From: an uncultured Mycoplasma sp.
GTDB taxonomy: Bacteria; Bacillota_I; Bacilli_A; RF39; UBA660
Reading direction: 5' to 3'
Length of the DNA: 41,379 bases
NCBI GenBank assembly: GCA_947642635.1
Contig: CANRTI010000010.1
Location: 1-41,379 of the forward strand
Shown: piece by piece, positions 1-41,379 of the stretch
Numbering within the stretch: the stretch's first letter is position 1
Layout of the letters: the number at the start of each line of letters is the position of its first letter
The notes under the pieces: generated by a model
What the model was told of the DNA's origin: nothing
Databases searched by the model: none
What the model saw: the letters and a program-made list of their open reading frames with translations, nothing else
Position numbers and translations under genes: made by a program

Positions 1-322
<322 letters not shown>

Positions 323-385
323 TTATTTATTTTATAAATATTTGATGAAGCATTATCAAGTTTTTAAAGGACAAAATCCTTTATT

Positions 386-467
386 GGTAACGATAGCTTA
401 GTGGGTACACCTCTTCCCATCCCGAACAGAGATGTTAATAGATGTAAGCCATAAAAGTTATAGTTGC
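386..467 (+). pseudogene. rrf: 5S rRNA 5' half, interrupted by element (left junction)
   Basis: Positions 386-432 are a normal 5S 5' half: terminal-stem strand TTGGTAAC (384-391), helix II strand TTAGTG (398-403) and helix III CTCT (411-414) pairing with AGAG (428-431). After 432 the sequence stops resembling 5S. The helix II partner CACTAA is missing and only a short GTTGC (463-467) could close the terminal stem, leaving an ~82-nt molecule. The missing 3' half, ending in GTTGCCAA that pairs perfectly with TTGGTAAC, is at 12852-12904. This is therefore read as a host 5S gene split by integration, and the left chimera is probably non-functional. Confidence 0.85.
417..438 (+). repeat. attL: left core direct repeat in 5S
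   Basis: The 16-bp core CCATCCCGAACAGAGA (417-432) recurs exactly at 12836-12851. The next bases are TGTTAA here and AGTTAA on the right, giving a 22-bp repeat with one mismatch. The core covers helix III and loop C of the 5S rRNA, a conserved target. The crossover point cannot be fixed within the identical 16 bp. Confidence 0.85.
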
Positions 468-484
468 AAAAATAGTTAAAATTT

Positions 485-590
485 TAGTCGTGTTGATAGC
501 CTAGTGGACACACCCAACCCCATCCCGAACTTGGAAGTTAAGCACTAGAACGCCGAAAATAGTGTATGCGAAGATAGGAAAATGCGACTA
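485..590 (+). rRNA. rrf: 5S rRNA, complete, carried inside the element
   Basis: Complete 106-nt 5S gene. The terminal stem TAGTCG/CGACTA (485-490/585-590) extends by two G-U pairs. Helix II is CTAGTG/CACTAG (501-506/543-548) and helix III is CCAA/TTGG (514-517/531-534). The conserved CCCATCCCGAAC and GAAGTTAAGCAC segments are intact and an eight-T run follows. Compared with the split host 5S, helix II differs by a compensated T-A to C-G pair, and helix III is replaced on both strands (CTCT/AGAG to CCAA/TTGG). It lies between attL and the integrase, so it belongs to the element, and it is probably transcribed by read-through from the rrn operon. Confidence 0.9.
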
Positions 591-640
591 TTTTTTTTGA
601 TTAAAAAAGACTAAATCTTCAAAAATTTAGTCTTATTTTT
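591..640. terminator. Bidirectional terminator between 5S and integrase
   Basis: A T8 run directly follows the 5S. Then comes a 9-bp stem, AGACTAAAT (608-616) with ATTTAGTCT (625-633). It is followed by TATTTTT on the + strand and by TTTTTT on the - strand, so it can end both the rRNA transcript and the leftward integrase transcript. Confidence 0.75.
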
Positions 641-1871
641 ATGTCATTTTGCCGGTAGGTGTCTCACTAGGTGTCTCACTTTTTTCTTTCTTTTCTTCAA
701 ATTGAGTACGGAGACTAGTTATTTCATTAGCAAGATTTATCTTTCGTTCTTCGTACATATGCCCATATTCATTACTAGTTGTTCTTATATCTTTATGTCT
801 TAACCTTACCTTTACATCTTCCAATGTCTTACCCATATTAATTAGAAACGCTGCGTGGCTATGTCTTAATTTATGTGGCGTAATATTTTTCTCGATTCCT
901 GCCCGTTTTAAATACTTTTTAAGCATATCTTGAATCGCCCTACTACCAATTACTTCACATTTACCTCTATTATTAGCAAATAGGTATCTACTAGTGATAT
1001 TATGTTTTTTCCTATATTCCAGAAAGTCTTTATATGCTTCAACTGTAATATCATCAAGATATAAGTCATCCATTGACTCATCAGTTTTAGCATATGGTCT
1101 AATTTTACCATTATAATATGTTTCAGTAATATTTAAAGATGTACCTTTCTCTGTAGTTACTATACTATCTATTGAAAGTCCTAGTAGTTCACTAATTCTT
1201 AAACCTGTATAAAATAATAACTGTATTATAAACAAATCTCTAGTGTTATCAACAACAGAAAGTAAGTTTATAAACTCATCAGAAGTAAGATAGGGTTGTT
1301 TTTTCTTATTTTTCTTAAAGTTTTTAACAACTGCTGCTGGGTTATATGTAATTAACTTCTTTCTAACACAATAATTAAGAAAAGCAGATAACTGCTTATG
1401 TATTTTAATAAGTGTTTGATTCGCTAATTTTTTATCTTTTTCTCGTGAGCAAGGCATAGATAATAAATCATTGTGAAATTTAGTAATATGTTCTTCTGTA
1501 ATCGTAGCAATTTTAACATTGCCTAACTTTGGTAGTATTTGATTTTTAAATATTGTCTTTTTTCCTTCAACTGTAGATTCTGCTAAATTTCCTTTTCTTA
1601 CTTCAAGTTCGCATTCTTTAATGTAAGAATCAAACACATCTTTAAAAAGTTCAGTTTTTGTAGGCCGGCTATTTTCTTGTTGCAATTTAACTCGTTCTTC
1701 TGCAATAAAGTTTTGTGCTTCCTTTATTGTTTTAAAATTGGCTTTTCTTCTTTTAAATCTTTTATTATATATCTTATCATATAAGTTTAGACTTACTGCA
1801 TAAGTACCATTACTATTATGCTTATAAATATAAGGATAACTAGTTTTCGTGTAATTCTCTTTATTAAACAT
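639..1871 (-). CDS. int: Tyrosine recombinase / integrase
   Basis: 410-aa phage/Tn916-type integrase that would cut and rejoin the 5S att core. An N-terminal arm-binding region (about 1-70) and a SAM-like core-binding domain (about 75-185) precede the catalytic domain. Catalytic residues are visible: R225 (TGLRISELLG), K262, H333-x-x-R336 (HKLRH), H359 (LRHK) and nucleophile Y369 (NEYGH). The start is chosen from the upstream AGGAG about 10 nt before ATG. The last codons (SETPSETP) are encoded by the tandem arm-type repeat at 656-679, so gene and binding site overlap. Integrase next to one attachment end is the usual arrangement. Confidence 0.95.
   Translation of the reverse strand: MFNKENYTKTSYPYIYKHNSNGTYAVSLNLYDKIYNKRFKRRKANFKTIKEAQNFIAEERVKLQQENSRPTKTELFKDVFDSYIKECELEVRKGNLAESTVEGKKTIFKNQILPKLGNVKIATITEEHITKFHNDLLSMPCSREKDKKLANQTLIKIHKQLSAFLNYCVRKKLITYNPAAVVKNFKKNKKKQPYLTSDEFINLLSVVDNTRDLFIIQLLFYTGLRISELLGLSIDSIVTTEKGTSLNITETYYNGKIRPYAKTDESMDDLYLDDITVEAYKDFLEYRKKHNITSRYLFANNRGKCEVIGSRAIQDMLKKYLKRAGIEKNITPHKLRHSHAAFLINMGKTLEDVKVRLRHKDIRTTSNEYGHMYEERKINLANEITSLRTQFEEKKEKSETPSETPTGKMT
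656..679. repeat. Arm-type integrase sites, left: tandem 12-bp repeat
   Basis: Two perfect tandem copies of TAGGTGTCTCAC (656-667 and 668-679) lie inside the 3' end of int. Near-identical tandem units lie just inside the right end (12706-12729), and an inverted copy of the core follows at 12765-12774. Paired short repeats at both ends, distinct from the core, are the expected pattern for arm-binding sites of tyrosine integrases. Confidence 0.7.
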
Positions 1872-1908
1872 TAATTAAAACTCCTATCTTTTATAATTTT
1901 GAAATTTG

Positions 1909-1917
1909 TGCTATAAT
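1909..1917 (+). promoter_or_regulatory. Extended -10 promoter of the putative small RNA
   Basis: TGcTATAAT (1909-1917) is a full extended -10 element. The same TGcTATAAT stands before the tmRNA (15526-15534), the leftward gene at 10929 and the leftward gene at 12129, so it is a credible promoter form in this genome. The -35 is poor. Expected start is near 1924, reading rightward, antisense to the int leader. Confidence 0.65.
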
Positions 1918-1923
1918 AGGAGT

Positions 1924-2012
1924 ACAGAAAAAAAGTTGTTCTTAAGCCGAATTAATTTTTTATTCTGTACGCTTTATAGCGTTTGGCTAGTGTTGGTAGC
2001 ACTAGCTTTTTT
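1924..2012 (+). ncRNA. Putative ~90-nt antisense small RNA controlling the element
   Basis: It is bounded by the extended -10 promoter and by a strong intrinsic terminator (1985-2017). Predicted stems: ACAGAA/TTCTGT enclosing a ~33-nt loop (outer palindrome GTACAGAA 1922-1929 with TTCTGTAC 1963-1970), ACGCT/AGCGT (1969-1973/1978-1982), and the terminator hairpin. The loop contains 1935-1963, whose reverse complement occurs exactly at 2612-2640 in the xis/rep leader, so the RNA could form 29 continuous base pairs with that mRNA. It is also fully antisense to the leader of int. No ORF is seen in it. Expression is inferred, not shown. Confidence 0.6.
1935..1963 (+). repeat. 29-bp perfect inverted repeat, left arm
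   Basis: This is the exact reverse complement of 2612-2640 over 29 bases, beginning GTTGTTCTTAAGCC. The two arms flank the XRE repressor gene and its promoters. The leftward repressor/int transcript and the rightward xis/rep transcript therefore carry the same 29-nt sequence, in each case upstream of the recombination gene. Confidence 0.9.
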
Positions 2013-2017
2013 ATTTT
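1985..2017 (+). terminator. Intrinsic terminator of the small RNA
   Basis: 7-bp perfect stem GCTAGTG (1986-1992) / CACTAGC (2000-2006), extendable by a G-U pair, with a 7-nt loop, followed by TTTTTTATTTTT. On the opposite strand no T run follows, so leftward transcripts from the repressor could pass into int. Confidence 0.85.
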
Positions 2018-2367
2018 TAATTATCAATAATATTAACCGTATTTAAAATATATTTTTTTCCTTCAAGACTTAATTTCGATAATCTAGTCATAATCTCTAA
2101 CATTATTTTATTATCTTCCGAGTTGTCTATTATACCCATAATTTTACTTATATCTTGTTCTTCAGTAAGCATTAATGGTGATATATCTAATTTTTCTGCA
2201 AGTTTTTTTATTTTTTCAGGTTTAGCATAGCAAATACCTCTTTCATAATCTCTTAGAGTAGTGTAAGCAATTTCAGATTTTTTTGCTAGTTCTTTGGTAG
2301 TCATTCCTTTTATTGTCCTATAGTATCTAAGATTATTACTAAATACTTCTCGTTTTTTATTTATCAT
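2017..2367 (-). CDS. XRE-family HTH repressor (element master regulator)
   Basis: 116-aa Cro/CI-type protein. A helix-turn-helix spans about residues 8-62 (LRYYRTIKGMTTKELAKKSEIAYTTLRDYERG). The C-terminal tail is short and has no peptidase domain, so induction would be through a binding partner rather than RecA cleavage. The start ATG at 2367 is chosen because GGAGGTGT lies 5 nt upstream; an upstream in-frame start gives 10 more residues but no ribosome site. The gene is divergent from the xis/rep operon and faces four similar operators (2392-2512), the layout of a lysogeny switch. It probably represses the rightward promoter and regulates itself. Confidence 0.85.
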   Translation of the reverse strand: MINKKREVFSNNLRYYRTIKGMTTKELAKKSEIAYTTLRDYERGICYAKPEKIKKLAEKLDISPLMLTEEQDISKIMGIIDNSEDNKIMLEIMTRLSKLSLEGKKYILNTVNIIDN

Positions 2368-2391
2368 AATACACCTCCAACGATATAATAA

Positions 2392-2512
2392 TACCATAAA
2401 ATATGGTAAAATTCAATATACAAAAGCTTGAAAGTATTATAAAATATGTAAAATTAAATAAGAATACGATAAAATACGTAATAAAGTGTTGACAATACGA
2501 TAAAACACGGTA
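2392..2512. promoter_or_regulatory. Array of four repressor operators
   Basis: Four copies of a TACnATAAAATAyGGTA-like site: 2392-2408 (perfect dyad TACCATA-AAA-TATGGTA), 2434-2450, 2465-2480 and 2496-2512. The last lies in the spacer of the rightward promoter and touches its -10. The first lies just upstream of the repressor gene. Assignment to the adjacent XRE protein is inferred from position. Confidence 0.75.
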
Positions 2513-2516
2513 TAAT
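2489..2516 (+). promoter_or_regulatory. Rightward promoter of the xis/rep operon
   Basis: TTGACA (2489-2494), 16-bp spacer, TATAAT (2511-2516): both hexamers are perfect consensus. The expected start is near 2523. Operator 2496-2512 fills the spacer, so bound repressor would block polymerase directly. The transcript begins with a hairpin (TCAGC/GCTGA near 2527-2546). Confidence 0.9.
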
Positions 2517-2573
2517 AGAAGACATATCAGCCCAAACTGTAGCTGATTATATGAAATGAAAGGAGAGTATATT

Positions 2574-2615
2574 ATGAGATTAACCTTAAGGAATCTTAGG
2601 CAAGGCCACGGATAA
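2574..2615 (+). CDS. 13-codon leader peptide upstream of xis
   Basis: ATG at 2574 with a strong site AAGGAGAG about 6 nt upstream encodes MRLTLRNLRQGHG and stops at 2613-2615. The stop codon lies at the beginning of the 29-nt inverted-repeat arm (2612-2640), and the ORF covers a small hairpin (CCTTAAG with CTTAGG). A translated short ORF directly before a pairing target suggests that ribosome position affects RNA pairing or attenuation. Translation is inferred from the ribosome site alone. Confidence 0.55.
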   Translation: MRLTLRNLRQGHG

Positions 2616-2640
2616 AAAATTAATTCGGCTTAAGAACAAC
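2612..2640 (+). repeat. 29-bp perfect inverted repeat, right arm (small RNA target in leader)
   Basis: Exact reverse complement of 1935-1963. It lies in the 5' leader of the xis/rep mRNA, overlapping the leader-peptide stop and ending 11 nt before the GGAGGG ribosome site of xis. It is therefore a good site for RNA-RNA control of translation or transcript stability. Confidence 0.9.
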
Positions 2641-2662
2641 ATACTAAAATTGGAGGGAAAAG

Positions 2663-2833
2663 ATGAATAGTATTATGTTTGATATTAAAGAGTGTTCTAG
2701 TTACTTGAATATCTCGGTTGCGCTTTTACGCAAGTTGATAAGAAAAAATGAAATTCCCTATAATAGAATAGGGGCTAAACTTCTATTCTCAAAAATTGAG
2801 ATAGATAGATGGTTGAAAGAAAACCAAAATTAG
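2663..2833 (+). CDS. xis: AlpA/excisionase-like MerR-type HTH protein
   Basis: 56-aa protein beginning MNSIMFDIKECSSYLNIS. A winged-helix pattern of the HTH_17/excisionase family follows: a helix-turn-helix (SYLNISVALLRKLIRK), then IPYNRIGAKLLFSKIEIDRWL. Such proteins serve as recombination directionality factors or replication activators in small elements. GGAGGG lies 6 nt before the ATG. It is the first full gene after the rightward promoter and is followed 13 nt later by the next gene. It was found by reading the sequence; the family call rests on pattern. Confidence 0.8.
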   Translation: MNSIMFDIKECSSYLNISVALLRKLIRKNEIPYNRIGAKLLFSKIEIDRWLKENQN

Positions 2834-2846
2834 AAAGGAATTTATT

Positions 2847-3377
2847 ATGAATAAAAAATTAAATGAATCATATGTAACCGAAGTTGATGGAGACAAAACC
2901 CTAAATCTAGTTAATCATCTAGTGTTCATAACTAAAGATGAAGTAACTATATCTAGTCTATATGGAATTTTTGTAGATATAACTCTTACTAAAATAGATG
3001 TGTTAAAAGTTTCTAGATTTATTAGCGAAAATTACCCAAAATTCTCAACACTAAAATTGGAGAATGCAGAATTTGAAATATCCAAAGAATGGATAGTAAT
3101 TAAGAGTGGTTGTAAAAAGATACAAATACGCCCTGAAATGTTTGAAAAAGTAATCATACATATTGAAGAAAGGGAGAAAAAAATTATGGAGGGTAGCAAT
3201 GCTACTCAAGAAGTTTATAATAAAATTATAAACGCTACCACTAATCAAAACAATAATAAACCTAGTGAAGCAAAATCAATTACAACAGGACAAATGCAAA
3301 TTAAAAAAACTATCTATGATACTGTCATAGATACTATAGAAAAAACTAATTTAGGAGGAAATAAAAATGGAAAATAA
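2847..3377 (+). CDS. Hypothetical protein of the element's rightward operon
   Basis: 176-aa soluble protein with no recognised motif. The first ~115 residues look like a compact alpha/beta domain (LVFITKDEVTISSLYGIFVDITLTK). The tail is rich in N, T and K (ATTNQNNNKPSEAKS). It has a good ribosome site (GAAAGGA) and overlaps the next gene by 11 nt, so the two are probably translationally coupled. By position, between excisionase and replication helicase, it may be a replication or regulatory accessory, but nothing in the sequence proves this. Confidence 0.75.
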   Translation: MNKKLNESYVTEVDGDKTLNLVNHLVFITKDEVTISSLYGIFVDITLTKIDVLKVSRFISENYPKFSTLKLENAEFEISKEWIVIKSGCKKIQIRPEMFEKVIIHIEEREKKIMEGSNATQEVYNKIINATTNQNNNKPSEAKSITTGQMQIKKTIYDTVIDTIEKTNLGGNKNGK

Positions 3378-3708
3378 TTTGAACGAAGAAAGAATACAAA
3401 GATTTGGAGAAATAACGGTGCTTGATATAGATAAGAAAATAGAGGGTGGTTATATTAGGATATGTAATGAAGATGATTATATAAATAGTATAATAGTATC
3501 TATTTACGAAATAAGGAGTTTATCCGTTTTATCATCTATCTATCATTATGTCTCTATTGATACTGAAGATAATTCATTTAGGTATAATGATAAAACTATT
3601 GAAATATATGGCCCACTTGTAGGGTTAATATTTACAAGACAAGATTTTATGGCATTTGGCGATTATATTTATGAATTAGTAAATGGAGACCCTGCATATG
3701 GAGAATAA
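3367..3708 (+). CDS. Hypothetical protein upstream of the replication helicase
   Basis: 113-aa acidic protein without recognisable motifs. It starts inside the end of the previous gene with AGGAGG about 7 nt upstream of the ATG, and its last 11 nt overlap the start of the helicase gene. Tight overlaps on both sides indicate a single operon under the repressed rightward promoter. Function unknown. Confidence 0.75.
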   Translation: MENNLNEERIQRFGEITVLDIDKKIEGGYIRICNEDDYINSIIVSIYEIRSLSVLSSIYHYVSIDTEDNSFRYNDKTIEIYGPLVGLIFTRQDFMAFGDYIYELVNGDPAYGE

Positions 3709-4867
3709 AAGTAGTAATGATACAGCAAGTATAAATAATATACTTGCTGAATTAAAAGTTGATTATAAAGACCTTAGTGTGCTTACAACTGAATCAGAAG
3801 AATTAAAGCTAGTAGATTATTACTTTGATAGTGTAACCTGCTCTAATAAAGAGGTAGAAACATTACTATATGAAATAATTGGATATAGTCTTTGTAGGAC
3901 AGCTAAGCTGAATAAGGCATTCATACTCCAAGGCCCTGGTCGCAACGGAAAATCCGTTATTTTCAGAATTATATCTGCAATTTTGAAAGATAACAAATGC
4001 TCATATGAGCATTTAGAAAACTTATCAGGGACTAAAGCAGGAGCTAAAACTACAGTTAAGGCCTTAAAAGGGTGTACAGTTAATATAGCAGAGGACCAAA
4101 AACAGCCGAATTATATTAATTCTTCGATAATTACTCGGTTAATATCGGGAGAGCCTATATCTATTAAAGCAAAGGGTAATGAGCAAGAGGTATTAGAACC
4201 TTATGCAACATTGCTGTTTTCAGTAAATGAAGTAATTGACTTCAAAGAGACAGGGCTTTTTATAACGGACCGTTTCATTGTAATACCATTTCGGGCTACA
4301 TTCACTGATAGCAATAATAATAGAAATATTAACATAGGAGAAGAATTATGTCAACCTCTAGCGTTGCAGATTATAGCAACTAAGGCCATTGAAGCGTTTA
4401 AGAAAGTGCTAGAGAATGGTAGATTTACTATACCTGATGTCGTAGCAGAAGCAACTAGAAACTACTTCATGGAATGTAATAATGTTGCAGAGTTTTGCAA
4501 TTTATATCCAATAAAGACAATTATAATTAAGGCAAAATATTATGAAGAATATCGCAAATGGTGTAAATATAATAATAAGGAAGCTGTTAGCAACTCAATA
4601 TTTGGGAAAGAGGTTTTAGCTCTAGGGTATAGGGCCGAAAGATACTCATTTGCTAATAAAAGAGAAACTTACTATGCTTCTCCAAAATTTAATAATGTTG
4701 ATAGTAGGGATATTTATAATGAATATCTTAGTAAAAATGGAATCACGGAAGAATCAGCAAAACATTATGATGAAAAAGTTTTAAAAGAAACATTTGGAGC
4801 AATTCCTTTTAGTGATTATTTATGCGAAAGCATTTATAATAAGACTGATGAAATTGAAAATGCTTAA
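3698..4867 (+). CDS. SF3 (D5/P4-like) replication helicase, no primase domain
   Basis: 389-aa superfamily 3 helicase of the phage/plasmid primase C-terminal type. Walker A is GPGRNGKS (79-86), the Walker B-like segment is VNIAEDQ (about 128-134), motif C is FSVNE (about 174-178), and an arginine-finger region TDRFIVIPFRATF follows. The N-terminal archaeo-eukaryotic primase domain of full P4/D5 proteins is absent; only ~75 residues precede Walker A. A C-terminal DUF5906/winged-helix-type tail is likely. ATG 3698 is preferred over 3683 because GGAG lies 9 nt upstream. It probably drives replication of the excised element, with host primase recruited separately. Confidence 0.88.
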   Translation: MENKSSNDTASINNILAELKVDYKDLSVLTTESEELKLVDYYFDSVTCSNKEVETLLYEIIGYSLCRTAKLNKAFILQGPGRNGKSVIFRIISAILKDNKCSYEHLENLSGTKAGAKTTVKALKGCTVNIAEDQKQPNYINSSIITRLISGEPISIKAKGNEQEVLEPYATLLFSVNEVIDFKETGLFITDRFIVIPFRATFTDSNNNRNINIGEELCQPLALQIIATKAIEAFKKVLENGRFTIPDVVAEATRNYFMECNNVAEFCNLYPIKTIIIKAKYYEEYRKWCKYNNKEAVSNSIFGKEVLALGYRAERYSFANKRETYYASPKFNNVDSRDIYNEYLSKNGITEESAKHYDEKVLKETFGAIPFSDYLCESIYNKTDEIENA

Positions 4868-5327
4868 ATGTTTTACAATGTCCCTGTGAGCCTCTAGTAG
4901 GCTCTAGGGGAAGTCTTATTATATAGGGCGTAAAAAATTTTGTAAATATAGATATGCCCCTGTAGGACTTATAGAAGCCCCTAGAGGGGTTTTATTATGG
5001 AATTGTCCTATGCCACTATGGCAGAGGGATAAGTGAATCTTTGTACAGTTATTCTTAAATACATTTTTCCATTATAAAAGTACGAAGTACTTTTATAAGT
5101 GTATCAATTAAAGATACATTTCACAAAAAAAACGCAATGCGTTAGATACTTGATTAGATGTTAAAAAAAAGGGTGCTCTTATATCTATTTAACATCTAAA
5201 AATTATACTAACACAATGCGTTATACCTAAATATATACTTAGTGAATAAGGTAGATTCTTTAAAAGGTAAATCAGACCATAAGAAAACTATAGGTATTAC
5301 ACTATAGTTAGTTCTTACATAATTTTT
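4868..5327. other. Hairpin-rich non-coding region, possible replication origin (left part)
   Basis: No convincing gene. Stem-loops in order: TCCCT-GAGCCT/AGGCTC-AGGGA (4881-4910), CCCC/GGGG (4978-4989) followed by TTTTATT, TGCCA/TGGCA (5011-5023), a 12-bp perfect stem TTATAAAAGTAC/GTACTTTTATAA with a GAA loop (5072-5098), TGTATC/GATACA (5100-5118), palindrome AACGCAATGCGTT (5131-5143), and an 11-bp stem TAGATGTTAAA/TTTAACATCTA (5155-5198). The first two may terminate the rep operon. The cluster directly downstream of a replication helicase is a reasonable candidate origin. Confidence 0.5.
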
Positions 5328-6706
5328 GAGAGTGTAAAAAATTCTGTGTAAATAGTCTAACCATGATAATTGAAGCAATCTACTGCTTCTTTTTTTGTTA
5401 CTTAAATAATAACATATAATATTAAATTTTCAAAGAACTAAATTCTACCATCAAACATAATTGATAGTTCTCCTAAAATCATATCCCAGTTTCTATATCT
5501 ACTGGTCCATTTTTTCATGATATTTTGAGTAGCTAAATATAAACATTTCATTAAAGATTCATCAGTTGGAAATACTGCTTTAGTCTTAGTATACTTTCTA
5601 AAACATCTATTTAATGATTCAATAGTATTGGTGGTATACATGATTTTTCTTAAGTCTTCAGAATAACTAAAGAATGGACATATAGCATCCCAATTTTCTT
5701 CCCAATTTTTAAGTGACGTAGGATATTTATTTTGCCATTTTGTCTTCACTTTTTGTAATTGTTCATATCCTTCTTTCTCATTCTTAGATGTATATATTGT
5801 TTTTAAATCATTACAAAATGATTTCATATCTTTATAATAAACAAATCTAACTGAATTTCTTATCATATGGACAATGCATCTTTGTTGAATTGTATTTGGA
5901 TAAGCTGTTTCTATTGCTTGTTTAATTCCTGTTAATCCATCACTACACATTATTAATATGTCTTTTACTCCTCGTTGTTTTAAATCGTTAAATACACTTA
6001 ACCAAAATTTAGCTGATTCATTTTCTCCGATCCATATTCCTAAAATATCTTTTTCTCCTTCATCTGTAACTCCTAAAACTATATAAGCTGCTTTTTTTAC
6101 TACTGTATTTTCTTCTCTTACACTAAAATGTACTGCATCTATAAATACTATTGGATAAATACTATTTAAAGGTCTATTTTGCCATTCTTTTATTTTGGGT
6201 AGTATTTGATCGGTTATATTACTTACCATTGTTGCTGATACTTCTATACCATATAAATCCTGTATTTGTTCATTTATTTCTCTTGTTGATAATCCTCGAC
6301 CATACAATGATATTATTTTATCTTCTATACCTGAAACATCTCGCTTATTTTTAGGTACTATCTTTGGGTCAAATTCTCCATTTCTATCTCTTGGTGTTGA
6401 AAACTCAAATTCTCCAAATTCACTTTTTAATGTTTTCTTACTAGTTCCATTTCTATAATTAGTTTTATCTATTTTTTTATCATATTTAGAATATCCCATA
6501 GAGCTTTCAAATTCTGCATTCATCATTTCTTGTAATGAATCTTTAAATAAATCTTTTATTGCACTTGATAAATCTTGTGCTGTTTCTATTTCATAATTTT
6601 CTTGTAATATTTTTAATAATTCTTTTCCTTTATTCATATAAAAAATCCTTCCATTTCTATTTTATCATGGAAAGATTCTTATTTACACAGATTTATTTAC
6701 AGACTC
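5328..6706 (-). mobile_element. IS256-family insertion sequence
   Basis: Terminal inverted repeats: left 5328-5355 and right 6679-6706, matching at 23 of 28 positions by eye, both starting GAG and sharing TCTGTGTAAATA. One transposase gene lies between. The length of ~1.38 kb fits the family. Flanks 5320-5327 (TAATTTTT) and 6707-6714 (ATATTTTT) agree at only 6 of 8 positions, so a target duplication is not proven. A hairpin with T run at 5372-5396 lies inside the left end. The IS interrupts the non-coding region between the converging rep and clpP operons. Confidence 0.85.
5438..6637 (-). CDS. IS256-family (mutator-type) DDE transposase
   Basis: 399-aa full-length transposase. The DDE triad is visible: D167 (VFIDAVHF), D233 (MCSDGLTG) and E340 (NTIESLNR), with the CxxH motif (C254-H257) and a C-terminal segment ending in WDMILGELSIMF typical of the family. 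GGAAGGA precedes the ATG. No frameshift or stop is seen, so it is probably active. It is accessory to the island and not part of its control system. Confidence 0.96.
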   Translation of the reverse strand: MNKGKELLKILQENYEIETAQDLSSAIKDLFKDSLQEMMNAEFESSMGYSKYDKKIDKTNYRNGTSKKTLKSEFGEFEFSTPRDRNGEFDPKIVPKNKRDVSGIEDKIISLYGRGLSTREINEQIQDLYGIEVSATMVSNITDQILPKIKEWQNRPLNSIYPIVFIDAVHFSVREENTVVKKAAYIVLGVTDEGEKDILGIWIGENESAKFWLSVFNDLKQRGVKDILIMCSDGLTGIKQAIETAYPNTIQQRCIVHMIRNSVRFVYYKDMKSFCNDLKTIYTSKNEKEGYEQLQKVKTKWQNKYPTSLKNWEENWDAICPFFSYSEDLRKIMYTTNTIESLNRCFRKYTKTKAVFPTDESLMKCLYLATQNIMKKWTSRYRNWDMILGELSIMFDGRI

Positions 6707-7338
6707 ATATTTTTAGTTAATTATTTTTTTCTTACGCTATTTTAACTTATTACATTTCGAATCTCATTATTTTTTTAATTACTATTATTCATTTAACTAT
6801 TACTTTTTAATCATATTTTTCATTCTTTTTCATTATTAGTATTATCATATCTTTTAGTATCATTTGTTTTTTAATTATTACTTATATTGTTTAAATTACT
6901 TATTGCGTAGTCAAGAGAAATTTTAGTCCCAAAATACTATAAATCTCTCTTTTAAATTTTAATATCTACATTATTAAATAACTACGGCTAGATAAATTAA
7001 CGGTCTGAGTTCCATTGTGTTGCCACAAGTGTTCAGTATGACGGTTAAGGTAGACTTTATTCTTATTCAGATTAGGGCTGATAAGAGAATTACTCCTAAA
7101 TTGTTCCGTATCTAGCATGAGCAAGTTTTTTAAGTATTACAATAAAGTAATAGTTGGGACATTATCTCTACTTGGGTCCTTTTTTAAAATGTAGAATCTG
7201 GTATTCTTGAACTTACCATAATAATATATACGAACTTAATAACTCGGTATAGTACTTAACCTTATAATTCTATACGAAGTACATAGTGTTCCGTTTACTA
7301 AAATATATTGGAATTTCACTATGCCACTATACCAGATA
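6707..7338. other. Non-coding region between IS and clpP (right part of split intergenic)
   Basis: AT-rich sequence without a convincing gene. A leftward ORF of 49 codons (about 7119 down to 6970; contains TEHLWQHNGTQTVNL) has no ribosome site and could be a remnant. Two short repeats are shared with the region left of the IS, in reverse order: TACGAAGTAC (5081-5090, 7273-7282) and CTATGCCACTAT (5008-5019, 7319-7330). Before IS insertion this and 4868-5327 formed about 1.1 kb between convergent operons. Confidence 0.45.
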
Positions 7339-7929
7339 TTATATTAGGTTTTTGGTTAGCATTTTGTCGCCTAAGCCATATTTTAGTGCTTCTTCTGCAT
7401 TGAACCATCTATCCTTTAACTGAATGTCGTGTCTAACTTGCTTTATGGTCTTTCCTGTGTTCTCTGCTAATAGTTTAATGATACGCTCATTCAATGTATT
7501 AGTATGTTCATAATCAATTTTTAACTCGCCAACTTTTCCCATATTAAAAGATGAAACTTCGTGAATCATAACCTCACTATTAGGGGTTATATATCGTTTG
7601 CCTTTTGTTCCACCACTAAGAAGCACAGCAGCCATTGAAGCACAACGACCTATACATATTGTCTTCACATCACTTTTGACCATTTGCATAGCATCATAAA
7701 TAGCCATTCCTGCTGATACTGAACCACCTGGGGAATTGATATAGAATATTATATCCTTTTTACTTTTAATAGTATCTAGTTTTAACAACTGGTCGACTAT
7801 ATTTTCTGCAACTTCTGCATCAATGGTTTTATTCAAACGAATTATGCGATTATCAAATAAATTAACATTTGAGGGAGTTTTAGATTTGGTTTCTTTCTTA
7901 GTTTTCTTTTTTGCTTTATTATTAGCCAT
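7339..7929 (-). CDS. ClpP-like serine protease, element-borne
   Basis: 196-aa ClpP/crotonase-fold protease. The catalytic triad is visible: S98 (GRCASMAAVLL), H123 (MIHEVSS) and D173 (LKDRWFNAEEAL). INSPGGSVSAGMAIYDAM (about 64-81) forms the oxyanion and substrate region. A lysine-rich extension (about 20 residues) replaces the usual N-terminal axial loop, so interaction with a ClpX/ClpC ATPase is not assured. ClpP-like enzymes in phages often serve as prohead proteases, but no capsid genes are present here. It is the last gene of a leftward trio (ssb, hydrolase, clpP) with 15-nt spacings, implying co-expression. Confidence 0.9.
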   Translation of the reverse strand: MANNKAKKKTKKETKSKTPSNVNLFDNRIIRLNKTIDAEVAENIVDQLLKLDTIKSKKDIIFYINSPGGSVSAGMAIYDAMQMVKSDVKTICIGRCASMAAVLLSGGTKGKRYITPNSEVMIHEVSSFNMGKVGELKIDYEHTNTLNERIIKLLAENTGKTIKQVRHDIQLKDRWFNAEEALKYGLGDKMLTKNLI

Positions 7930-7944
7930 TTTCTTAATTCCTTT

Positions 7945-9132
7945 CTATATATTATAAGTCTTTTTGTTCTTTAAATGTTTGGTTTTGTATGGTAGATTCA
8001 ACTTTTCAAAATCGTGTGAATTTTCTCCGTGTATTGGTATTATTACACTAGGTTTAACAATATTACAGACTTCTGTAATACCTTCTTTAGTTGCGTGTCC
8101 ACTGGTGTGTAAGTAATGGTAATCTTTTGGAACAAACTTAACAATACTTTCATCAGCAGTAGATCCTTGCAAGTATCCTAGCCATTGAGAATAGATAAAT
8201 ATATTATCTTTGAAGTTAGGGCTGTTAATAAACCTTTTTGAAAAGTAATTACTTCGGACTAGCATACAAAAACCATTATCCAGCATTTCTTGATAAAACT
8301 TTTTATCAAAACTCTTAGCATTTGAAAAGTTATAATAGTCTTTATATTTTTTGCTAGTCTTTGTTACATAATCAAGTATCTCCTTTTGGTAGACATCACA
8401 TATAAATAACTTTCTTCCTGCTTCTTCGTTTGCGTGGTAAAAAGAGGCTATCCTGTCAATATTAGTAGAAGCACACATTATAAATACATACTTATTATTC
8501 TTTATTAGGTCAGCTGCTTCTTTCTGTAGCATTAGTTCGGACATAAAAACCTCATCAAGTCTTGAAAGGGTAGTATGCTCACAAATAAGGACATCAACTT
8601 TGCCTATTTCCTTAAGTGTTTTAGGTATTGCATTCTCACTAGGACCGTGTGTACGAAAGTCCCCAGTATGTAAAACTCTTTTACCTTCTGCCTCTATAAG
8701 AAACATATAACTATCAAAAGCCGAATGGTCTACTCGAATCGGAGTTAAAGTCATATCTCCAACTTTTAGAGGCACATCTTGTTCAAATGTTTTAAAAGTC
8801 TCTAATCTATCAATATGTTCTTGTGTTACTTCTGCAATGCTAGGCTCTTTCATTTTCTTTTGATAAATAGTAAAAATCTCTTTTGCTTGTTCTCCAATGT
8901 AGATAGGAATATCCTTTTTTACTTGCATATATTCGCCAATATGGTCTAAATGATAATGAGTTATAAAAACAGCATCACATTTTTTACTAATCTTAGCGAC
9001 ATTCACTTTTACTTTACTTGTACTATTTGGAAGATTAGAGCCTACATCAATAAGTATCCTCGTATTTTTAGTTTTGATTTCGGTTACACAACCACCAATT
9101 TGATTAATACCCCTGTGAATTTTAATTTGCAT
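7945..9132 (-). CDS. MBL-fold beta-CASP hydrolase (RNase J-like nuclease)
   Basis: 395-aa metallo-hydrolase. Zinc ligands: H59-x-H61-x-D63-H64 (HYHLDHIG), H136 (VDHS) and D158 (LHTGDFR). beta-CASP motifs: ICEHTTLS (E185), TSGHATKEG (H346) and PIHGE (H368). This is the RNase J/CPSF73 architecture without the C-terminal RNase J extension, so RNA or DNA 5' exonuclease/endonuclease activity is the best guess. It sits between clpP (15 nt) and ssb (15 nt). An SSB-protease-nuclease trio in a mobile element suggests processing of nucleic acid in replication or phage interference, but this is inference. Confidence 0.88.
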   Translation of the reverse strand: MQIKIHRGINQIGGCVTEIKTKNTRILIDVGSNLPNSTSKVKVNVAKISKKCDAVFITHYHLDHIGEYMQVKKDIPIYIGEQAKEIFTIYQKKMKEPSIAEVTQEHIDRLETFKTFEQDVPLKVGDMTLTPIRVDHSAFDSYMFLIEAEGKRVLHTGDFRTHGPSENAIPKTLKEIGKVDVLICEHTTLSRLDEVFMSELMLQKEAADLIKNNKYVFIMCASTNIDRIASFYHANEEAGRKLFICDVYQKEILDYVTKTSKKYKDYYNFSNAKSFDKKFYQEMLDNGFCMLVRSNYFSKRFINSPNFKDNIFIYSQWLGYLQGSTADESIVKFVPKDYHYLHTSGHATKEGITEVCNIVKPSVIIPIHGENSHDFEKLNLPYKTKHLKNKKTYNI

Positions 9133-9147
9133 AAGATATTATCCTTT

Positions 9148-9459
9148 CTAACTTTGAGTTGCTAGTTTTTTGTTATTTGATAAGAATGTTATTCTTTCAG
9201 CTATTACAGAAATTCGATTCTCATTGCTTTGTATTCTGCCTTTAGCACCTATTAAGTCGCCTTTTTTGCAATATTGAAGTACATTACTTCCTATATAACT
9301 CATTAACTCAATAGGAACTAAATCCGTTTCATATTCTCCATTTTCATTTTTAAAATTACGACTAATTTTTAGCATTAGTCTATATGAAGTCTTCTCCTCA
9401 TTTTCCATTTTTTCAATATCGTTGTTTATTCTGCCAATAAGCACAACATTATTCATCAT
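9148..9459 (-). CDS. ssb: Single-stranded DNA-binding protein, short
   Basis: 103-aa OB-fold SSB: begins MMNNVVLIGRI, with an RLMLKISRNF strand and the GAKGRIQS segment that replaces the usual VEGRLQ. It lacks the glycine-rich linker and acidic DDDIPF tail of housekeeping SSB, so it probably cannot recruit the usual tail-binding partners. AAGGT precedes the ATG; either of two adjacent Met codons may be used. First gene of the leftward ssb-hydrolase-clpP operon; likely coats element DNA during replication. Confidence 0.88.
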   Translation of the reverse strand: MMNNVVLIGRINNDIEKMENEEKTSYRLMLKISRNFKNENGEYETDLVPIELMSYIGSNVLQYCKKGDLIGAKGRIQSNENRISVIAERITFLSNNKKLATQS

Positions 9460-9482
9460 TGTTTTACCTTCTTTCTAGCATA

Positions 9483-9504
9483 CTAGTAATTTACATATTA
9501 CTAG
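9483..9504. promoter_or_regulatory. Dyad upstream of ssb
   Basis: 8-bp inverted repeat CTAGTAAT/ATTACTAG separated by 6 bp, 24 nt upstream of the ssb start. Its position suggests an operator for the leftward ssb operon. A half-site TACCATA like the repressor operators lies about 20 bp further upstream (near 9520). Regulator unknown. Confidence 0.4.
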
Positions 9505-9549
9505 CATCTAATAATAAAATACCATAATTACTTTTTTAAATCGTAATAC

Positions 9550-9583
9550 AAAATAAAAAGAGAGACTGCTTAGTACAGTCTCT
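9550..9583 (-). terminator. Terminator after the RsgI-like gene
   Basis: 8-bp stem AGAGACTG/CAGTCTCT (9561-9568/9576-9583). Read leftward it is followed by CTTTTTATTTTG, so it ends the transcript of the gene stopping at 9601 and separates it from the ssb operon. Confidence 0.75.
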
Positions 9584-9600
9584 AATACTATTTACTATTT

Positions 9601-10929
9601 TTAATTATTTGCATTTCCATAAAACATTTCATATTCTTTATTTATTTGTTCCTCTGTTTTGTCTTCTTTTGGAAAGTCTTTCATTGATTCTCCTCCTACG
9701 TTGTTATCATCTAGCATTCGAATATCTCCTGTTTTATAAGTGCCATTTACTAAATTGAGTTTATTAAGTGGTAATACATAAAAATGATTTCCTTCCAAGA
9801 GAGTATCTCCCATATTACCGTTTGACATATTAATACATCCGTTACATTCATTGTTACCATAACTAAAATTAGTAACAGTTCGATAAGAACCAGAAATATA
9901 CATACTACTTAAATAAACTTTATCAATACCTAAAAGCTCTCCACCTTCAACTCCACTACTTTTATACAGAATATCAAATTTATCACACACTTTCATCAAT
10001 TCTTGATAACCATCTAAGATTTCTAATAAATTTGTTAAATCTTGAGGTTGTCCTATCTTTTGAAATAATTTGGTGGTTATATAGCACTCTAATTTTCCGT
10101 TATCAAAATTACAAGTATAGTTTTTTCCATAATCTTTATCTTTTTTATAAGTTTCAAATAATTTTTCAGCATAACTTTTTTCATTATTAAAATATTCTTG
10201 TTCTTTTTCATCTATAATTTCATTTTTATATTTATTCTCTATTTCTTCGGTTATTTTTTCATATGTTACATATGAGATATTATCTACTTTTTCCTTTATT
10301 TTTTCGTTTTGACTAAATATTTTAACTCCATTATTAACATTAATTCCTTTATCACGAGCAGTATCATATAAAGTTTCAATAGCATCATTTATGGCTTTAT
10401 CTTTTATATCAACTGCATTAAATACATTTTTGCAATCTTCATTTAAACAAGTAAAATTATTAATTTGATTTCCTTTTAACTCTATCAATAATCTAGGGTT
10501 GATTTCAACAATAACATAAGAAATTTCATCTTGTTTTGTTTTTTGCAAATTACTTAAAAACTTTTGATGATTATATCTATCAAGATTAATTTTACCTATA
10601 TATAATAGTCCTAAAATAAAGAAGAATAAAATAATTTTTCTAAATAATTTCAAACTATGTTTAAATTCAATGACATATATTTTCTTATCATCATTTTTAA
10701 TATCTAATGGTCTTATGAATTTTGTTTTTTTACCTAACCTATTTTTTAGAATATCAAAATTATCTAGTTCGTATTTATTTTTTACTTTTACTTTTTTTTC
10801 TTTAGTTCCATTACTAATTATTACTTTCTTATCTATATCTTCAATAATATTTTCTTTTGATACATAAATACATTTTTTTCTTTTTCTGACTTTTTTATAA
10901 GTGACTTCATCTAATATAATTTTCTTCAT
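9601..10929 (-). CDS. Membrane protein with RsgI-like anti-sigma middle domain
   Basis: 442-aa single-pass membrane protein. A basic cytoplasmic region (1-96) is followed by one membrane helix (about 97-112) and a large extracytoplasmic part. Residues about 138-205 (VEINPRLLIELKGNQIN...LNEDC...AVDIKDKAINDAIETL) resemble the conserved segment of RsgI-type anti-sigma factors (DINPSIEL, then NxDG). The rest is Lys/Glu-rich, followed by a Gly/Asn-rich segment with CxxC (ECNGC). No cognate sigma factor lies nearby. An extended -10 promoter precedes it (10976-10984). The domain resemblance is by eye; the role in the element is unknown. Confidence 0.65.
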   Translation of the reverse strand: MKKIILDEVTYKKVRKRKKCIYVSKENIIEDIDKKVIISNGTKEKKVKVKNKYELDNFDILKNRLGKKTKFIRPLDIKNDDKKIYVIEFKHSLKLFRKIILFFFILGLLYIGKINLDRYNHQKFLSNLQKTKQDEISYVIVEINPRLLIELKGNQINNFTCLNEDCKNVFNAVDIKDKAINDAIETLYDTARDKGINVNNGVKIFSQNEKIKEKVDNISYVTYEKITEEIENKYKNEIIDEKEQEYFNNEKSYAEKLFETYKKDKDYGKNYTCNFDNGKLECYITTKLFQKIGQPQDLTNLLEILDGYQELMKVCDKFDILYKSSGVEGGELLGIDKVYLSSMYISGSYRTVTNFSYGNNECNGCINMSNGNMGDTLLEGNHFYVLPLNKLNLVNGTYKTGDIRMLDDNNVGGESMKDFPKEDKTEEQINKEYEMFYGNANN

Positions 10930-10975
10930 ATTGTACCTCTATAATTTTAATTTTATTGCTCCATCTATGTTAATA

Positions 10976-10984
10976 ATTATAGCA
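10976..10984 (-). promoter_or_regulatory. Extended -10 promoter of the RsgI-like gene
   Basis: Read leftward: TGcTATAAT, about 45 nt upstream of the ATG, which is preceded by GAGGTAC. Same form as the tmRNA promoter. Confidence 0.6.
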
Positions 10985-11014
10985 TAAATTTTTCACTTCT
11001 CTCATACATATTAA

Positions 11015-11833
11015 TTAATCTTTATCTCTAAGATTTTTTAATGCTGTATCTTTGTCTGGGTTTATAGAACGATAATGGGACATTCTATCAGCTGTTTCTT
11101 GATAAGCATACCATATAGTTTCGCTTTCATAATAGTCTATAATATGTTTATTAGTTGTAGTGCATTTTACAAGAATTATTTCATCATCTGTTTTTTCTTT
11201 TGCTTTACATTTTAATTCGTTTGATGTAACATCAGGCTCAAAAGCTAAAGTTAAAACACTCTTAGGAATTTCTTGTAATGCGTATCGTTCGGCTTCATAT
11301 CCACCTTCTATACGACCACCATTACTACACATATTAACGAAAATAATTATTAGTACTATTATTGAAATTATACCACTAATTACTTTCAAAATATCGGGCT
11401 TATCTGAACTATTTTCATCTTGATTTGATGTTTTTTGCGTTATAGGTTCTGTCGATTGCTTAATTTCTGTTTTTTTATTATTTGTATCTCTAATTGTTGC
11501 ATTCCTCTCTAATTTTCTTTCATTTTCTTTTAGATTATTGTTTTCATAGTTAGGTATGCTTTCGTTAGAATCTCTTTTGTTTTGCCTAGTAATACTATTC
11601 AATAACTCTAAAAGTTGTTTATCCTTTGCAATATTAAGTTCTATTGGGTTACCTCCAAATTTAACAATAGATAATACTTGGTTTTCTTCATCAAAGTTGT
11701 AACTTTTAATATTAGAGTAGGGAATTTTGATAAGTTGGTCGTTGGTAGTTACTGCAAAACTATCATCTTTGATTTTTAGTATAGCTTCTTCTTTATTTGC
11801 TCCATTTAATAGAGTAGCGTTTAACTTTCGCAT
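11015..11833 (-). CDS. Membrane protein with N-terminal PH-like domain
   Basis: 272 aa. Residues 1-80 look like a small PH/GRAM-type beta domain (ATLLNGANKEEAILKIKDDSFAVTT...IPYSNIKSYNFDEE). A polar Asn/Lys/Glu linker (85-145), one membrane helix (about 149-168) and a ~100-residue outer domain with two cysteines follow. It starts 2 nt after the stop of the upstream GRAM gene, so the two are co-transcribed. Element-specific function unknown; the PH assignment is tentative. Confidence 0.65.
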   Translation of the reverse strand: MRKLNATLLNGANKEEAILKIKDDSFAVTTNDQLIKIPYSNIKSYNFDEENQVLSIVKFGGNPIELNIAKDKQLLELLNSITRQNKRDSNESIPNYENNNLKENERKLERNATIRDTNNKKTEIKQSTEPITQKTSNQDENSSDKPDILKVISGIISIIVLIIIFVNMCSNGGRIEGGYEAERYALQEIPKSVLTLAFEPDVTSNELKCKAKEKTDDEIILVKCTTTNKHIIDYYESETIWYAYQETADRMSHYRSINPDKDTALKNLRDKD

Positions 11834-11835
11834 CT

Positions 11836-12129
11836 TTAACCCTCCAAATTTTTAATTGCATTATTGATAGCAACAACCCAGTCTTTTTTTCCAGTAACTG
11901 CAAACACATCTTTACCAGTATTAGTTATAATTGTTAAATTGTTTGATAAAAAACCACCAGCTTCTACACTTTTGATATTTTCCAATTCAACTTCAAATTC
12001 TTTCTTTCCAGCATTAACTTTATGTCCTTCAAAATAAAGTGTTTCATTTGTTAAAATTAAATGCCCACCTTTACTTCCAATTCCATGAAACCAATTAGCT
12101 GCACCTTTTTTTAAAATTTCTTCTTTCAT
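11836..12129 (-). CDS. GRAM/PH-like domain protein
   Basis: 97 aa, a single GRAM-like domain: GGHLILTNETLYFEGHK, then the strand ELENIKSVEAGGFLSNNLTI and a C-terminal helix DWVVAINNAIKNL. ATG 12129 is selected because AGGAGGAG lies 6 nt upstream; a longer in-frame form starting at 12189 would run through the promoter. First gene of a leftward pair. Soluble GRAM proteins bind lipids or partner proteins; here no partner can be named. Confidence 0.75.
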   Translation of the reverse strand: MKEEILKKGAANWFHGIGSKGGHLILTNETLYFEGHKVNAGKKEFEVELENIKSVEAGGFLSNNLTIITNTGKDVFAVTGKKDWVVAINNAIKNLEG

Positions 12130-12154
12130 AAATTTACTCCTCCTATACTCCAAT

Positions 12155-12184
12155 ATTATAGCATAATTAAGATATTTTTCACAA
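12155..12184 (-). promoter_or_regulatory. Promoter of the GRAM/PH gene pair
   Basis: Read leftward: TTGTGA (12184-12179), 18-bp spacer, TGcTATAAT with -10 at 12160-12155. It is followed by the ribosome site and ATG at 12129. Confidence 0.65.
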
Positions 12185-12197
12185 TACATTTTAAGTA

Positions 12198-12291
12198 AAT
12201 AACTTAAAATAATTAAGTTATTCGTTTATGGTTAAAAAGTCTTATTTCGGGGATAATTATTACTGAGATTTACTAAGTACATAACTTAGTA
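12198..12291. promoter_or_regulatory. Two palindromic operators between divergent genes
   Basis: Inverted repeat AATAACTTA/TAAGTTATT with 7-bp gap (12198-12222), and TACTAAGT/ACTTAGTA with 5-bp gap (12271-12291), sharing the half-site core ACTTA. They lie between the leftward GRAM gene and the rightward XRE gene at 12305; the second nearly touches its ribosome site, consistent with autoregulation. Confidence 0.55.
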
Positions 12292-12304
12292 TAGGAGGGC
12301 TACA

Positions 12305-12607
12305 ATGAATTATACCGACAAAGAGAAGAAAGACCTATTAACTTTAATAGGTATGAATATCAATTACTATCGTTATCATTGCAATAACACTAAAATAATG
12401 AATGAAAAAGGTTTTGTTACTATTGAAAGACTTGCAGAGGAAATAGACAGCAGTCCTAATATGCTCTATAACCTCACAGCCAAGAATGTAGAGCAAGGTG
12501 TATCAGTAGTGTTCCTTGATAGATTGGCTCGTGCCTTGAATGTTAGTTTATATTGTTTCTTTTTAAATACTCCAATACAAAACCCTCCAAAATATTCTAA
12601 ACAATAA
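12305..12607 (+). CDS. XRE-like HTH DNA-binding protein near the right end
   Basis: 100 aa with a Cro/CI-like helix-turn-helix (VTIERLAEEIDSSPNMLYNLTAKNVEQGVSVVFLDRLARALNVSLYCFF, about 39-88). AGGAGG lies 7 nt upstream of the ATG. Two palindromes precede it and are candidate operators. It is oriented outward toward attR and is distinct from the repressor at 2017. It may control the cargo genes to its left. Confidence 0.82.
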   Translation: MNYTDKEKKDLLTLIGMNINYYRYHCNNTKIMNEKGFVTIERLAEEIDSSPNMLYNLTAKNVEQGVSVVFLDRLARALNVSLYCFFLNTPIQNPPKYSKQ

Positions 12608-12705
12608 AACAATTAAAATATTAATAATTAATATAATAAATATGATATAATTAAGTATAAATAATTAATAACATATATTATTTAAAAAATGTTAACAGAA
12701 ATTAA

Positions 12706-12774
12706 CAGGTGTCCCAAAAGGTGTCTCAAAATCTAAAATAAAGTATAATAAATTAGAATATTTTAGGACACCTT
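12706..12774. repeat. Arm-type integrase sites, right end
   Basis: Tandem 12-bp units CAGGTGTCCCAA (12706-12717) and AAGGTGTCTCAA (12718-12729), similar to the left pair at 656-679. An inverted copy AGGACACCTT lies at 12765-12774. The spacing to attR (about 60-130 bp) fits arm sites of a tyrosine integrase. The stretch 12608-12705 is AT-rich with nothing else recognisable. Confidence 0.7.
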
Positions 12775-12835
12775 CAAAAAATTAAAAACCACGATAAAAT
12801 AAGGCGTAACAAGATGTGATAATAGTAGAAAGAGT

Positions 12836-12904
12836 CCATCCCGAACAGAGAAGTTAAGCACTAATACGCCGACGATAGTGTATGCGAAAATAGGAAGTTG
12901 CCAA
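12836..12904 (+). pseudogene. rrf: 5S rRNA 3' half, displaced (attR junction)
   Basis: The 16-bp core (12836-12851) is followed by a normal 5S 3' half: GTTAAGCACTAA with helix II strand CACTAA (12859-12864), the ACGCC...GATAGTGTATGCGAAAATAGGA arm, and terminal strand GTTGCCAA (12897-12904), then T9. The terminal and helix II strands pair with the 5' fragment at 384-403, not with the intact 5S at 485-590. This identifies it as the other half of the split host gene. It has no 5' half and no promoter, so it is inert. Confidence 0.9.
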
Positions 12905-12993
12905 TTTTTTTTTGCTTATAAATATCTATTTTTAAATAGATTTTTTTTATTTGTATAAATTGTTTAGTTTTTGTTAAATAATAGTATGAAGAC

Positions 12994-13022
12994 TTGTATA
13001 AAAATTATATTTTATTTATAAT
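12994..13022 (+). promoter_or_regulatory. Possible promoter of the t6A operon
   Basis: TTGTAT (12994-12999), 17-bp spacer, TATAAT (13017-13022). It would give a very short leader before the ATG at 13041, so the real start may lie elsewhere. Confidence 0.4.
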
Positions 13023-13040
13023 TAAGAAAGGTGAGAAAGT

Positions 13041-13493
13041 ATGGATTTTAAATATATATCTAAAAGTGTGGAAGACACACTAACAATTGCAGAAAATATA
13101 GAAAGTGAAAAATTTGAAAATATGGTAATATGTTTAGATGGAGAATTAGGTAGTGGAAAAACAGTTTTTGTAAAAGGTTTTGCTAGTGCTTTAGGGATTG
13201 ATGACAATATTACAAGTCCTACTTTTAATATTATAAAAGAGTATTTAAATGGTGAGCTGCCTCTTTATCATATGGATGTTTATCGTTTAGATGAAGTATC
13301 AGAAGATATAGGAATTCGTGATTATTATAATATGGGCGGAGTAACTATAATAGAGTGGGCAGAAATTATTAAAGATAAATTACCGGAAGAAAGATTAGAG
13401 ATAACATTTAAATTAGTCGATGAGGATACTCGCGTGTTAGTATTTAAACCTTTGGGTAAGAAATATGAAGATTTATGCGAATCAGTATTGTAA
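13041..13493 (+). CDS. tsaE: tRNA t6A synthesis ATPase TsaE
   Basis: 150-aa P-loop ATPase. Walker A is GELGSGKT (34-41), and the family segments SPTFNIIKEY and IIEWAEII are present. It energises the TsaBD complex that makes N6-threonylcarbamoyladenosine at tRNA position 37. AAAGGTGAG precedes the ATG. First gene of a compact tsaE-tsaB-acetyltransferase-tsaD operon, a common Firmicute order. Standard length and intact. Confidence 0.95.
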   Translation: MDFKYISKSVEDTLTIAENIESEKFENMVICLDGELGSGKTVFVKGFASALGIDDNITSPTFNIIKEYLNGELPLYHMDVYRLDEVSEDIGIRDYYNMGGVTIIEWAEIIKDKLPEERLEITFKLVDEDTRVLVFKPLGKKYEDLCESVL

Positions 13494-13506
13494 GGAGTGA
13501 AGTAGA

Positions 13507-14055
13507 TTGACGTTATTTATAGATACTCATTATGAAGATTTAGTTATTATAACTTATAATAGTGATGGTATTATTGAAAAAGAAGTTATTAAAAACGAAA
13601 GAGAAAATAGTAAAATTATTATGCCTACAATTGAAGTGATTTTACATAATCAAAAGCCAAGTGATATTGTAGTTGTTAATGGACCAGGTTCTTTTACAGG
13701 TGTTCGTCTTGGAGTAACAATAGCAAAAACTTTAGCTTATACTTGGAATATTCCTATTAGAACAATTACTTCTTTACAGTGTATGGCAGTTTGTGCTCTT
13801 GAAGGAAATAAGATAGTAGCTTTTAGTGATCGTAATGGTTATTTTATAGGAATTTTTGATAATAACTATAAACTTATTGGTAATTATGAATATTTGTCTA
13901 ATAAAGAATTTGAAGAATATTCTGAAAAATATAATGTTGTGACAAAAGTTGAAATGGATTACGAAAGAATTATTAAAGCTGCATTAAAAAAAGATCCAAT
14001 AAATCCGCATCAAGTTAATCCTGTTTATGTTAAAAAAATTGATGTTGAAAAATGA
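13507..14055 (+). CDS. tsaB: tRNA t6A synthesis subunit TsaB
   Basis: 182-aa ASKHA-fold partner of TsaD. The hallmark NGPGSFTGVRLGVTIAKTLAY is at about 58-78. It starts with TTG at 13507, supported by AAGGAG about 10 nt upstream; no ATG fits. It is somewhat shorter than the usual 210-230 aa because the C-terminal part is reduced. It overlaps the next gene by 4 nt (ATGA). Confidence 0.93.
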   Translation: MTLFIDTHYEDLVIITYNSDGIIEKEVIKNERENSKIIMPTIEVILHNQKPSDIVVVNGPGSFTGVRLGVTIAKTLAYTWNIPIRTITSLQCMAVCALEGNKIVAFSDRNGYFIGIFDNNYKLIGNYEYLSNKEFEEYSEKYNVVTKVEMDYERIIKAALKKDPINPHQVNPVYVKKIDVEK

Positions 14056-14474
14056 TAAGAGAAGCTTTAATAGATGATATAGATAAAATATATGAATTAG
14101 GTAATTTATTGAATACTGATTTTTCTAAAACTTATGATTTATCTTTTTATATTGAAAGTGATAATTATTTAGTTTTAGTTAATGATGATAATAAAATCAA
14201 TGCTTTTTTAATAGTTTTAAAAGGTATTGATAGTTTGGATATAGAAGTGATATATGTTCAAGAGGATAGTAGAAGAAAAGGAATTGCTACTAATTTGCTT
14301 TTTTTTCTAATAAATAATTATGCTACTGATAAAAAAGCGATATTTTTAGAAGTTGCAGTTAATAATAATAAGGCGATAGCATTATATAAAAAGATGGAAT
14401 TTGAAATAGTAAATGTGCGAAAAAAATATTATGAAAATATTGATGCTTATGTAATGAGGAAGGTGATTCGATGA
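14052..14474 (+). CDS. rimI: RimI-like GNAT N-acetyltransferase
   Basis: 140-aa GNAT protein. The acetyl-CoA motif A is VQEDSRRKGIATNLLFFLI (R-K-G-I-A); NNNKAIALYKKMEFEIVNVRKKYY is the usual C-terminal segment. In t6A operons this gene is normally annotated as ribosomal protein S18 alanine N-acetyltransferase; substrate specificity cannot be read from sequence. It overlaps both neighbours by 4 nt. Confidence 0.85.
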   Translation: MIREALIDDIDKIYELGNLLNTDFSKTYDLSFYIESDNYLVLVNDDNKINAFLIVLKGIDSLDIEVIYVQEDSRRKGIATNLLFFLINNYATDKKAIFLEVAVNNNKAIALYKKMEFEIVNVRKKYYENIDAYVMRKVIR

Positions 14475-15475
14475 AAGATGTTTTAATATTAAGTATTGAA
14501 ACCTCTTGTGATGAAACAAGTATCGCTATTGTAAAAAATGGAACAGAAGTAGTAGCTTTAACAATTTTAACTCAAATGGATACACATGCTAATTTTGGAG
14601 GAGTGGTGCCTGAAATTGCTTCTAGAATGCATGCCGAAAATATTACAATGGTGTTAGAAGAAACATTAAAAAAAGCTAGAATGCGAGTTAATGATGTGGA
14701 TGCTATTGCGGTAACGTATTCACCAGGACTATCTGGTTCACTTTTAGTAGGAATTGAATTTGCTAAAGTTCTGTCTTTTGTTTATAATAAACCTTTAATT
14801 AAAGTTAATCATCTTATTGGGCATATTTATGCTAATAAAATAGATGATAATCTACATTTTCCTTGTTTAGCTTTAATTATTAGTGGTGGTCACACAGAGT
14901 TAATTAAAATGACAGGGGATTATGAATTTGAAAAATTAGGTGAAACACAAGATGATGCAATTGGAGAAGCTTTTGATAAGGTTGCAAGAGTTATTGGTTT
15001 AAAATATCCTGGAGGACCGAATGTAGAAAAATTAGCTAGTATGGGTCAAAACACTTATAAATTGCCAATAATGGTTAATGATAATACTTATAATTTTAGC
15101 TATAGTGGTTTAAAAAGTAGTGTTATTAATTTAGTAAATAATGAGAAACAAAGAGGAAATGAAATTAATCGTGCTAATTTAGCTTGTTCTTTTCAAATAG
15201 CTGCAGTAGATGAATTAAAAAGAAAATTAGAATTAGCGTTAAAAAATACGGAAATTAAAAATGTAATTATTGCAGGTGGTGTTTCTGCTAATAAATATTT
15301 GCGAGAAGAAATAGCTGATTTATGTTATCGGTATTATGCTGATTTGTATTTACCAGAATTTATTTATTGTACAGATAATGCAGCAATGATAGGTGCAGCA
15401 GCTTATCCATTATATTTACGTGGAGAATTTACTTCTTTAGCATTAAATGCTTTGCCCAATTCAGATATTTGTTAA
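14471..15475 (+). CDS. tsaD: tRNA t6A threonylcarbamoyltransferase TsaD
   Basis: 334-aa ASKHA-family enzyme that transfers the threonylcarbamoyl group to A37 of ANN-decoding tRNAs. Metal ligands H114 and H118 (HLIGH) and the C-terminal aspartate (YCTDNAAMIG) are present, as are SIETSCDETSIA and ISGGHTELI. Full length. Last gene of the operon; a hairpin follows at 15478. Confidence 0.97.
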   Translation: MKDVLILSIETSCDETSIAIVKNGTEVVALTILTQMDTHANFGGVVPEIASRMHAENITMVLEETLKKARMRVNDVDAIAVTYSPGLSGSLLVGIEFAKVLSFVYNKPLIKVNHLIGHIYANKIDDNLHFPCLALIISGGHTELIKMTGDYEFEKLGETQDDAIGEAFDKVARVIGLKYPGGPNVEKLASMGQNTYKLPIMVNDNTYNFSYSGLKSSVINLVNNEKQRGNEINRANLACSFQIAAVDELKRKLELALKNTEIKNVIIAGGVSANKYLREEIADLCYRYYADLYLPEFIYCTDNAAMIGAAAYPLYLRGEFTSLALNALPNSDIC

Positions 15476-15477
15476 TG

Positions 15478-15501
15478 TTGATAATCCAATACTTATCAAC
15501 A
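15478..15501 (+). terminator. Hairpin after tsaD
   Basis: 8-bp stem GTTGATAA/TTATCAAC with an 8-nt loop, followed by AAATTTTTAC and then a T7 run. Probably terminates the t6A operon ahead of the tmRNA promoter. Confidence 0.55.
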
Positions 15502-15504
15502 AAT

Positions 15505-15534
15505 TTTTACTTTTTTTAAATATTATGCTATAAT
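15505..15534 (+). promoter_or_regulatory. tmRNA promoter
   Basis: Extended -10 TGcTATAAT (15526-15534) with a T-rich -35 (TTTTAC at 15505). The start would fall at about 15541-15543, exactly at the mature tmRNA 5' end. Confidence 0.7.
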
Positions 15535-15542
15535 TGGTATAC

Positions 15543-15893
15543 GGGGTAGCTTGGTTTCGACATATAATTACTAGAAATGATTGCAAGTGGTAGACATACC
15601 TTAAATGTATAAAAAAATAAATAACGAAACTAATTTTGGTTTCGCTCCTCAATACGCTTAATATAGCGTGGAGCACTTTATAATAACTTTGCTTATAGAG
15701 ATATTATAAGGTTAATTAATATAAGATATATTATTTTATTTGATTAATGTAGAATAATGAATGATTAGTTAATCTCGTTATATAGAAAGTGTGTTAGATC
15801 TAACTATATAATTAAATAAATTCTAACTAAACTTGTAGGATATTGTTTTATAGGTTATATTGGACAGGAGTTCGATTCTCCTCTACTCCACCA
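15543..15893 (+). ncRNA. ssrA: Transfer-messenger RNA (tmRNA)
   Basis: The 5' end GGGGTAG pairs with CTACTCC before the encoded ACCA (15889-15893). The T-arm GGAGTTCGATTCTCC and the 5' GCTTGGTTTCGACA are canonical. The tag frame ends at TAA 15659-15661 and reads NNETNFGFAPQYA (the resume codon is not certain), followed by the conserved helix CGCT/AGCG-GGAGC. It ends in -YA instead of the common -ALAA. It rescues stalled ribosomes with SmpB. Confidence 0.95.
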
Positions 15894-15936
15894 GATTGAT
15901 TGTTACTCGAACTTTTAGTTTGAGAGTAATAAATTG

Positions 15937-15961
15937 CTAACTAGAGATAGTTAGTTTTTTG
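15937..15961 (+). terminator. tmRNA terminator
   Basis: 6-bp stem CTAACT/AGTTAG followed by TTTTTT; an additional hairpin (TTACTC...GAGTAA) lies just upstream. Confidence 0.7.
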
Positions 15962-15985
15962 TTTTAAAGAAAGTGAGAGTTATAT

Positions 15986-16359
15986 ATGACAATAGAAAAT
16001 AAGAAACTTATAATAATTGAGAAATTAAGAAGGAAAGTAGATATGGTATGTAGATTTGCAGGTGTTAAGTATGAAGTAATTAATGGATGTATTATTATGC
16101 TTATCTATTCGAACTAATTAAAACAGATATAATGATAAATAACTACTATATCCCATTTATTAAATCTAAAATTGATAATAAAGATATATTAATTATGAGA
16201 ATATAAATTTATTTTGTTTATTGTTCAATTGGAAATGAACGATTTAACATATATAAATCAATTGAAGATATAAAGTGGGTAATTAGGCATGAAGTTACTA
16301 AAAATAGTTCTAATAGAAAAGAAATTTTTTTTAATGATGTTGAAAAGACTGTACAATAA
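15986..16359 (+). pseudogene. Decayed gene of unknown function
   Basis: The opening frame MTIENKKLIIIEKLRRKVDM...YEVINGCIIM has a weak upstream site (AAAGTGAG) but stops at 16115-16117. Another frame continues the coding texture (YLFELIKTDIMINNYYIPFIKSKIDNKDI) through an in-frame TAA near 16204, then IYFVYCSIGNERFNIYKSIEDIKWVIRHEV to TAA at 16357. One frameshift plus one stop explains the pattern. No family is recognised. Positions 16360-16427 hold nothing obvious. Confidence 0.5.
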
Positions 16360-16427
16360 ATAAGAAAAAAGTTTGGGTAGAGATTTAGCTATAAAAATTT
16401 ACAAACTAGTTGATTTGCTTTTTTATG

Positions 16428-16441
16428 TTACAAAACTGTAA
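16428..16441. promoter_or_regulatory. BceR-type binding site upstream of the two-component genes
   Basis: TTACA-AAAC-TGTAA, a 5-bp dyad with N4 gap, placed at the -35 of the promoter TGgTATAAT (16461-16469). The same site with AAAT centre precedes the transporter genes (18177-18190). This suggests the response regulator controls both units. Confidence 0.6.
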
Positions 16442-16495
16442 TATTTAATGAGTATGTTAGTGGTATAATATATAATAAAGAAATGTGGTGATTAT

Positions 16496-17158
16496 ATGCA
16501 AAAAATACTTATTATTGAAGATGATGAGTTTATTTCTGATGAACTTAAAAATTTGTTAGATAGCAATAACTATAATGGTATTATTTTAAAAGATTTTAAA
16601 AATACTTTAAATGAAATATTAAATATAAAGCCAGATCTAATTTTACTTGATATAAATATACCATTTATGAATGGAGAAATATTACTTAAAAATATAAGAG
16701 AATTATCAAATATTCCTGTAATTATGGTAACAAGTAGAAATTCTGATATCGATGAAGCATTATCTATTACTTATGGAGCGGATGATTATATAACTAAACC
16801 ATATAATCCTAATATTTTATTGTTGAGAATTGGAGCAGTTTTAAAAAGATTAAACAAGACTTGCGATACACTTATATTCAAAGATTTAACTATAAATATT
16901 TCTAAAGGAATAATAAAAAAAGGGAATGAAGAAATAATTTTAACCAAAAATGAAATGATAATATTTAGTTATTTAGTTAATCATCAAAATAAAATCGTCA
17001 CTCGTGATGAGCTAATGACCTCGCTATGGAATAATGAAGAATTTATAAATGATAATGCTCTAACAGTCAATATCAGTAGATTACGAGCAAAATTAAAGAG
17101 TATTGGTTATGAGAATGCAATAGATACTCGCAAAGGAAGGGGCTATATTTTGTCATGA
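16496..17158 (+). CDS. OmpR-family response regulator, BceR-like
   Basis: 220 aa. The receiver domain has acidic residues E8-D9-D10, phosphorylation site D52 (LLDINIPFMNG) and the TKPY lysine. The C-terminal winged helix (NIGKGIIKKGN-like strand to RGRGYIL) has a typical length. GTGGTG lies upstream of the ATG. It overlaps the kinase gene by 4 nt. Context (kinase without a large sensor domain, BceAB-like transporter) indicates a peptide-antibiotic detoxification regulator. Confidence 0.93.
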   Translation: MQKILIIEDDEFISDELKNLLDSNNYNGIILKDFKNTLNEILNIKPDLILLDINIPFMNGEILLKNIRELSNIPVIMVTSRNSDIDEALSITYGADDYITKPYNPNILLLRIGAVLKRLNKTCDTLIFKDLTINISKGIIKKGNEEIILTKNEMIIFSYLVNHQNKIVTRDELMTSLWNNEEFINDNALTVNISRLRAKLKSIGYENAIDTRKGRGYILS

Positions 17159-18174
17159 AATTGAATGCTTATTTAAAAGACAAATTATTTGCTATTGTTG
17201 CGACTTTCATAACTCTAATAATTATTTATCTATTATTAATGGCATTTAAAATAAGTATCGAAGTTATTATTCCAATATTAGTCATGTTTTTGTTATGCAA
17301 TTTGATAATTTTATTAATAGATTATTTTAGAAAGAAAAAGTTTTATAGTGAGCTTTTATATAATATTGAAGGATTAGATAAAGCATATTTAGTTTTAGAA
17401 ACTTTAGAAAATCCCGAGTTTTATGAAGGTAAACTTCTTTATCAAGCACTTTATGAAATTGACAAATCTTTTTTAGAAAATATAAACAAAATAGATAAAA
17501 GTAGAAAAAACTTTAAAGAATATGTAGAAATGTGGATTCATGAAGTTAAAATTCCACTTGCTTCACTTATTTTAACAATTAGTAATCATAAAAATGATAT
17601 AAATTCAAAAATCAAAGTCCAAATAAAAAGATTGGAGGATTATGTAGATCAAGTTCTTTATTATGTTAGAAGTGAAAATGCAGAAAAAGATTATTTAATA
17701 AAAGAAATAGATCTTGGAAGTATTATAAAAAATATAGGCCTTAAAAATATGGATGATTTACTTGATAATAATATTGAATTTATTGTGGAAAAAACAAAAG
17801 CTTTAGTTTTTAGCGATTCTAAATGGTTAGAATTTATTGTGGGACAAATAGTAAATAATTCTATCAAATATAAAAGAAATATAAAAAATTCTTATATAAA
17901 AATATCTGTAAGGGATGAAAAGACAAGAGTAATTCTTATAATAGAAGATAATGGCATTGGGATTAAGAAATCCGACATAAAGCAAGTCTTTGATAAGAGT
18001 TTTACAGGAGAAAATGGACGAGTTAGAAGTAAATCAACAGGAATGGGTTTATATATTGCGAAAAATATGTGTGAAAGATTAGGACATATTATTACAATTG
18101 AATCATCAGTTAATAAATATACTAAAGTTTATATCACATTTGCTAAAAACGATTTTTATGAGATAGCTAAGTAA
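17155..18174 (+). CDS. Intramembrane-sensing histidine kinase, BceS-like
   Basis: 339 aa. Two closely spaced membrane helices (about 10-31 and 36-57) have almost no extracellular loop. The phosphoacceptor is H129 (MWIHEVKIPLASL), and the ATPase has N, G1 and G2 boxes (IVNNSIKY, EDNGIGI, TGMGLYIAKN). Kinases of this shape sense through their partner ABC transporter. Translationally coupled to the regulator. Confidence 0.93.
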   Translation: MKLNAYLKDKLFAIVATFITLIIIYLLLMAFKISIEVIIPILVMFLLCNLIILLIDYFRKKKFYSELLYNIEGLDKAYLVLETLENPEFYEGKLLYQALYEIDKSFLENINKIDKSRKNFKEYVEMWIHEVKIPLASLILTISNHKNDINSKIKVQIKRLEDYVDQVLYYVRSENAEKDYLIKEIDLGSIIKNIGLKNMDDLLDNNIEFIVEKTKALVFSDSKWLEFIVGQIVNNSIKYKRNIKNSYIKISVRDEKTRVILIIEDNGIGIKKSDIKQVFDKSFTGENGRVRSKSTGMGLYIAKNMCERLGHIITIESSVNKYTKVYITFAKNDFYEIAK

Positions 18175-18176
18175 CA

Positions 18177-18190
18177 TTACAAAATTGTAA
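18177..18190. promoter_or_regulatory. BceR-type binding site upstream of the transporter
   Basis: TTACA-AAAT-TGTAA, extended as CATTACAA/TTGTAATG (18175-18192), with a further half-site TTGTAATG at 18195-18202. It lies about 75 nt before the ATPase gene and matches the site at 16428. Confidence 0.65.
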
Positions 18191-18263
18191 TGTTTTGTAA
18201 TGTTAAACGAACGACAAAATAATATTTTTGATTTAATATTATATATGAAGGGAGAAAAAATAT

Positions 18264-19031
18264 ATGGAAAATATTTTAAAAGTGGAGAATATTGAAAAGT
18301 ATTATGGTAGCCGTTCTTCTTTAACTAAAGCTATTGATAATTTATCACTAGATGTAGAAAAAGGTGAATTTGTTGCTATTATGGGATCTAGTGGTAGTGG
18401 TAAAACAACACTTCTAAATGTTGTCTCAACAATAGATCGTGTAACAAGTGGACATATCTATATTGGTGGAATAGATATTACAAAATTAAAAGGAAATGAG
18501 CTTAATAAATTTAGGAGAGAAGAACTTGGATTTATCTTTCAAGATTTTAATCTATTAGATACTTTAACAGCTTATGAGAATATTGCTCTTGCTTTGTCAA
18601 TTCAAAACGTAAGTGTAAAAGAAATAGACGTACGAATTAATAAAGTTGCTGAAGAGCTTGATATAAAATCTGTTCTGTCTAAATACCCTTATCAAATGAG
18701 TGGAGGTCAAAAGCAAAGAGTAGCAAGTGCTAGAGCAATTATTACAAATCCAAAATTAGTTCTCGCTGATGAACCAACTGGAGCTTTGGATTCTAAGTCT
18801 GCTAAAATGTTACTAGAAAGATTTGATTATCTAAATAATGAATTAGATGCAACAATTCTTATGGTAACTCATGATGCTTTTACGGCTTCTTATGCTAGAA
18901 GAGTAGTCTTTATCAAGGATGGTAAAATTTTTAAAGAGATTAATAAAGGTAATGATTCTAGAAAAGAATTTTTTGATAAGATTATTGATGTTGTAACTCT
19001 CTTAGGTGGGGATTTATCTGATGCTCTCTAA
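18264..19031 (+). CDS. ABC transporter ATPase, BceA-like
   Basis: 255 aa of the MacB/LolD/BceA group. Walker A is GSSGSGKTT (41-49), the Q-loop is IFQDFN, the signature is MSGGQKQR, Walker B is LVLADEPTG and the H-loop is MVTHD. AAGGGAG precedes the ATG. Its last 11 nt overlap the permease start. With the permease it would remove antimicrobial peptides from their membrane targets and signal to the kinase. Confidence 0.94.
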   Translation: MENILKVENIEKYYGSRSSLTKAIDNLSLDVEKGEFVAIMGSSGSGKTTLLNVVSTIDRVTSGHIYIGGIDITKLKGNELNKFRREELGFIFQDFNLLDTLTAYENIALALSIQNVSVKEIDVRINKVAEELDIKSVLSKYPYQMSGGQKQRVASARAIITNPKLVLADEPTGALDSKSAKMLLERFDYLNNELDATILMVTHDAFTASYARRVVFIKDGKIFKEINKGNDSRKEFFDKIIDVVTLLGGDLSDAL

Positions 19032-21099
19032 GTTATCTTTAAAAAATATCAAGAAAAGTATAAAAGATTATACCATCTATTTTTTTACTTTAATTCTTGG
19101 GATATCAATTTTTTATGTATTTAATGCTCTAGATACTCAAACAGCAATGATGGATGTATCAAAGAGTACACAAGAGTTAATTAAACTTATGATGAATATG
19201 TTAGGAGCAGTTAGTGTATTTGTATCGTTTATATTAGGATTTTTAATAATATATGCTTCAAGGTTTCTGATGAAAAGAAGAAATAAAGAATTTGGAATTT
19301 ATTTAACACTTGGAATGAGTAAAAGAAAAATTTCAATGATATTATTCTTTGAAACTTTATTTATAGGAATTTTATCACTTGTTGTAGGCTTAGGGCTTGG
19401 AGCAATTATGAGCCAACTTATGAGCATTATTGTCGTAAATATGTTTGAAGCAGATTTAACTAAATTTACTTTTGTTTTTTCTTGTTCGGCTTGTATAAAA
19501 ACTATCATTTATTTTAGTGTTATGTATCTATTTGTAATGATTTTTAATACTATAAGTGTAAGCAAATGTAAATTAATAGATTTATTACATGGCGATAAGA
19601 AGTCAGAAAAATTAAAACTTAAAAATACAGGTTTTTGTATAATTATATTTATAATATCAATTCTAGTTTTATGTCGTGCTTATTACATAGTAACAAAGGG
19701 TTTTTTAACAATGCAAGATGCTAAAGATATTTTAATACCAATTGCGATGGGTGCTATAAGTACATTTTTCATTTTCTGGTCTTTATCTGGTCTTGTTTTA
19801 AAACTCTTCAAATCAATGAAAAAATTTTATTACAGGGGATTGAATAGTTTTATATTAAGACAGTTTTCAAGCAAAATAAACACAACAGTTCTTTCAACAA
19901 CGATTATCTGTTTAATGTTATTTGTAACAATATGTTTATTGTCTGCTTGTTTAACTTTGAAAAATTCAATGAATGAAGGAATAAAAAAATTTGCTCCAGT
20001 AGATATACAACTTACTAATAAACGAAATATGGATGCTATCCATTGGCTCGATATGAACTTATCTTATGGATATAATGAGGAGCAAATTGAAAATTCTCAT
20101 ATTGATGTATTAGAAAAGTTGAATATTTTTGATTTTGATATAACTAAGCACTTAAAGGAATACATACAAGTAAAAATTTATAGAACTCCTGATTTAACTT
20201 TAAATCATTCACTAGGTTCAAAATTGGAAAGTATTAGAACAAAGTTTCCGTTTTTAAAGTATGATACAATGGAAACTATAATAACAATAAGTGACTATAA
20301 TAAAATTGCAAATCTTTATGGACTAAATACATACTTTTTAGATGATGATGAATATATTATTCTAGCAGATTTTAAATCAATGGTTAATACTAGAAATATT
20401 GCATTAAAAAATAAAGAAACCATAAATTTATTTGGATACACATTAAAACCAAAATATGATGAATGTCAAAATGGTTTTATTGAAATGTCTAGTCAAAGTA
20501 TTAATTCTGGAGTTATTGTAGTATCAGACAAGGTTGTAGATGAAATTTATCTTTATAGCGATATGTTAATGGGAAATTATAATACTACTGATAAAGAAGA
20601 AATTAGAAACATTGAAAGTAGTTTAAATGAACTAGATAAAAATCCAATCAAAAATAGCTATTTAATTCCAGATGGAACTAGCAAACTTTCTATAAAAGAA
20701 TCTACAAATAGTCTAACAGTAATGGTAACATTTATTGGTCTTTATCTAGGTGTTATTTTTATGATAAGTAGTGCAGCAATATTAGGTTTAAAAGAATTAT
20801 CTGAAAGTAGTGATAATAAAGAAAGATTTAGAATGTTAAGAAAAATTGGTACAGATGAAAAGTTAATTAATAAAGCATTATTTAGACAAATTGGAATCTT
20901 CTTTCTTCTTCCATTAATACTTGCGATAATTCATTCAATATTTGGTATAAATTTTGCTGTAAAAGTATTAGAAGTATTTGGTACAAATGAATTATTACAA
21001 TCAATTATTATGACTGGTGGGTTCTTAGTAATTATTTATGGCGGTTATTTTTTAATTACTTATTATTGCAGTAAAAATATCGTAAAGGAGAGAAAATAA
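19021..21099 (+). CDS. FtsX-type ABC permease, BceB-like
   Basis: 692 aa. Ten membrane segments in the BceB pattern: one near the N-terminus, groups at about 45-230 and 265-310, a ~200-residue outer domain (about 315-540), then a C-terminal group of three. The outer domain is the ligand-sensing part. ATG 19021 is chosen because GGTGGGG lies upstream and it overlaps the ATPase stop; a start at 19015 or earlier has no ribosome site. Confidence 0.92.
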   Translation: MLSKLSLKNIKKSIKDYTIYFFTLILGISIFYVFNALDTQTAMMDVSKSTQELIKLMMNMLGAVSVFVSFILGFLIIYASRFLMKRRNKEFGIYLTLGMSKRKISMILFFETLFIGILSLVVGLGLGAIMSQLMSIIVVNMFEADLTKFTFVFSCSACIKTIIYFSVMYLFVMIFNTISVSKCKLIDLLHGDKKSEKLKLKNTGFCIIIFIISILVLCRAYYIVTKGFLTMQDAKDILIPIAMGAISTFFIFWSLSGLVLKLFKSMKKFYYRGLNSFILRQFSSKINTTVLSTTIICLMLFVTICLLSACLTLKNSMNEGIKKFAPVDIQLTNKRNMDAIHWLDMNLSYGYNEEQIENSHIDVLEKLNIFDFDITKHLKEYIQVKIYRTPDLTLNHSLGSKLESIRTKFPFLKYDTMETIITISDYNKIANLYGLNTYFLDDDEYIILADFKSMVNTRNIALKNKETINLFGYTLKPKYDECQNGFIEMSSQSINSGVIVVSDKVVDEIYLYSDMLMGNYNTTDKEEIRNIESSLNELDKNPIKNSYLIPDGTSKLSIKESTNSLTVMVTFIGLYLGVIFMISSAAILGLKELSESSDNKERFRMLRKIGTDEKLINKALFRQIGIFFLLPLILAIIHSIFGINFAVKVLEVFGTNELLQSIIMTGGFLVIIYGGYFLITYYCSKNIVKERK

Positions 21100-21100
21100 G

Positions 21101-21232
21101 ATGTTATTAACTTATAGTTGGAGCAATATATGGCAAAGTATAAAAGACACATGGTTACCAATTTTATTACCATTCGTAATATTGATGATAATCCTTATTA
21201 TCATAGCAATCATAAGAAAGAATAAGGATTAG
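21101..21232 (+). CDS. 43-aa membrane peptide between permease and VanZ gene
   Basis: ATG at 21101 with AAAGGAG 8-14 nt upstream, one nucleotide after the permease stop. It encodes an N-terminal amphipathic stretch with tryptophans (MLLTYSWSNIWQSIKDTW), then one hydrophobic helix (LPILLPFVILMIILIIIAII) and a basic RKNKD end. A hairpin AGGATTAG/CTAATCCT (21225-21249) overlaps its stop. It may be a small subunit or regulator of the transporter, or an immunity peptide; no family is recognised. Confidence 0.65.
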   Translation: MLLTYSWSNIWQSIKDTWLPILLPFVILMIILIIIAIIRKNKD

Positions 21233-21258
21233 TAAATTTGCTAATCCTGTAATTATAC

Positions 21259-22386
21259 ATGAATTACTTAATTTCAATTAAAACAGCAATTATAGTATTT
21301 CCTGTTATTTCTCTTATTTTTACTATTCCGTTTCTTTTGCATAATTATCACAAATATGGTTCAATTAATCCATTTAGAGTTTTGATAATTTATTCATTTA
21401 TTCTTTATATGATAACGATTTATTTTCTAGTTATATTGCCACTTCCTAATAAAAGTGATGTAATACAAAAAGAAGGTATGATAAGACTGATTCCATTTGA
21501 ATTTATAAGTGATTTTATAAGTGAAACATCATTTGTCTTAACTGATCCAAGTACTTATTTAAAAGCGCTTTTTGAGTCCTGTTTTTATACAGTAATATTT
21601 AATCTATTTATGACTATCCCTTTTGGAATGTATACTAGATATTACTTCAAATGCAATTTAAAGAAAACAATTATTTTAAGTTTTTTATTAAGCTTATTTT
21701 TTGAAATAACACAACTTACGGGATTATATCATATATATCCTTATGCTTATAGAGTATTTGATGTAGATGATCTAATTATAAATACACTTGGAGGAATGAT
21801 TGGGTATGCATTTATGGGAATTGTAGATAAATATTTACCAACAAGAGAAGAAATAGACGACGAATCGTTTAGAAATAGTATTGTTGTTTCTGGATTAAGA
21901 AGAATTGCTATATTTTATTTAGATAACTTCTTATTTATATTTTTATTTATATTCATTAGTATTTTTATAAGAATGAAATCTTTAGTTTTTATAGTATTTA
22001 TTATTTATTACATTATTCTACCGTATATAAAAAATGGGTATACAATAGGAAGTAAATTTCTAAATGTAAGGTTAGAATTTGAAAAGCATAGATTAATTAA
22101 TATAATTTTTAGGATCATATTTCTATTTGCATATTATTATGGTATTATCTTTATATCATTATATTTAATACTATCTATCACAAAAAGATTAAGTTTAACG
22201 ATTGAAATAAGTTTTTGGTTATATATTGGTGTAACTATATTTTTAATAATATTTTATATAATAAATGGTCTAATTATATTTAAAAAGAAAAAGCATTTTT
22301 ACGATAATTTATTTAAAGTAAAATATATTAATACAATCAAAAAAGGTGATTTAGCTGGTGAAGTATTTGATAAATATGGTGAATGA
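21259..22386 (+). CDS. VanZ-RDD fusion membrane protein
   Basis: 375 aa. The N-terminal VanZ-like domain (about 1-195) has the loop LPLPNKSD, RLIPFEFI and the conserved EITQLTGLY...YRVFDVDDLIINTLGG. The C-terminal RDD domain (about 205-350) has RRIAIFYLDNFL and YTIGSKFLNVRL. VanZ proteins give low-level glycopeptide or peptide resistance; the RDD domain is of unclear role. It follows the Bce-like operon with no strong terminator and may be co-regulated. No clear ribosome site before the ATG (TTATAC), so the start is less sure. Confidence 0.85.
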   Translation: MNYLISIKTAIIVFPVISLIFTIPFLLHNYHKYGSINPFRVLIIYSFILYMITIYFLVILPLPNKSDVIQKEGMIRLIPFEFISDFISETSFVLTDPSTYLKALFESCFYTVIFNLFMTIPFGMYTRYYFKCNLKKTIILSFLLSLFFEITQLTGLYHIYPYAYRVFDVDDLIINTLGGMIGYAFMGIVDKYLPTREEIDDESFRNSIVVSGLRRIAIFYLDNFLFIFLFIFISIFIRMKSLVFIVFIIYYIILPYIKNGYTIGSKFLNVRLEFEKHRLINIIFRIIFLFAYYYGIIFISLYLILSITKRLSLTIEISFWLYIGVTIFLIIFYIINGLIIFKKKKHFYDNLFKVKYINTIKKGDLAGEVFDKYGE

Positions 22387-22847
22387 AATATTAATTTAAT
22401 ATAAAAATGGTAAATCTAAAGAAATGAGATTGGAACTAATTGTGAATTAAAAGAAGGCATATTTTTAAATGCTTAATTTCATTTCTTTAGATGGGGTAAT
22501 AAGTAAAAGAATATTATCAGAAATGACAAATTGATGTGAATTTCATTTAGGAGATATTAATAGAAAAAAAATAAAAAAAATGAAAAATTATAATTTCTTT
22601 CAAAGATTAGATTATTAGCTGTAAAACTATATAAATGATGTTATAATGGTTTTAGAAATATGAATTTCTAAATGTGGTTTACTCAACACAATAAATGAAT
22701 AAAAATCAATTCTATGTTTTAAAGAATGATTTTGTATGATATTAAAAAGGATAAAAAGGTGTAATTTTTTGTTATACCTTTTTTGTTTTTTAAGTACTTT
22801 AGAAAAATATATTATTTTTTATGATATAATTGATGGGAGGTACTAAA
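22387..22847. other. Intergenic region with long inverted repeat and terminator
   Basis: No gene seen. A 14-bp perfect inverted repeat ATCTAAAGAAATGA (22414-22427) / TCATTTCTTTAGAT (22479-22492) closes a ~79-nt hairpin with an inner GCAT/ATGC stem; it could be a terminator-like structure or a tiny non-autonomous element. A terminator follows at 22756-22784 (AAGGTGTA with TATACCTT, one G-U pair, then T6). GATATAAT at about 22822-22829 is a likely -10 for the restriction-modification operon. Confidence 0.5.
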
Positions 22848-24752
22848 ATGGCTAATTTAACTAAAATTAAAAGGAATAAAATGTTAAAATTTTTAGAAGA
22901 ATTAAAAAAAACACATAATGATGATTCTTCAATTAGAGCGTTTAATGAAATTGAAAATGCATTAACCGAAAAGAAATTTGGGTTGGTATTTGAAGAACAT
23001 ACTGAAGAAGTAGATGAAAAACTTCTTGAAGAAATACCAATTTTTTGTGAAGATAAAACTAGGAGATTGTGCATGGATGAAAATTTACCTTATAATTTTA
23101 TTATTCAAGGTGATAATCTTCAAGTACTATATTTGTTAGAGAAAACTCATCGCGGGAAAATTGATTGTATATATATAGATCCACCATATAATACTGGAAC
23201 TAAGGATTGGAAATATAATAATGATTATGTTGATGAAAATGATAATTATAGACATAGTAAATGGTTATCGATGATGAAAGTACGTTTATTAAGTGCTAAA
23301 AAATTACTAAATCCTTTAAACTCAACTTTGATTTGTACAATCGATGAAAAAGAATATCTTCATTTGGGGTGTTTATTAGAAGAATTATTTCCAGATGCCA
23401 AAATACAGATGATTTCTACAATAATTAATAGAGCAGGAACTGGTCGGAAATTTGATTTTGCTAGAGTTAATGAGTATATTTATTTTGTTAGTGTTGGAAA
23501 TGCTTCAATTCTTCCTGAATACTCTTACGGTGATACAAAAGCATCTGTATTTTGGGATGTTTTAAGGCGTTCTGAACTAACTAATGTTCGCGCTAAAACA
23601 AAAACTCAATTTTTTCCAATATTTGTTTCAGAAAAAGAAAATAAGATTCATTCTGTAGGAGATCCAATTTCGGTTGATGTAGATATAAAAACAGTTGTTG
23701 CTCCAAAAAATTGTGTTGCTGTCTTTCCAATTCGAGATGATGGTATTGAAACTATGTGGGGTTGTAAAGTGGATGAATTGAAATATAGAATTTCTAAAGG
23801 ATATGTAAGACTAGGAAAAAAAGATAAAAATAAACCTCAAATGTATCCGATAAGTTACTTAAAAACTGGTGGAATTCGCGATATAGAGAATGGTTTAGCA
23901 GTTATAGATGGATATTCTGCTGATGGTAGTGTAATTGCTCATTATAAGGGTCAAAGAAAGAAGGCACCAGCTACAGTTTGGGATAATCCCTTATATGATG
24001 CAAGACAATATGGTAGTTACTTGATTGATTCAATTATAGGAAAAGGAAAATTTGATTATCCAAAATCATTATATGCTGTTGAAGATTGTATTAGATTTGT
24101 AATTGCTAATAATCCAAATGCCAAAGTATTAGATTTTTTTGCTGGATCAGGAACGACAATGCATGCAGTAAATTTGTTAAATCTTGAAGATAATGGTAAT
24201 AGAACGTGTATTTTAGTTACAAATAATGAGGTATCAGAAAAAGAAGCAAAGTTATTAAAATTAAAAGGAATTACGCCTGAAAACGAAGAATGGGAAAATT
24301 TAGGCATTGCTAAAAATGTTACGTGGCCTAGAAATGTTAATGCAATAAAGGGAGTAGATTTTAATAATGAAGCATTAAAAGGTAGTTATGTTACTTGTAA
24401 TAAACCTATGCGTGAAGGATTTAAAGCTAATGTTAAGTTTTTTAATTGTGGTTGGACACCTAGAAAACCAGATGATTATTTACTAAGTAATGTTTTGGGA
24501 TTACATGTTAAGGAAATGATAGAATTAGAAAACTATATAGAAATTGATAATGTGAAAAATGTAATTATTTTTAATAGAGATGATTTTAATAAATATATTC
24601 TTAATGATCAATTATTTAATAAAATTGACAATCTTTGGATTAATCAAAATATTATTTTTTCTTCAGAAGAACTAGAAATTTTAAATAAGAAGAAATTTAG
24701 ATATATTCCAAGAGAGTACTTTGGACAAGAGTTAAAGGAGGCAGCAGAATAA
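22848..24752 (+). CDS. mod: Type III restriction-modification methyltransferase (Mod)
   Basis: 634-aa beta-class adenine-N6 methyltransferase. Motif IV is DPPYNTG (111-117) and motif I is LDFFAGSGTT (about 426-435), in the beta order, with the target-recognition region between (about 180-400). It recognises the site and methylates one strand. ATG 22848 is chosen because GGGAGG lies 7 nt upstream. It overlaps the res start in TAATG. No simple-sequence repeat suggesting phase variation is seen. Confidence 0.94.
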   Translation: MANLTKIKRNKMLKFLEELKKTHNDDSSIRAFNEIENALTEKKFGLVFEEHTEEVDEKLLEEIPIFCEDKTRRLCMDENLPYNFIIQGDNLQVLYLLEKTHRGKIDCIYIDPPYNTGTKDWKYNNDYVDENDNYRHSKWLSMMKVRLLSAKKLLNPLNSTLICTIDEKEYLHLGCLLEELFPDAKIQMISTIINRAGTGRKFDFARVNEYIYFVSVGNASILPEYSYGDTKASVFWDVLRRSELTNVRAKTKTQFFPIFVSEKENKIHSVGDPISVDVDIKTVVAPKNCVAVFPIRDDGIETMWGCKVDELKYRISKGYVRLGKKDKNKPQMYPISYLKTGGIRDIENGLAVIDGYSADGSVIAHYKGQRKKAPATVWDNPLYDARQYGSYLIDSIIGKGKFDYPKSLYAVEDCIRFVIANNPNAKVLDFFAGSGTTMHAVNLLNLEDNGNRTCILVTNNEVSEKEAKLLKLKGITPENEEWENLGIAKNVTWPRNVNAIKGVDFNNEALKGSYVTCNKPMREGFKANVKFFNCGWTPRKPDDYLLSNVLGLHVKEMIELENYIEIDNVKNVIIFNRDDFNKYILNDQLFNKIDNLWINQNIIFSSEELEILNKKKFRYIPREYFGQELKEAAE

Positions 24753-27004
24753 TGTTTAAAATTAAATTATTTAAATTTCAAGAAAAGCATGAAGAATCAT
24801 TATTGAGAAAGTGTGCTGATAATAAAGAAATTGTATTGTATGCTCCTACTGGTTCTGGAAAAACTGTATTAGCTTGTAAATTTATTGATGACTATTTAGA
24901 TGAAAATCCTAATACGGTGTTTTTATGGCTTTGTCCGGGAACAGGAGGATTGGAAACACAATCAAAAGAGTGTTTTGAAAATGTCACATCAGGAATTCAG
25001 TTTGGGGATGTTTATGATTTTATTAATGAATCTTCTCCTTTTAATCATGTATATTTTATAAATTGGGATAAAATAAATCGTTCTTCTAATATTGCTTTAC
25101 AAGAAGGAGAATATAAAGATTTAATGTCTAAAATACATACATGTCATAATAGTAATATTGACATATTTATGATAATTGATGAAGAACATAAATATAGAGA
25201 AACAGCAAATGAATATATTGCAAATATTGATCCTGTTCATGTGTTAAGAATATCGGCTACCCCTATTAGTAAAGGTAATCATACGGAAATAATAGATGAT
25301 GATGAAGTTATATCTGCTGGATTAATTGCATCAGGTATTTCAATTAATGCTGGAGTATCAAAAGCAATAGAAGAAAATAATAATTTAGATGATGATTTAT
25401 TATTATTGAATTTGGCAGATAATAAAAGAAAAGAAATTCAAGCTGAATATGAAAAGCTCGGTTTAAATATCAGACCTTTAGTATTAATTCAGTTTCCTAA
25501 TGGTTCTGAAGAATGGATTTCAAGAATAAAGCAAGAATTGGAAAATATGGGGTATGGTAAAAATTCTGGTTTAGTAACTTCTTGGTTTAATGGAAATCAT
25601 CCAGATGATGTTCAAGGTTTAAAAAAGTTAGATGGTCAGTATTCATTTTTATTATTTAAACAAGCAATTAATGAAGGTTGGGATTGTCCAAGAGCTAAAA
25701 TTTTAGTTAAACTTCGTGAAGGTGGAACAGAAAGATTTAATATACAAACTGTTGGAAGAATTAGAAGAATGCCTGAAAGAAAACATTACGGAATTGAATT
25801 ACTAGATAATTGTTATGTTTATACTTTAGATAGTAAATTTAAAGAGGGTTTAACAAATAGTTTGAATAATTCATTTTATACGTATCAATACAAAAGAAAA
25901 ATTGATTGTCCTTCAATTAAATTAGAAAAAGAATGTTTAGATGGAAATGATCGATATGCGGTTAATCCTAAAGCGGTTGTTGATGTTGTTAGAAGGACAA
26001 TGTTAGAAGAATGTGATTTAAATAATAATGGTGTGTTAAATAAAGATGAACTTTCTCGATCAAAGGGTTATATATTTAGTACGAAATTAAAAACTGAAGC
26101 AATTGAAGGTGTTGCAAGAACTACTCATGATATGTTAAAACTAAATACTATTTTTGGTGGTGAACATGAGTTAAATAATCATGATGATGGTTTTATTATT
26201 AGAGATGCAAAAAGAAGAATTGCAAGAGCTATTGGAATTGATGAAAATATTTCAAATAATGCTTTAAGAGTATTATTTGGACCGGATGAAAAAAATCAAC
26301 AATTTTCTTTATTATCTCAAGAAGAATTAGAATTTGAACATAAGAATAAATTATTAAGAGATATGAAGTTAAGAGAATATAATGCCTTTTTGGTTAATAA
26401 TAAAAATAGATTAATTGAAGTTTTTAGTAAAATAAATCAAAATGAGATAGCCGATATTAAAGAAACTGATATTTTAAAAAAAGAATGGATGATTCCAAGT
26501 AATCAATTTTATAGACAACATAAAAAAATGGATAGTAGTAAAATAATGCAAAAAAATGTTTTTATTGATTATGGAAATAATATTTTAATATCTCCAAACA
26601 GAACTTTTACAGAATTGAAATTTGAAGATTGGTGTGAAAAATATGATGCTGTTAAATGGGTTTATAAAAATGGTGATAAAGGCGATGATTTTTTTAGTTT
26701 AGTTTATAGGAAAGCTTTTAGAAGAAATAATTTCTATCCTGATTATATTATTGAACTTCAAAATAACGAGGTTTGGATTATTGAAGCAAAAGGTGGATTA
26801 ACAAGCGATGGTCAATCTAATAATGTGGATGCATATGCTAAAAATAAATTTGAGGCATTAAAAGAATATGCTGAAAGACATCCTCAAGTAAAATGGGGAG
26901 TTGTTAGAGCTGTAGGAAATCAATTATATATGTCTAATACTATTTGGGATGAGGATGTAACGAATATAAATGTTTGGAAACCAATAGAAGTATTTATTAA
27001 ATAA
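24752..27004 (+). CDS. res: Type III restriction subunit (Res), compact
   Basis: 750 aa. SF2 helicase: Walker A APTGSGKT (31-38), DEEH box (about 143-146), SATP (about 167-170) and motif VI QTVGRIRR (about 332-339). A C-terminal PD-(D/E)xK nuclease contains PDYIIEL (about 663) and EAKGG (about 677). It is shorter than well-studied Res subunits (roughly 900-1000 aa) but all motifs are present. AAGGAGG lies before the ATG inside the end of mod. Needs Mod for site recognition. Confidence 0.92.
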   Translation: MFKIKLFKFQEKHEESLLRKCADNKEIVLYAPTGSGKTVLACKFIDDYLDENPNTVFLWLCPGTGGLETQSKECFENVTSGIQFGDVYDFINESSPFNHVYFINWDKINRSSNIALQEGEYKDLMSKIHTCHNSNIDIFMIIDEEHKYRETANEYIANIDPVHVLRISATPISKGNHTEIIDDDEVISAGLIASGISINAGVSKAIEENNNLDDDLLLLNLADNKRKEIQAEYEKLGLNIRPLVLIQFPNGSEEWISRIKQELENMGYGKNSGLVTSWFNGNHPDDVQGLKKLDGQYSFLLFKQAINEGWDCPRAKILVKLREGGTERFNIQTVGRIRRMPERKHYGIELLDNCYVYTLDSKFKEGLTNSLNNSFYTYQYKRKIDCPSIKLEKECLDGNDRYAVNPKAVVDVVRRTMLEECDLNNNGVLNKDELSRSKGYIFSTKLKTEAIEGVARTTHDMLKLNTIFGGEHELNNHDDGFIIRDAKRRIARAIGIDENISNNALRVLFGPDEKNQQFSLLSQEELEFEHKNKLLRDMKLREYNAFLVNNKNRLIEVFSKINQNEIADIKETDILKKEWMIPSNQFYRQHKKMDSSKIMQKNVFIDYGNNILISPNRTFTELKFEDWCEKYDAVKWVYKNGDKGDDFFSLVYRKAFRRNNFYPDYIIELQNNEVWIIEAKGGLTSDGQSNNVDAYAKNKFEALKEYAERHPQVKWGVVRAVGNQLYMSNTIWDEDVTNINVWKPIEVFIK

Positions 27005-27123
27005 GTTGAAAAAAAAAGATTAAAGCTATTTGAATAATTATAAAATGTATAATATAATTTAGTTATGAAATTATAATGAACTAAGTTAGTATAAAATATT
27101 TTGGAGAAAGGAAATTAAGTTAA

Positions 27124-27480
27124 ATGCCTAGAGTGTTAAAAAATAAAGAATTACTAAATACAAGATTAGCAACAACTTATGGAGGATGGATGTATTGTAC
27201 TAATTGTAATGAAAATATTGGTTATTTATGTTATTCGACTTATGATAGTTTAGAACTTAACTATAAATGTAACTGTGGAAGTGATGGTAAATTATTATTG
27301 GACTTTACAGATAGTAAGAGTGGAAAAAGTTGTAAGGATGAATTAGTTATTGTAAAAAATAGATTTTGTTGTTCAGAAGACTTGAACCCTTTAATTACTT
27401 TACTAGATAAAAAGATTGTTAGTTATGAAATGAAAATAACTTGTAAATCTTGTAATAGAATTTATGAAAAAGTTAAATAG
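27124..27480 (+). CDS. Cysteine-rich zinc-ribbon-like protein
   Basis: 118 aa with paired cysteines: CTNC (25-28), CNCG (about 49-52), CC (about 81-82) and CKSC (about 107-110), consistent with two zinc-ribbon knuckles. No enzymatic motif is seen. GGAGAAAGG precedes the ATG. Transcribed in the same direction as the R-M operon but separated by ~120 nt; function unknown. Confidence 0.75.
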   Translation: MPRVLKNKELLNTRLATTYGGWMYCTNCNENIGYLCYSTYDSLELNYKCNCGSDGKLLLDFTDSKSGKSCKDELVIVKNRFCCSEDLNPLITLLDKKIVSYEMKITCKSCNRIYEKVK

Positions 27481-27491
27481 AAATTATGTAG

Positions 27492-27737
27492 GTGCAAACG
27501 TTTAATGAATTGTTAATGAACTTAGATAATTTACATACAACAAAATTAGGAGCAATGAGAATAAAAAAGAATCTTCGATTAAATGATGTAGATGTTGTAG
27601 AGTTTTGTAAAAATAAAATTAAAAAAGAAAATTGTAAAGTTTATAAGCGAGAGAAGAATTGGTATTGTGAGTTTGATAATATGTTAATAACAGTTAATTC
27701 TTATAGTTATACGTTAATTACAGCTCATATTATATAA
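27492..27737 (+). CDS. DUF3781-family protein
   Basis: 81 aa with the family pattern LDNLHTTKLGAMRIKKNL, DVVEFCKNKI, KNWYCEFDNMLITVNSYSYTLITAH. The function of the family is not established. The start is uncertain: GTG 27492 keeps the full domain but has only a weak ribosome site; an internal ATG at 27516 would trim eight residues. Eleven nt after the preceding gene. Confidence 0.8.
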   Translation: MQTFNELLMNLDNLHTTKLGAMRIKKNLRLNDVDVVEFCKNKIKKENCKVYKREKNWYCEFDNMLITVNSYSYTLITAHII

Positions 27738-27774
27738 TTAATATTTTAATAAATAATAGAACGGATGTGAAAAG

Positions 27775-28158
27775 ATGAATAATGACGATGGTTGCTTTTT
27801 TTGTAAATGTATTGAAAAGAAAGATTTTTCATTAGAAAATGAGTTGGCTATAATTCGTTTTGATGATTTTCCGGTTAATGATGGACATTTAGAAGTAATA
27901 CCAAAAAGGCATGTACAAGATTGGTGGAGTATTACTAAGGAAGAAAAAATAGCAATTTTTGAATTAATTGATGAAGCTAAAAAAATAGTTGATAATAAAT
28001 TTCATCCTGATGGATACAATATTGGTATGAATTTGGGTGTTGCTGCTGGTTAAAGTGTAATGCATTTACATGTTCATTTGATTCCACGATATAAAGGTGA
28101 TGTTAAAAATCCACGTGGCGGTGTGAGAGGAATTATTCCAGAAAAACAAAACTATTAA
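27775..28158 (+). pseudogene. HIT-family hydrolase broken by one in-frame stop
   Basis: 127-codon HIT protein with zinc-binding CFFC near the start and IRFDDFPVNDGHLEVIPKRHV. After GVAAG the frame meets TAA (28051-28053), then continues SVMHLHVHLIPRYKGDVKNPRGG to TAA at 28158. HIT proteins have GQSVMHLHVH here, so a single C to T change (CAA to TAA) removes the HxHxH catalytic triad. Both parts keep coding texture, so the change is recent or a sequence error. GGATGTG precedes the start. Confidence 0.9.
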
Positions 28159-28170
28159 AGGAGGTAAAAT

Positions 28171-28506
28171 ATGAAAACTGAAAGAGTATATAATAAATTA
28201 GTTAGAGATAACATTCCTAATATAATTAAACAAAACGGGGAAAATCCTGTTATAAGAGTGTTATCTAGTTATGAATATAAGATTGAATTAGAAAAAAAGT
28301 TAAACGAAGAATATCAAGAAGTACTTAACTCTTCAGGAAATGCAAGACTGATGGAATTAGCAGATATGTTGGAAGTCATTAGAGCTTTAGCAGAAATAGA
28401 AAAATCTTCTTTAGAAGAAATCATAAGTTATGCTAATGAAAAAGGAAATAAAAATGGTTATTTTAAAGAAAAAATATTTTTAGAAAAAGTAATTGTTGAA
28501 GAGTAA
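28171..28506 (+). CDS. MazG-like NTP pyrophosphohydrolase (phosphoribosyl-ATP pyrophosphatase-like)
   Basis: 111-aa all-alpha NTP-PPase fold: starts MKTERVYNKLVRDNIPNII, with metal-binding EEYQE (about 47-51) and ELADMLEVI (about 63-71). It probably hydrolyses non-canonical or modified nucleotides (house cleaning). AGGAGG lies 7 nt upstream. Adjacent to the broken HIT gene, another nucleotide-metabolism family. Confidence 0.85.
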   Translation: MKTERVYNKLVRDNIPNIIKQNGENPVIRVLSSYEYKIELEKKLNEEYQEVLNSSGNARLMELADMLEVIRALAEIEKSSLEEIISYANEKGNKNGYFKEKIFLEKVIVEE

Positions 28507-28518
28507 TAGTTTTTAAAT

Positions 28519-28542
28519 CAGTCTTAATTAGACTGTTTTTTT
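28519..28542 (+). terminator. Intrinsic terminator
   Basis: 6-bp stem CAGTCT/AGACTG with a 5-nt loop followed by T7, between the pyrophosphohydrolase and ABC-F genes. AAGGAGG of the next gene follows directly. Confidence 0.75.
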
Positions 28543-28553
28543 AAGGAGGAAAA

Positions 28554-30059
28554 ATGTTAGAAATAAAGGATTTAAGTATAAGAGTTAATAATAAATATTT
28601 GGTTAAAAATTTGACATTAACTTTAAATAAGGGAGATAAATTGGCCATAATCGGTGAAGAGGGTAATGGAAAGTCAACATTATTAAAATCAATTTTAGGT
28701 ATTTCGGATTATGCCGTAATTGATGGCAGTATAAATATGTTAGGGAATAAAATTGGTTATTTGTCTCAAACAATAGCTAATCAGTTTTTAACATGGAAAG
28801 TATTTGATTATCTTTTCAAAAATGAGGAAGATTATTATAATAAAGTAAATGAGTTATATAAATGTTTGCCATATTTTATGTTAGAAGATTCGGTGTTGCA
28901 GCAAATAATTAAAAATTTATCAGGTGGTGAAAAAGTAAAAATAGGTATTTTAAAGTTATTACTTGAAGATGCTGATATTTTATTTTTAGATGAACCAACT
29001 AATGATTTAGATATTAATACTTTAAAGTGGTTAGAAAATTTTATTAATACGACTAAAAAACCAATAATTTATGTGTCTCATGATGAAACTTTATTGGCAA
29101 ATACTGCTAATAGGATATTACATTTAGAGCAAATTAAAAAGAAAAGTGAATGTCGTTTTACATTGGAGAGAATTACTTATGATGAATATGTTCATAATCG
29201 ATTACAAAATATTGCAAAGGAAACACAAGTTGCAGGTTTTGAAAAAAGAGAGTTTAATAAGAGAAAAGAAAAATTACAAAGAATTATGCAAAAAGTTGAA
29301 CATCAACAAAATACTATAACAAGAGCTAATCCTCATGGTGCCAAGGTATTAAAGAAAAAGATGCATACATTAAAATCGCAAGAAAATAAGCTTTTGAATA
29401 CAAAGTTAATGGAAGTACCGGATGTTGAAGAAGGCATTAATTTCTTTTTTGAAGAAACTTTTATACCTAAGAAAAAAGTTATTTTGAAGTTGCAAGTTCC
29501 TGAATTAAAGATTAATATGAGGATATTGGCTAAAAATATTGAATTAGAGATTATAGGAAATTCTCATGTTTGTATAATTGGTAAAAATGGAGTTGGTAAA
29601 ACTAGTTTAATTAAATTAATATATAGCGAATTAAAAAATAGAGAAGATTTAAAAGTCGGTTATATGCCACAAAATTATGCTGATGTTTTAAATGATAGTG
29701 ATCAAGTTTTAGATTTTATTGTACCAAGTAAAGGAAAAGAAGAAGTAACAAATGCTAGAAGATTATTGGGAAATATGAAATTTACTAGAGAAGAAATGGA
29801 AGGAAAGATTGCTGATTTAAGTAATGGTACTAAAGCAAAATTAATTTTAATGAAATTAGTTATTGATAAATGTAATGTTTTAATATTAGATGAACCAACT
29901 AGAAATGTTAGTCCTTTGTCTAATCCAGTTATTAGAAAGGTATTAAATGAATTTCAAGGAGCAATTATTAGTGTTTCTCATGATCGAAAATTTATTGAAG
30001 AAGTAATTACAGAATTATATTTATTAGAAAGTGATGGTTTAAAAAAAATAAATAAATAA
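28554..30059 (+). CDS. ABC-F family ATPase (ribosome-acting, possible antibiotic protection)
   Basis: 501 aa, two ABC domains and no membrane segment. Domain 1: Walker A GEEGNGKS (34-41), LSGGEK (about 122-127), LDEPTNDLD. A Lys/Arg-rich helical linker (about 205-285) is followed by domain 2: GKNGVGKT (about 342-349), divergent signature LSNGTK, LDEPTRNVSP. Length and linker resemble antibiotic-resistance ABC-F proteins (Lsa/Vga type) rather than long housekeeping Uup/YdiF, but drug class cannot be inferred. AAGGAGG precedes the ATG. Confidence 0.88.
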   Translation: MLEIKDLSIRVNNKYLVKNLTLTLNKGDKLAIIGEEGNGKSTLLKSILGISDYAVIDGSINMLGNKIGYLSQTIANQFLTWKVFDYLFKNEEDYYNKVNELYKCLPYFMLEDSVLQQIIKNLSGGEKVKIGILKLLLEDADILFLDEPTNDLDINTLKWLENFINTTKKPIIYVSHDETLLANTANRILHLEQIKKKSECRFTLERITYDEYVHNRLQNIAKETQVAGFEKREFNKRKEKLQRIMQKVEHQQNTITRANPHGAKVLKKKMHTLKSQENKLLNTKLMEVPDVEEGINFFFEETFIPKKKVILKLQVPELKINMRILAKNIELEIIGNSHVCIIGKNGVGKTSLIKLIYSELKNREDLKVGYMPQNYADVLNDSDQVLDFIVPSKGKEEVTNARRLLGNMKFTREEMEGKIADLSNGTKAKLILMKLVIDKCNVLILDEPTRNVSPLSNPVIRKVLNEFQGAIISVSHDRKFIEEVITELYLLESDGLKKINK

Positions 30060-30093
30060 TATAAATTATCATATTTTTAAATAAGGTGAGAAA

Positions 30094-30591
30094 ATGGAAT
30101 GTAGAGTTAATAAGCCATATCCTTTAGTTCGAGTAAGAAGAATTAATCCTTTTTATGGAAAGTTGTTATTACAAAATTATGCGGGGGAAATTAGTGAAGA
30201 TACAGCTGTTCATTTATATTTTTATGAGTCATTAGTTACTAAAGATATCAATGAGTTTTCTAATATAATGTTGGATATATCCAAGGTTGAGATGCATCAT
30301 TTAAATTTATTAGGACAAGTAATTAAAATGTTAGGAATTAAGCCAGTTTTTGGGTTTGTAACTAAAAAAGATTTTACTTTTTGGACTGGATTAAATGTGA
30401 AATATTCAACAGATTTAAAAGAGATGTTGTTGATAAATATTACAAGTGAAAAAAAAGCGATTAAGAATTATGAAAAAGTTATAGAAATAGTTGATGATAA
30501 ATATATTAAAGAACTATTATCTAGGATAATTGAAGATGAAAAATTGCATATAAAAATTTTTAAAGATTTATATCAAAAATATTTTGGTTAG
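30094..30591 (+). CDS. Ferritin-like diiron protein
   Basis: 165-aa four-helix protein. Likely metal ligands: the first-helix glutamates (EISEDTAVHLYFYESL), ExxHH in SKVEMHHLNLLG, SEKKAIKNYEKVIE and the final EDEKLHIKIF. This pattern matches rubrerythrin/COG1633-type diiron carriers; no rubredoxin CxxC domain is present. Probably oxidative-stress or iron related. AAGGTGAG precedes the ATG. Confidence 0.78.
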   Translation: MECRVNKPYPLVRVRRINPFYGKLLLQNYAGEISEDTAVHLYFYESLVTKDINEFSNIMLDISKVEMHHLNLLGQVIKMLGIKPVFGFVTKKDFTFWTGLNVKYSTDLKEMLLINITSEKKAIKNYEKVIEIVDDKYIKELLSRIIEDEKLHIKIFKDLYQKYFG

Positions 30592-30633
30592 ACAATTAAA
30601 AAGTATTTTGTTAAAATAAAAGTGGTGATAGTA

Positions 30634-31644
30634 ATGAATATATTAGTAACAGGATGTGCTGGTTATATTGGAAGTCATACAAGTGTTGAACTTTTAAATG
30701 CCGGTTATAATATTATTGGATTAGATAATTTTAGTAATAGTAAGCCAGATGTTTTATCCAAAATTAAAGAATTAACTAAAAAAGAGATTAAGTTTTATGA
30801 AGGAAATATGTTAAATAGAGATTTATTAGATAAAATATTTTCAGAAAATAAAATTGATATGGTAATTGATTTCGCTGCTTATAAATCTGTGGGAGAGAGT
30901 GTTTCTAAACCAGTGGATTATTACATTAATAATGTTAGTAGTGTGTTAATGCTTTTAAATGTTATGAAAAAATATGATGTAAAATCGTTAATTTTTAGTA
31001 GTAGTGCTACTGTTTATGGTATGCCAGAATTTATTCCAATTACTGAGGAATGTGGAATTGGAGGAACAACTAATCCGTATGGAACTAGTAAATTATTCTG
31101 TGAAGAAATATTAAGAGATTTATATAAATCAGATGATTCATGGAATATTTGTGTATTTCGTTATTTTAATCCAGTTGGAGCTCATCCATCAGGACTTATT
31201 GGAGAAGAACCAAATGGAATTCCGGCTAATTTAATGCCTTATATTGCTAAAGTGGCAGTTGGTGAGTTAGATTGTTTAAATATTACTGGTAATGATTATG
31301 ATACAATTGATGGTACGGGAGTAAGAGATTATATTCATATTATGGATTTAGCAAAAGCTCATGTAAAAGGTGTAGAGAAATTAATGAACGAGCATTTTGG
31401 TTATCATGTTTACAATTTGGGAACAGGTGAAGGTATTAGTGTTTTAGAAATGGTTAATACTTTTGAGAAAGTAAATAATATTTTGGTAAAACATCAATTT
31501 ACTACCAGAAGACCTGGGGATATTGCCGAATGTTATGCTGATAGTAGGAAAGCCCAAGAAGAACTTAAGTGGCAGCCACAATTTAAATTAGAAGATATGT
31601 GCCGAGATGCTTATAATTTTGTAGTTCAAAATAAAGAAAAATAA
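30634..31644 (+). CDS. galE: UDP-glucose 4-epimerase
   Basis: 336-aa extended SDR enzyme interconverting UDP-glucose and UDP-galactose. The NAD-binding TGCAGYIGSHT is at 6-16; SSSATVYG and catalytic YGTSK (Y149, K153) are present, with the GalE segment NPYGTSK...FRYFNPVGAHPSG. ATG 30634 is chosen over GTG 30622 because GGTGAT lies just before it. Supplies galactose for glycans; no glycan cluster in the window. Confidence 0.95.
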   Translation: MNILVTGCAGYIGSHTSVELLNAGYNIIGLDNFSNSKPDVLSKIKELTKKEIKFYEGNMLNRDLLDKIFSENKIDMVIDFAAYKSVGESVSKPVDYYINNVSSVLMLLNVMKKYDVKSLIFSSSATVYGMPEFIPITEECGIGGTTNPYGTSKLFCEEILRDLYKSDDSWNICVFRYFNPVGAHPSGLIGEEPNGIPANLMPYIAKVAVGELDCLNITGNDYDTIDGTGVRDYIHIMDLAKAHVKGVEKLMNEHFGYHVYNLGTGEGISVLEMVNTFEKVNNILVKHQFTTRRPGDIAECYADSRKAQEELKWQPQFKLEDMCRDAYNFVVQNKEK

Positions 31645-31697
31645 TATTGTTTGCGAAAAATATGATTTCATTATAAAATAAGAGTAAGGTGATTTTA

Positions 31698-32141
31698 ATG
31701 AATGATGTTTATTCGCAAATTTTAAGTTTTAAACAAAAATATCATGGTGGAATTGCGTGGCGAGTTAAAAAGCATGCGAAAGTAATAGCTGATTATATAA
31801 ATCCAGATGAAAAATTATTATATGCCTTTTGTGCTCAAAAGAATGCTGAATTTTCAGAAATATTTAATACTTTTGCTATTGCTATAACAAATAAAAGAAT
31901 TTTATTAGGACATAAAAGATTAATTTGGGGAAGTTTTCTTTATTCAATTACTCCAGAATTATATAATGATATGCAAGTTTATCAAGGACTTATTTGGGGA
32001 AAAATAACTATTGATACAGTTAAAGAAACAGTTGTGTTAAGCAATTTACCAAAGAAAGCTTTAGATGAAATTGAAACAACTATTTCAGAGTTTATGATGG
32101 AAGCTAAAAAGAAGTATTATCATGAAAATAAAGAGAAATAA
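31698..32141 (+). CDS. PH-domain (YokE-like) protein
   Basis: 147 aa. A bacterial PH/GRAM-type core (ADYINPDEKLLYAFCAQKN, then TFAIAITNKRILLGHKRLIWG, ITIDTVKETVVLSN) ends in a C-terminal helix. AAGGTGAT precedes ATG 31698. It overlaps the next gene by 20 nt, so the two are coupled. Function unknown. Confidence 0.8.
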   Translation: MNDVYSQILSFKQKYHGGIAWRVKKHAKVIADYINPDEKLLYAFCAQKNAEFSEIFNTFAIAITNKRILLGHKRLIWGSFLYSITPELYNDMQVYQGLIWGKITIDTVKETVVLSNLPKKALDEIETTISEFMMEAKKKYYHENKEK

Positions 32142-33219
32142 ACCTTTAAAATTATTTTTAGGATTGATAATACTTTTTAGTCTTTTTTTATATGTTTTTT
32201 TGAAGCCTTATGATTATGAGAAAAAATATCAAGTAAATGGTTTTAAAATTAGAGAAAAATATAATAAAAAAAATGGGTATTATGAATTTATGATTGATTA
32301 TAATGAGATTACATATCCTTTTATTATAAAAAGTAAATACTACCGAAAAAGAGAGCTCATTAACGAAATAAAGGTGGCTAAAAATACTTTAGAACTATGT
32401 CTTTTGCCTGTTAGTAATGATTTAAGTTTTTATCCTTTATGTAATAATAAACAAGATATTTATACGATTAATTTAAGTAATATTAAAGATTTAGATTTTA
32501 AATATCGTGAAATTAAAAAAATTGATAAGAAGTATCAAAATTTAACTTTAAATTATTTAGGAGATTTGAAAGTATTTGTTAATAATTATAAGGGTTTTCA
32601 TTTGGTTAGTGAAGAGGAGCAAAAAGATATAGATTTATTTTCGAAAGATGTTTATACGATGAGTTTAATTTATCAGTCAGGTAATTATTTAATTGTTCCA
32701 GATTATGAAACCGAGTATTATTTTAATAAAATGTTTATTATTGATATGAAAAATGGGAAAGTAAAAGAAATAAAATTAAAAGATGGTATATCTTTTGATA
32801 GTGTTTTTTTAGGAGAACATAAAAATAATGTATATTTATTAGATAAAAAAGAAGAGCAAGAATATAAAATTGATTTAAAAAAGAAAAAGATTGAAAAGGT
32901 AGATTTTCAAATACTTGAGAATGGGAAAATGATAAATTCTTCATTTAAAAATATTGTGAATCAAAATTTAAATATGTTTCCTAAGAGTGAGATAGTATAT
33001 AAAATAATTGATGAAAAACTTTATATGGAAGTTGAAGAGATTTTAATTAAGATATCTAATCAATCGGTAAAAAAAGTTATTCAAAATAATTTTGATGAAG
33101 TTTATTATTTAGTTGATTATTCTTTATATATGTTTAATAATTTTGATGGTGAAGTTAAAGTATTGAGTAATTTTGAATGGAATTTTAATAATTATAATAA
33201 TATTTTTATTTATAAATAA
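32122..33219 (+). CDS. Membrane-anchored extracytoplasmic protein, unknown
   Basis: 365 aa. A short basic N-terminus and one membrane helix (about 10-27) are followed by a beta-rich outer domain with repeated strands and Lys/Asn/Tyr-rich composition; a propeller-like fold is possible (YLIDKKEE...YYLVDYSLYMFNN). No lipobox is seen. Start inside the previous gene. Not recognised. Confidence 0.75.
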   Translation: MKIKRNKPLKLFLGLIILFSLFLYVFLKPYDYEKKYQVNGFKIREKYNKKNGYYEFMIDYNEITYPFIIKSKYYRKRELINEIKVAKNTLELCLLPVSNDLSFYPLCNNKQDIYTINLSNIKDLDFKYREIKKIDKKYQNLTLNYLGDLKVFVNNYKGFHLVSEEEQKDIDLFSKDVYTMSLIYQSGNYLIVPDYETEYYFNKMFIIDMKNGKVKEIKLKDGISFDSVFLGEHKNNVYLLDKKEEQEYKIDLKKKKIEKVDFQILENGKMINSSFKNIVNQNLNMFPKSEIVYKIIDEKLYMEVEEILIKISNQSVKKVIQNNFDEVYYLVDYSLYMFNNFDGEVKVLSNFEWNFNNYNNIFIYK

Positions 33220-33264
33220 CCAAAATAGTTTTTTATCATATTTTATATTAGAGGTGTGATTTTG

Positions 33265-33714
33265 ATGTTCGAAAGTTATAGAATAGCTAAAGACGATAGT
33301 TTAGAATCAATTGCAAGGAAATATAATACTAGTGTGAAAATTTTACAAGATATAAATAATTTATATTATTTAAATGGATTAAGAGAGGGAATGGAAATAA
33401 TAGTTCCAAAAGAAAGTAAAGATTACTTTAATTATTATGTTGTTGAAAAAGGTGATAGTTTATATGCTATTGCAAGAAAATATAATATTAATCCATCATT
33501 ACTAGCTAGTATGAATGGGATTGATTTAGATGATTATATTTATCCAAATCAACAAATTTTAATTCCTAAAAGTGGTTATTCTTATTATATAACAGCAGAA
33601 GGAGATACAATTGAGGAAGTTATAAAAGTTTTTAATAGTAATAAAAATAAGTTTTTAGAAGAAAATCCAACAATTTATTTAATGGCAGGTCAATTATTAG
33701 TTAATAAAAAATAA
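33265..33714 (+). CDS. Three-LysM-domain protein
   Basis: 149 aa made almost entirely of LysM units: about 4-48 (YRIAKDDSLESIARKYNTSV...IIVPK), 55-103 (YYVVEKGDSLYAIARKYNIN...ILIPK) and a diverged third (YYITAEGDTIEEVIKVFN). No signal peptide is visible, so peptidoglycan binding outside the cell is uncertain; it may resemble spore or cytosolic LysM proteins. GAGGTGTGAT lies before ATG 33265. Confidence 0.85.
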   Translation: MFESYRIAKDDSLESIARKYNTSVKILQDINNLYYLNGLREGMEIIVPKESKDYFNYYVVEKGDSLYAIARKYNINPSLLASMNGIDLDDYIYPNQQILIPKSGYSYYITAEGDTIEEVIKVFNSNKNKFLEENPTIYLMAGQLLVNKK

Positions 33715-33720
33715 TTTTAG

Positions 33721-33755
33721 ACTAGAAAATATGTTAAGTATATTCTAGTTTTTTT
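33721..33755 (+). terminator. Intrinsic terminator
   Basis: 7-bp stem ACTAGAA (33721-33727) / TTCTAGT (33743-33749) followed by T7, after the LysM gene. Confidence 0.75.
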
Positions 33756-33809
33756 AATCTAATTTACTTTTTGATTGTTTCTTGTTATTATAATAATAGG
33801 AGAATAGTT

Positions 33810-35417
33810 ATGATATTTAGAAAACCTTATGCTTTTTTAATTAAGTATTTTAAAGTAATTAATTTTTTATTAGCTTTATTTGCAGGATTTTTAGCATTTA
33901 GAACTTATCAAGTAATTGCTTTTTTTGGCAGTTATATTAAGAATAATTATACTGGTAATTTTTTTCCGGGATTTTCTGATGCATATATTTCGGGAATTGT
34001 TTATTTAACACTATGTTTAATAATTGTTGGTATTTTAGGTATTTATTTACTTTTTTTATATAAAAAGAAACCAAATAAATTTTATTTAAGTAGTTTAATT
34101 TATTATTTAATCTTTTTCGTTTTGACAGTTTATATGAAAAACGCTATGATTGGAATGGAAACTGCTGTTATTACTGCGGAAGAAGCACGGGTTTTTAGGG
34201 ATACTTCATTAATTTCTTTAATACCTCAAATTGTTTTTTTAATTCTTTTTATAGTTCGTGGTTTAGGGCTTGGGATTGGAAAGTTAAATCTTAAACAAGA
34301 ATTAAAAGAACTAGAAATATCTGAGCAAGATAATGAAGAGGTTGAAATAACTTTTAAAAGTGATGCGGTTAAATTAAGAAGAGGAGCTAGACGTTTTTTT
34401 CGAGAATTTATCTATTATATTCGAGAAAATAAATTTATTATTGTAATTATTAATATTGGTTTAATAATTGGGATGGTTTATGTAGTTTATCGAGCTCTAC
34501 CGGATATTGTTGATCGTAATTTTAAACAAGGGGATTATTATAATGTTGGTAATGATTTAATATTTAGTGTAAATGATAGTTTGATTACTAATCTTGATTA
34601 TAGTGGTAGGGAAATGGTTCAAAATAAATATTATGTGGTTGTTAAATTATTAATTGAAAATAAAGGTTTGGAAAAGTTGAAATTGGATTATAATAAATTT
34701 CGGTTGGAAGTAAATGGAAAGTATCTTTATCCAATACTAGATAAAGGAATTAATTTTATTGATTATGCCTCTAATTATTATAATCGAGATATTAAACCAG
34801 AAACAAAAAATAATTATTCTTTAGTTTATGAAATTGGTAGTAATGAAATACTTAAGAGTTATCGTTTAAAAATTGAAAATGGTAATACTTATTCCAAAAA
34901 AGTTCAAGTAAATAAATTTGATTATATTACAATAACACCTGTTGTGATGAATAAAATTTTAAATGAAGGAACATATAATTTAGGGGATACGATTTCTTTA
35001 CAAAATTCTAATTTGAATAATAGTACAATATTATTTAATAATCCTATTATTACAGATAAATATACTTATGATTATGAACATTGTGTTAAAGAGAATTGTA
35101 ACACTTATAAAGATATTGTAAGTATAAATTATTTAAAGAATAATAAATTATTATTGATTTTGGATTATCAATATCAATTAGATGAAACTGTGCCATTTGC
35201 GATGTATTCTAAAAGTATAGATAAATTTTTGGATAGTTTTTTAAAGGTTCGTTATGTTATTGATGGAGAAGAAAAAATATCATCAACTAAAAATGTAACT
35301 CCTAGTAAGTTAAAAAATAAAATAGTTTTAGAAACAACTAATGAAATTGATAAAGCAAATTCGATTTATTTAGTAATTACTATTAGGAATAAAGAATATT
35401 CTATTAAAATTAAATAA
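33810..35417 (+). CDS. Multi-pass membrane protein with large outer domain, unknown
   Basis: 535 aa. Four membrane helices in the first ~170 residues, a charged cytoplasmic linker (KQELKELEISEQDNEEVEI...), a fifth helix at about 205-230 (IIVIINIGLIIGMVYVVY), then ~300 residues outside. The outer part holds two DUF4352/TelA-like beta-sandwich stretches (YYVVVKLLIENKGLEKLKLDYNKF; LDYQYQLDETVPF). ATG 33810 follows AGGAG. Function unknown. Confidence 0.8.
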   Translation: MIFRKPYAFLIKYFKVINFLLALFAGFLAFRTYQVIAFFGSYIKNNYTGNFFPGFSDAYISGIVYLTLCLIIVGILGIYLLFLYKKKPNKFYLSSLIYYLIFFVLTVYMKNAMIGMETAVITAEEARVFRDTSLISLIPQIVFLILFIVRGLGLGIGKLNLKQELKELEISEQDNEEVEITFKSDAVKLRRGARRFFREFIYYIRENKFIIVIINIGLIIGMVYVVYRALPDIVDRNFKQGDYYNVGNDLIFSVNDSLITNLDYSGREMVQNKYYVVVKLLIENKGLEKLKLDYNKFRLEVNGKYLYPILDKGINFIDYASNYYNRDIKPETKNNYSLVYEIGSNEILKSYRLKIENGNTYSKKVQVNKFDYITITPVVMNKILNEGTYNLGDTISLQNSNLNNSTILFNNPIITDKYTYDYEHCVKENCNTYKDIVSINYLKNNKLLLILDYQYQLDETVPFAMYSKSIDKFLDSFLKVRYVIDGEEKISSTKNVTPSKLKNKIVLETTNEIDKANSIYLVITIRNKEYSIKIK

Positions 35418-35624
35418 TTACATTTTAGAATAGTTTTCCAATTCTTTTTCTAAATTGTGATTTTTTTGAAGTATTTGATAATAAGAAACAAGAATTTTAT
35501 TATAATAAATTTTACGTTTTTTAAGATTTGGAGTTTTAAATATTTGATAAAGAATACAAGTAAAATTGTATTTTTTTTCAAGAGGTTTAATTATTTTAAA
35601 ATAGTATTTATAAACGTTACACAT
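35418..35624 (-). CDS. Possible small protein, convergent with membrane protein gene
   Basis: 68-codon ORF (MCNVYKYYFKIIKPLEKKYNF...) ending exactly at the stop of the convergent gene. The last 35 residues look coiled-coil-like (KILVSYYQILQKNHNLEKELENY). Upstream (leftward) is a TATAAT-like element, but the ribosome site is weak. It may be real or chance; an overlapping + strand reading frame exists. The rest of 35625-35714 holds nothing recognised. Confidence 0.3.
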   Translation of the reverse strand: MCNVYKYYFKIIKPLEKKYNFTCILYQIFKTPNLKKRKIYYNKILVSYYQILQKNHNLEKELENYSKM

Positions 35625-35714
35625 ATTATCACACTTATATTATATCACATCAGGGACATAATAGTTACCGGACATTAAATGGAGAGTGTGTGAAAATGAC
35701 TTTGGTGATGACTT

Positions 35715-35969
35715 GTGACGACTTTTAGAAGAGAATTTGAATTTGATCCTTGTGTTAGAAAATATATATCTTTGAATATTAAAAAATATCGTTTATTAAG
35801 AGGTATTACTCAAGAACAATTGGCGGCTGATATTGATGTTTCGTATGATTTTATGCGAAGATTAGAATTTAAAAAAGGTGATACTGGTTGTTCTATTGAT
35901 ACTTTATATCGTATTTCAGTGGTACTAGATACAAGAATTGACAAATTTTTTGAACCAATTGTGATATAA
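35715..35969 (+). CDS. XRE-family HTH regulator
   Basis: 84 aa, single Cro/CI HTH (LNIKKYRLLRGITQEQLAADIDVSYDFMRRLEFKKG...SIDTLYRISVVLDTRIDKFF). Start GTG 35715 with GGTGAT about 9 nt upstream; no ATG fits before the HTH. Ends 17 nt before the aminopeptidase gene, which it may regulate or simply precede. Confidence 0.85.
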   Translation: MTTFRREFEFDPCVRKYISLNIKKYRLLRGITQEQLAADIDVSYDFMRRLEFKKGDTGCSIDTLYRISVVLDTRIDKFFEPIVI

Positions 35970-35986
35970 TATTTAATGTGATGACG

Positions 35987-37180
35987 ATGAAAGAAAAATA
36001 TGCTGATTTATTATTAAAAAGATGTTTACAAGTTGCAAAAGCTAATGCATTATTTATTAGTTATAACAAGTTAGTAAAAGAATTTGTAGATATTGTTGTA
36101 AAAAAAGCTAAAGAAATTGGTATAACAGATATTTATTTGGAAGAGAATGATTTTTATTATATTCATGATTTTTTAATGAATGCTTCAAAAGAAGAAATTA
36201 AAAAGAGTGATTTATTTAACTCTGCTATTTGGGATGAATACGTTAAGAAAAATGGAGCTTTTTTAATGTTGGAAAGTGAAATTCCTAAATTAATGGATGA
36301 TATACCTAGTGAAAAAATAGCTTTATCAAGTTTATTAAAAAGAACTACAAAACCGTTATATAAAAAATATCAATTAGAAAATAAAATACCTTGGTGTATT
36401 GCAGCAGTGCCAAATCCTTTGTGGGCAAAAGAATTATTTGGAGATAAACCTTCCTCTTTAGATGATTTTTGGCAAGTTATGGCAAAAATTTGTAAATTAG
36501 ATCAAAATAATCCTGAATCCGCCTGGGATGAATATTTAAAAGAACAAGCCAAAACTGTTGAAACTTTAAATAAATTAAAAGTATCTAAATTGTATTATTC
36601 TAATTCTTTAGGTACAAAATTAGAAGTTGGATTACTTGATGGTTGTTTATGGCAAAGTGCTTGTAGTAATAAATGGTTAGTAAATATGCCTAGTTATGAA
36701 ATTTTTACTACTCCTAATTATCATACAACAGAAGGGATAGTTTATAGTTCTAGACCACTTATTTATAATGGAAAAAGTATTGAGGATTTTTGTTTAGAAT
36801 TTAAAAATGGTAAAGTAGTTAAATGGCATGCAAAAGAAGGTGCTGATACATTAGAAGAAATTATTAAAAGTGATAAATATTCCGCTTATTTAGGAGAAGT
36901 GGCTTTAGTAAATTATGATTCGCCAATTTCAAAAACCAAAATTACTTTTATGACTACATTAATTGATGAGAATGCTTCTTGTCATATTGCTCTTGGTTCT
37001 GGTTTTTTAGAATGCATTTTGAATGGATTTGAACTTAGTGAAAAAGAACTTGATGAAAAAGGAATAAATTTATCAAAAAATCATGTTGATTTTATGATTG
37101 GAACTAAAGATTTGAAAATAGAAGCTGATACAATAGATGGTCATATTACTATTATGGAAAATGGAAATTTAATAATTTAG
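35987..37180 (+). CDS. M29-family aminopeptidase (AmpS/PepS type)
   Basis: 397-aa cytosolic metallo-aminopeptidase. Segments holding family metal ligands are recognisable: NMPSYEIFTTP, GEVALV, ENASCHIALG and NHVDFMIGTKDL. In the first segment PSYE replaces the more usual PxEE, keeping the second glutamate. It removes N-terminal residues from peptides. Three possible starts lie within 10 nt; ATG 35987 is preferred because TGTGAT then serves as ribosome site. Confidence 0.93.
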   Translation: MKEKYADLLLKRCLQVAKANALFISYNKLVKEFVDIVVKKAKEIGITDIYLEENDFYYIHDFLMNASKEEIKKSDLFNSAIWDEYVKKNGAFLMLESEIPKLMDDIPSEKIALSSLLKRTTKPLYKKYQLENKIPWCIAAVPNPLWAKELFGDKPSSLDDFWQVMAKICKLDQNNPESAWDEYLKEQAKTVETLNKLKVSKLYYSNSLGTKLEVGLLDGCLWQSACSNKWLVNMPSYEIFTTPNYHTTEGIVYSSRPLIYNGKSIEDFCLEFKNGKVVKWHAKEGADTLEEIIKSDKYSAYLGEVALVNYDSPISKTKITFMTTLIDENASCHIALGSGFLECILNGFELSEKELDEKGINLSKNHVDFMIGTKDLKIEADTIDGHITIMENGNLII

Positions 37181-37181
37181 T

Positions 37182-37205
37182 GTTGAAAACTTTGGAGTTT
37201 TCAAC
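37182..37205 (+). terminator. Hairpin after the aminopeptidase gene
   Basis: 9-bp perfect stem GTTGAAAAC/GTTTTCAAC with a 6-nt loop beginning 2 nt after the stop codon. No T run follows, so termination may be weak. Confidence 0.5.
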
Positions 37206-37234
37206 ATATACTATATTAGGGTATTTTAAATGAA

Positions 37235-37263
37235 TTGACAAAAAAATATCCATAGTGTAAAAT
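37235..37263 (+). promoter_or_regulatory. tRNA-Cys promoter
   Basis: TTGACA (37235-37240), 17-bp spacer, TAAAAT (37258-37263), about 38 nt before the mature tRNA. Confidence 0.8.
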
Positions 37264-37300
37264 TATATACATGAGCAAATTTTAGTTATTTGCTTTAATT

Positions 37301-37374
37301 GGAGCCGTAGCCAAGTGGTAAGGCCCTGGTCTGCAACACCATCATCGCCGGTTCAAATCCGGCCGGCTCCTCCA
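37301..37374 (+). tRNA. tRNA-Cys (GCA)
   Basis: 74 nt. Acceptor stem GGAGCCG/CGGCTCC, D-arm GCCAAGTGGTAAGGC, anticodon loop CTGCAAC with anticodon GCA, T-arm GCCGGTTCAAATCCGGC, discriminator T and encoded CCA. U73 is the identity element for cysteine. The top pair of the anticodon stem is a C-T mismatch. Confidence 0.97.
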
Positions 37375-37384
37375 TTAGACTAGT

Positions 37385-37437
37385 ACTACAAAATTTTGTA
37401 GTTAATATAAAGAGCCACTTTAAAGTGGTTTTGTTTT
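37385..37437 (+). terminator. Palindrome and terminator after tRNA-Cys
   Basis: 18-bp perfect palindrome ACTACAAAATTTTGTAGT (37385-37402), then stem CCACT/AGTGG (37415-37428) followed by TTTTGTTTTT. Confidence 0.7.
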
Positions 37438-37448
37438 TAGGAGGTAAA

Positions 37449-37823
37449 ATGCCAATAATTGGATATAAGAAGAAATTTAAAAATTTAAATGGTTATGAAA
37501 ATGATGTATTTACCGTTAATTTTGATTTAGAATACAAAACTAATGGTTTTTTAAGAATTAAAAATGTAGAAAATAATTATTTTGATGTAGGAGATTTTGG
37601 AATTTTATTAGATGAAGTTTTTGAAAAATTGAATAAAGATTTGTTAAAGAAGTACGACAATGGTGTTTATATCTTAAGTATGTGTAAATATATTGTTGAT
37701 AATGTTCCGAATTTGTATTCTATAAATTATGAATCTAGTGGTATTATAGATATCTATTTAAAACAAGAGATAATTGATGATTATAATAAAATAAAGAAAG
37801 GACAGGATAAAAATGAAAAATAA
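37449..37823 (+). CDS. Hypothetical protein
   Basis: 124-aa soluble acidic protein (MPIIGYKKKFKNLNGYENDVF...) with no recognised motif. AGGAGG lies 5 nt before ATG 37449; a longer in-frame start at 37425 lies in the upstream terminator and is rejected. Its end overlaps the next gene by 11 nt, so the two are co-translated. Confidence 0.75.
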   Translation: MPIIGYKKKFKNLNGYENDVFTVNFDLEYKTNGFLRIKNVENNYFDVGDFGILLDEVFEKLNKDLLKKYDNGVYILSMCKYIVDNVPNLYSINYESSGIIDIYLKQEIIDDYNKIKKGQDKNEK

Positions 37824-38217
37824 AATAATAGTAGGATTATTATTAATAATTTCTTTGGTTGTTGGAATTACTACAGTTTCTGCATTAACTTATCAATCAA
37901 GAGCTGAAAAACTTGCCGAATTAACTAATCAGTCAGTACATGATATTATACATGATCTTTATGAAAATAATAAAACATGTCGAGATATTGCAAGTGAAAA
38001 TGGTGTTTTAGAAGAATATAGAGATTATAATTATGAAGTTAAAAAGAATATTATTCAAGAGAAAGTAGATAATGGCTATCTTACAAAGGAAGAAGGAGCA
38101 GAAATCTTACAACAAATTGAAGAACATCATATTAACTGTAATTATTCAAAAAATAATCGTTGTGGTGATGGCTATAACAGAAATCATCATCAAAATCATC
38201 ATCATAATTATAATTAA
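37813..38217 (+). CDS. Secreted DUF2680-like protein with His-rich tail
   Basis: 134 aa. Signal peptide (MKNKIIVGLLLIISLVVGITTVSA, cleavage near 24). The mature part resembles DUF2680 (KLAELTNQSVHDIIHDLYENNKTCRDIASENGVLEEY...EKVDNGYLTKEEGAEIL). The tail HHQNHHHNYN together with EEHHINC could bind a metal. AAAGGACAG precedes the ATG. Function unknown. Confidence 0.78.
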   Translation: MKNKIIVGLLLIISLVVGITTVSALTYQSRAEKLAELTNQSVHDIIHDLYENNKTCRDIASENGVLEEYRDYNYEVKKNIIQEKVDNGYLTKEEGAEILQQIEEHHINCNYSKNNRCGDGYNRNHHQNHHHNYN

Positions 38218-38241
38218 TTAGTTTAAAAAATAAATTTGGGA

Positions 38242-38270
38242 AATCAATTAGTAAATAATTGGTTTTTTTA
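38242..38270 (+). terminator. Intrinsic terminator
   Basis: 8-bp stem AATCAATT/AATTGGTT (one T-G pair) with a 7-nt loop followed by T7, after the DUF2680-like gene. Confidence 0.65.
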
Positions 38271-38321
38271 ATGTTAAATATTGCGAAAATTTATGAACAT
38301 AATAATTATTGGTGAATATAT

Positions 38322-39794
38322 ATGAATTGTAAAAGTATTTGGTTAAAAGATTATTCTAATAAAGATAATAGAGTATTAAATCATGATATTGATGTAGATG
38401 TTTTAATTATTGGTGGTGGTTTGACGGGATTAAATACTGCTTATTTTTTAAAAAATTCTTCTTTAAATGTTTGTATTGTGGAAAAAAATTTAGTGGGGAT
38501 GGGAGTTAGTTCTAAAACAACGGGAAAGATAAATTATTTACAAGAAACAATTTATTCAGATTTAGAAAAAAAGTATTCATACAATGTAGCTGCCCAATAT
38601 TTTAATTCTCAAAAACTAGCAATTAAGAAGTATTGTGAGATTATTAAAAATGAAAATATTAATTGTGATTTAGAACAAGTTACTTCTTATGTTTATACAA
38701 ATGAAAAATCAGAAATATCTAAAATTATTAAAGAAAAAGAATTATTAGAAAAATTACATCAAAATGTTTTAAAAATGCCCAAAAATTTAGTCGATAATTT
38801 GGAATACGGGATTGGAGTCGAAGATACTTTTGTAATTCATCCAATAAAATATATATTGGCGCTTAAAAAAATTTGTCAAAAAAATGGTCTTCAAATTTAT
38901 GAAGAAACTACAGTTTTAAAATTAATTAAAGCAAATGATAATTATATTTGTTTAACTAATCGAAAAATTATTAAAGCCAAAAAAGTTATAATAGCTTGTC
39001 ATTATCCATTTTTTCTGAAACCATTTTTGATGCCAATCATGGCTAATACGGAAAAGTCCTATATTTTAGCAACGAAAATTCAAGATTATAAAAAATATAC
39101 TTATATTACATCTAAAAATCCTTGTCAATCTGTTCGATTTCATAATGATAAAAATGCATTTTTAATATATTTGAGTAATTCACATAATATTGTGAATGAT
39201 TTGGATAATCAAAAGAATTTTGAAGAAGTGAAAAATAAATTTAATAAAAAAGTTGATTACATTTGGAGTAATGATGATTTAATAACTATTGATAAATTAC
39301 CTTATATTGGTTATTTAGAAAAAAATAATAATAATTTATTAATTGGTACTGGTTATAATACTTGGGGAATGACTAATAGTATGGTAGCAGGGGTTATTTT
39401 AAGTGATTTAGTTTTGAATAATAGTAATGAATTTCAAAATATTTTTGAGCCTTTACGAGTAAAAAATATCAGTAATTTTTGGTCAATTACTAAAAATATA
39501 GGTTATAATATAAAAAGTTATGTTACTAATAAAATTGTTAAAAATAAGAAGTGGTATAGTTCACATGTTAAGTTTAAAAAGATAAATGGAAAATCAGTGG
39601 GAATTTATTACGATGGAAATAAAGAACATATTGTTTTTAATAAATGTCCACATTTAGGTTGTAGTTTGATATTTAATGAAGTGGAAAAAACTTGGGAATG
39701 CCCTTGCCATGCCTCTATATTTGATATTGATGGAAATTGTATAAAAGGTCCTAGTACAAAAGATATAAAAGTTGCTGATAATTATAAAAATTAA
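38322..39794 (+). CDS. FAD-dependent oxidoreductase with C-terminal Rieske domain
   Basis: 490 aa. The N-terminal DAO-type flavin domain has IIGGGLTGLNTAYFL (GxGxxG at 31-36). The C-terminal Rieske [2Fe-2S] domain has CPHLGC and CPCH ligands (about 442-465). The same fusion exists in Bacillus YhfW-type proteins of unknown substrate. Intact and cytosolic. GGTGA precedes the ATG. No partner gene lies nearby. Confidence 0.9.
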   Translation: MNCKSIWLKDYSNKDNRVLNHDIDVDVLIIGGGLTGLNTAYFLKNSSLNVCIVEKNLVGMGVSSKTTGKINYLQETIYSDLEKKYSYNVAAQYFNSQKLAIKKYCEIIKNENINCDLEQVTSYVYTNEKSEISKIIKEKELLEKLHQNVLKMPKNLVDNLEYGIGVEDTFVIHPIKYILALKKICQKNGLQIYEETTVLKLIKANDNYICLTNRKIIKAKKVIIACHYPFFLKPFLMPIMANTEKSYILATKIQDYKKYTYITSKNPCQSVRFHNDKNAFLIYLSNSHNIVNDLDNQKNFEEVKNKFNKKVDYIWSNDDLITIDKLPYIGYLEKNNNNLLIGTGYNTWGMTNSMVAGVILSDLVLNNSNEFQNIFEPLRVKNISNFWSITKNIGYNIKSYVTNKIVKNKKWYSSHVKFKKINGKSVGIYYDGNKEHIVFNKCPHLGCSLIFNEVEKTWECPCHASIFDIDGNCIKGPSTKDIKVADNYKN

Positions 39795-39928
39795 TATTTT
39801 CAAATAACTTAAATTGCATTATAATTAAATAAAAGTTCTATATGCAACTGAAATTTGTCATTTTGCAATCGAAAATTGGTGGTTGCTACAATAAAAATAG
39901 CGTAGAATTTTGGTGTGAGGTGAAAAAA

Positions 39929-41320
39929 ATGAGTTTTGGTGAAAAATTAGCGAAGATGCGAAAAGAAAAAGGTTATAGTCAAGAAGAACTTGCTAATTTA
40001 TTAAATGTCTCAAGACAAGCTGTGTCGAAATGGGAATCAAATAATTCTTATCCAGAAACAGAAAAAATTGTAGCAATATGTAAATTATTTGAATGTAGTA
40101 TGGATGAGTTAATTGGACTTAAAGAAGGGAATGTAAAAAAGGAAAATGATTTTTTCAAAAATATAAATAATTATTTTGAGTATATTATAAAAGGAATGAA
40201 ACTTTTTTATAGTATGACTTTTTCTCAAAAAGTTAAATGTGTTATTGAATTAACTTTTTATACATTAGCCTTAGTGGTATTTGCTGCGATTATTAATCAA
40301 GTAATTATTTTAGCTATTTCTCAGTTGTTAAATATTTTACCAGGTGAAATTTTATATCATGTTGTAGAAACTATTCAAGGAATATTGCAATTAGTTTATA
40401 TGGTAATTATAATTTATTTAGTTGTTAAGCTTTATAAAGTTCGTTATTTAGATTATTATCAAGTTCCTGAAGTAGAAGTTGTTCATGAAGAGCAAAAAGA
40501 AGTAACTAAAGAAAAAGTTACAATAAATGAAGAAAAAATTATTATTAGAGATTCAAATGATGATTTTAAACCTTTTAGTTTTATCAAAAATATCTTTTTA
40601 TTATTTGTAAAATTTGTAAGTTTTTTTATAACTTTTGGTTTATTGATTGCATTTGTTGTTTTAGTTGCTTGTACAATTTTTACAATATATTTTGCTAATC
40701 ATGGTTTACTTATAATTTATACAGCATTTGGTTTAATTGGGGCTTGTTTACTTCTTTATATTGTTATAGAAGTTTTAATTAAATTTATATTTAATATAAC
40801 GCAAAAATTTAAAAAATTATTTGTTATGTTTATATTGTCTTTAATAATTTTAGGTGTTAGTGGTGGATTATTCTTTTGTGAATTTTCGACCTATACAATT
40901 AAAAGTAATGTAGTCGTAGATACTAAAGTAAAAGAAGTTAATTTAGCAATGGAAGATAATTTGATTATTGAATTTTTAAATGATTATAATAATGAAGTTA
41001 TTTATGAAGATAGAAATGATATAGTTATTGAATTTTATGCAACTAATGAAAAATTAGTGGACGTTAAGGATCATAAGTATAAAGAAAGATATCGTTTTAA
41101 TAATACTGTTATGGAATTTGATGTTCAAAGTTATTATATTAATTATTTGTATGATGGCAAAAGTATTAAAGATGCTACAGATGAAATATTAGGATATATA
41201 AAGAAAAAGGAGATTATAATAAATTCTCCTCATATTAAAACAAAAGTTTATATTTCTTCGGAAAACTATGATAAATTAATTGATAATATGAATGTACGCA
41301 ATTTAAGTTATAATTATTGA
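39929..41320 (+). CDS. XRE HTH domain fused to multi-pass membrane region
   Basis: 463 aa. An XRE domain (1-63: EKLAKMRKEKGYSQEELANLLNVSRQAVSKWE...MDELIGL) is followed by about five membrane helices (about 90-145 and 220-325) and an outer C-terminal domain (~130 aa). Such membrane-tethered XRE regulators may sense envelope state. GAGGTGA lies 7 nt before ATG 39929; a longer frame from 39842 has no ribosome site. Confidence 0.85.
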   Translation: MSFGEKLAKMRKEKGYSQEELANLLNVSRQAVSKWESNNSYPETEKIVAICKLFECSMDELIGLKEGNVKKENDFFKNINNYFEYIIKGMKLFYSMTFSQKVKCVIELTFYTLALVVFAAIINQVIILAISQLLNILPGEILYHVVETIQGILQLVYMVIIIYLVVKLYKVRYLDYYQVPEVEVVHEEQKEVTKEKVTINEEKIIIRDSNDDFKPFSFIKNIFLLFVKFVSFFITFGLLIAFVVLVACTIFTIYFANHGLLIIYTAFGLIGACLLLYIVIEVLIKFIFNITQKFKKLFVMFILSLIILGVSGGLFFCEFSTYTIKSNVVVDTKVKEVNLAMEDNLIIEFLNDYNNEVIYEDRNDIVIEFYATNEKLVDVKDHKYKERYRFNNTVMEFDVQSYYINYLYDGKSIKDATDEILGYIKKKEIIINSPHIKTKVYISSENYDKLIDNMNVRNLSYNY

Positions 41321-41332
41321 TCTAAAAAAGGG

Positions 41333-41369
41333 GCTGTAATGAAATAAAATAATTTCATACAGCTTTTTT
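41333..41369 (+). terminator. Intrinsic terminator at window end
   Basis: Stem GCTGTA-TGAAAT/ATTTCA-TACAGC with one bulged A, followed by TTTTTT. Confidence 0.85.
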
Positions 41370-41379
41370 CTTTGCATTT

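Follow-up and report, generated by a model that had tools for sequence, protein, structure and literature searches.

An integrative element occupying about positions 423-12847 of the window, the 41,379-nucleotide contig of an uncultured Mycoplasma sp. analysed here, is inserted in the 5S rRNA gene of its host, at the rrn-tsaE locus, and carries, just inside attL and in the orientation of the rrn operon, a complete 5S rRNA gene of its own. The element splits the host 5S and, very probably, supplies a replacement 5S to the ribosomes. The position, direction, conservation, mobility and structure of the carried 5S are established by sequence comparison, while the later steps, from transcription to ribosome assembly, are put forward below in conditional terms. 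The initial annotation had already placed a complete 5S between attL and the integrase gene, and a full-length Rfam match (model positions 1-120) at 65.3 bits, against a cut-off of 38, bears this out; the letters that it quoted for the host (CTCT, 411-414, and AGAG, 428-431) and for the carried gene (CCAA, 514-517, and TTGG, 531-534) are correct, as is the compensated helix II pair, T-A in the host and C-G in the carried copy. One point has to be amended: the host gene is more than altered in its core, it is actually split, a half at 383-427 being followed by element DNA. The features of the locus are given in Table 1.

Table 1. Features of the 5S locus and of the integrated element, in window coordinates.
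Feature	Position	Strand	Basis
Host 23S rRNA, 3' end	1..326	+	RF02541 positions 2600-2925, 327 bits
attL, 5' half of the split host 5S, ending CGAAC	383..427	+	Matches 5S 5' halves of the genus
Crossover segment CGAACA	423..428	+	attL/attR/attB/attP comparison, 8 elements
Element leader	428..485	+	Complementarity to host 5S half, predicted closed hairpin
Carried complete 5S rRNA gene	486..590	+	RF00001 65.3 bits, full length; kept in 8/8 elements; covariation
T-run immediately 3' of carried-5S helix I, presumed transcript end	589..598	+	Sequence; T-run after all carried copies
Tyrosine integrase, 410 aa	639..1871	-	PF00589, 2.3e-27
Cro/CI-type repressor	2017..2397	-	HTH_3; PHROG transcriptional regulator
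P4-family primase/helicase, C-terminal part (replication)	3683..4867	+	TIGR01613, 9.2e-41; phrog_864
Mutator-family (IS256-like) transposase	5438..6637	-	PF00872, 2.1e-116
ClpP-like serine protease	7339..7929	-	PF00574, 1.9e-58; 75-94% in sisters
Metallo-beta-lactamase-fold nuclease-like protein (RNase J-like, 395 aa)	7945..9132	-	76-96% in sisters
Single-strand binding protein	9148..9459	-	PF00436
Small HTH protein beside attR	12305..12607	+	HTH_26, 4.2e-5
attR, host 5S 3' half, then its T-run	12842..12906	+	attL/attR comparison
Host tsaE	13041..13493	+	PF02367; synteny with element-free congeners, where tsaE follows intact 5S

The contig starts inside a universally conserved stretch of the 23S gene, and the two halves of the host 5S lie 12.4 kb apart. 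The 3' half of the host 5S, at 12836-12906, has the core CCATCCCGAACAGAGA[T/A]GTTAA in common with attL, and joining the host flanks of the window in silico yields an ordinary 5S of this genus. Among 38 genomes of the same genus, the empty site consists of one intact 5S directly before tsaE in all 24 loci where both genes are in reach. Beyond attR, the host gene order is tsaE, tsaB, a gene for a GNAT acetyltransferase (rimI-like) and tsaD; further along, a tmRNA at 15543-15893 scores 101 bits with Rfam, yet was missed by ARAGORN.

Integrases at 74% identity or more were found in eight genomes, which represent eight genera of one family, the seven sister elements sharing this integrase at 74-87% identity. 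The screen covered samples of 386 genomes from the family, 385 from the order and 346 from the class, which overlap, and at the thresholds used a close integrase was absent from the remaining genomes of these samples. The elements measure about 10-12 kb and reside in tiny-genome uncultured bacteria. All eight share the same order, namely the 23S end (where the contig reaches that far), the 5S 5' half, a leader of 58-69 bases, a complete 5S, a T-run and the integrase gene, and in all of them attR contains the 5S 3' half; no related 5S-targeting element without an internal 5S was encountered, as each of the eight with this integrase carries one, with a changed helix III. Direct repeats, at 423 (attL) and 12842 (attR) in the window, combined with an intact attB in element-free relatives, identify a site-specific integrative element in 8/8 cases. 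The reconstructed attB of one of them (L050, genome G527) corresponds to a real intact 5S on contig C76 of the same MAG, and that of another (L096, genome G238) to the 5S of another species of its genus, at a tree distance of zero. To the right of attR, several genomes have tsaE, while G527 has a gene for an ABC-F type ATPase and G238 an unrelated region; the right flank thus varies, and the target is therefore the 5S itself. In viral contigs, neither a close relative of the integrase (one of the searches being weak, with a junk row in its query alignment) nor a match to a 44-base pattern of the carried 5S was found, and integrase identity was below 32% among the matches listed for phage and plasmid records.

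The integration target is the loop C/helix III region of the chromosomal 5S. Two bases to the left of CGAACA differ in four of the eight elements, with the host version in attL and the element version in attR, and the second base after CGAAC differs in five, this time with the element base in attL and the host base in attR. Since the flanking polymorphisms segregate oppositely on its two sides, strand exchange is, on this comparison, confined to CGAACA. A reading of helix III as an inverted repeat bound by the integrase was unconvincing, its arms agreeing at 5/8 positions only.

Several lines of evidence indicate that the carried copies are maintained as 5S RNAs. They score 62-68 bits against RF00001 (model 1-120), which exceeds the gathering score but is lower than for most native 5S genes (mostly 66-82 bits). 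When 25 pairs were tested on the seven distinct carried sequences, standard pairs were formed in all 175 cells; six pairs, in helices I, II and III, are changed on both sides, and helix III occurs in two forms, CCAA/TTGG and CCTT/AAGG, both of them paired. None of 500 shuffles reached the covariation score of the carried 5S, and sliding the partners abolishes the signal. Given these compensatory substitutions and 100% pairing across eight genera, the carried 5S is, as judged from its sequence, under selection as a working 5S; it differs from that of the host at roughly one position in four. A promoter of its own is unsupported, with a single 9/12 match where 1.1 are expected. At the T-run downstream, a terminator scan gave no call; the family's native 5S genes, L023-L047 for instance, have a T-run that abuts helix I, and the 5S stem itself may act as the terminator stem.

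Whether the occupied hosts have another 5S at their disposal bears directly on the role of the carried gene. The MAG of the window is 94.5% complete and 1.31 Mb in size, and only attL, attR and the carried copy match 5S in it, which leaves the latter as the only complete 5S found. More generally, no second complete 5S was found in seven of the eight occupied genomes, all of these genomes being MAGs or drafts in which the apparent lack of a second rrn operon could be assembly loss. G257, a relative assembled in one contig, has a single 16S and a single 23S gene, hence one rrn operon, and in G040 the only 23S found reads unbroken into the element. The exception is G527, where, in addition to the occupied locus, a second rrn locus has an intact native 5S preceding tsaE; its assembly forks at the 5S, both contigs beginning about 44 bases before the core. 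The window contig, in turn, enters the element without interruption after some 425 bases of rRNA operon and, unlike that of G527, does not fork at the 5S, an argument against another, identical rrn end in its genome. Of note, the empty 5S-tsaE locus of G527 and its occupied 5S before the ABC-F gene (L197, L198, L203) can be read as two rrn loci or as mixed strains. The intact copy of G527 would fit with the carried 5S being a decoy, or the fossil of an earlier host that became linked to attP through a past imprecise excision and is dispensable given another rrn operon. This explanation is nonetheless unlikely: it is at odds with the selection for a working 5S evidenced by the compensatory changes, with the seven genomes where the carried copy stands alone and with the single rrn operon of G257.

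The other genes of the element were also inspected. In the integrase, R225, H333-K334-x-R336, H359 and Y369, the catalytic residues, are invariant in the eight homologues. The insertion sequence with the Mutator-family transposase is found only in the copy of the window and has no homologue in the seven sister elements. The ClpP-like, RNase J-like and SSB genes (7339-9459) are conserved as a set across elements, the RNase J-like protein at least as well as the integrase; this protein has a weak match to Lamassu LmuA (2.5e-6), and a 43% homologue of it is encoded in a viral contig (L110). The small HTH protein encoded beside attR is a candidate excisionase or regulator. Linkage to the conserved RNase J-like protein and ClpP-like protease, together with the extent of divergence from the host 5S, could suggest that the carried 5S is functional, but for the benefit of the element, for example by changing the make-up of the ribosome, by acting as a regulatory RNA or by serving as an L5/L18 bait. 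We consider this very unlikely, as plain replacement is sufficient to explain the rrn-operon place and direction of a gene whose host has no other complete 5S, and as the known 5S stems are all retained in the carried copies.

Movement of the 5S together with the element is best illustrated by L096 and L097, which reside in different genera. Their leaders (74/74) and carried 5S (105/105) are identical; the 3.4 kb that follow agree at 99.9-100% of positions, and a stretch of 1.15 kb at the opposite end agrees at 99.8%. The host flanks, in contrast, are only 87.4% identical for the 23S end, 80% for the 5S 5' half and 74% for the 5S 3' half, without meaningful similarity farther out, and the boundary of similarity coincides with the core at both ends. 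An element that is about 99.9% identical in two genera, between flanks that are divergent on both sides, is one that has moved between hosts; as the elements are near-identical and the host rRNAs divergent, the 5S therefore travels with the element. Over the eight elements, identity is 93% among carried copies, 85.8% among host copies, 76.0% between a carried copy and its own host and 75.8% between a carried copy and other hosts, and the eight carried copies form one clade in a tree of about 100 sequences (support of 0.951). Native tandem 5S genes do occur in the family without any element, at L202 (G257:C1:889889-890207), where a single rrn operon has two 5S, and at L201 (G379:C108), with two as well; a promoter-like stretch lies upstream of the second tandem 5S of G257. 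That the full 5S of the window is such an ordinary chromosomal copy, captured or separated by rearrangement and not belonging to the element, is nevertheless scarcely credible, because the members of a native tandem are alike and retain a target-type helix III, whereas the carried copies form their own clade at 76% identity to any host, lie inside attL in 8/8 cases and are shared between genera, at up to 100% identity, along with the element, and because the element-free congeneric loci described above have one 5S rather than a tandem pair. A tandem duplication as the origin of the present location is ruled out by the L096/L097 comparison, but the carried gene may, in the distant past, have arisen from a tandem 5S. 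The replacement, or rescue, function initially proposed for this gene is by comparison strongly supported, by its presence in all eight elements, its single clade, its movement between genera and its compensatory evolution.

A replacement 5S of this kind could operate as follows. The integrase would act on attP and on the loop C/helix III region of a chromosomal 5S, exchanging strands within CGAACA. As the sequences show in 8/8 elements, integration cuts the host 5S and places the complete element-borne 5S directly downstream of the 23S gene, in the same direction and beside attL. Transcription from the rrn promoter would pass from the 23S gene into the broken 5S half and on through the leader to the carried 5S, as far as the T-run. 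The carried 5S, the only complete one found in most of these genomes, would then be processed and assembled into ribosomes, and excision would restore the host 5S.

In this scheme, the leader would fold onto the broken half and thereby avoid its misfolding with the carried 5S. In 8/8 elements, its sequence can pair with the broken half of the host 5S; for the window, none of 500 shuffled leaders gave a predicted fold of host half plus leader as stable as the real one, and 0-3 of 500 did so for the other seven. The number of pairs expected to form between the broken half and the carried 5S is close to zero when the leader is the real one, against means of 0.2-6.8 when it is shuffled. In predicted folds of the broken half, leader and carried 5S together, helix I of the latter still forms for seven of the eight elements; in L098, the carried 5S is predicted to fold poorly with the native and shuffled leaders alike. 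Closing off the broken half is accordingly the role that we propose from these models, but the leader could equally be a processing signal. The host half with leader (383-472) scores 33.9 bits with the full RF00001 model, and this match had suggested that the leader might derive, in degenerate form, from a 5S 3' half; folding predictions give a fold-back hairpin instead. The attL hybrid thus has no normal 5S 3' half and is predicted to yield a short hairpin-like RNA, in contrast to the restoration of a 3' end seen with tRNA genes.

The changed core of the carried gene had been proposed at the outset to confer resistance to self-integration, a proposal with which the comparison is compatible. 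The helix III bases beside the core differ from all eight attB sites in 8/8 carried copies, but the CGAACA segment itself is altered, to CGAACT, in 6/8 only and is retained in the other two. A carried copy with a changed helix III is probably a poor substrate for its own integrase, with which the sequences are consistent. However, a native 5S close to the carried clade (L078, genome G310) already has CCGA/TCGG in helix III, so that the change may have been inherited from an ancestor rather than selected, an explanation that fits equally well. Of the 117 chromosomal 5S copies sampled in the family, 109 have a target-type helix III; the common helix III is present in all eight occupied hosts, but at this family-wide frequency a test of host target preference is powerless. 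In addition, an element-free congener (L101, G012:C9, 5S at about 33067-33171) has a native CCTT/AAGG helix III, as do the carried copies of L098 and L099, possibly reflecting resistance, gene conversion or chance.

Structural RNA genes frequently serve as integration sites and are then restored (PMC8371274, PMC10111431): with integrative elements targeting tRNA or tmRNA genes, the target regains its 3' end from attP (reviewed in PMC8371274), which carries replacement sequence (PMC10111431). The element described here resembles these in its tyrosine integrase and in targeting a structural RNA gene; the function of the target would likewise be kept, and expression would likewise come from a host promoter. 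In its form, the repair departs from the analogy drawn initially with such elements: the target is a 5S rRNA gene cut in its middle, no 3' end is fused, the broken gene stays a fragment next to which a complete separate gene is supplied downstream, beside attL, the replacement has a changed core, and the leader pairs with the fragment. With P4-like and PICI satellites, the element shares a size near 10-12 kb, an integrase, a CI-like repressor and a P4-type primase; however, no capsid-hijacking gene was identified here, nor a packaging interference gene in a PHROGs search of ten element proteins, and membership is not claimed. Site-specific integration and spread between genera are also features of integrative mobilizable and conjugative elements, and no relaxase, conjugation or type IV secretion gene was found among the main ORFs searched (Pfam, NCBIfam and PHROGs). 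Finally, more than one 5S gene per genome is also seen with native tandem or orphan copies, as in G257, G379 and Francisella, where a 5S gene lies outside the rRNA operons (PMC3479022); in contrast to the carried copy, these are chromosomal duplicates without integrase, att halves or mobility.

No published element that integrates into a 5S gene or carries a replacement 5S was found in the literature searched, subscription papers and preprints being outside its scope, and the novelty of a 5S-replacing element is accordingly provisional. On the same provisional footing, what is new is the supply of a complete and separate replacement gene, for an rRNA, with the broken half left in place; the confinement of crossover to CGAACA and the folding of the leader onto the broken host half, as seen in silico, are new as well.

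rRNA genes are the textbook case of resistance to horizontal replacement. Here, a mobile element inserts into one of the best-conserved parts of the 5S, and makes up for this with a full gene, itself passed between genera. This provides a natural test of 5S divergence, as a 5S of 76% identity would still serve the L5, L18 and L25 proteins and the 23S rRNA of the host. On the practical side, attB is present in most members of the family, the integrase is possibly useful for site-specific insertion, and caution is called for when analysing MAGs of this family, whose 5S copies may not be the host's own. We lean towards the stronger view that, where the host has a single rrn operon, all of its ribosomes would have an element-encoded 5S, with an insulating leader and a protective recoded core, the ribosome being in part, and reversibly, horizontally acquired. 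In any event, some cells of this family appear, from their sequences, to make their ribosomes with a 5S that is a mobile element's own.

Follow-up and report, generated by a model that had tools for sequence, protein, structure and literature searches.

The window, the whole 41,379-nt stretch of DNA analyzed here, hosts an integrated satellite-like element that is inserted at the 3′ end of a 5S rRNA gene, and it raises the question of what a short predicted RNA encoded beside the integrase gene (int) has to do with a perfectly complementary sequence in front of the excisionase gene (xis). Comparative sequence analysis indicates that this ~90-nt RNA is very probably self-transcribed and acts in trans as an antisense repressor of xis translation, forming part of a two-layer lock on excision. 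The features on which the argument rests are collected in Table 1. The pair of cores that marks the ends of the element also bounds a relative in L038 (571 and 10224). The early promoter of xis and of the primase/helicase gene (rep) is embedded among repeated ATACGATAAAA motifs, which are likely operators. A truncated 5S-like copy lies ahead of the full 5S rRNA gene (380-438 versus 483-541, 73% alike over 59 nt), and similar half copies precede the 5S gene in several relatives (G083, G192, G090, and G343). Within the presumed element (568-12901), a 399-aa transposase ORF, IS256-like by eye, is found downstream of rep (5438-6637), and ClpP-like, RNase J-like (metallo-beta-lactamase), and SSB-like ORFs, an odd cargo for a satellite and likewise named by eye from the sequence, stand in a row on the minus strand (7339-9459).

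Table 1. Features of the element, in window coordinates.
Feature	Position	Strand	Basis or remark
Left end, attL core GCGAAGATAGGAA	568-585	+	in 3′ end of 5S rRNA gene
Tyrosine integrase (int)	639-1871	-	
sRNA promoter TTTATA-16-TGcTATAAT, extended -10	1890-1917	+	promoter scan; -10 conserved across relatives
Putative antisense sRNA, ~90 nt	1922-2014	+	H1, H2, H3, and T tail
H1 specificity hairpin	about 1922-1970	+	
Antisense arm in H1	1935-1963	+	
H2 small hairpin	about 1970-1982	+	
H3 terminator hairpin, then T tail	1985-2007	+	
CI-like HTH repressor	2017-2367	-	HTH_3; phage repressor PHROGs
Early promoter for xis/rep, TTGACA-16-TATAAT	2489-2516	+	12/12 consensus (promoter scan)
13-aa ORF (earlier "leader peptide")	2574-2615	+	truncated start of cro-like HTH gene
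Target arm in xis leader	2612-2640	+	ends 12 nt before ribosome site
xis Shine-Dalgarno site GGAGGG	2652-2657	+	read from sequence
xis, 56-aa HTH excisionase	2663-2833	+	TIGR01764 above cut-off; HTH_17
ORF A, no assigned function	2847-3377	+	downstream of xis
ORF B, no assigned function	3367-3708	+	
P4-family primase/helicase (rep)	3683-4867	+	TIGR01613 above cut-off
Probable right end, attR	12884-12901	+	3 mismatches to left core; then host tsaE-like genes

The original prediction placed a promoter and a strong terminator around a unit of ~90 nt, and this was borne out: the -10 hexamer ends at 1917, the H3 terminator is the sole terminator-like site on the plus strand across 1800-2750, and the predicted fold of the RNA (1922-2012) has a free energy of -30.6 kcal/mol with a z score of -5.3. 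The RNA starts 51 nt from the start codon of int, from which it diverges. The 5′ stem had been expected to present the whole 29-nt antisense arm in a loop; the arm does lie within H1, but only about 7 nt (UUAAGCC, about 1942-1948) form the open apical loop, and the remaining part is inside the stem, which must be invaded for pairing. Base pairing within the RNA is maintained in evolution: in an alignment of 40 sequences, both sides have changed in 24 of 28 pairs, and 93.8% of cells are paired. This alignment leans toward the structure because it was fitted to a covariance model. Shuffled controls never reached any of these measures, sliding the partner destroyed the signal, and an independent MAFFT alignment of 12 sequences contained 12 covarying pairs. 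No Rfam family matched the RNA at the gathering score, and nothing meaningful appeared at E values up to 1.

The antisense arm and the target arm are perfect complements over 29 nt, as predicted, and were recovered directly as an inverted repeat. They lie on the same strand, 648 nt apart, with the repressor gene between them. The 29-nt sequence has no other copy in the window or the genome, and none of 100 shuffles yielded a match to the repeat, not even when three mismatches were tolerated. Counted from the xis ATG, the duplex spans -51 to -23, within or beside the expected 30S footprint; it stops 12 nt upstream of the Shine-Dalgarno site and leaves the site itself uncovered, which we count against the proposed mechanism. 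Cofolding of the RNA with its target gives a gain of about 28 kcal/mol. The xis leader is otherwise unstructured and carries no plus-strand terminator in the terminator scan of 1800-2750. What had been called a leader peptide (MRLTLRNLRQGHG) does not stand as such: it matches the start of a cro-like HTH gene, which in relatives is full length (54-79 aa) and lies ahead of the target, and by sequence comparison it is a remnant of that gene. A second perfect complement of the RNA, 14 nt long (TTAATTTTTTATTC), coincides with the opening codons of ORF A (2849-2862) and may be an AT-rich chance match.

The RNA belongs to a family. When 386 genomes from the same bacterial family were searched at the DNA level, about a dozen loci with the sRNA region emerged, and a covariance model built from 12 of these loci detected the RNA in 33 of the 386 genomes and in 28 of 150 genera. 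When genomes were drawn at the order level, the RNA was found in 24 of 288, all from the same family; at the class level, the refined model found it in 5 of 395 genomes, every one again from this family. Hosts of the closest relatives, where named, are metagenome-assembled and mostly labeled "uncultured Bacilli". Carriers comprise satellites and apparent prophages, and several have phage genes (DNA polymerase, a Sak4-like annealing protein, a DnaD-like loader). Their integrases differ widely, and one that was tested (G369a) is a large serine recombinase. In nearly all elements the RNA starts 33 to 60 nt from the integrase start codon, divergently, and in most its terminator lies right against the stop codon of the neighboring opposite-strand gene, which in the close group is the repressor. 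Among viral contigs (IMG/VR), a pattern scan gave one genuine further member, L119. Single-protein searches with rep against genome contigs and viral contigs found no relatives, and phage and plasmid records searched at the DNA level likewise gave none; the rep alignment contained a single viral relative, L118, which is 22% identical and lacks the RNA, and the integrase alignment one weak viral relative, L117 (23% identity). As a carrier of the RNA, L117 was rejected (model match at E 0.016, with no convincing target), and the model match in G268 (L093), with neither integrase nor promoter, is probably false.

The H1 loop differs in nearly every element, and the downstream complement changes along with it. 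In a swap test of 41 elements, the scores of the loops with their own targets summed to 1521, compared with 1083 for permuted pairs (sd 25, maximum 1209, 20,000 permutations). Among 43 non-redundant elements, 32 had an own score of at least 32, whereas only 110 of 1806 swapped pairs did. Targets were taken as the best-scoring sites, and the swap controls address the resulting selection effect. Of the 32 matched sites, 31 are placed at a start codon (-60 to +27) that has a ribosome site, against a background of 23% for low-scoring swapped sites (p = 3e-19). Covariation of the two arms had been set beforehand as a refutation test, and compensating change was found: for the nine closest elements, compensatory changes on both sides are seen in 16 of the 30 columns of the duplex, with 235 of 270 cells paired, and G-U pairs occur in the loop-target duplexes across elements. 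In sequence, the RNA shows one mark of a trans-acting antisense sRNA, namely coevolving complementarity to the initiation region of a separate mRNA. For about nine of the 43 elements the DNA read contains no clear target, which counts against our explanation; some of these elements lie near contig ends, some may be orphans, and at least one is probably a false match. In G205a, the sRNA (L043, 2404-2496) has no target in the 11 kb downstream and its loop nearly matches the G083 target; it is possibly an orphan immunity RNA. The integrases of C058 and G090 are 87% and 73% identical to that of the window, and the two elements share one loop type, so loop specificity may move between lineages.

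The start of the putatively regulated gene coincides with the target, overlaps it, or follows it directly. In the close group the target gene encodes an Xis of the window type, and the Xis of the window passes the excisionase family model TIGR01764; in the other elements target genes encode short HTH-like proteins. One of these resembles the ICEBs1 excisionase, with a match to NF047858 at E 1e-9 that stays under the curated cut-off; others give weak matches to excisionase families, and some have no family match. The target products are excisionase-like where their sequences are recognizable. In G372 (L042, coordinates oriented along the sRNA), a single loop has two initiation regions as partners, one for each half (about 10337-10353 and 10798-10816). 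One belongs to a gene similar to the other short targets, at its start, and the other to the D5 rep gene.

Structure, complementarity, coevolution, the position at translation starts, and the excisionase-type targets can all be read from the DNA; from them we infer that the RNA is expressed, that inhibition is the outcome of pairing, and that superinfection immunity may follow. In the mechanism that we propose, the open apical loop would nucleate pairing with the xis leader, and the AT-rich stem of H1 would then open to give the 29-bp duplex in front of the Shine-Dalgarno site. This duplex would block 30S loading and may also expose the message to RNase III. Xis would be kept low, and the downstream rep genes low by polarity, even if the early promoter were leaky, such that the RNA and the CI-like repressor would form a two-layer lock on excision and early replication. 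Because the RNA would work in trans, an incoming element of the same loop type should also be silenced. Both the coevolution and the conservation of the RNA family lend strong support to the earlier claim of an RNA antisense to the xis leader, and the repression itself is the part that we infer.

The RNA could instead pair with the leader and act by premature transcription termination of the early operon rather than on translation initiation. The closest phage-satellite analogue, the P4 CI RNA, works on a leader, the xis-rep operon is polycistronic, and Rho-dependent termination would be compatible with the sequence. However, the leader has neither an intrinsic terminator nor a stable structure, which disfavors attenuation as well as activation, and the targets overlap or closely flank ribosome sites and start codons, a placement that attenuation does not need. 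In some relatives the target is the Shine-Dalgarno site itself or the first codons, which also points to translation initiation, and we therefore consider termination unlikely. Less likely still is that the RNA mainly controls int, being antisense to the repressor-int transcript or titrated by it, with the xis match secondary. The divergent spacing to the integrase start is conserved, and the whole RNA is complementary to any repressor-int transcript, so that int mRNA could equally titrate the sRNA. The overlap alone, however, makes such complementarity unavoidable, which says nothing for selection; the overlap does not extend to the int ribosome site; and the site that the coevolving loop tracks is the separate one at xis. 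Hence, of the original suggestion that the RNA is antisense to the int leader and damps int, the antisense arrangement holds as geometry only, and no result here points to an effect on int.

Two further explanations were rejected. That the arms are a DNA-level feature, either the ends of an invertible segment around the repressor or repeated binding sites for the repressor or Xis, is suggested by perfect inverted repeats that flank a repressor gene beside a tyrosine recombinase, but it is highly improbable: the arms vary among elements while pairing is kept, with G-U pairs; the distance between them ranges from about 650 nt to more than 3,000 nt; a covarying hairpin always contains one arm, with the other located at a start codon; and no inverted arrangement occurs among the relatives read. 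We give even less credence to a type I toxin-antitoxin system, with the RNA acting as antitoxin against a small toxin gene. An antisense RNA opposite a short ORF on a mobile element would fit such a system, but the targets are soluble HTH or excisionase-like proteins, not hydrophobic peptides. Repression of xis translation remains the preferred reading, and because both sides change together in evolution, the element RNA with its target looks, at the level of sequence, like a genuine RNA lock on excision, one undescribed in the literature searched.

Its principle has precedents. The C4 RNA of P1/P7 serves phage immunity: its variable loops base-pair with a target at a distance, a ribosome site being partly covered by one of them, and it is released from a longer transcript through RNase P processing (PMC5320573). 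The present sRNA also has a variable loop, with its partner located at a ribosome site, but it has its own predicted promoter and terminator, lies beside int, and targets xis, and the C4 model (RF01695) did not match it at the gathering score or at E values up to 1. The P4 CI RNA is part of the same transcript as its target and acts by transcription termination. The sRNA is in contrast a separate unit with its own promoter and terminator, 650 nt from its target with the repressor gene between; a CI-like protein repressor is also present here, and the leader has no intrinsic terminator. Like this element, P4 is a small integrative satellite with a P4-family primase. Its CI RNA is complementary to leaders, as is the PLE IIR transcript to PLE leaders (PMC7567579). 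PLE IIR and RteR of CTnDOT are likewise RNAs of mobile elements, but their hosts and elements are unrelated. In plasmid pMV158, RNAII is encoded opposite its target and its complementarity is therefore automatic. Here, by contrast, the arms are separate, coevolving, and on the same strand, and the target is xis, not a plasmid rep. The two-layer likeness lies in the pairing of a transcriptional repressor, CopG, with a small RNA, RNAII, that inhibits translation of the key gene (PMC4485353). RteR represses transfer genes (PMC9299015). The consulted parts of these sources describe no int-adjacent, xis-targeting RNA family with varying loops for these systems, and neither this RNA nor any antisense RNA directed at xis turned up in the open-access papers searched. 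The original statement that no small element of this kind has been described therefore holds, within the searchable literature, for the RNA family and its xis target, but not for the principle of RNA immunity, known from P1/P7, P4, and pMV158.

Protein repressors are the usual explanation for excision control in mobile elements of the Gram-positive type, and RNA control of the excisionase would add a post-transcriptional layer to their lysogeny/excision switch. The family provides dozens of natural loop-target pairs with differing specificity and strong coevolution, which makes satellite and phage incompatibility and superinfection exclusion directly testable; the pairs are also candidate orthogonal translation repressors. 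Tentatively, and at slightly less than an even chance, we suggest a hypervariable RNA immunity code, in which the scaffold beside int is fixed, the loop diversifies with its xis/rep target, and the loop type sets mutual exclusion. If this is true, target-less copies such as that of G205a would act as immunity against other elements, and the loop type would decide which satellites and prophages of one bacterial family exclude each other.
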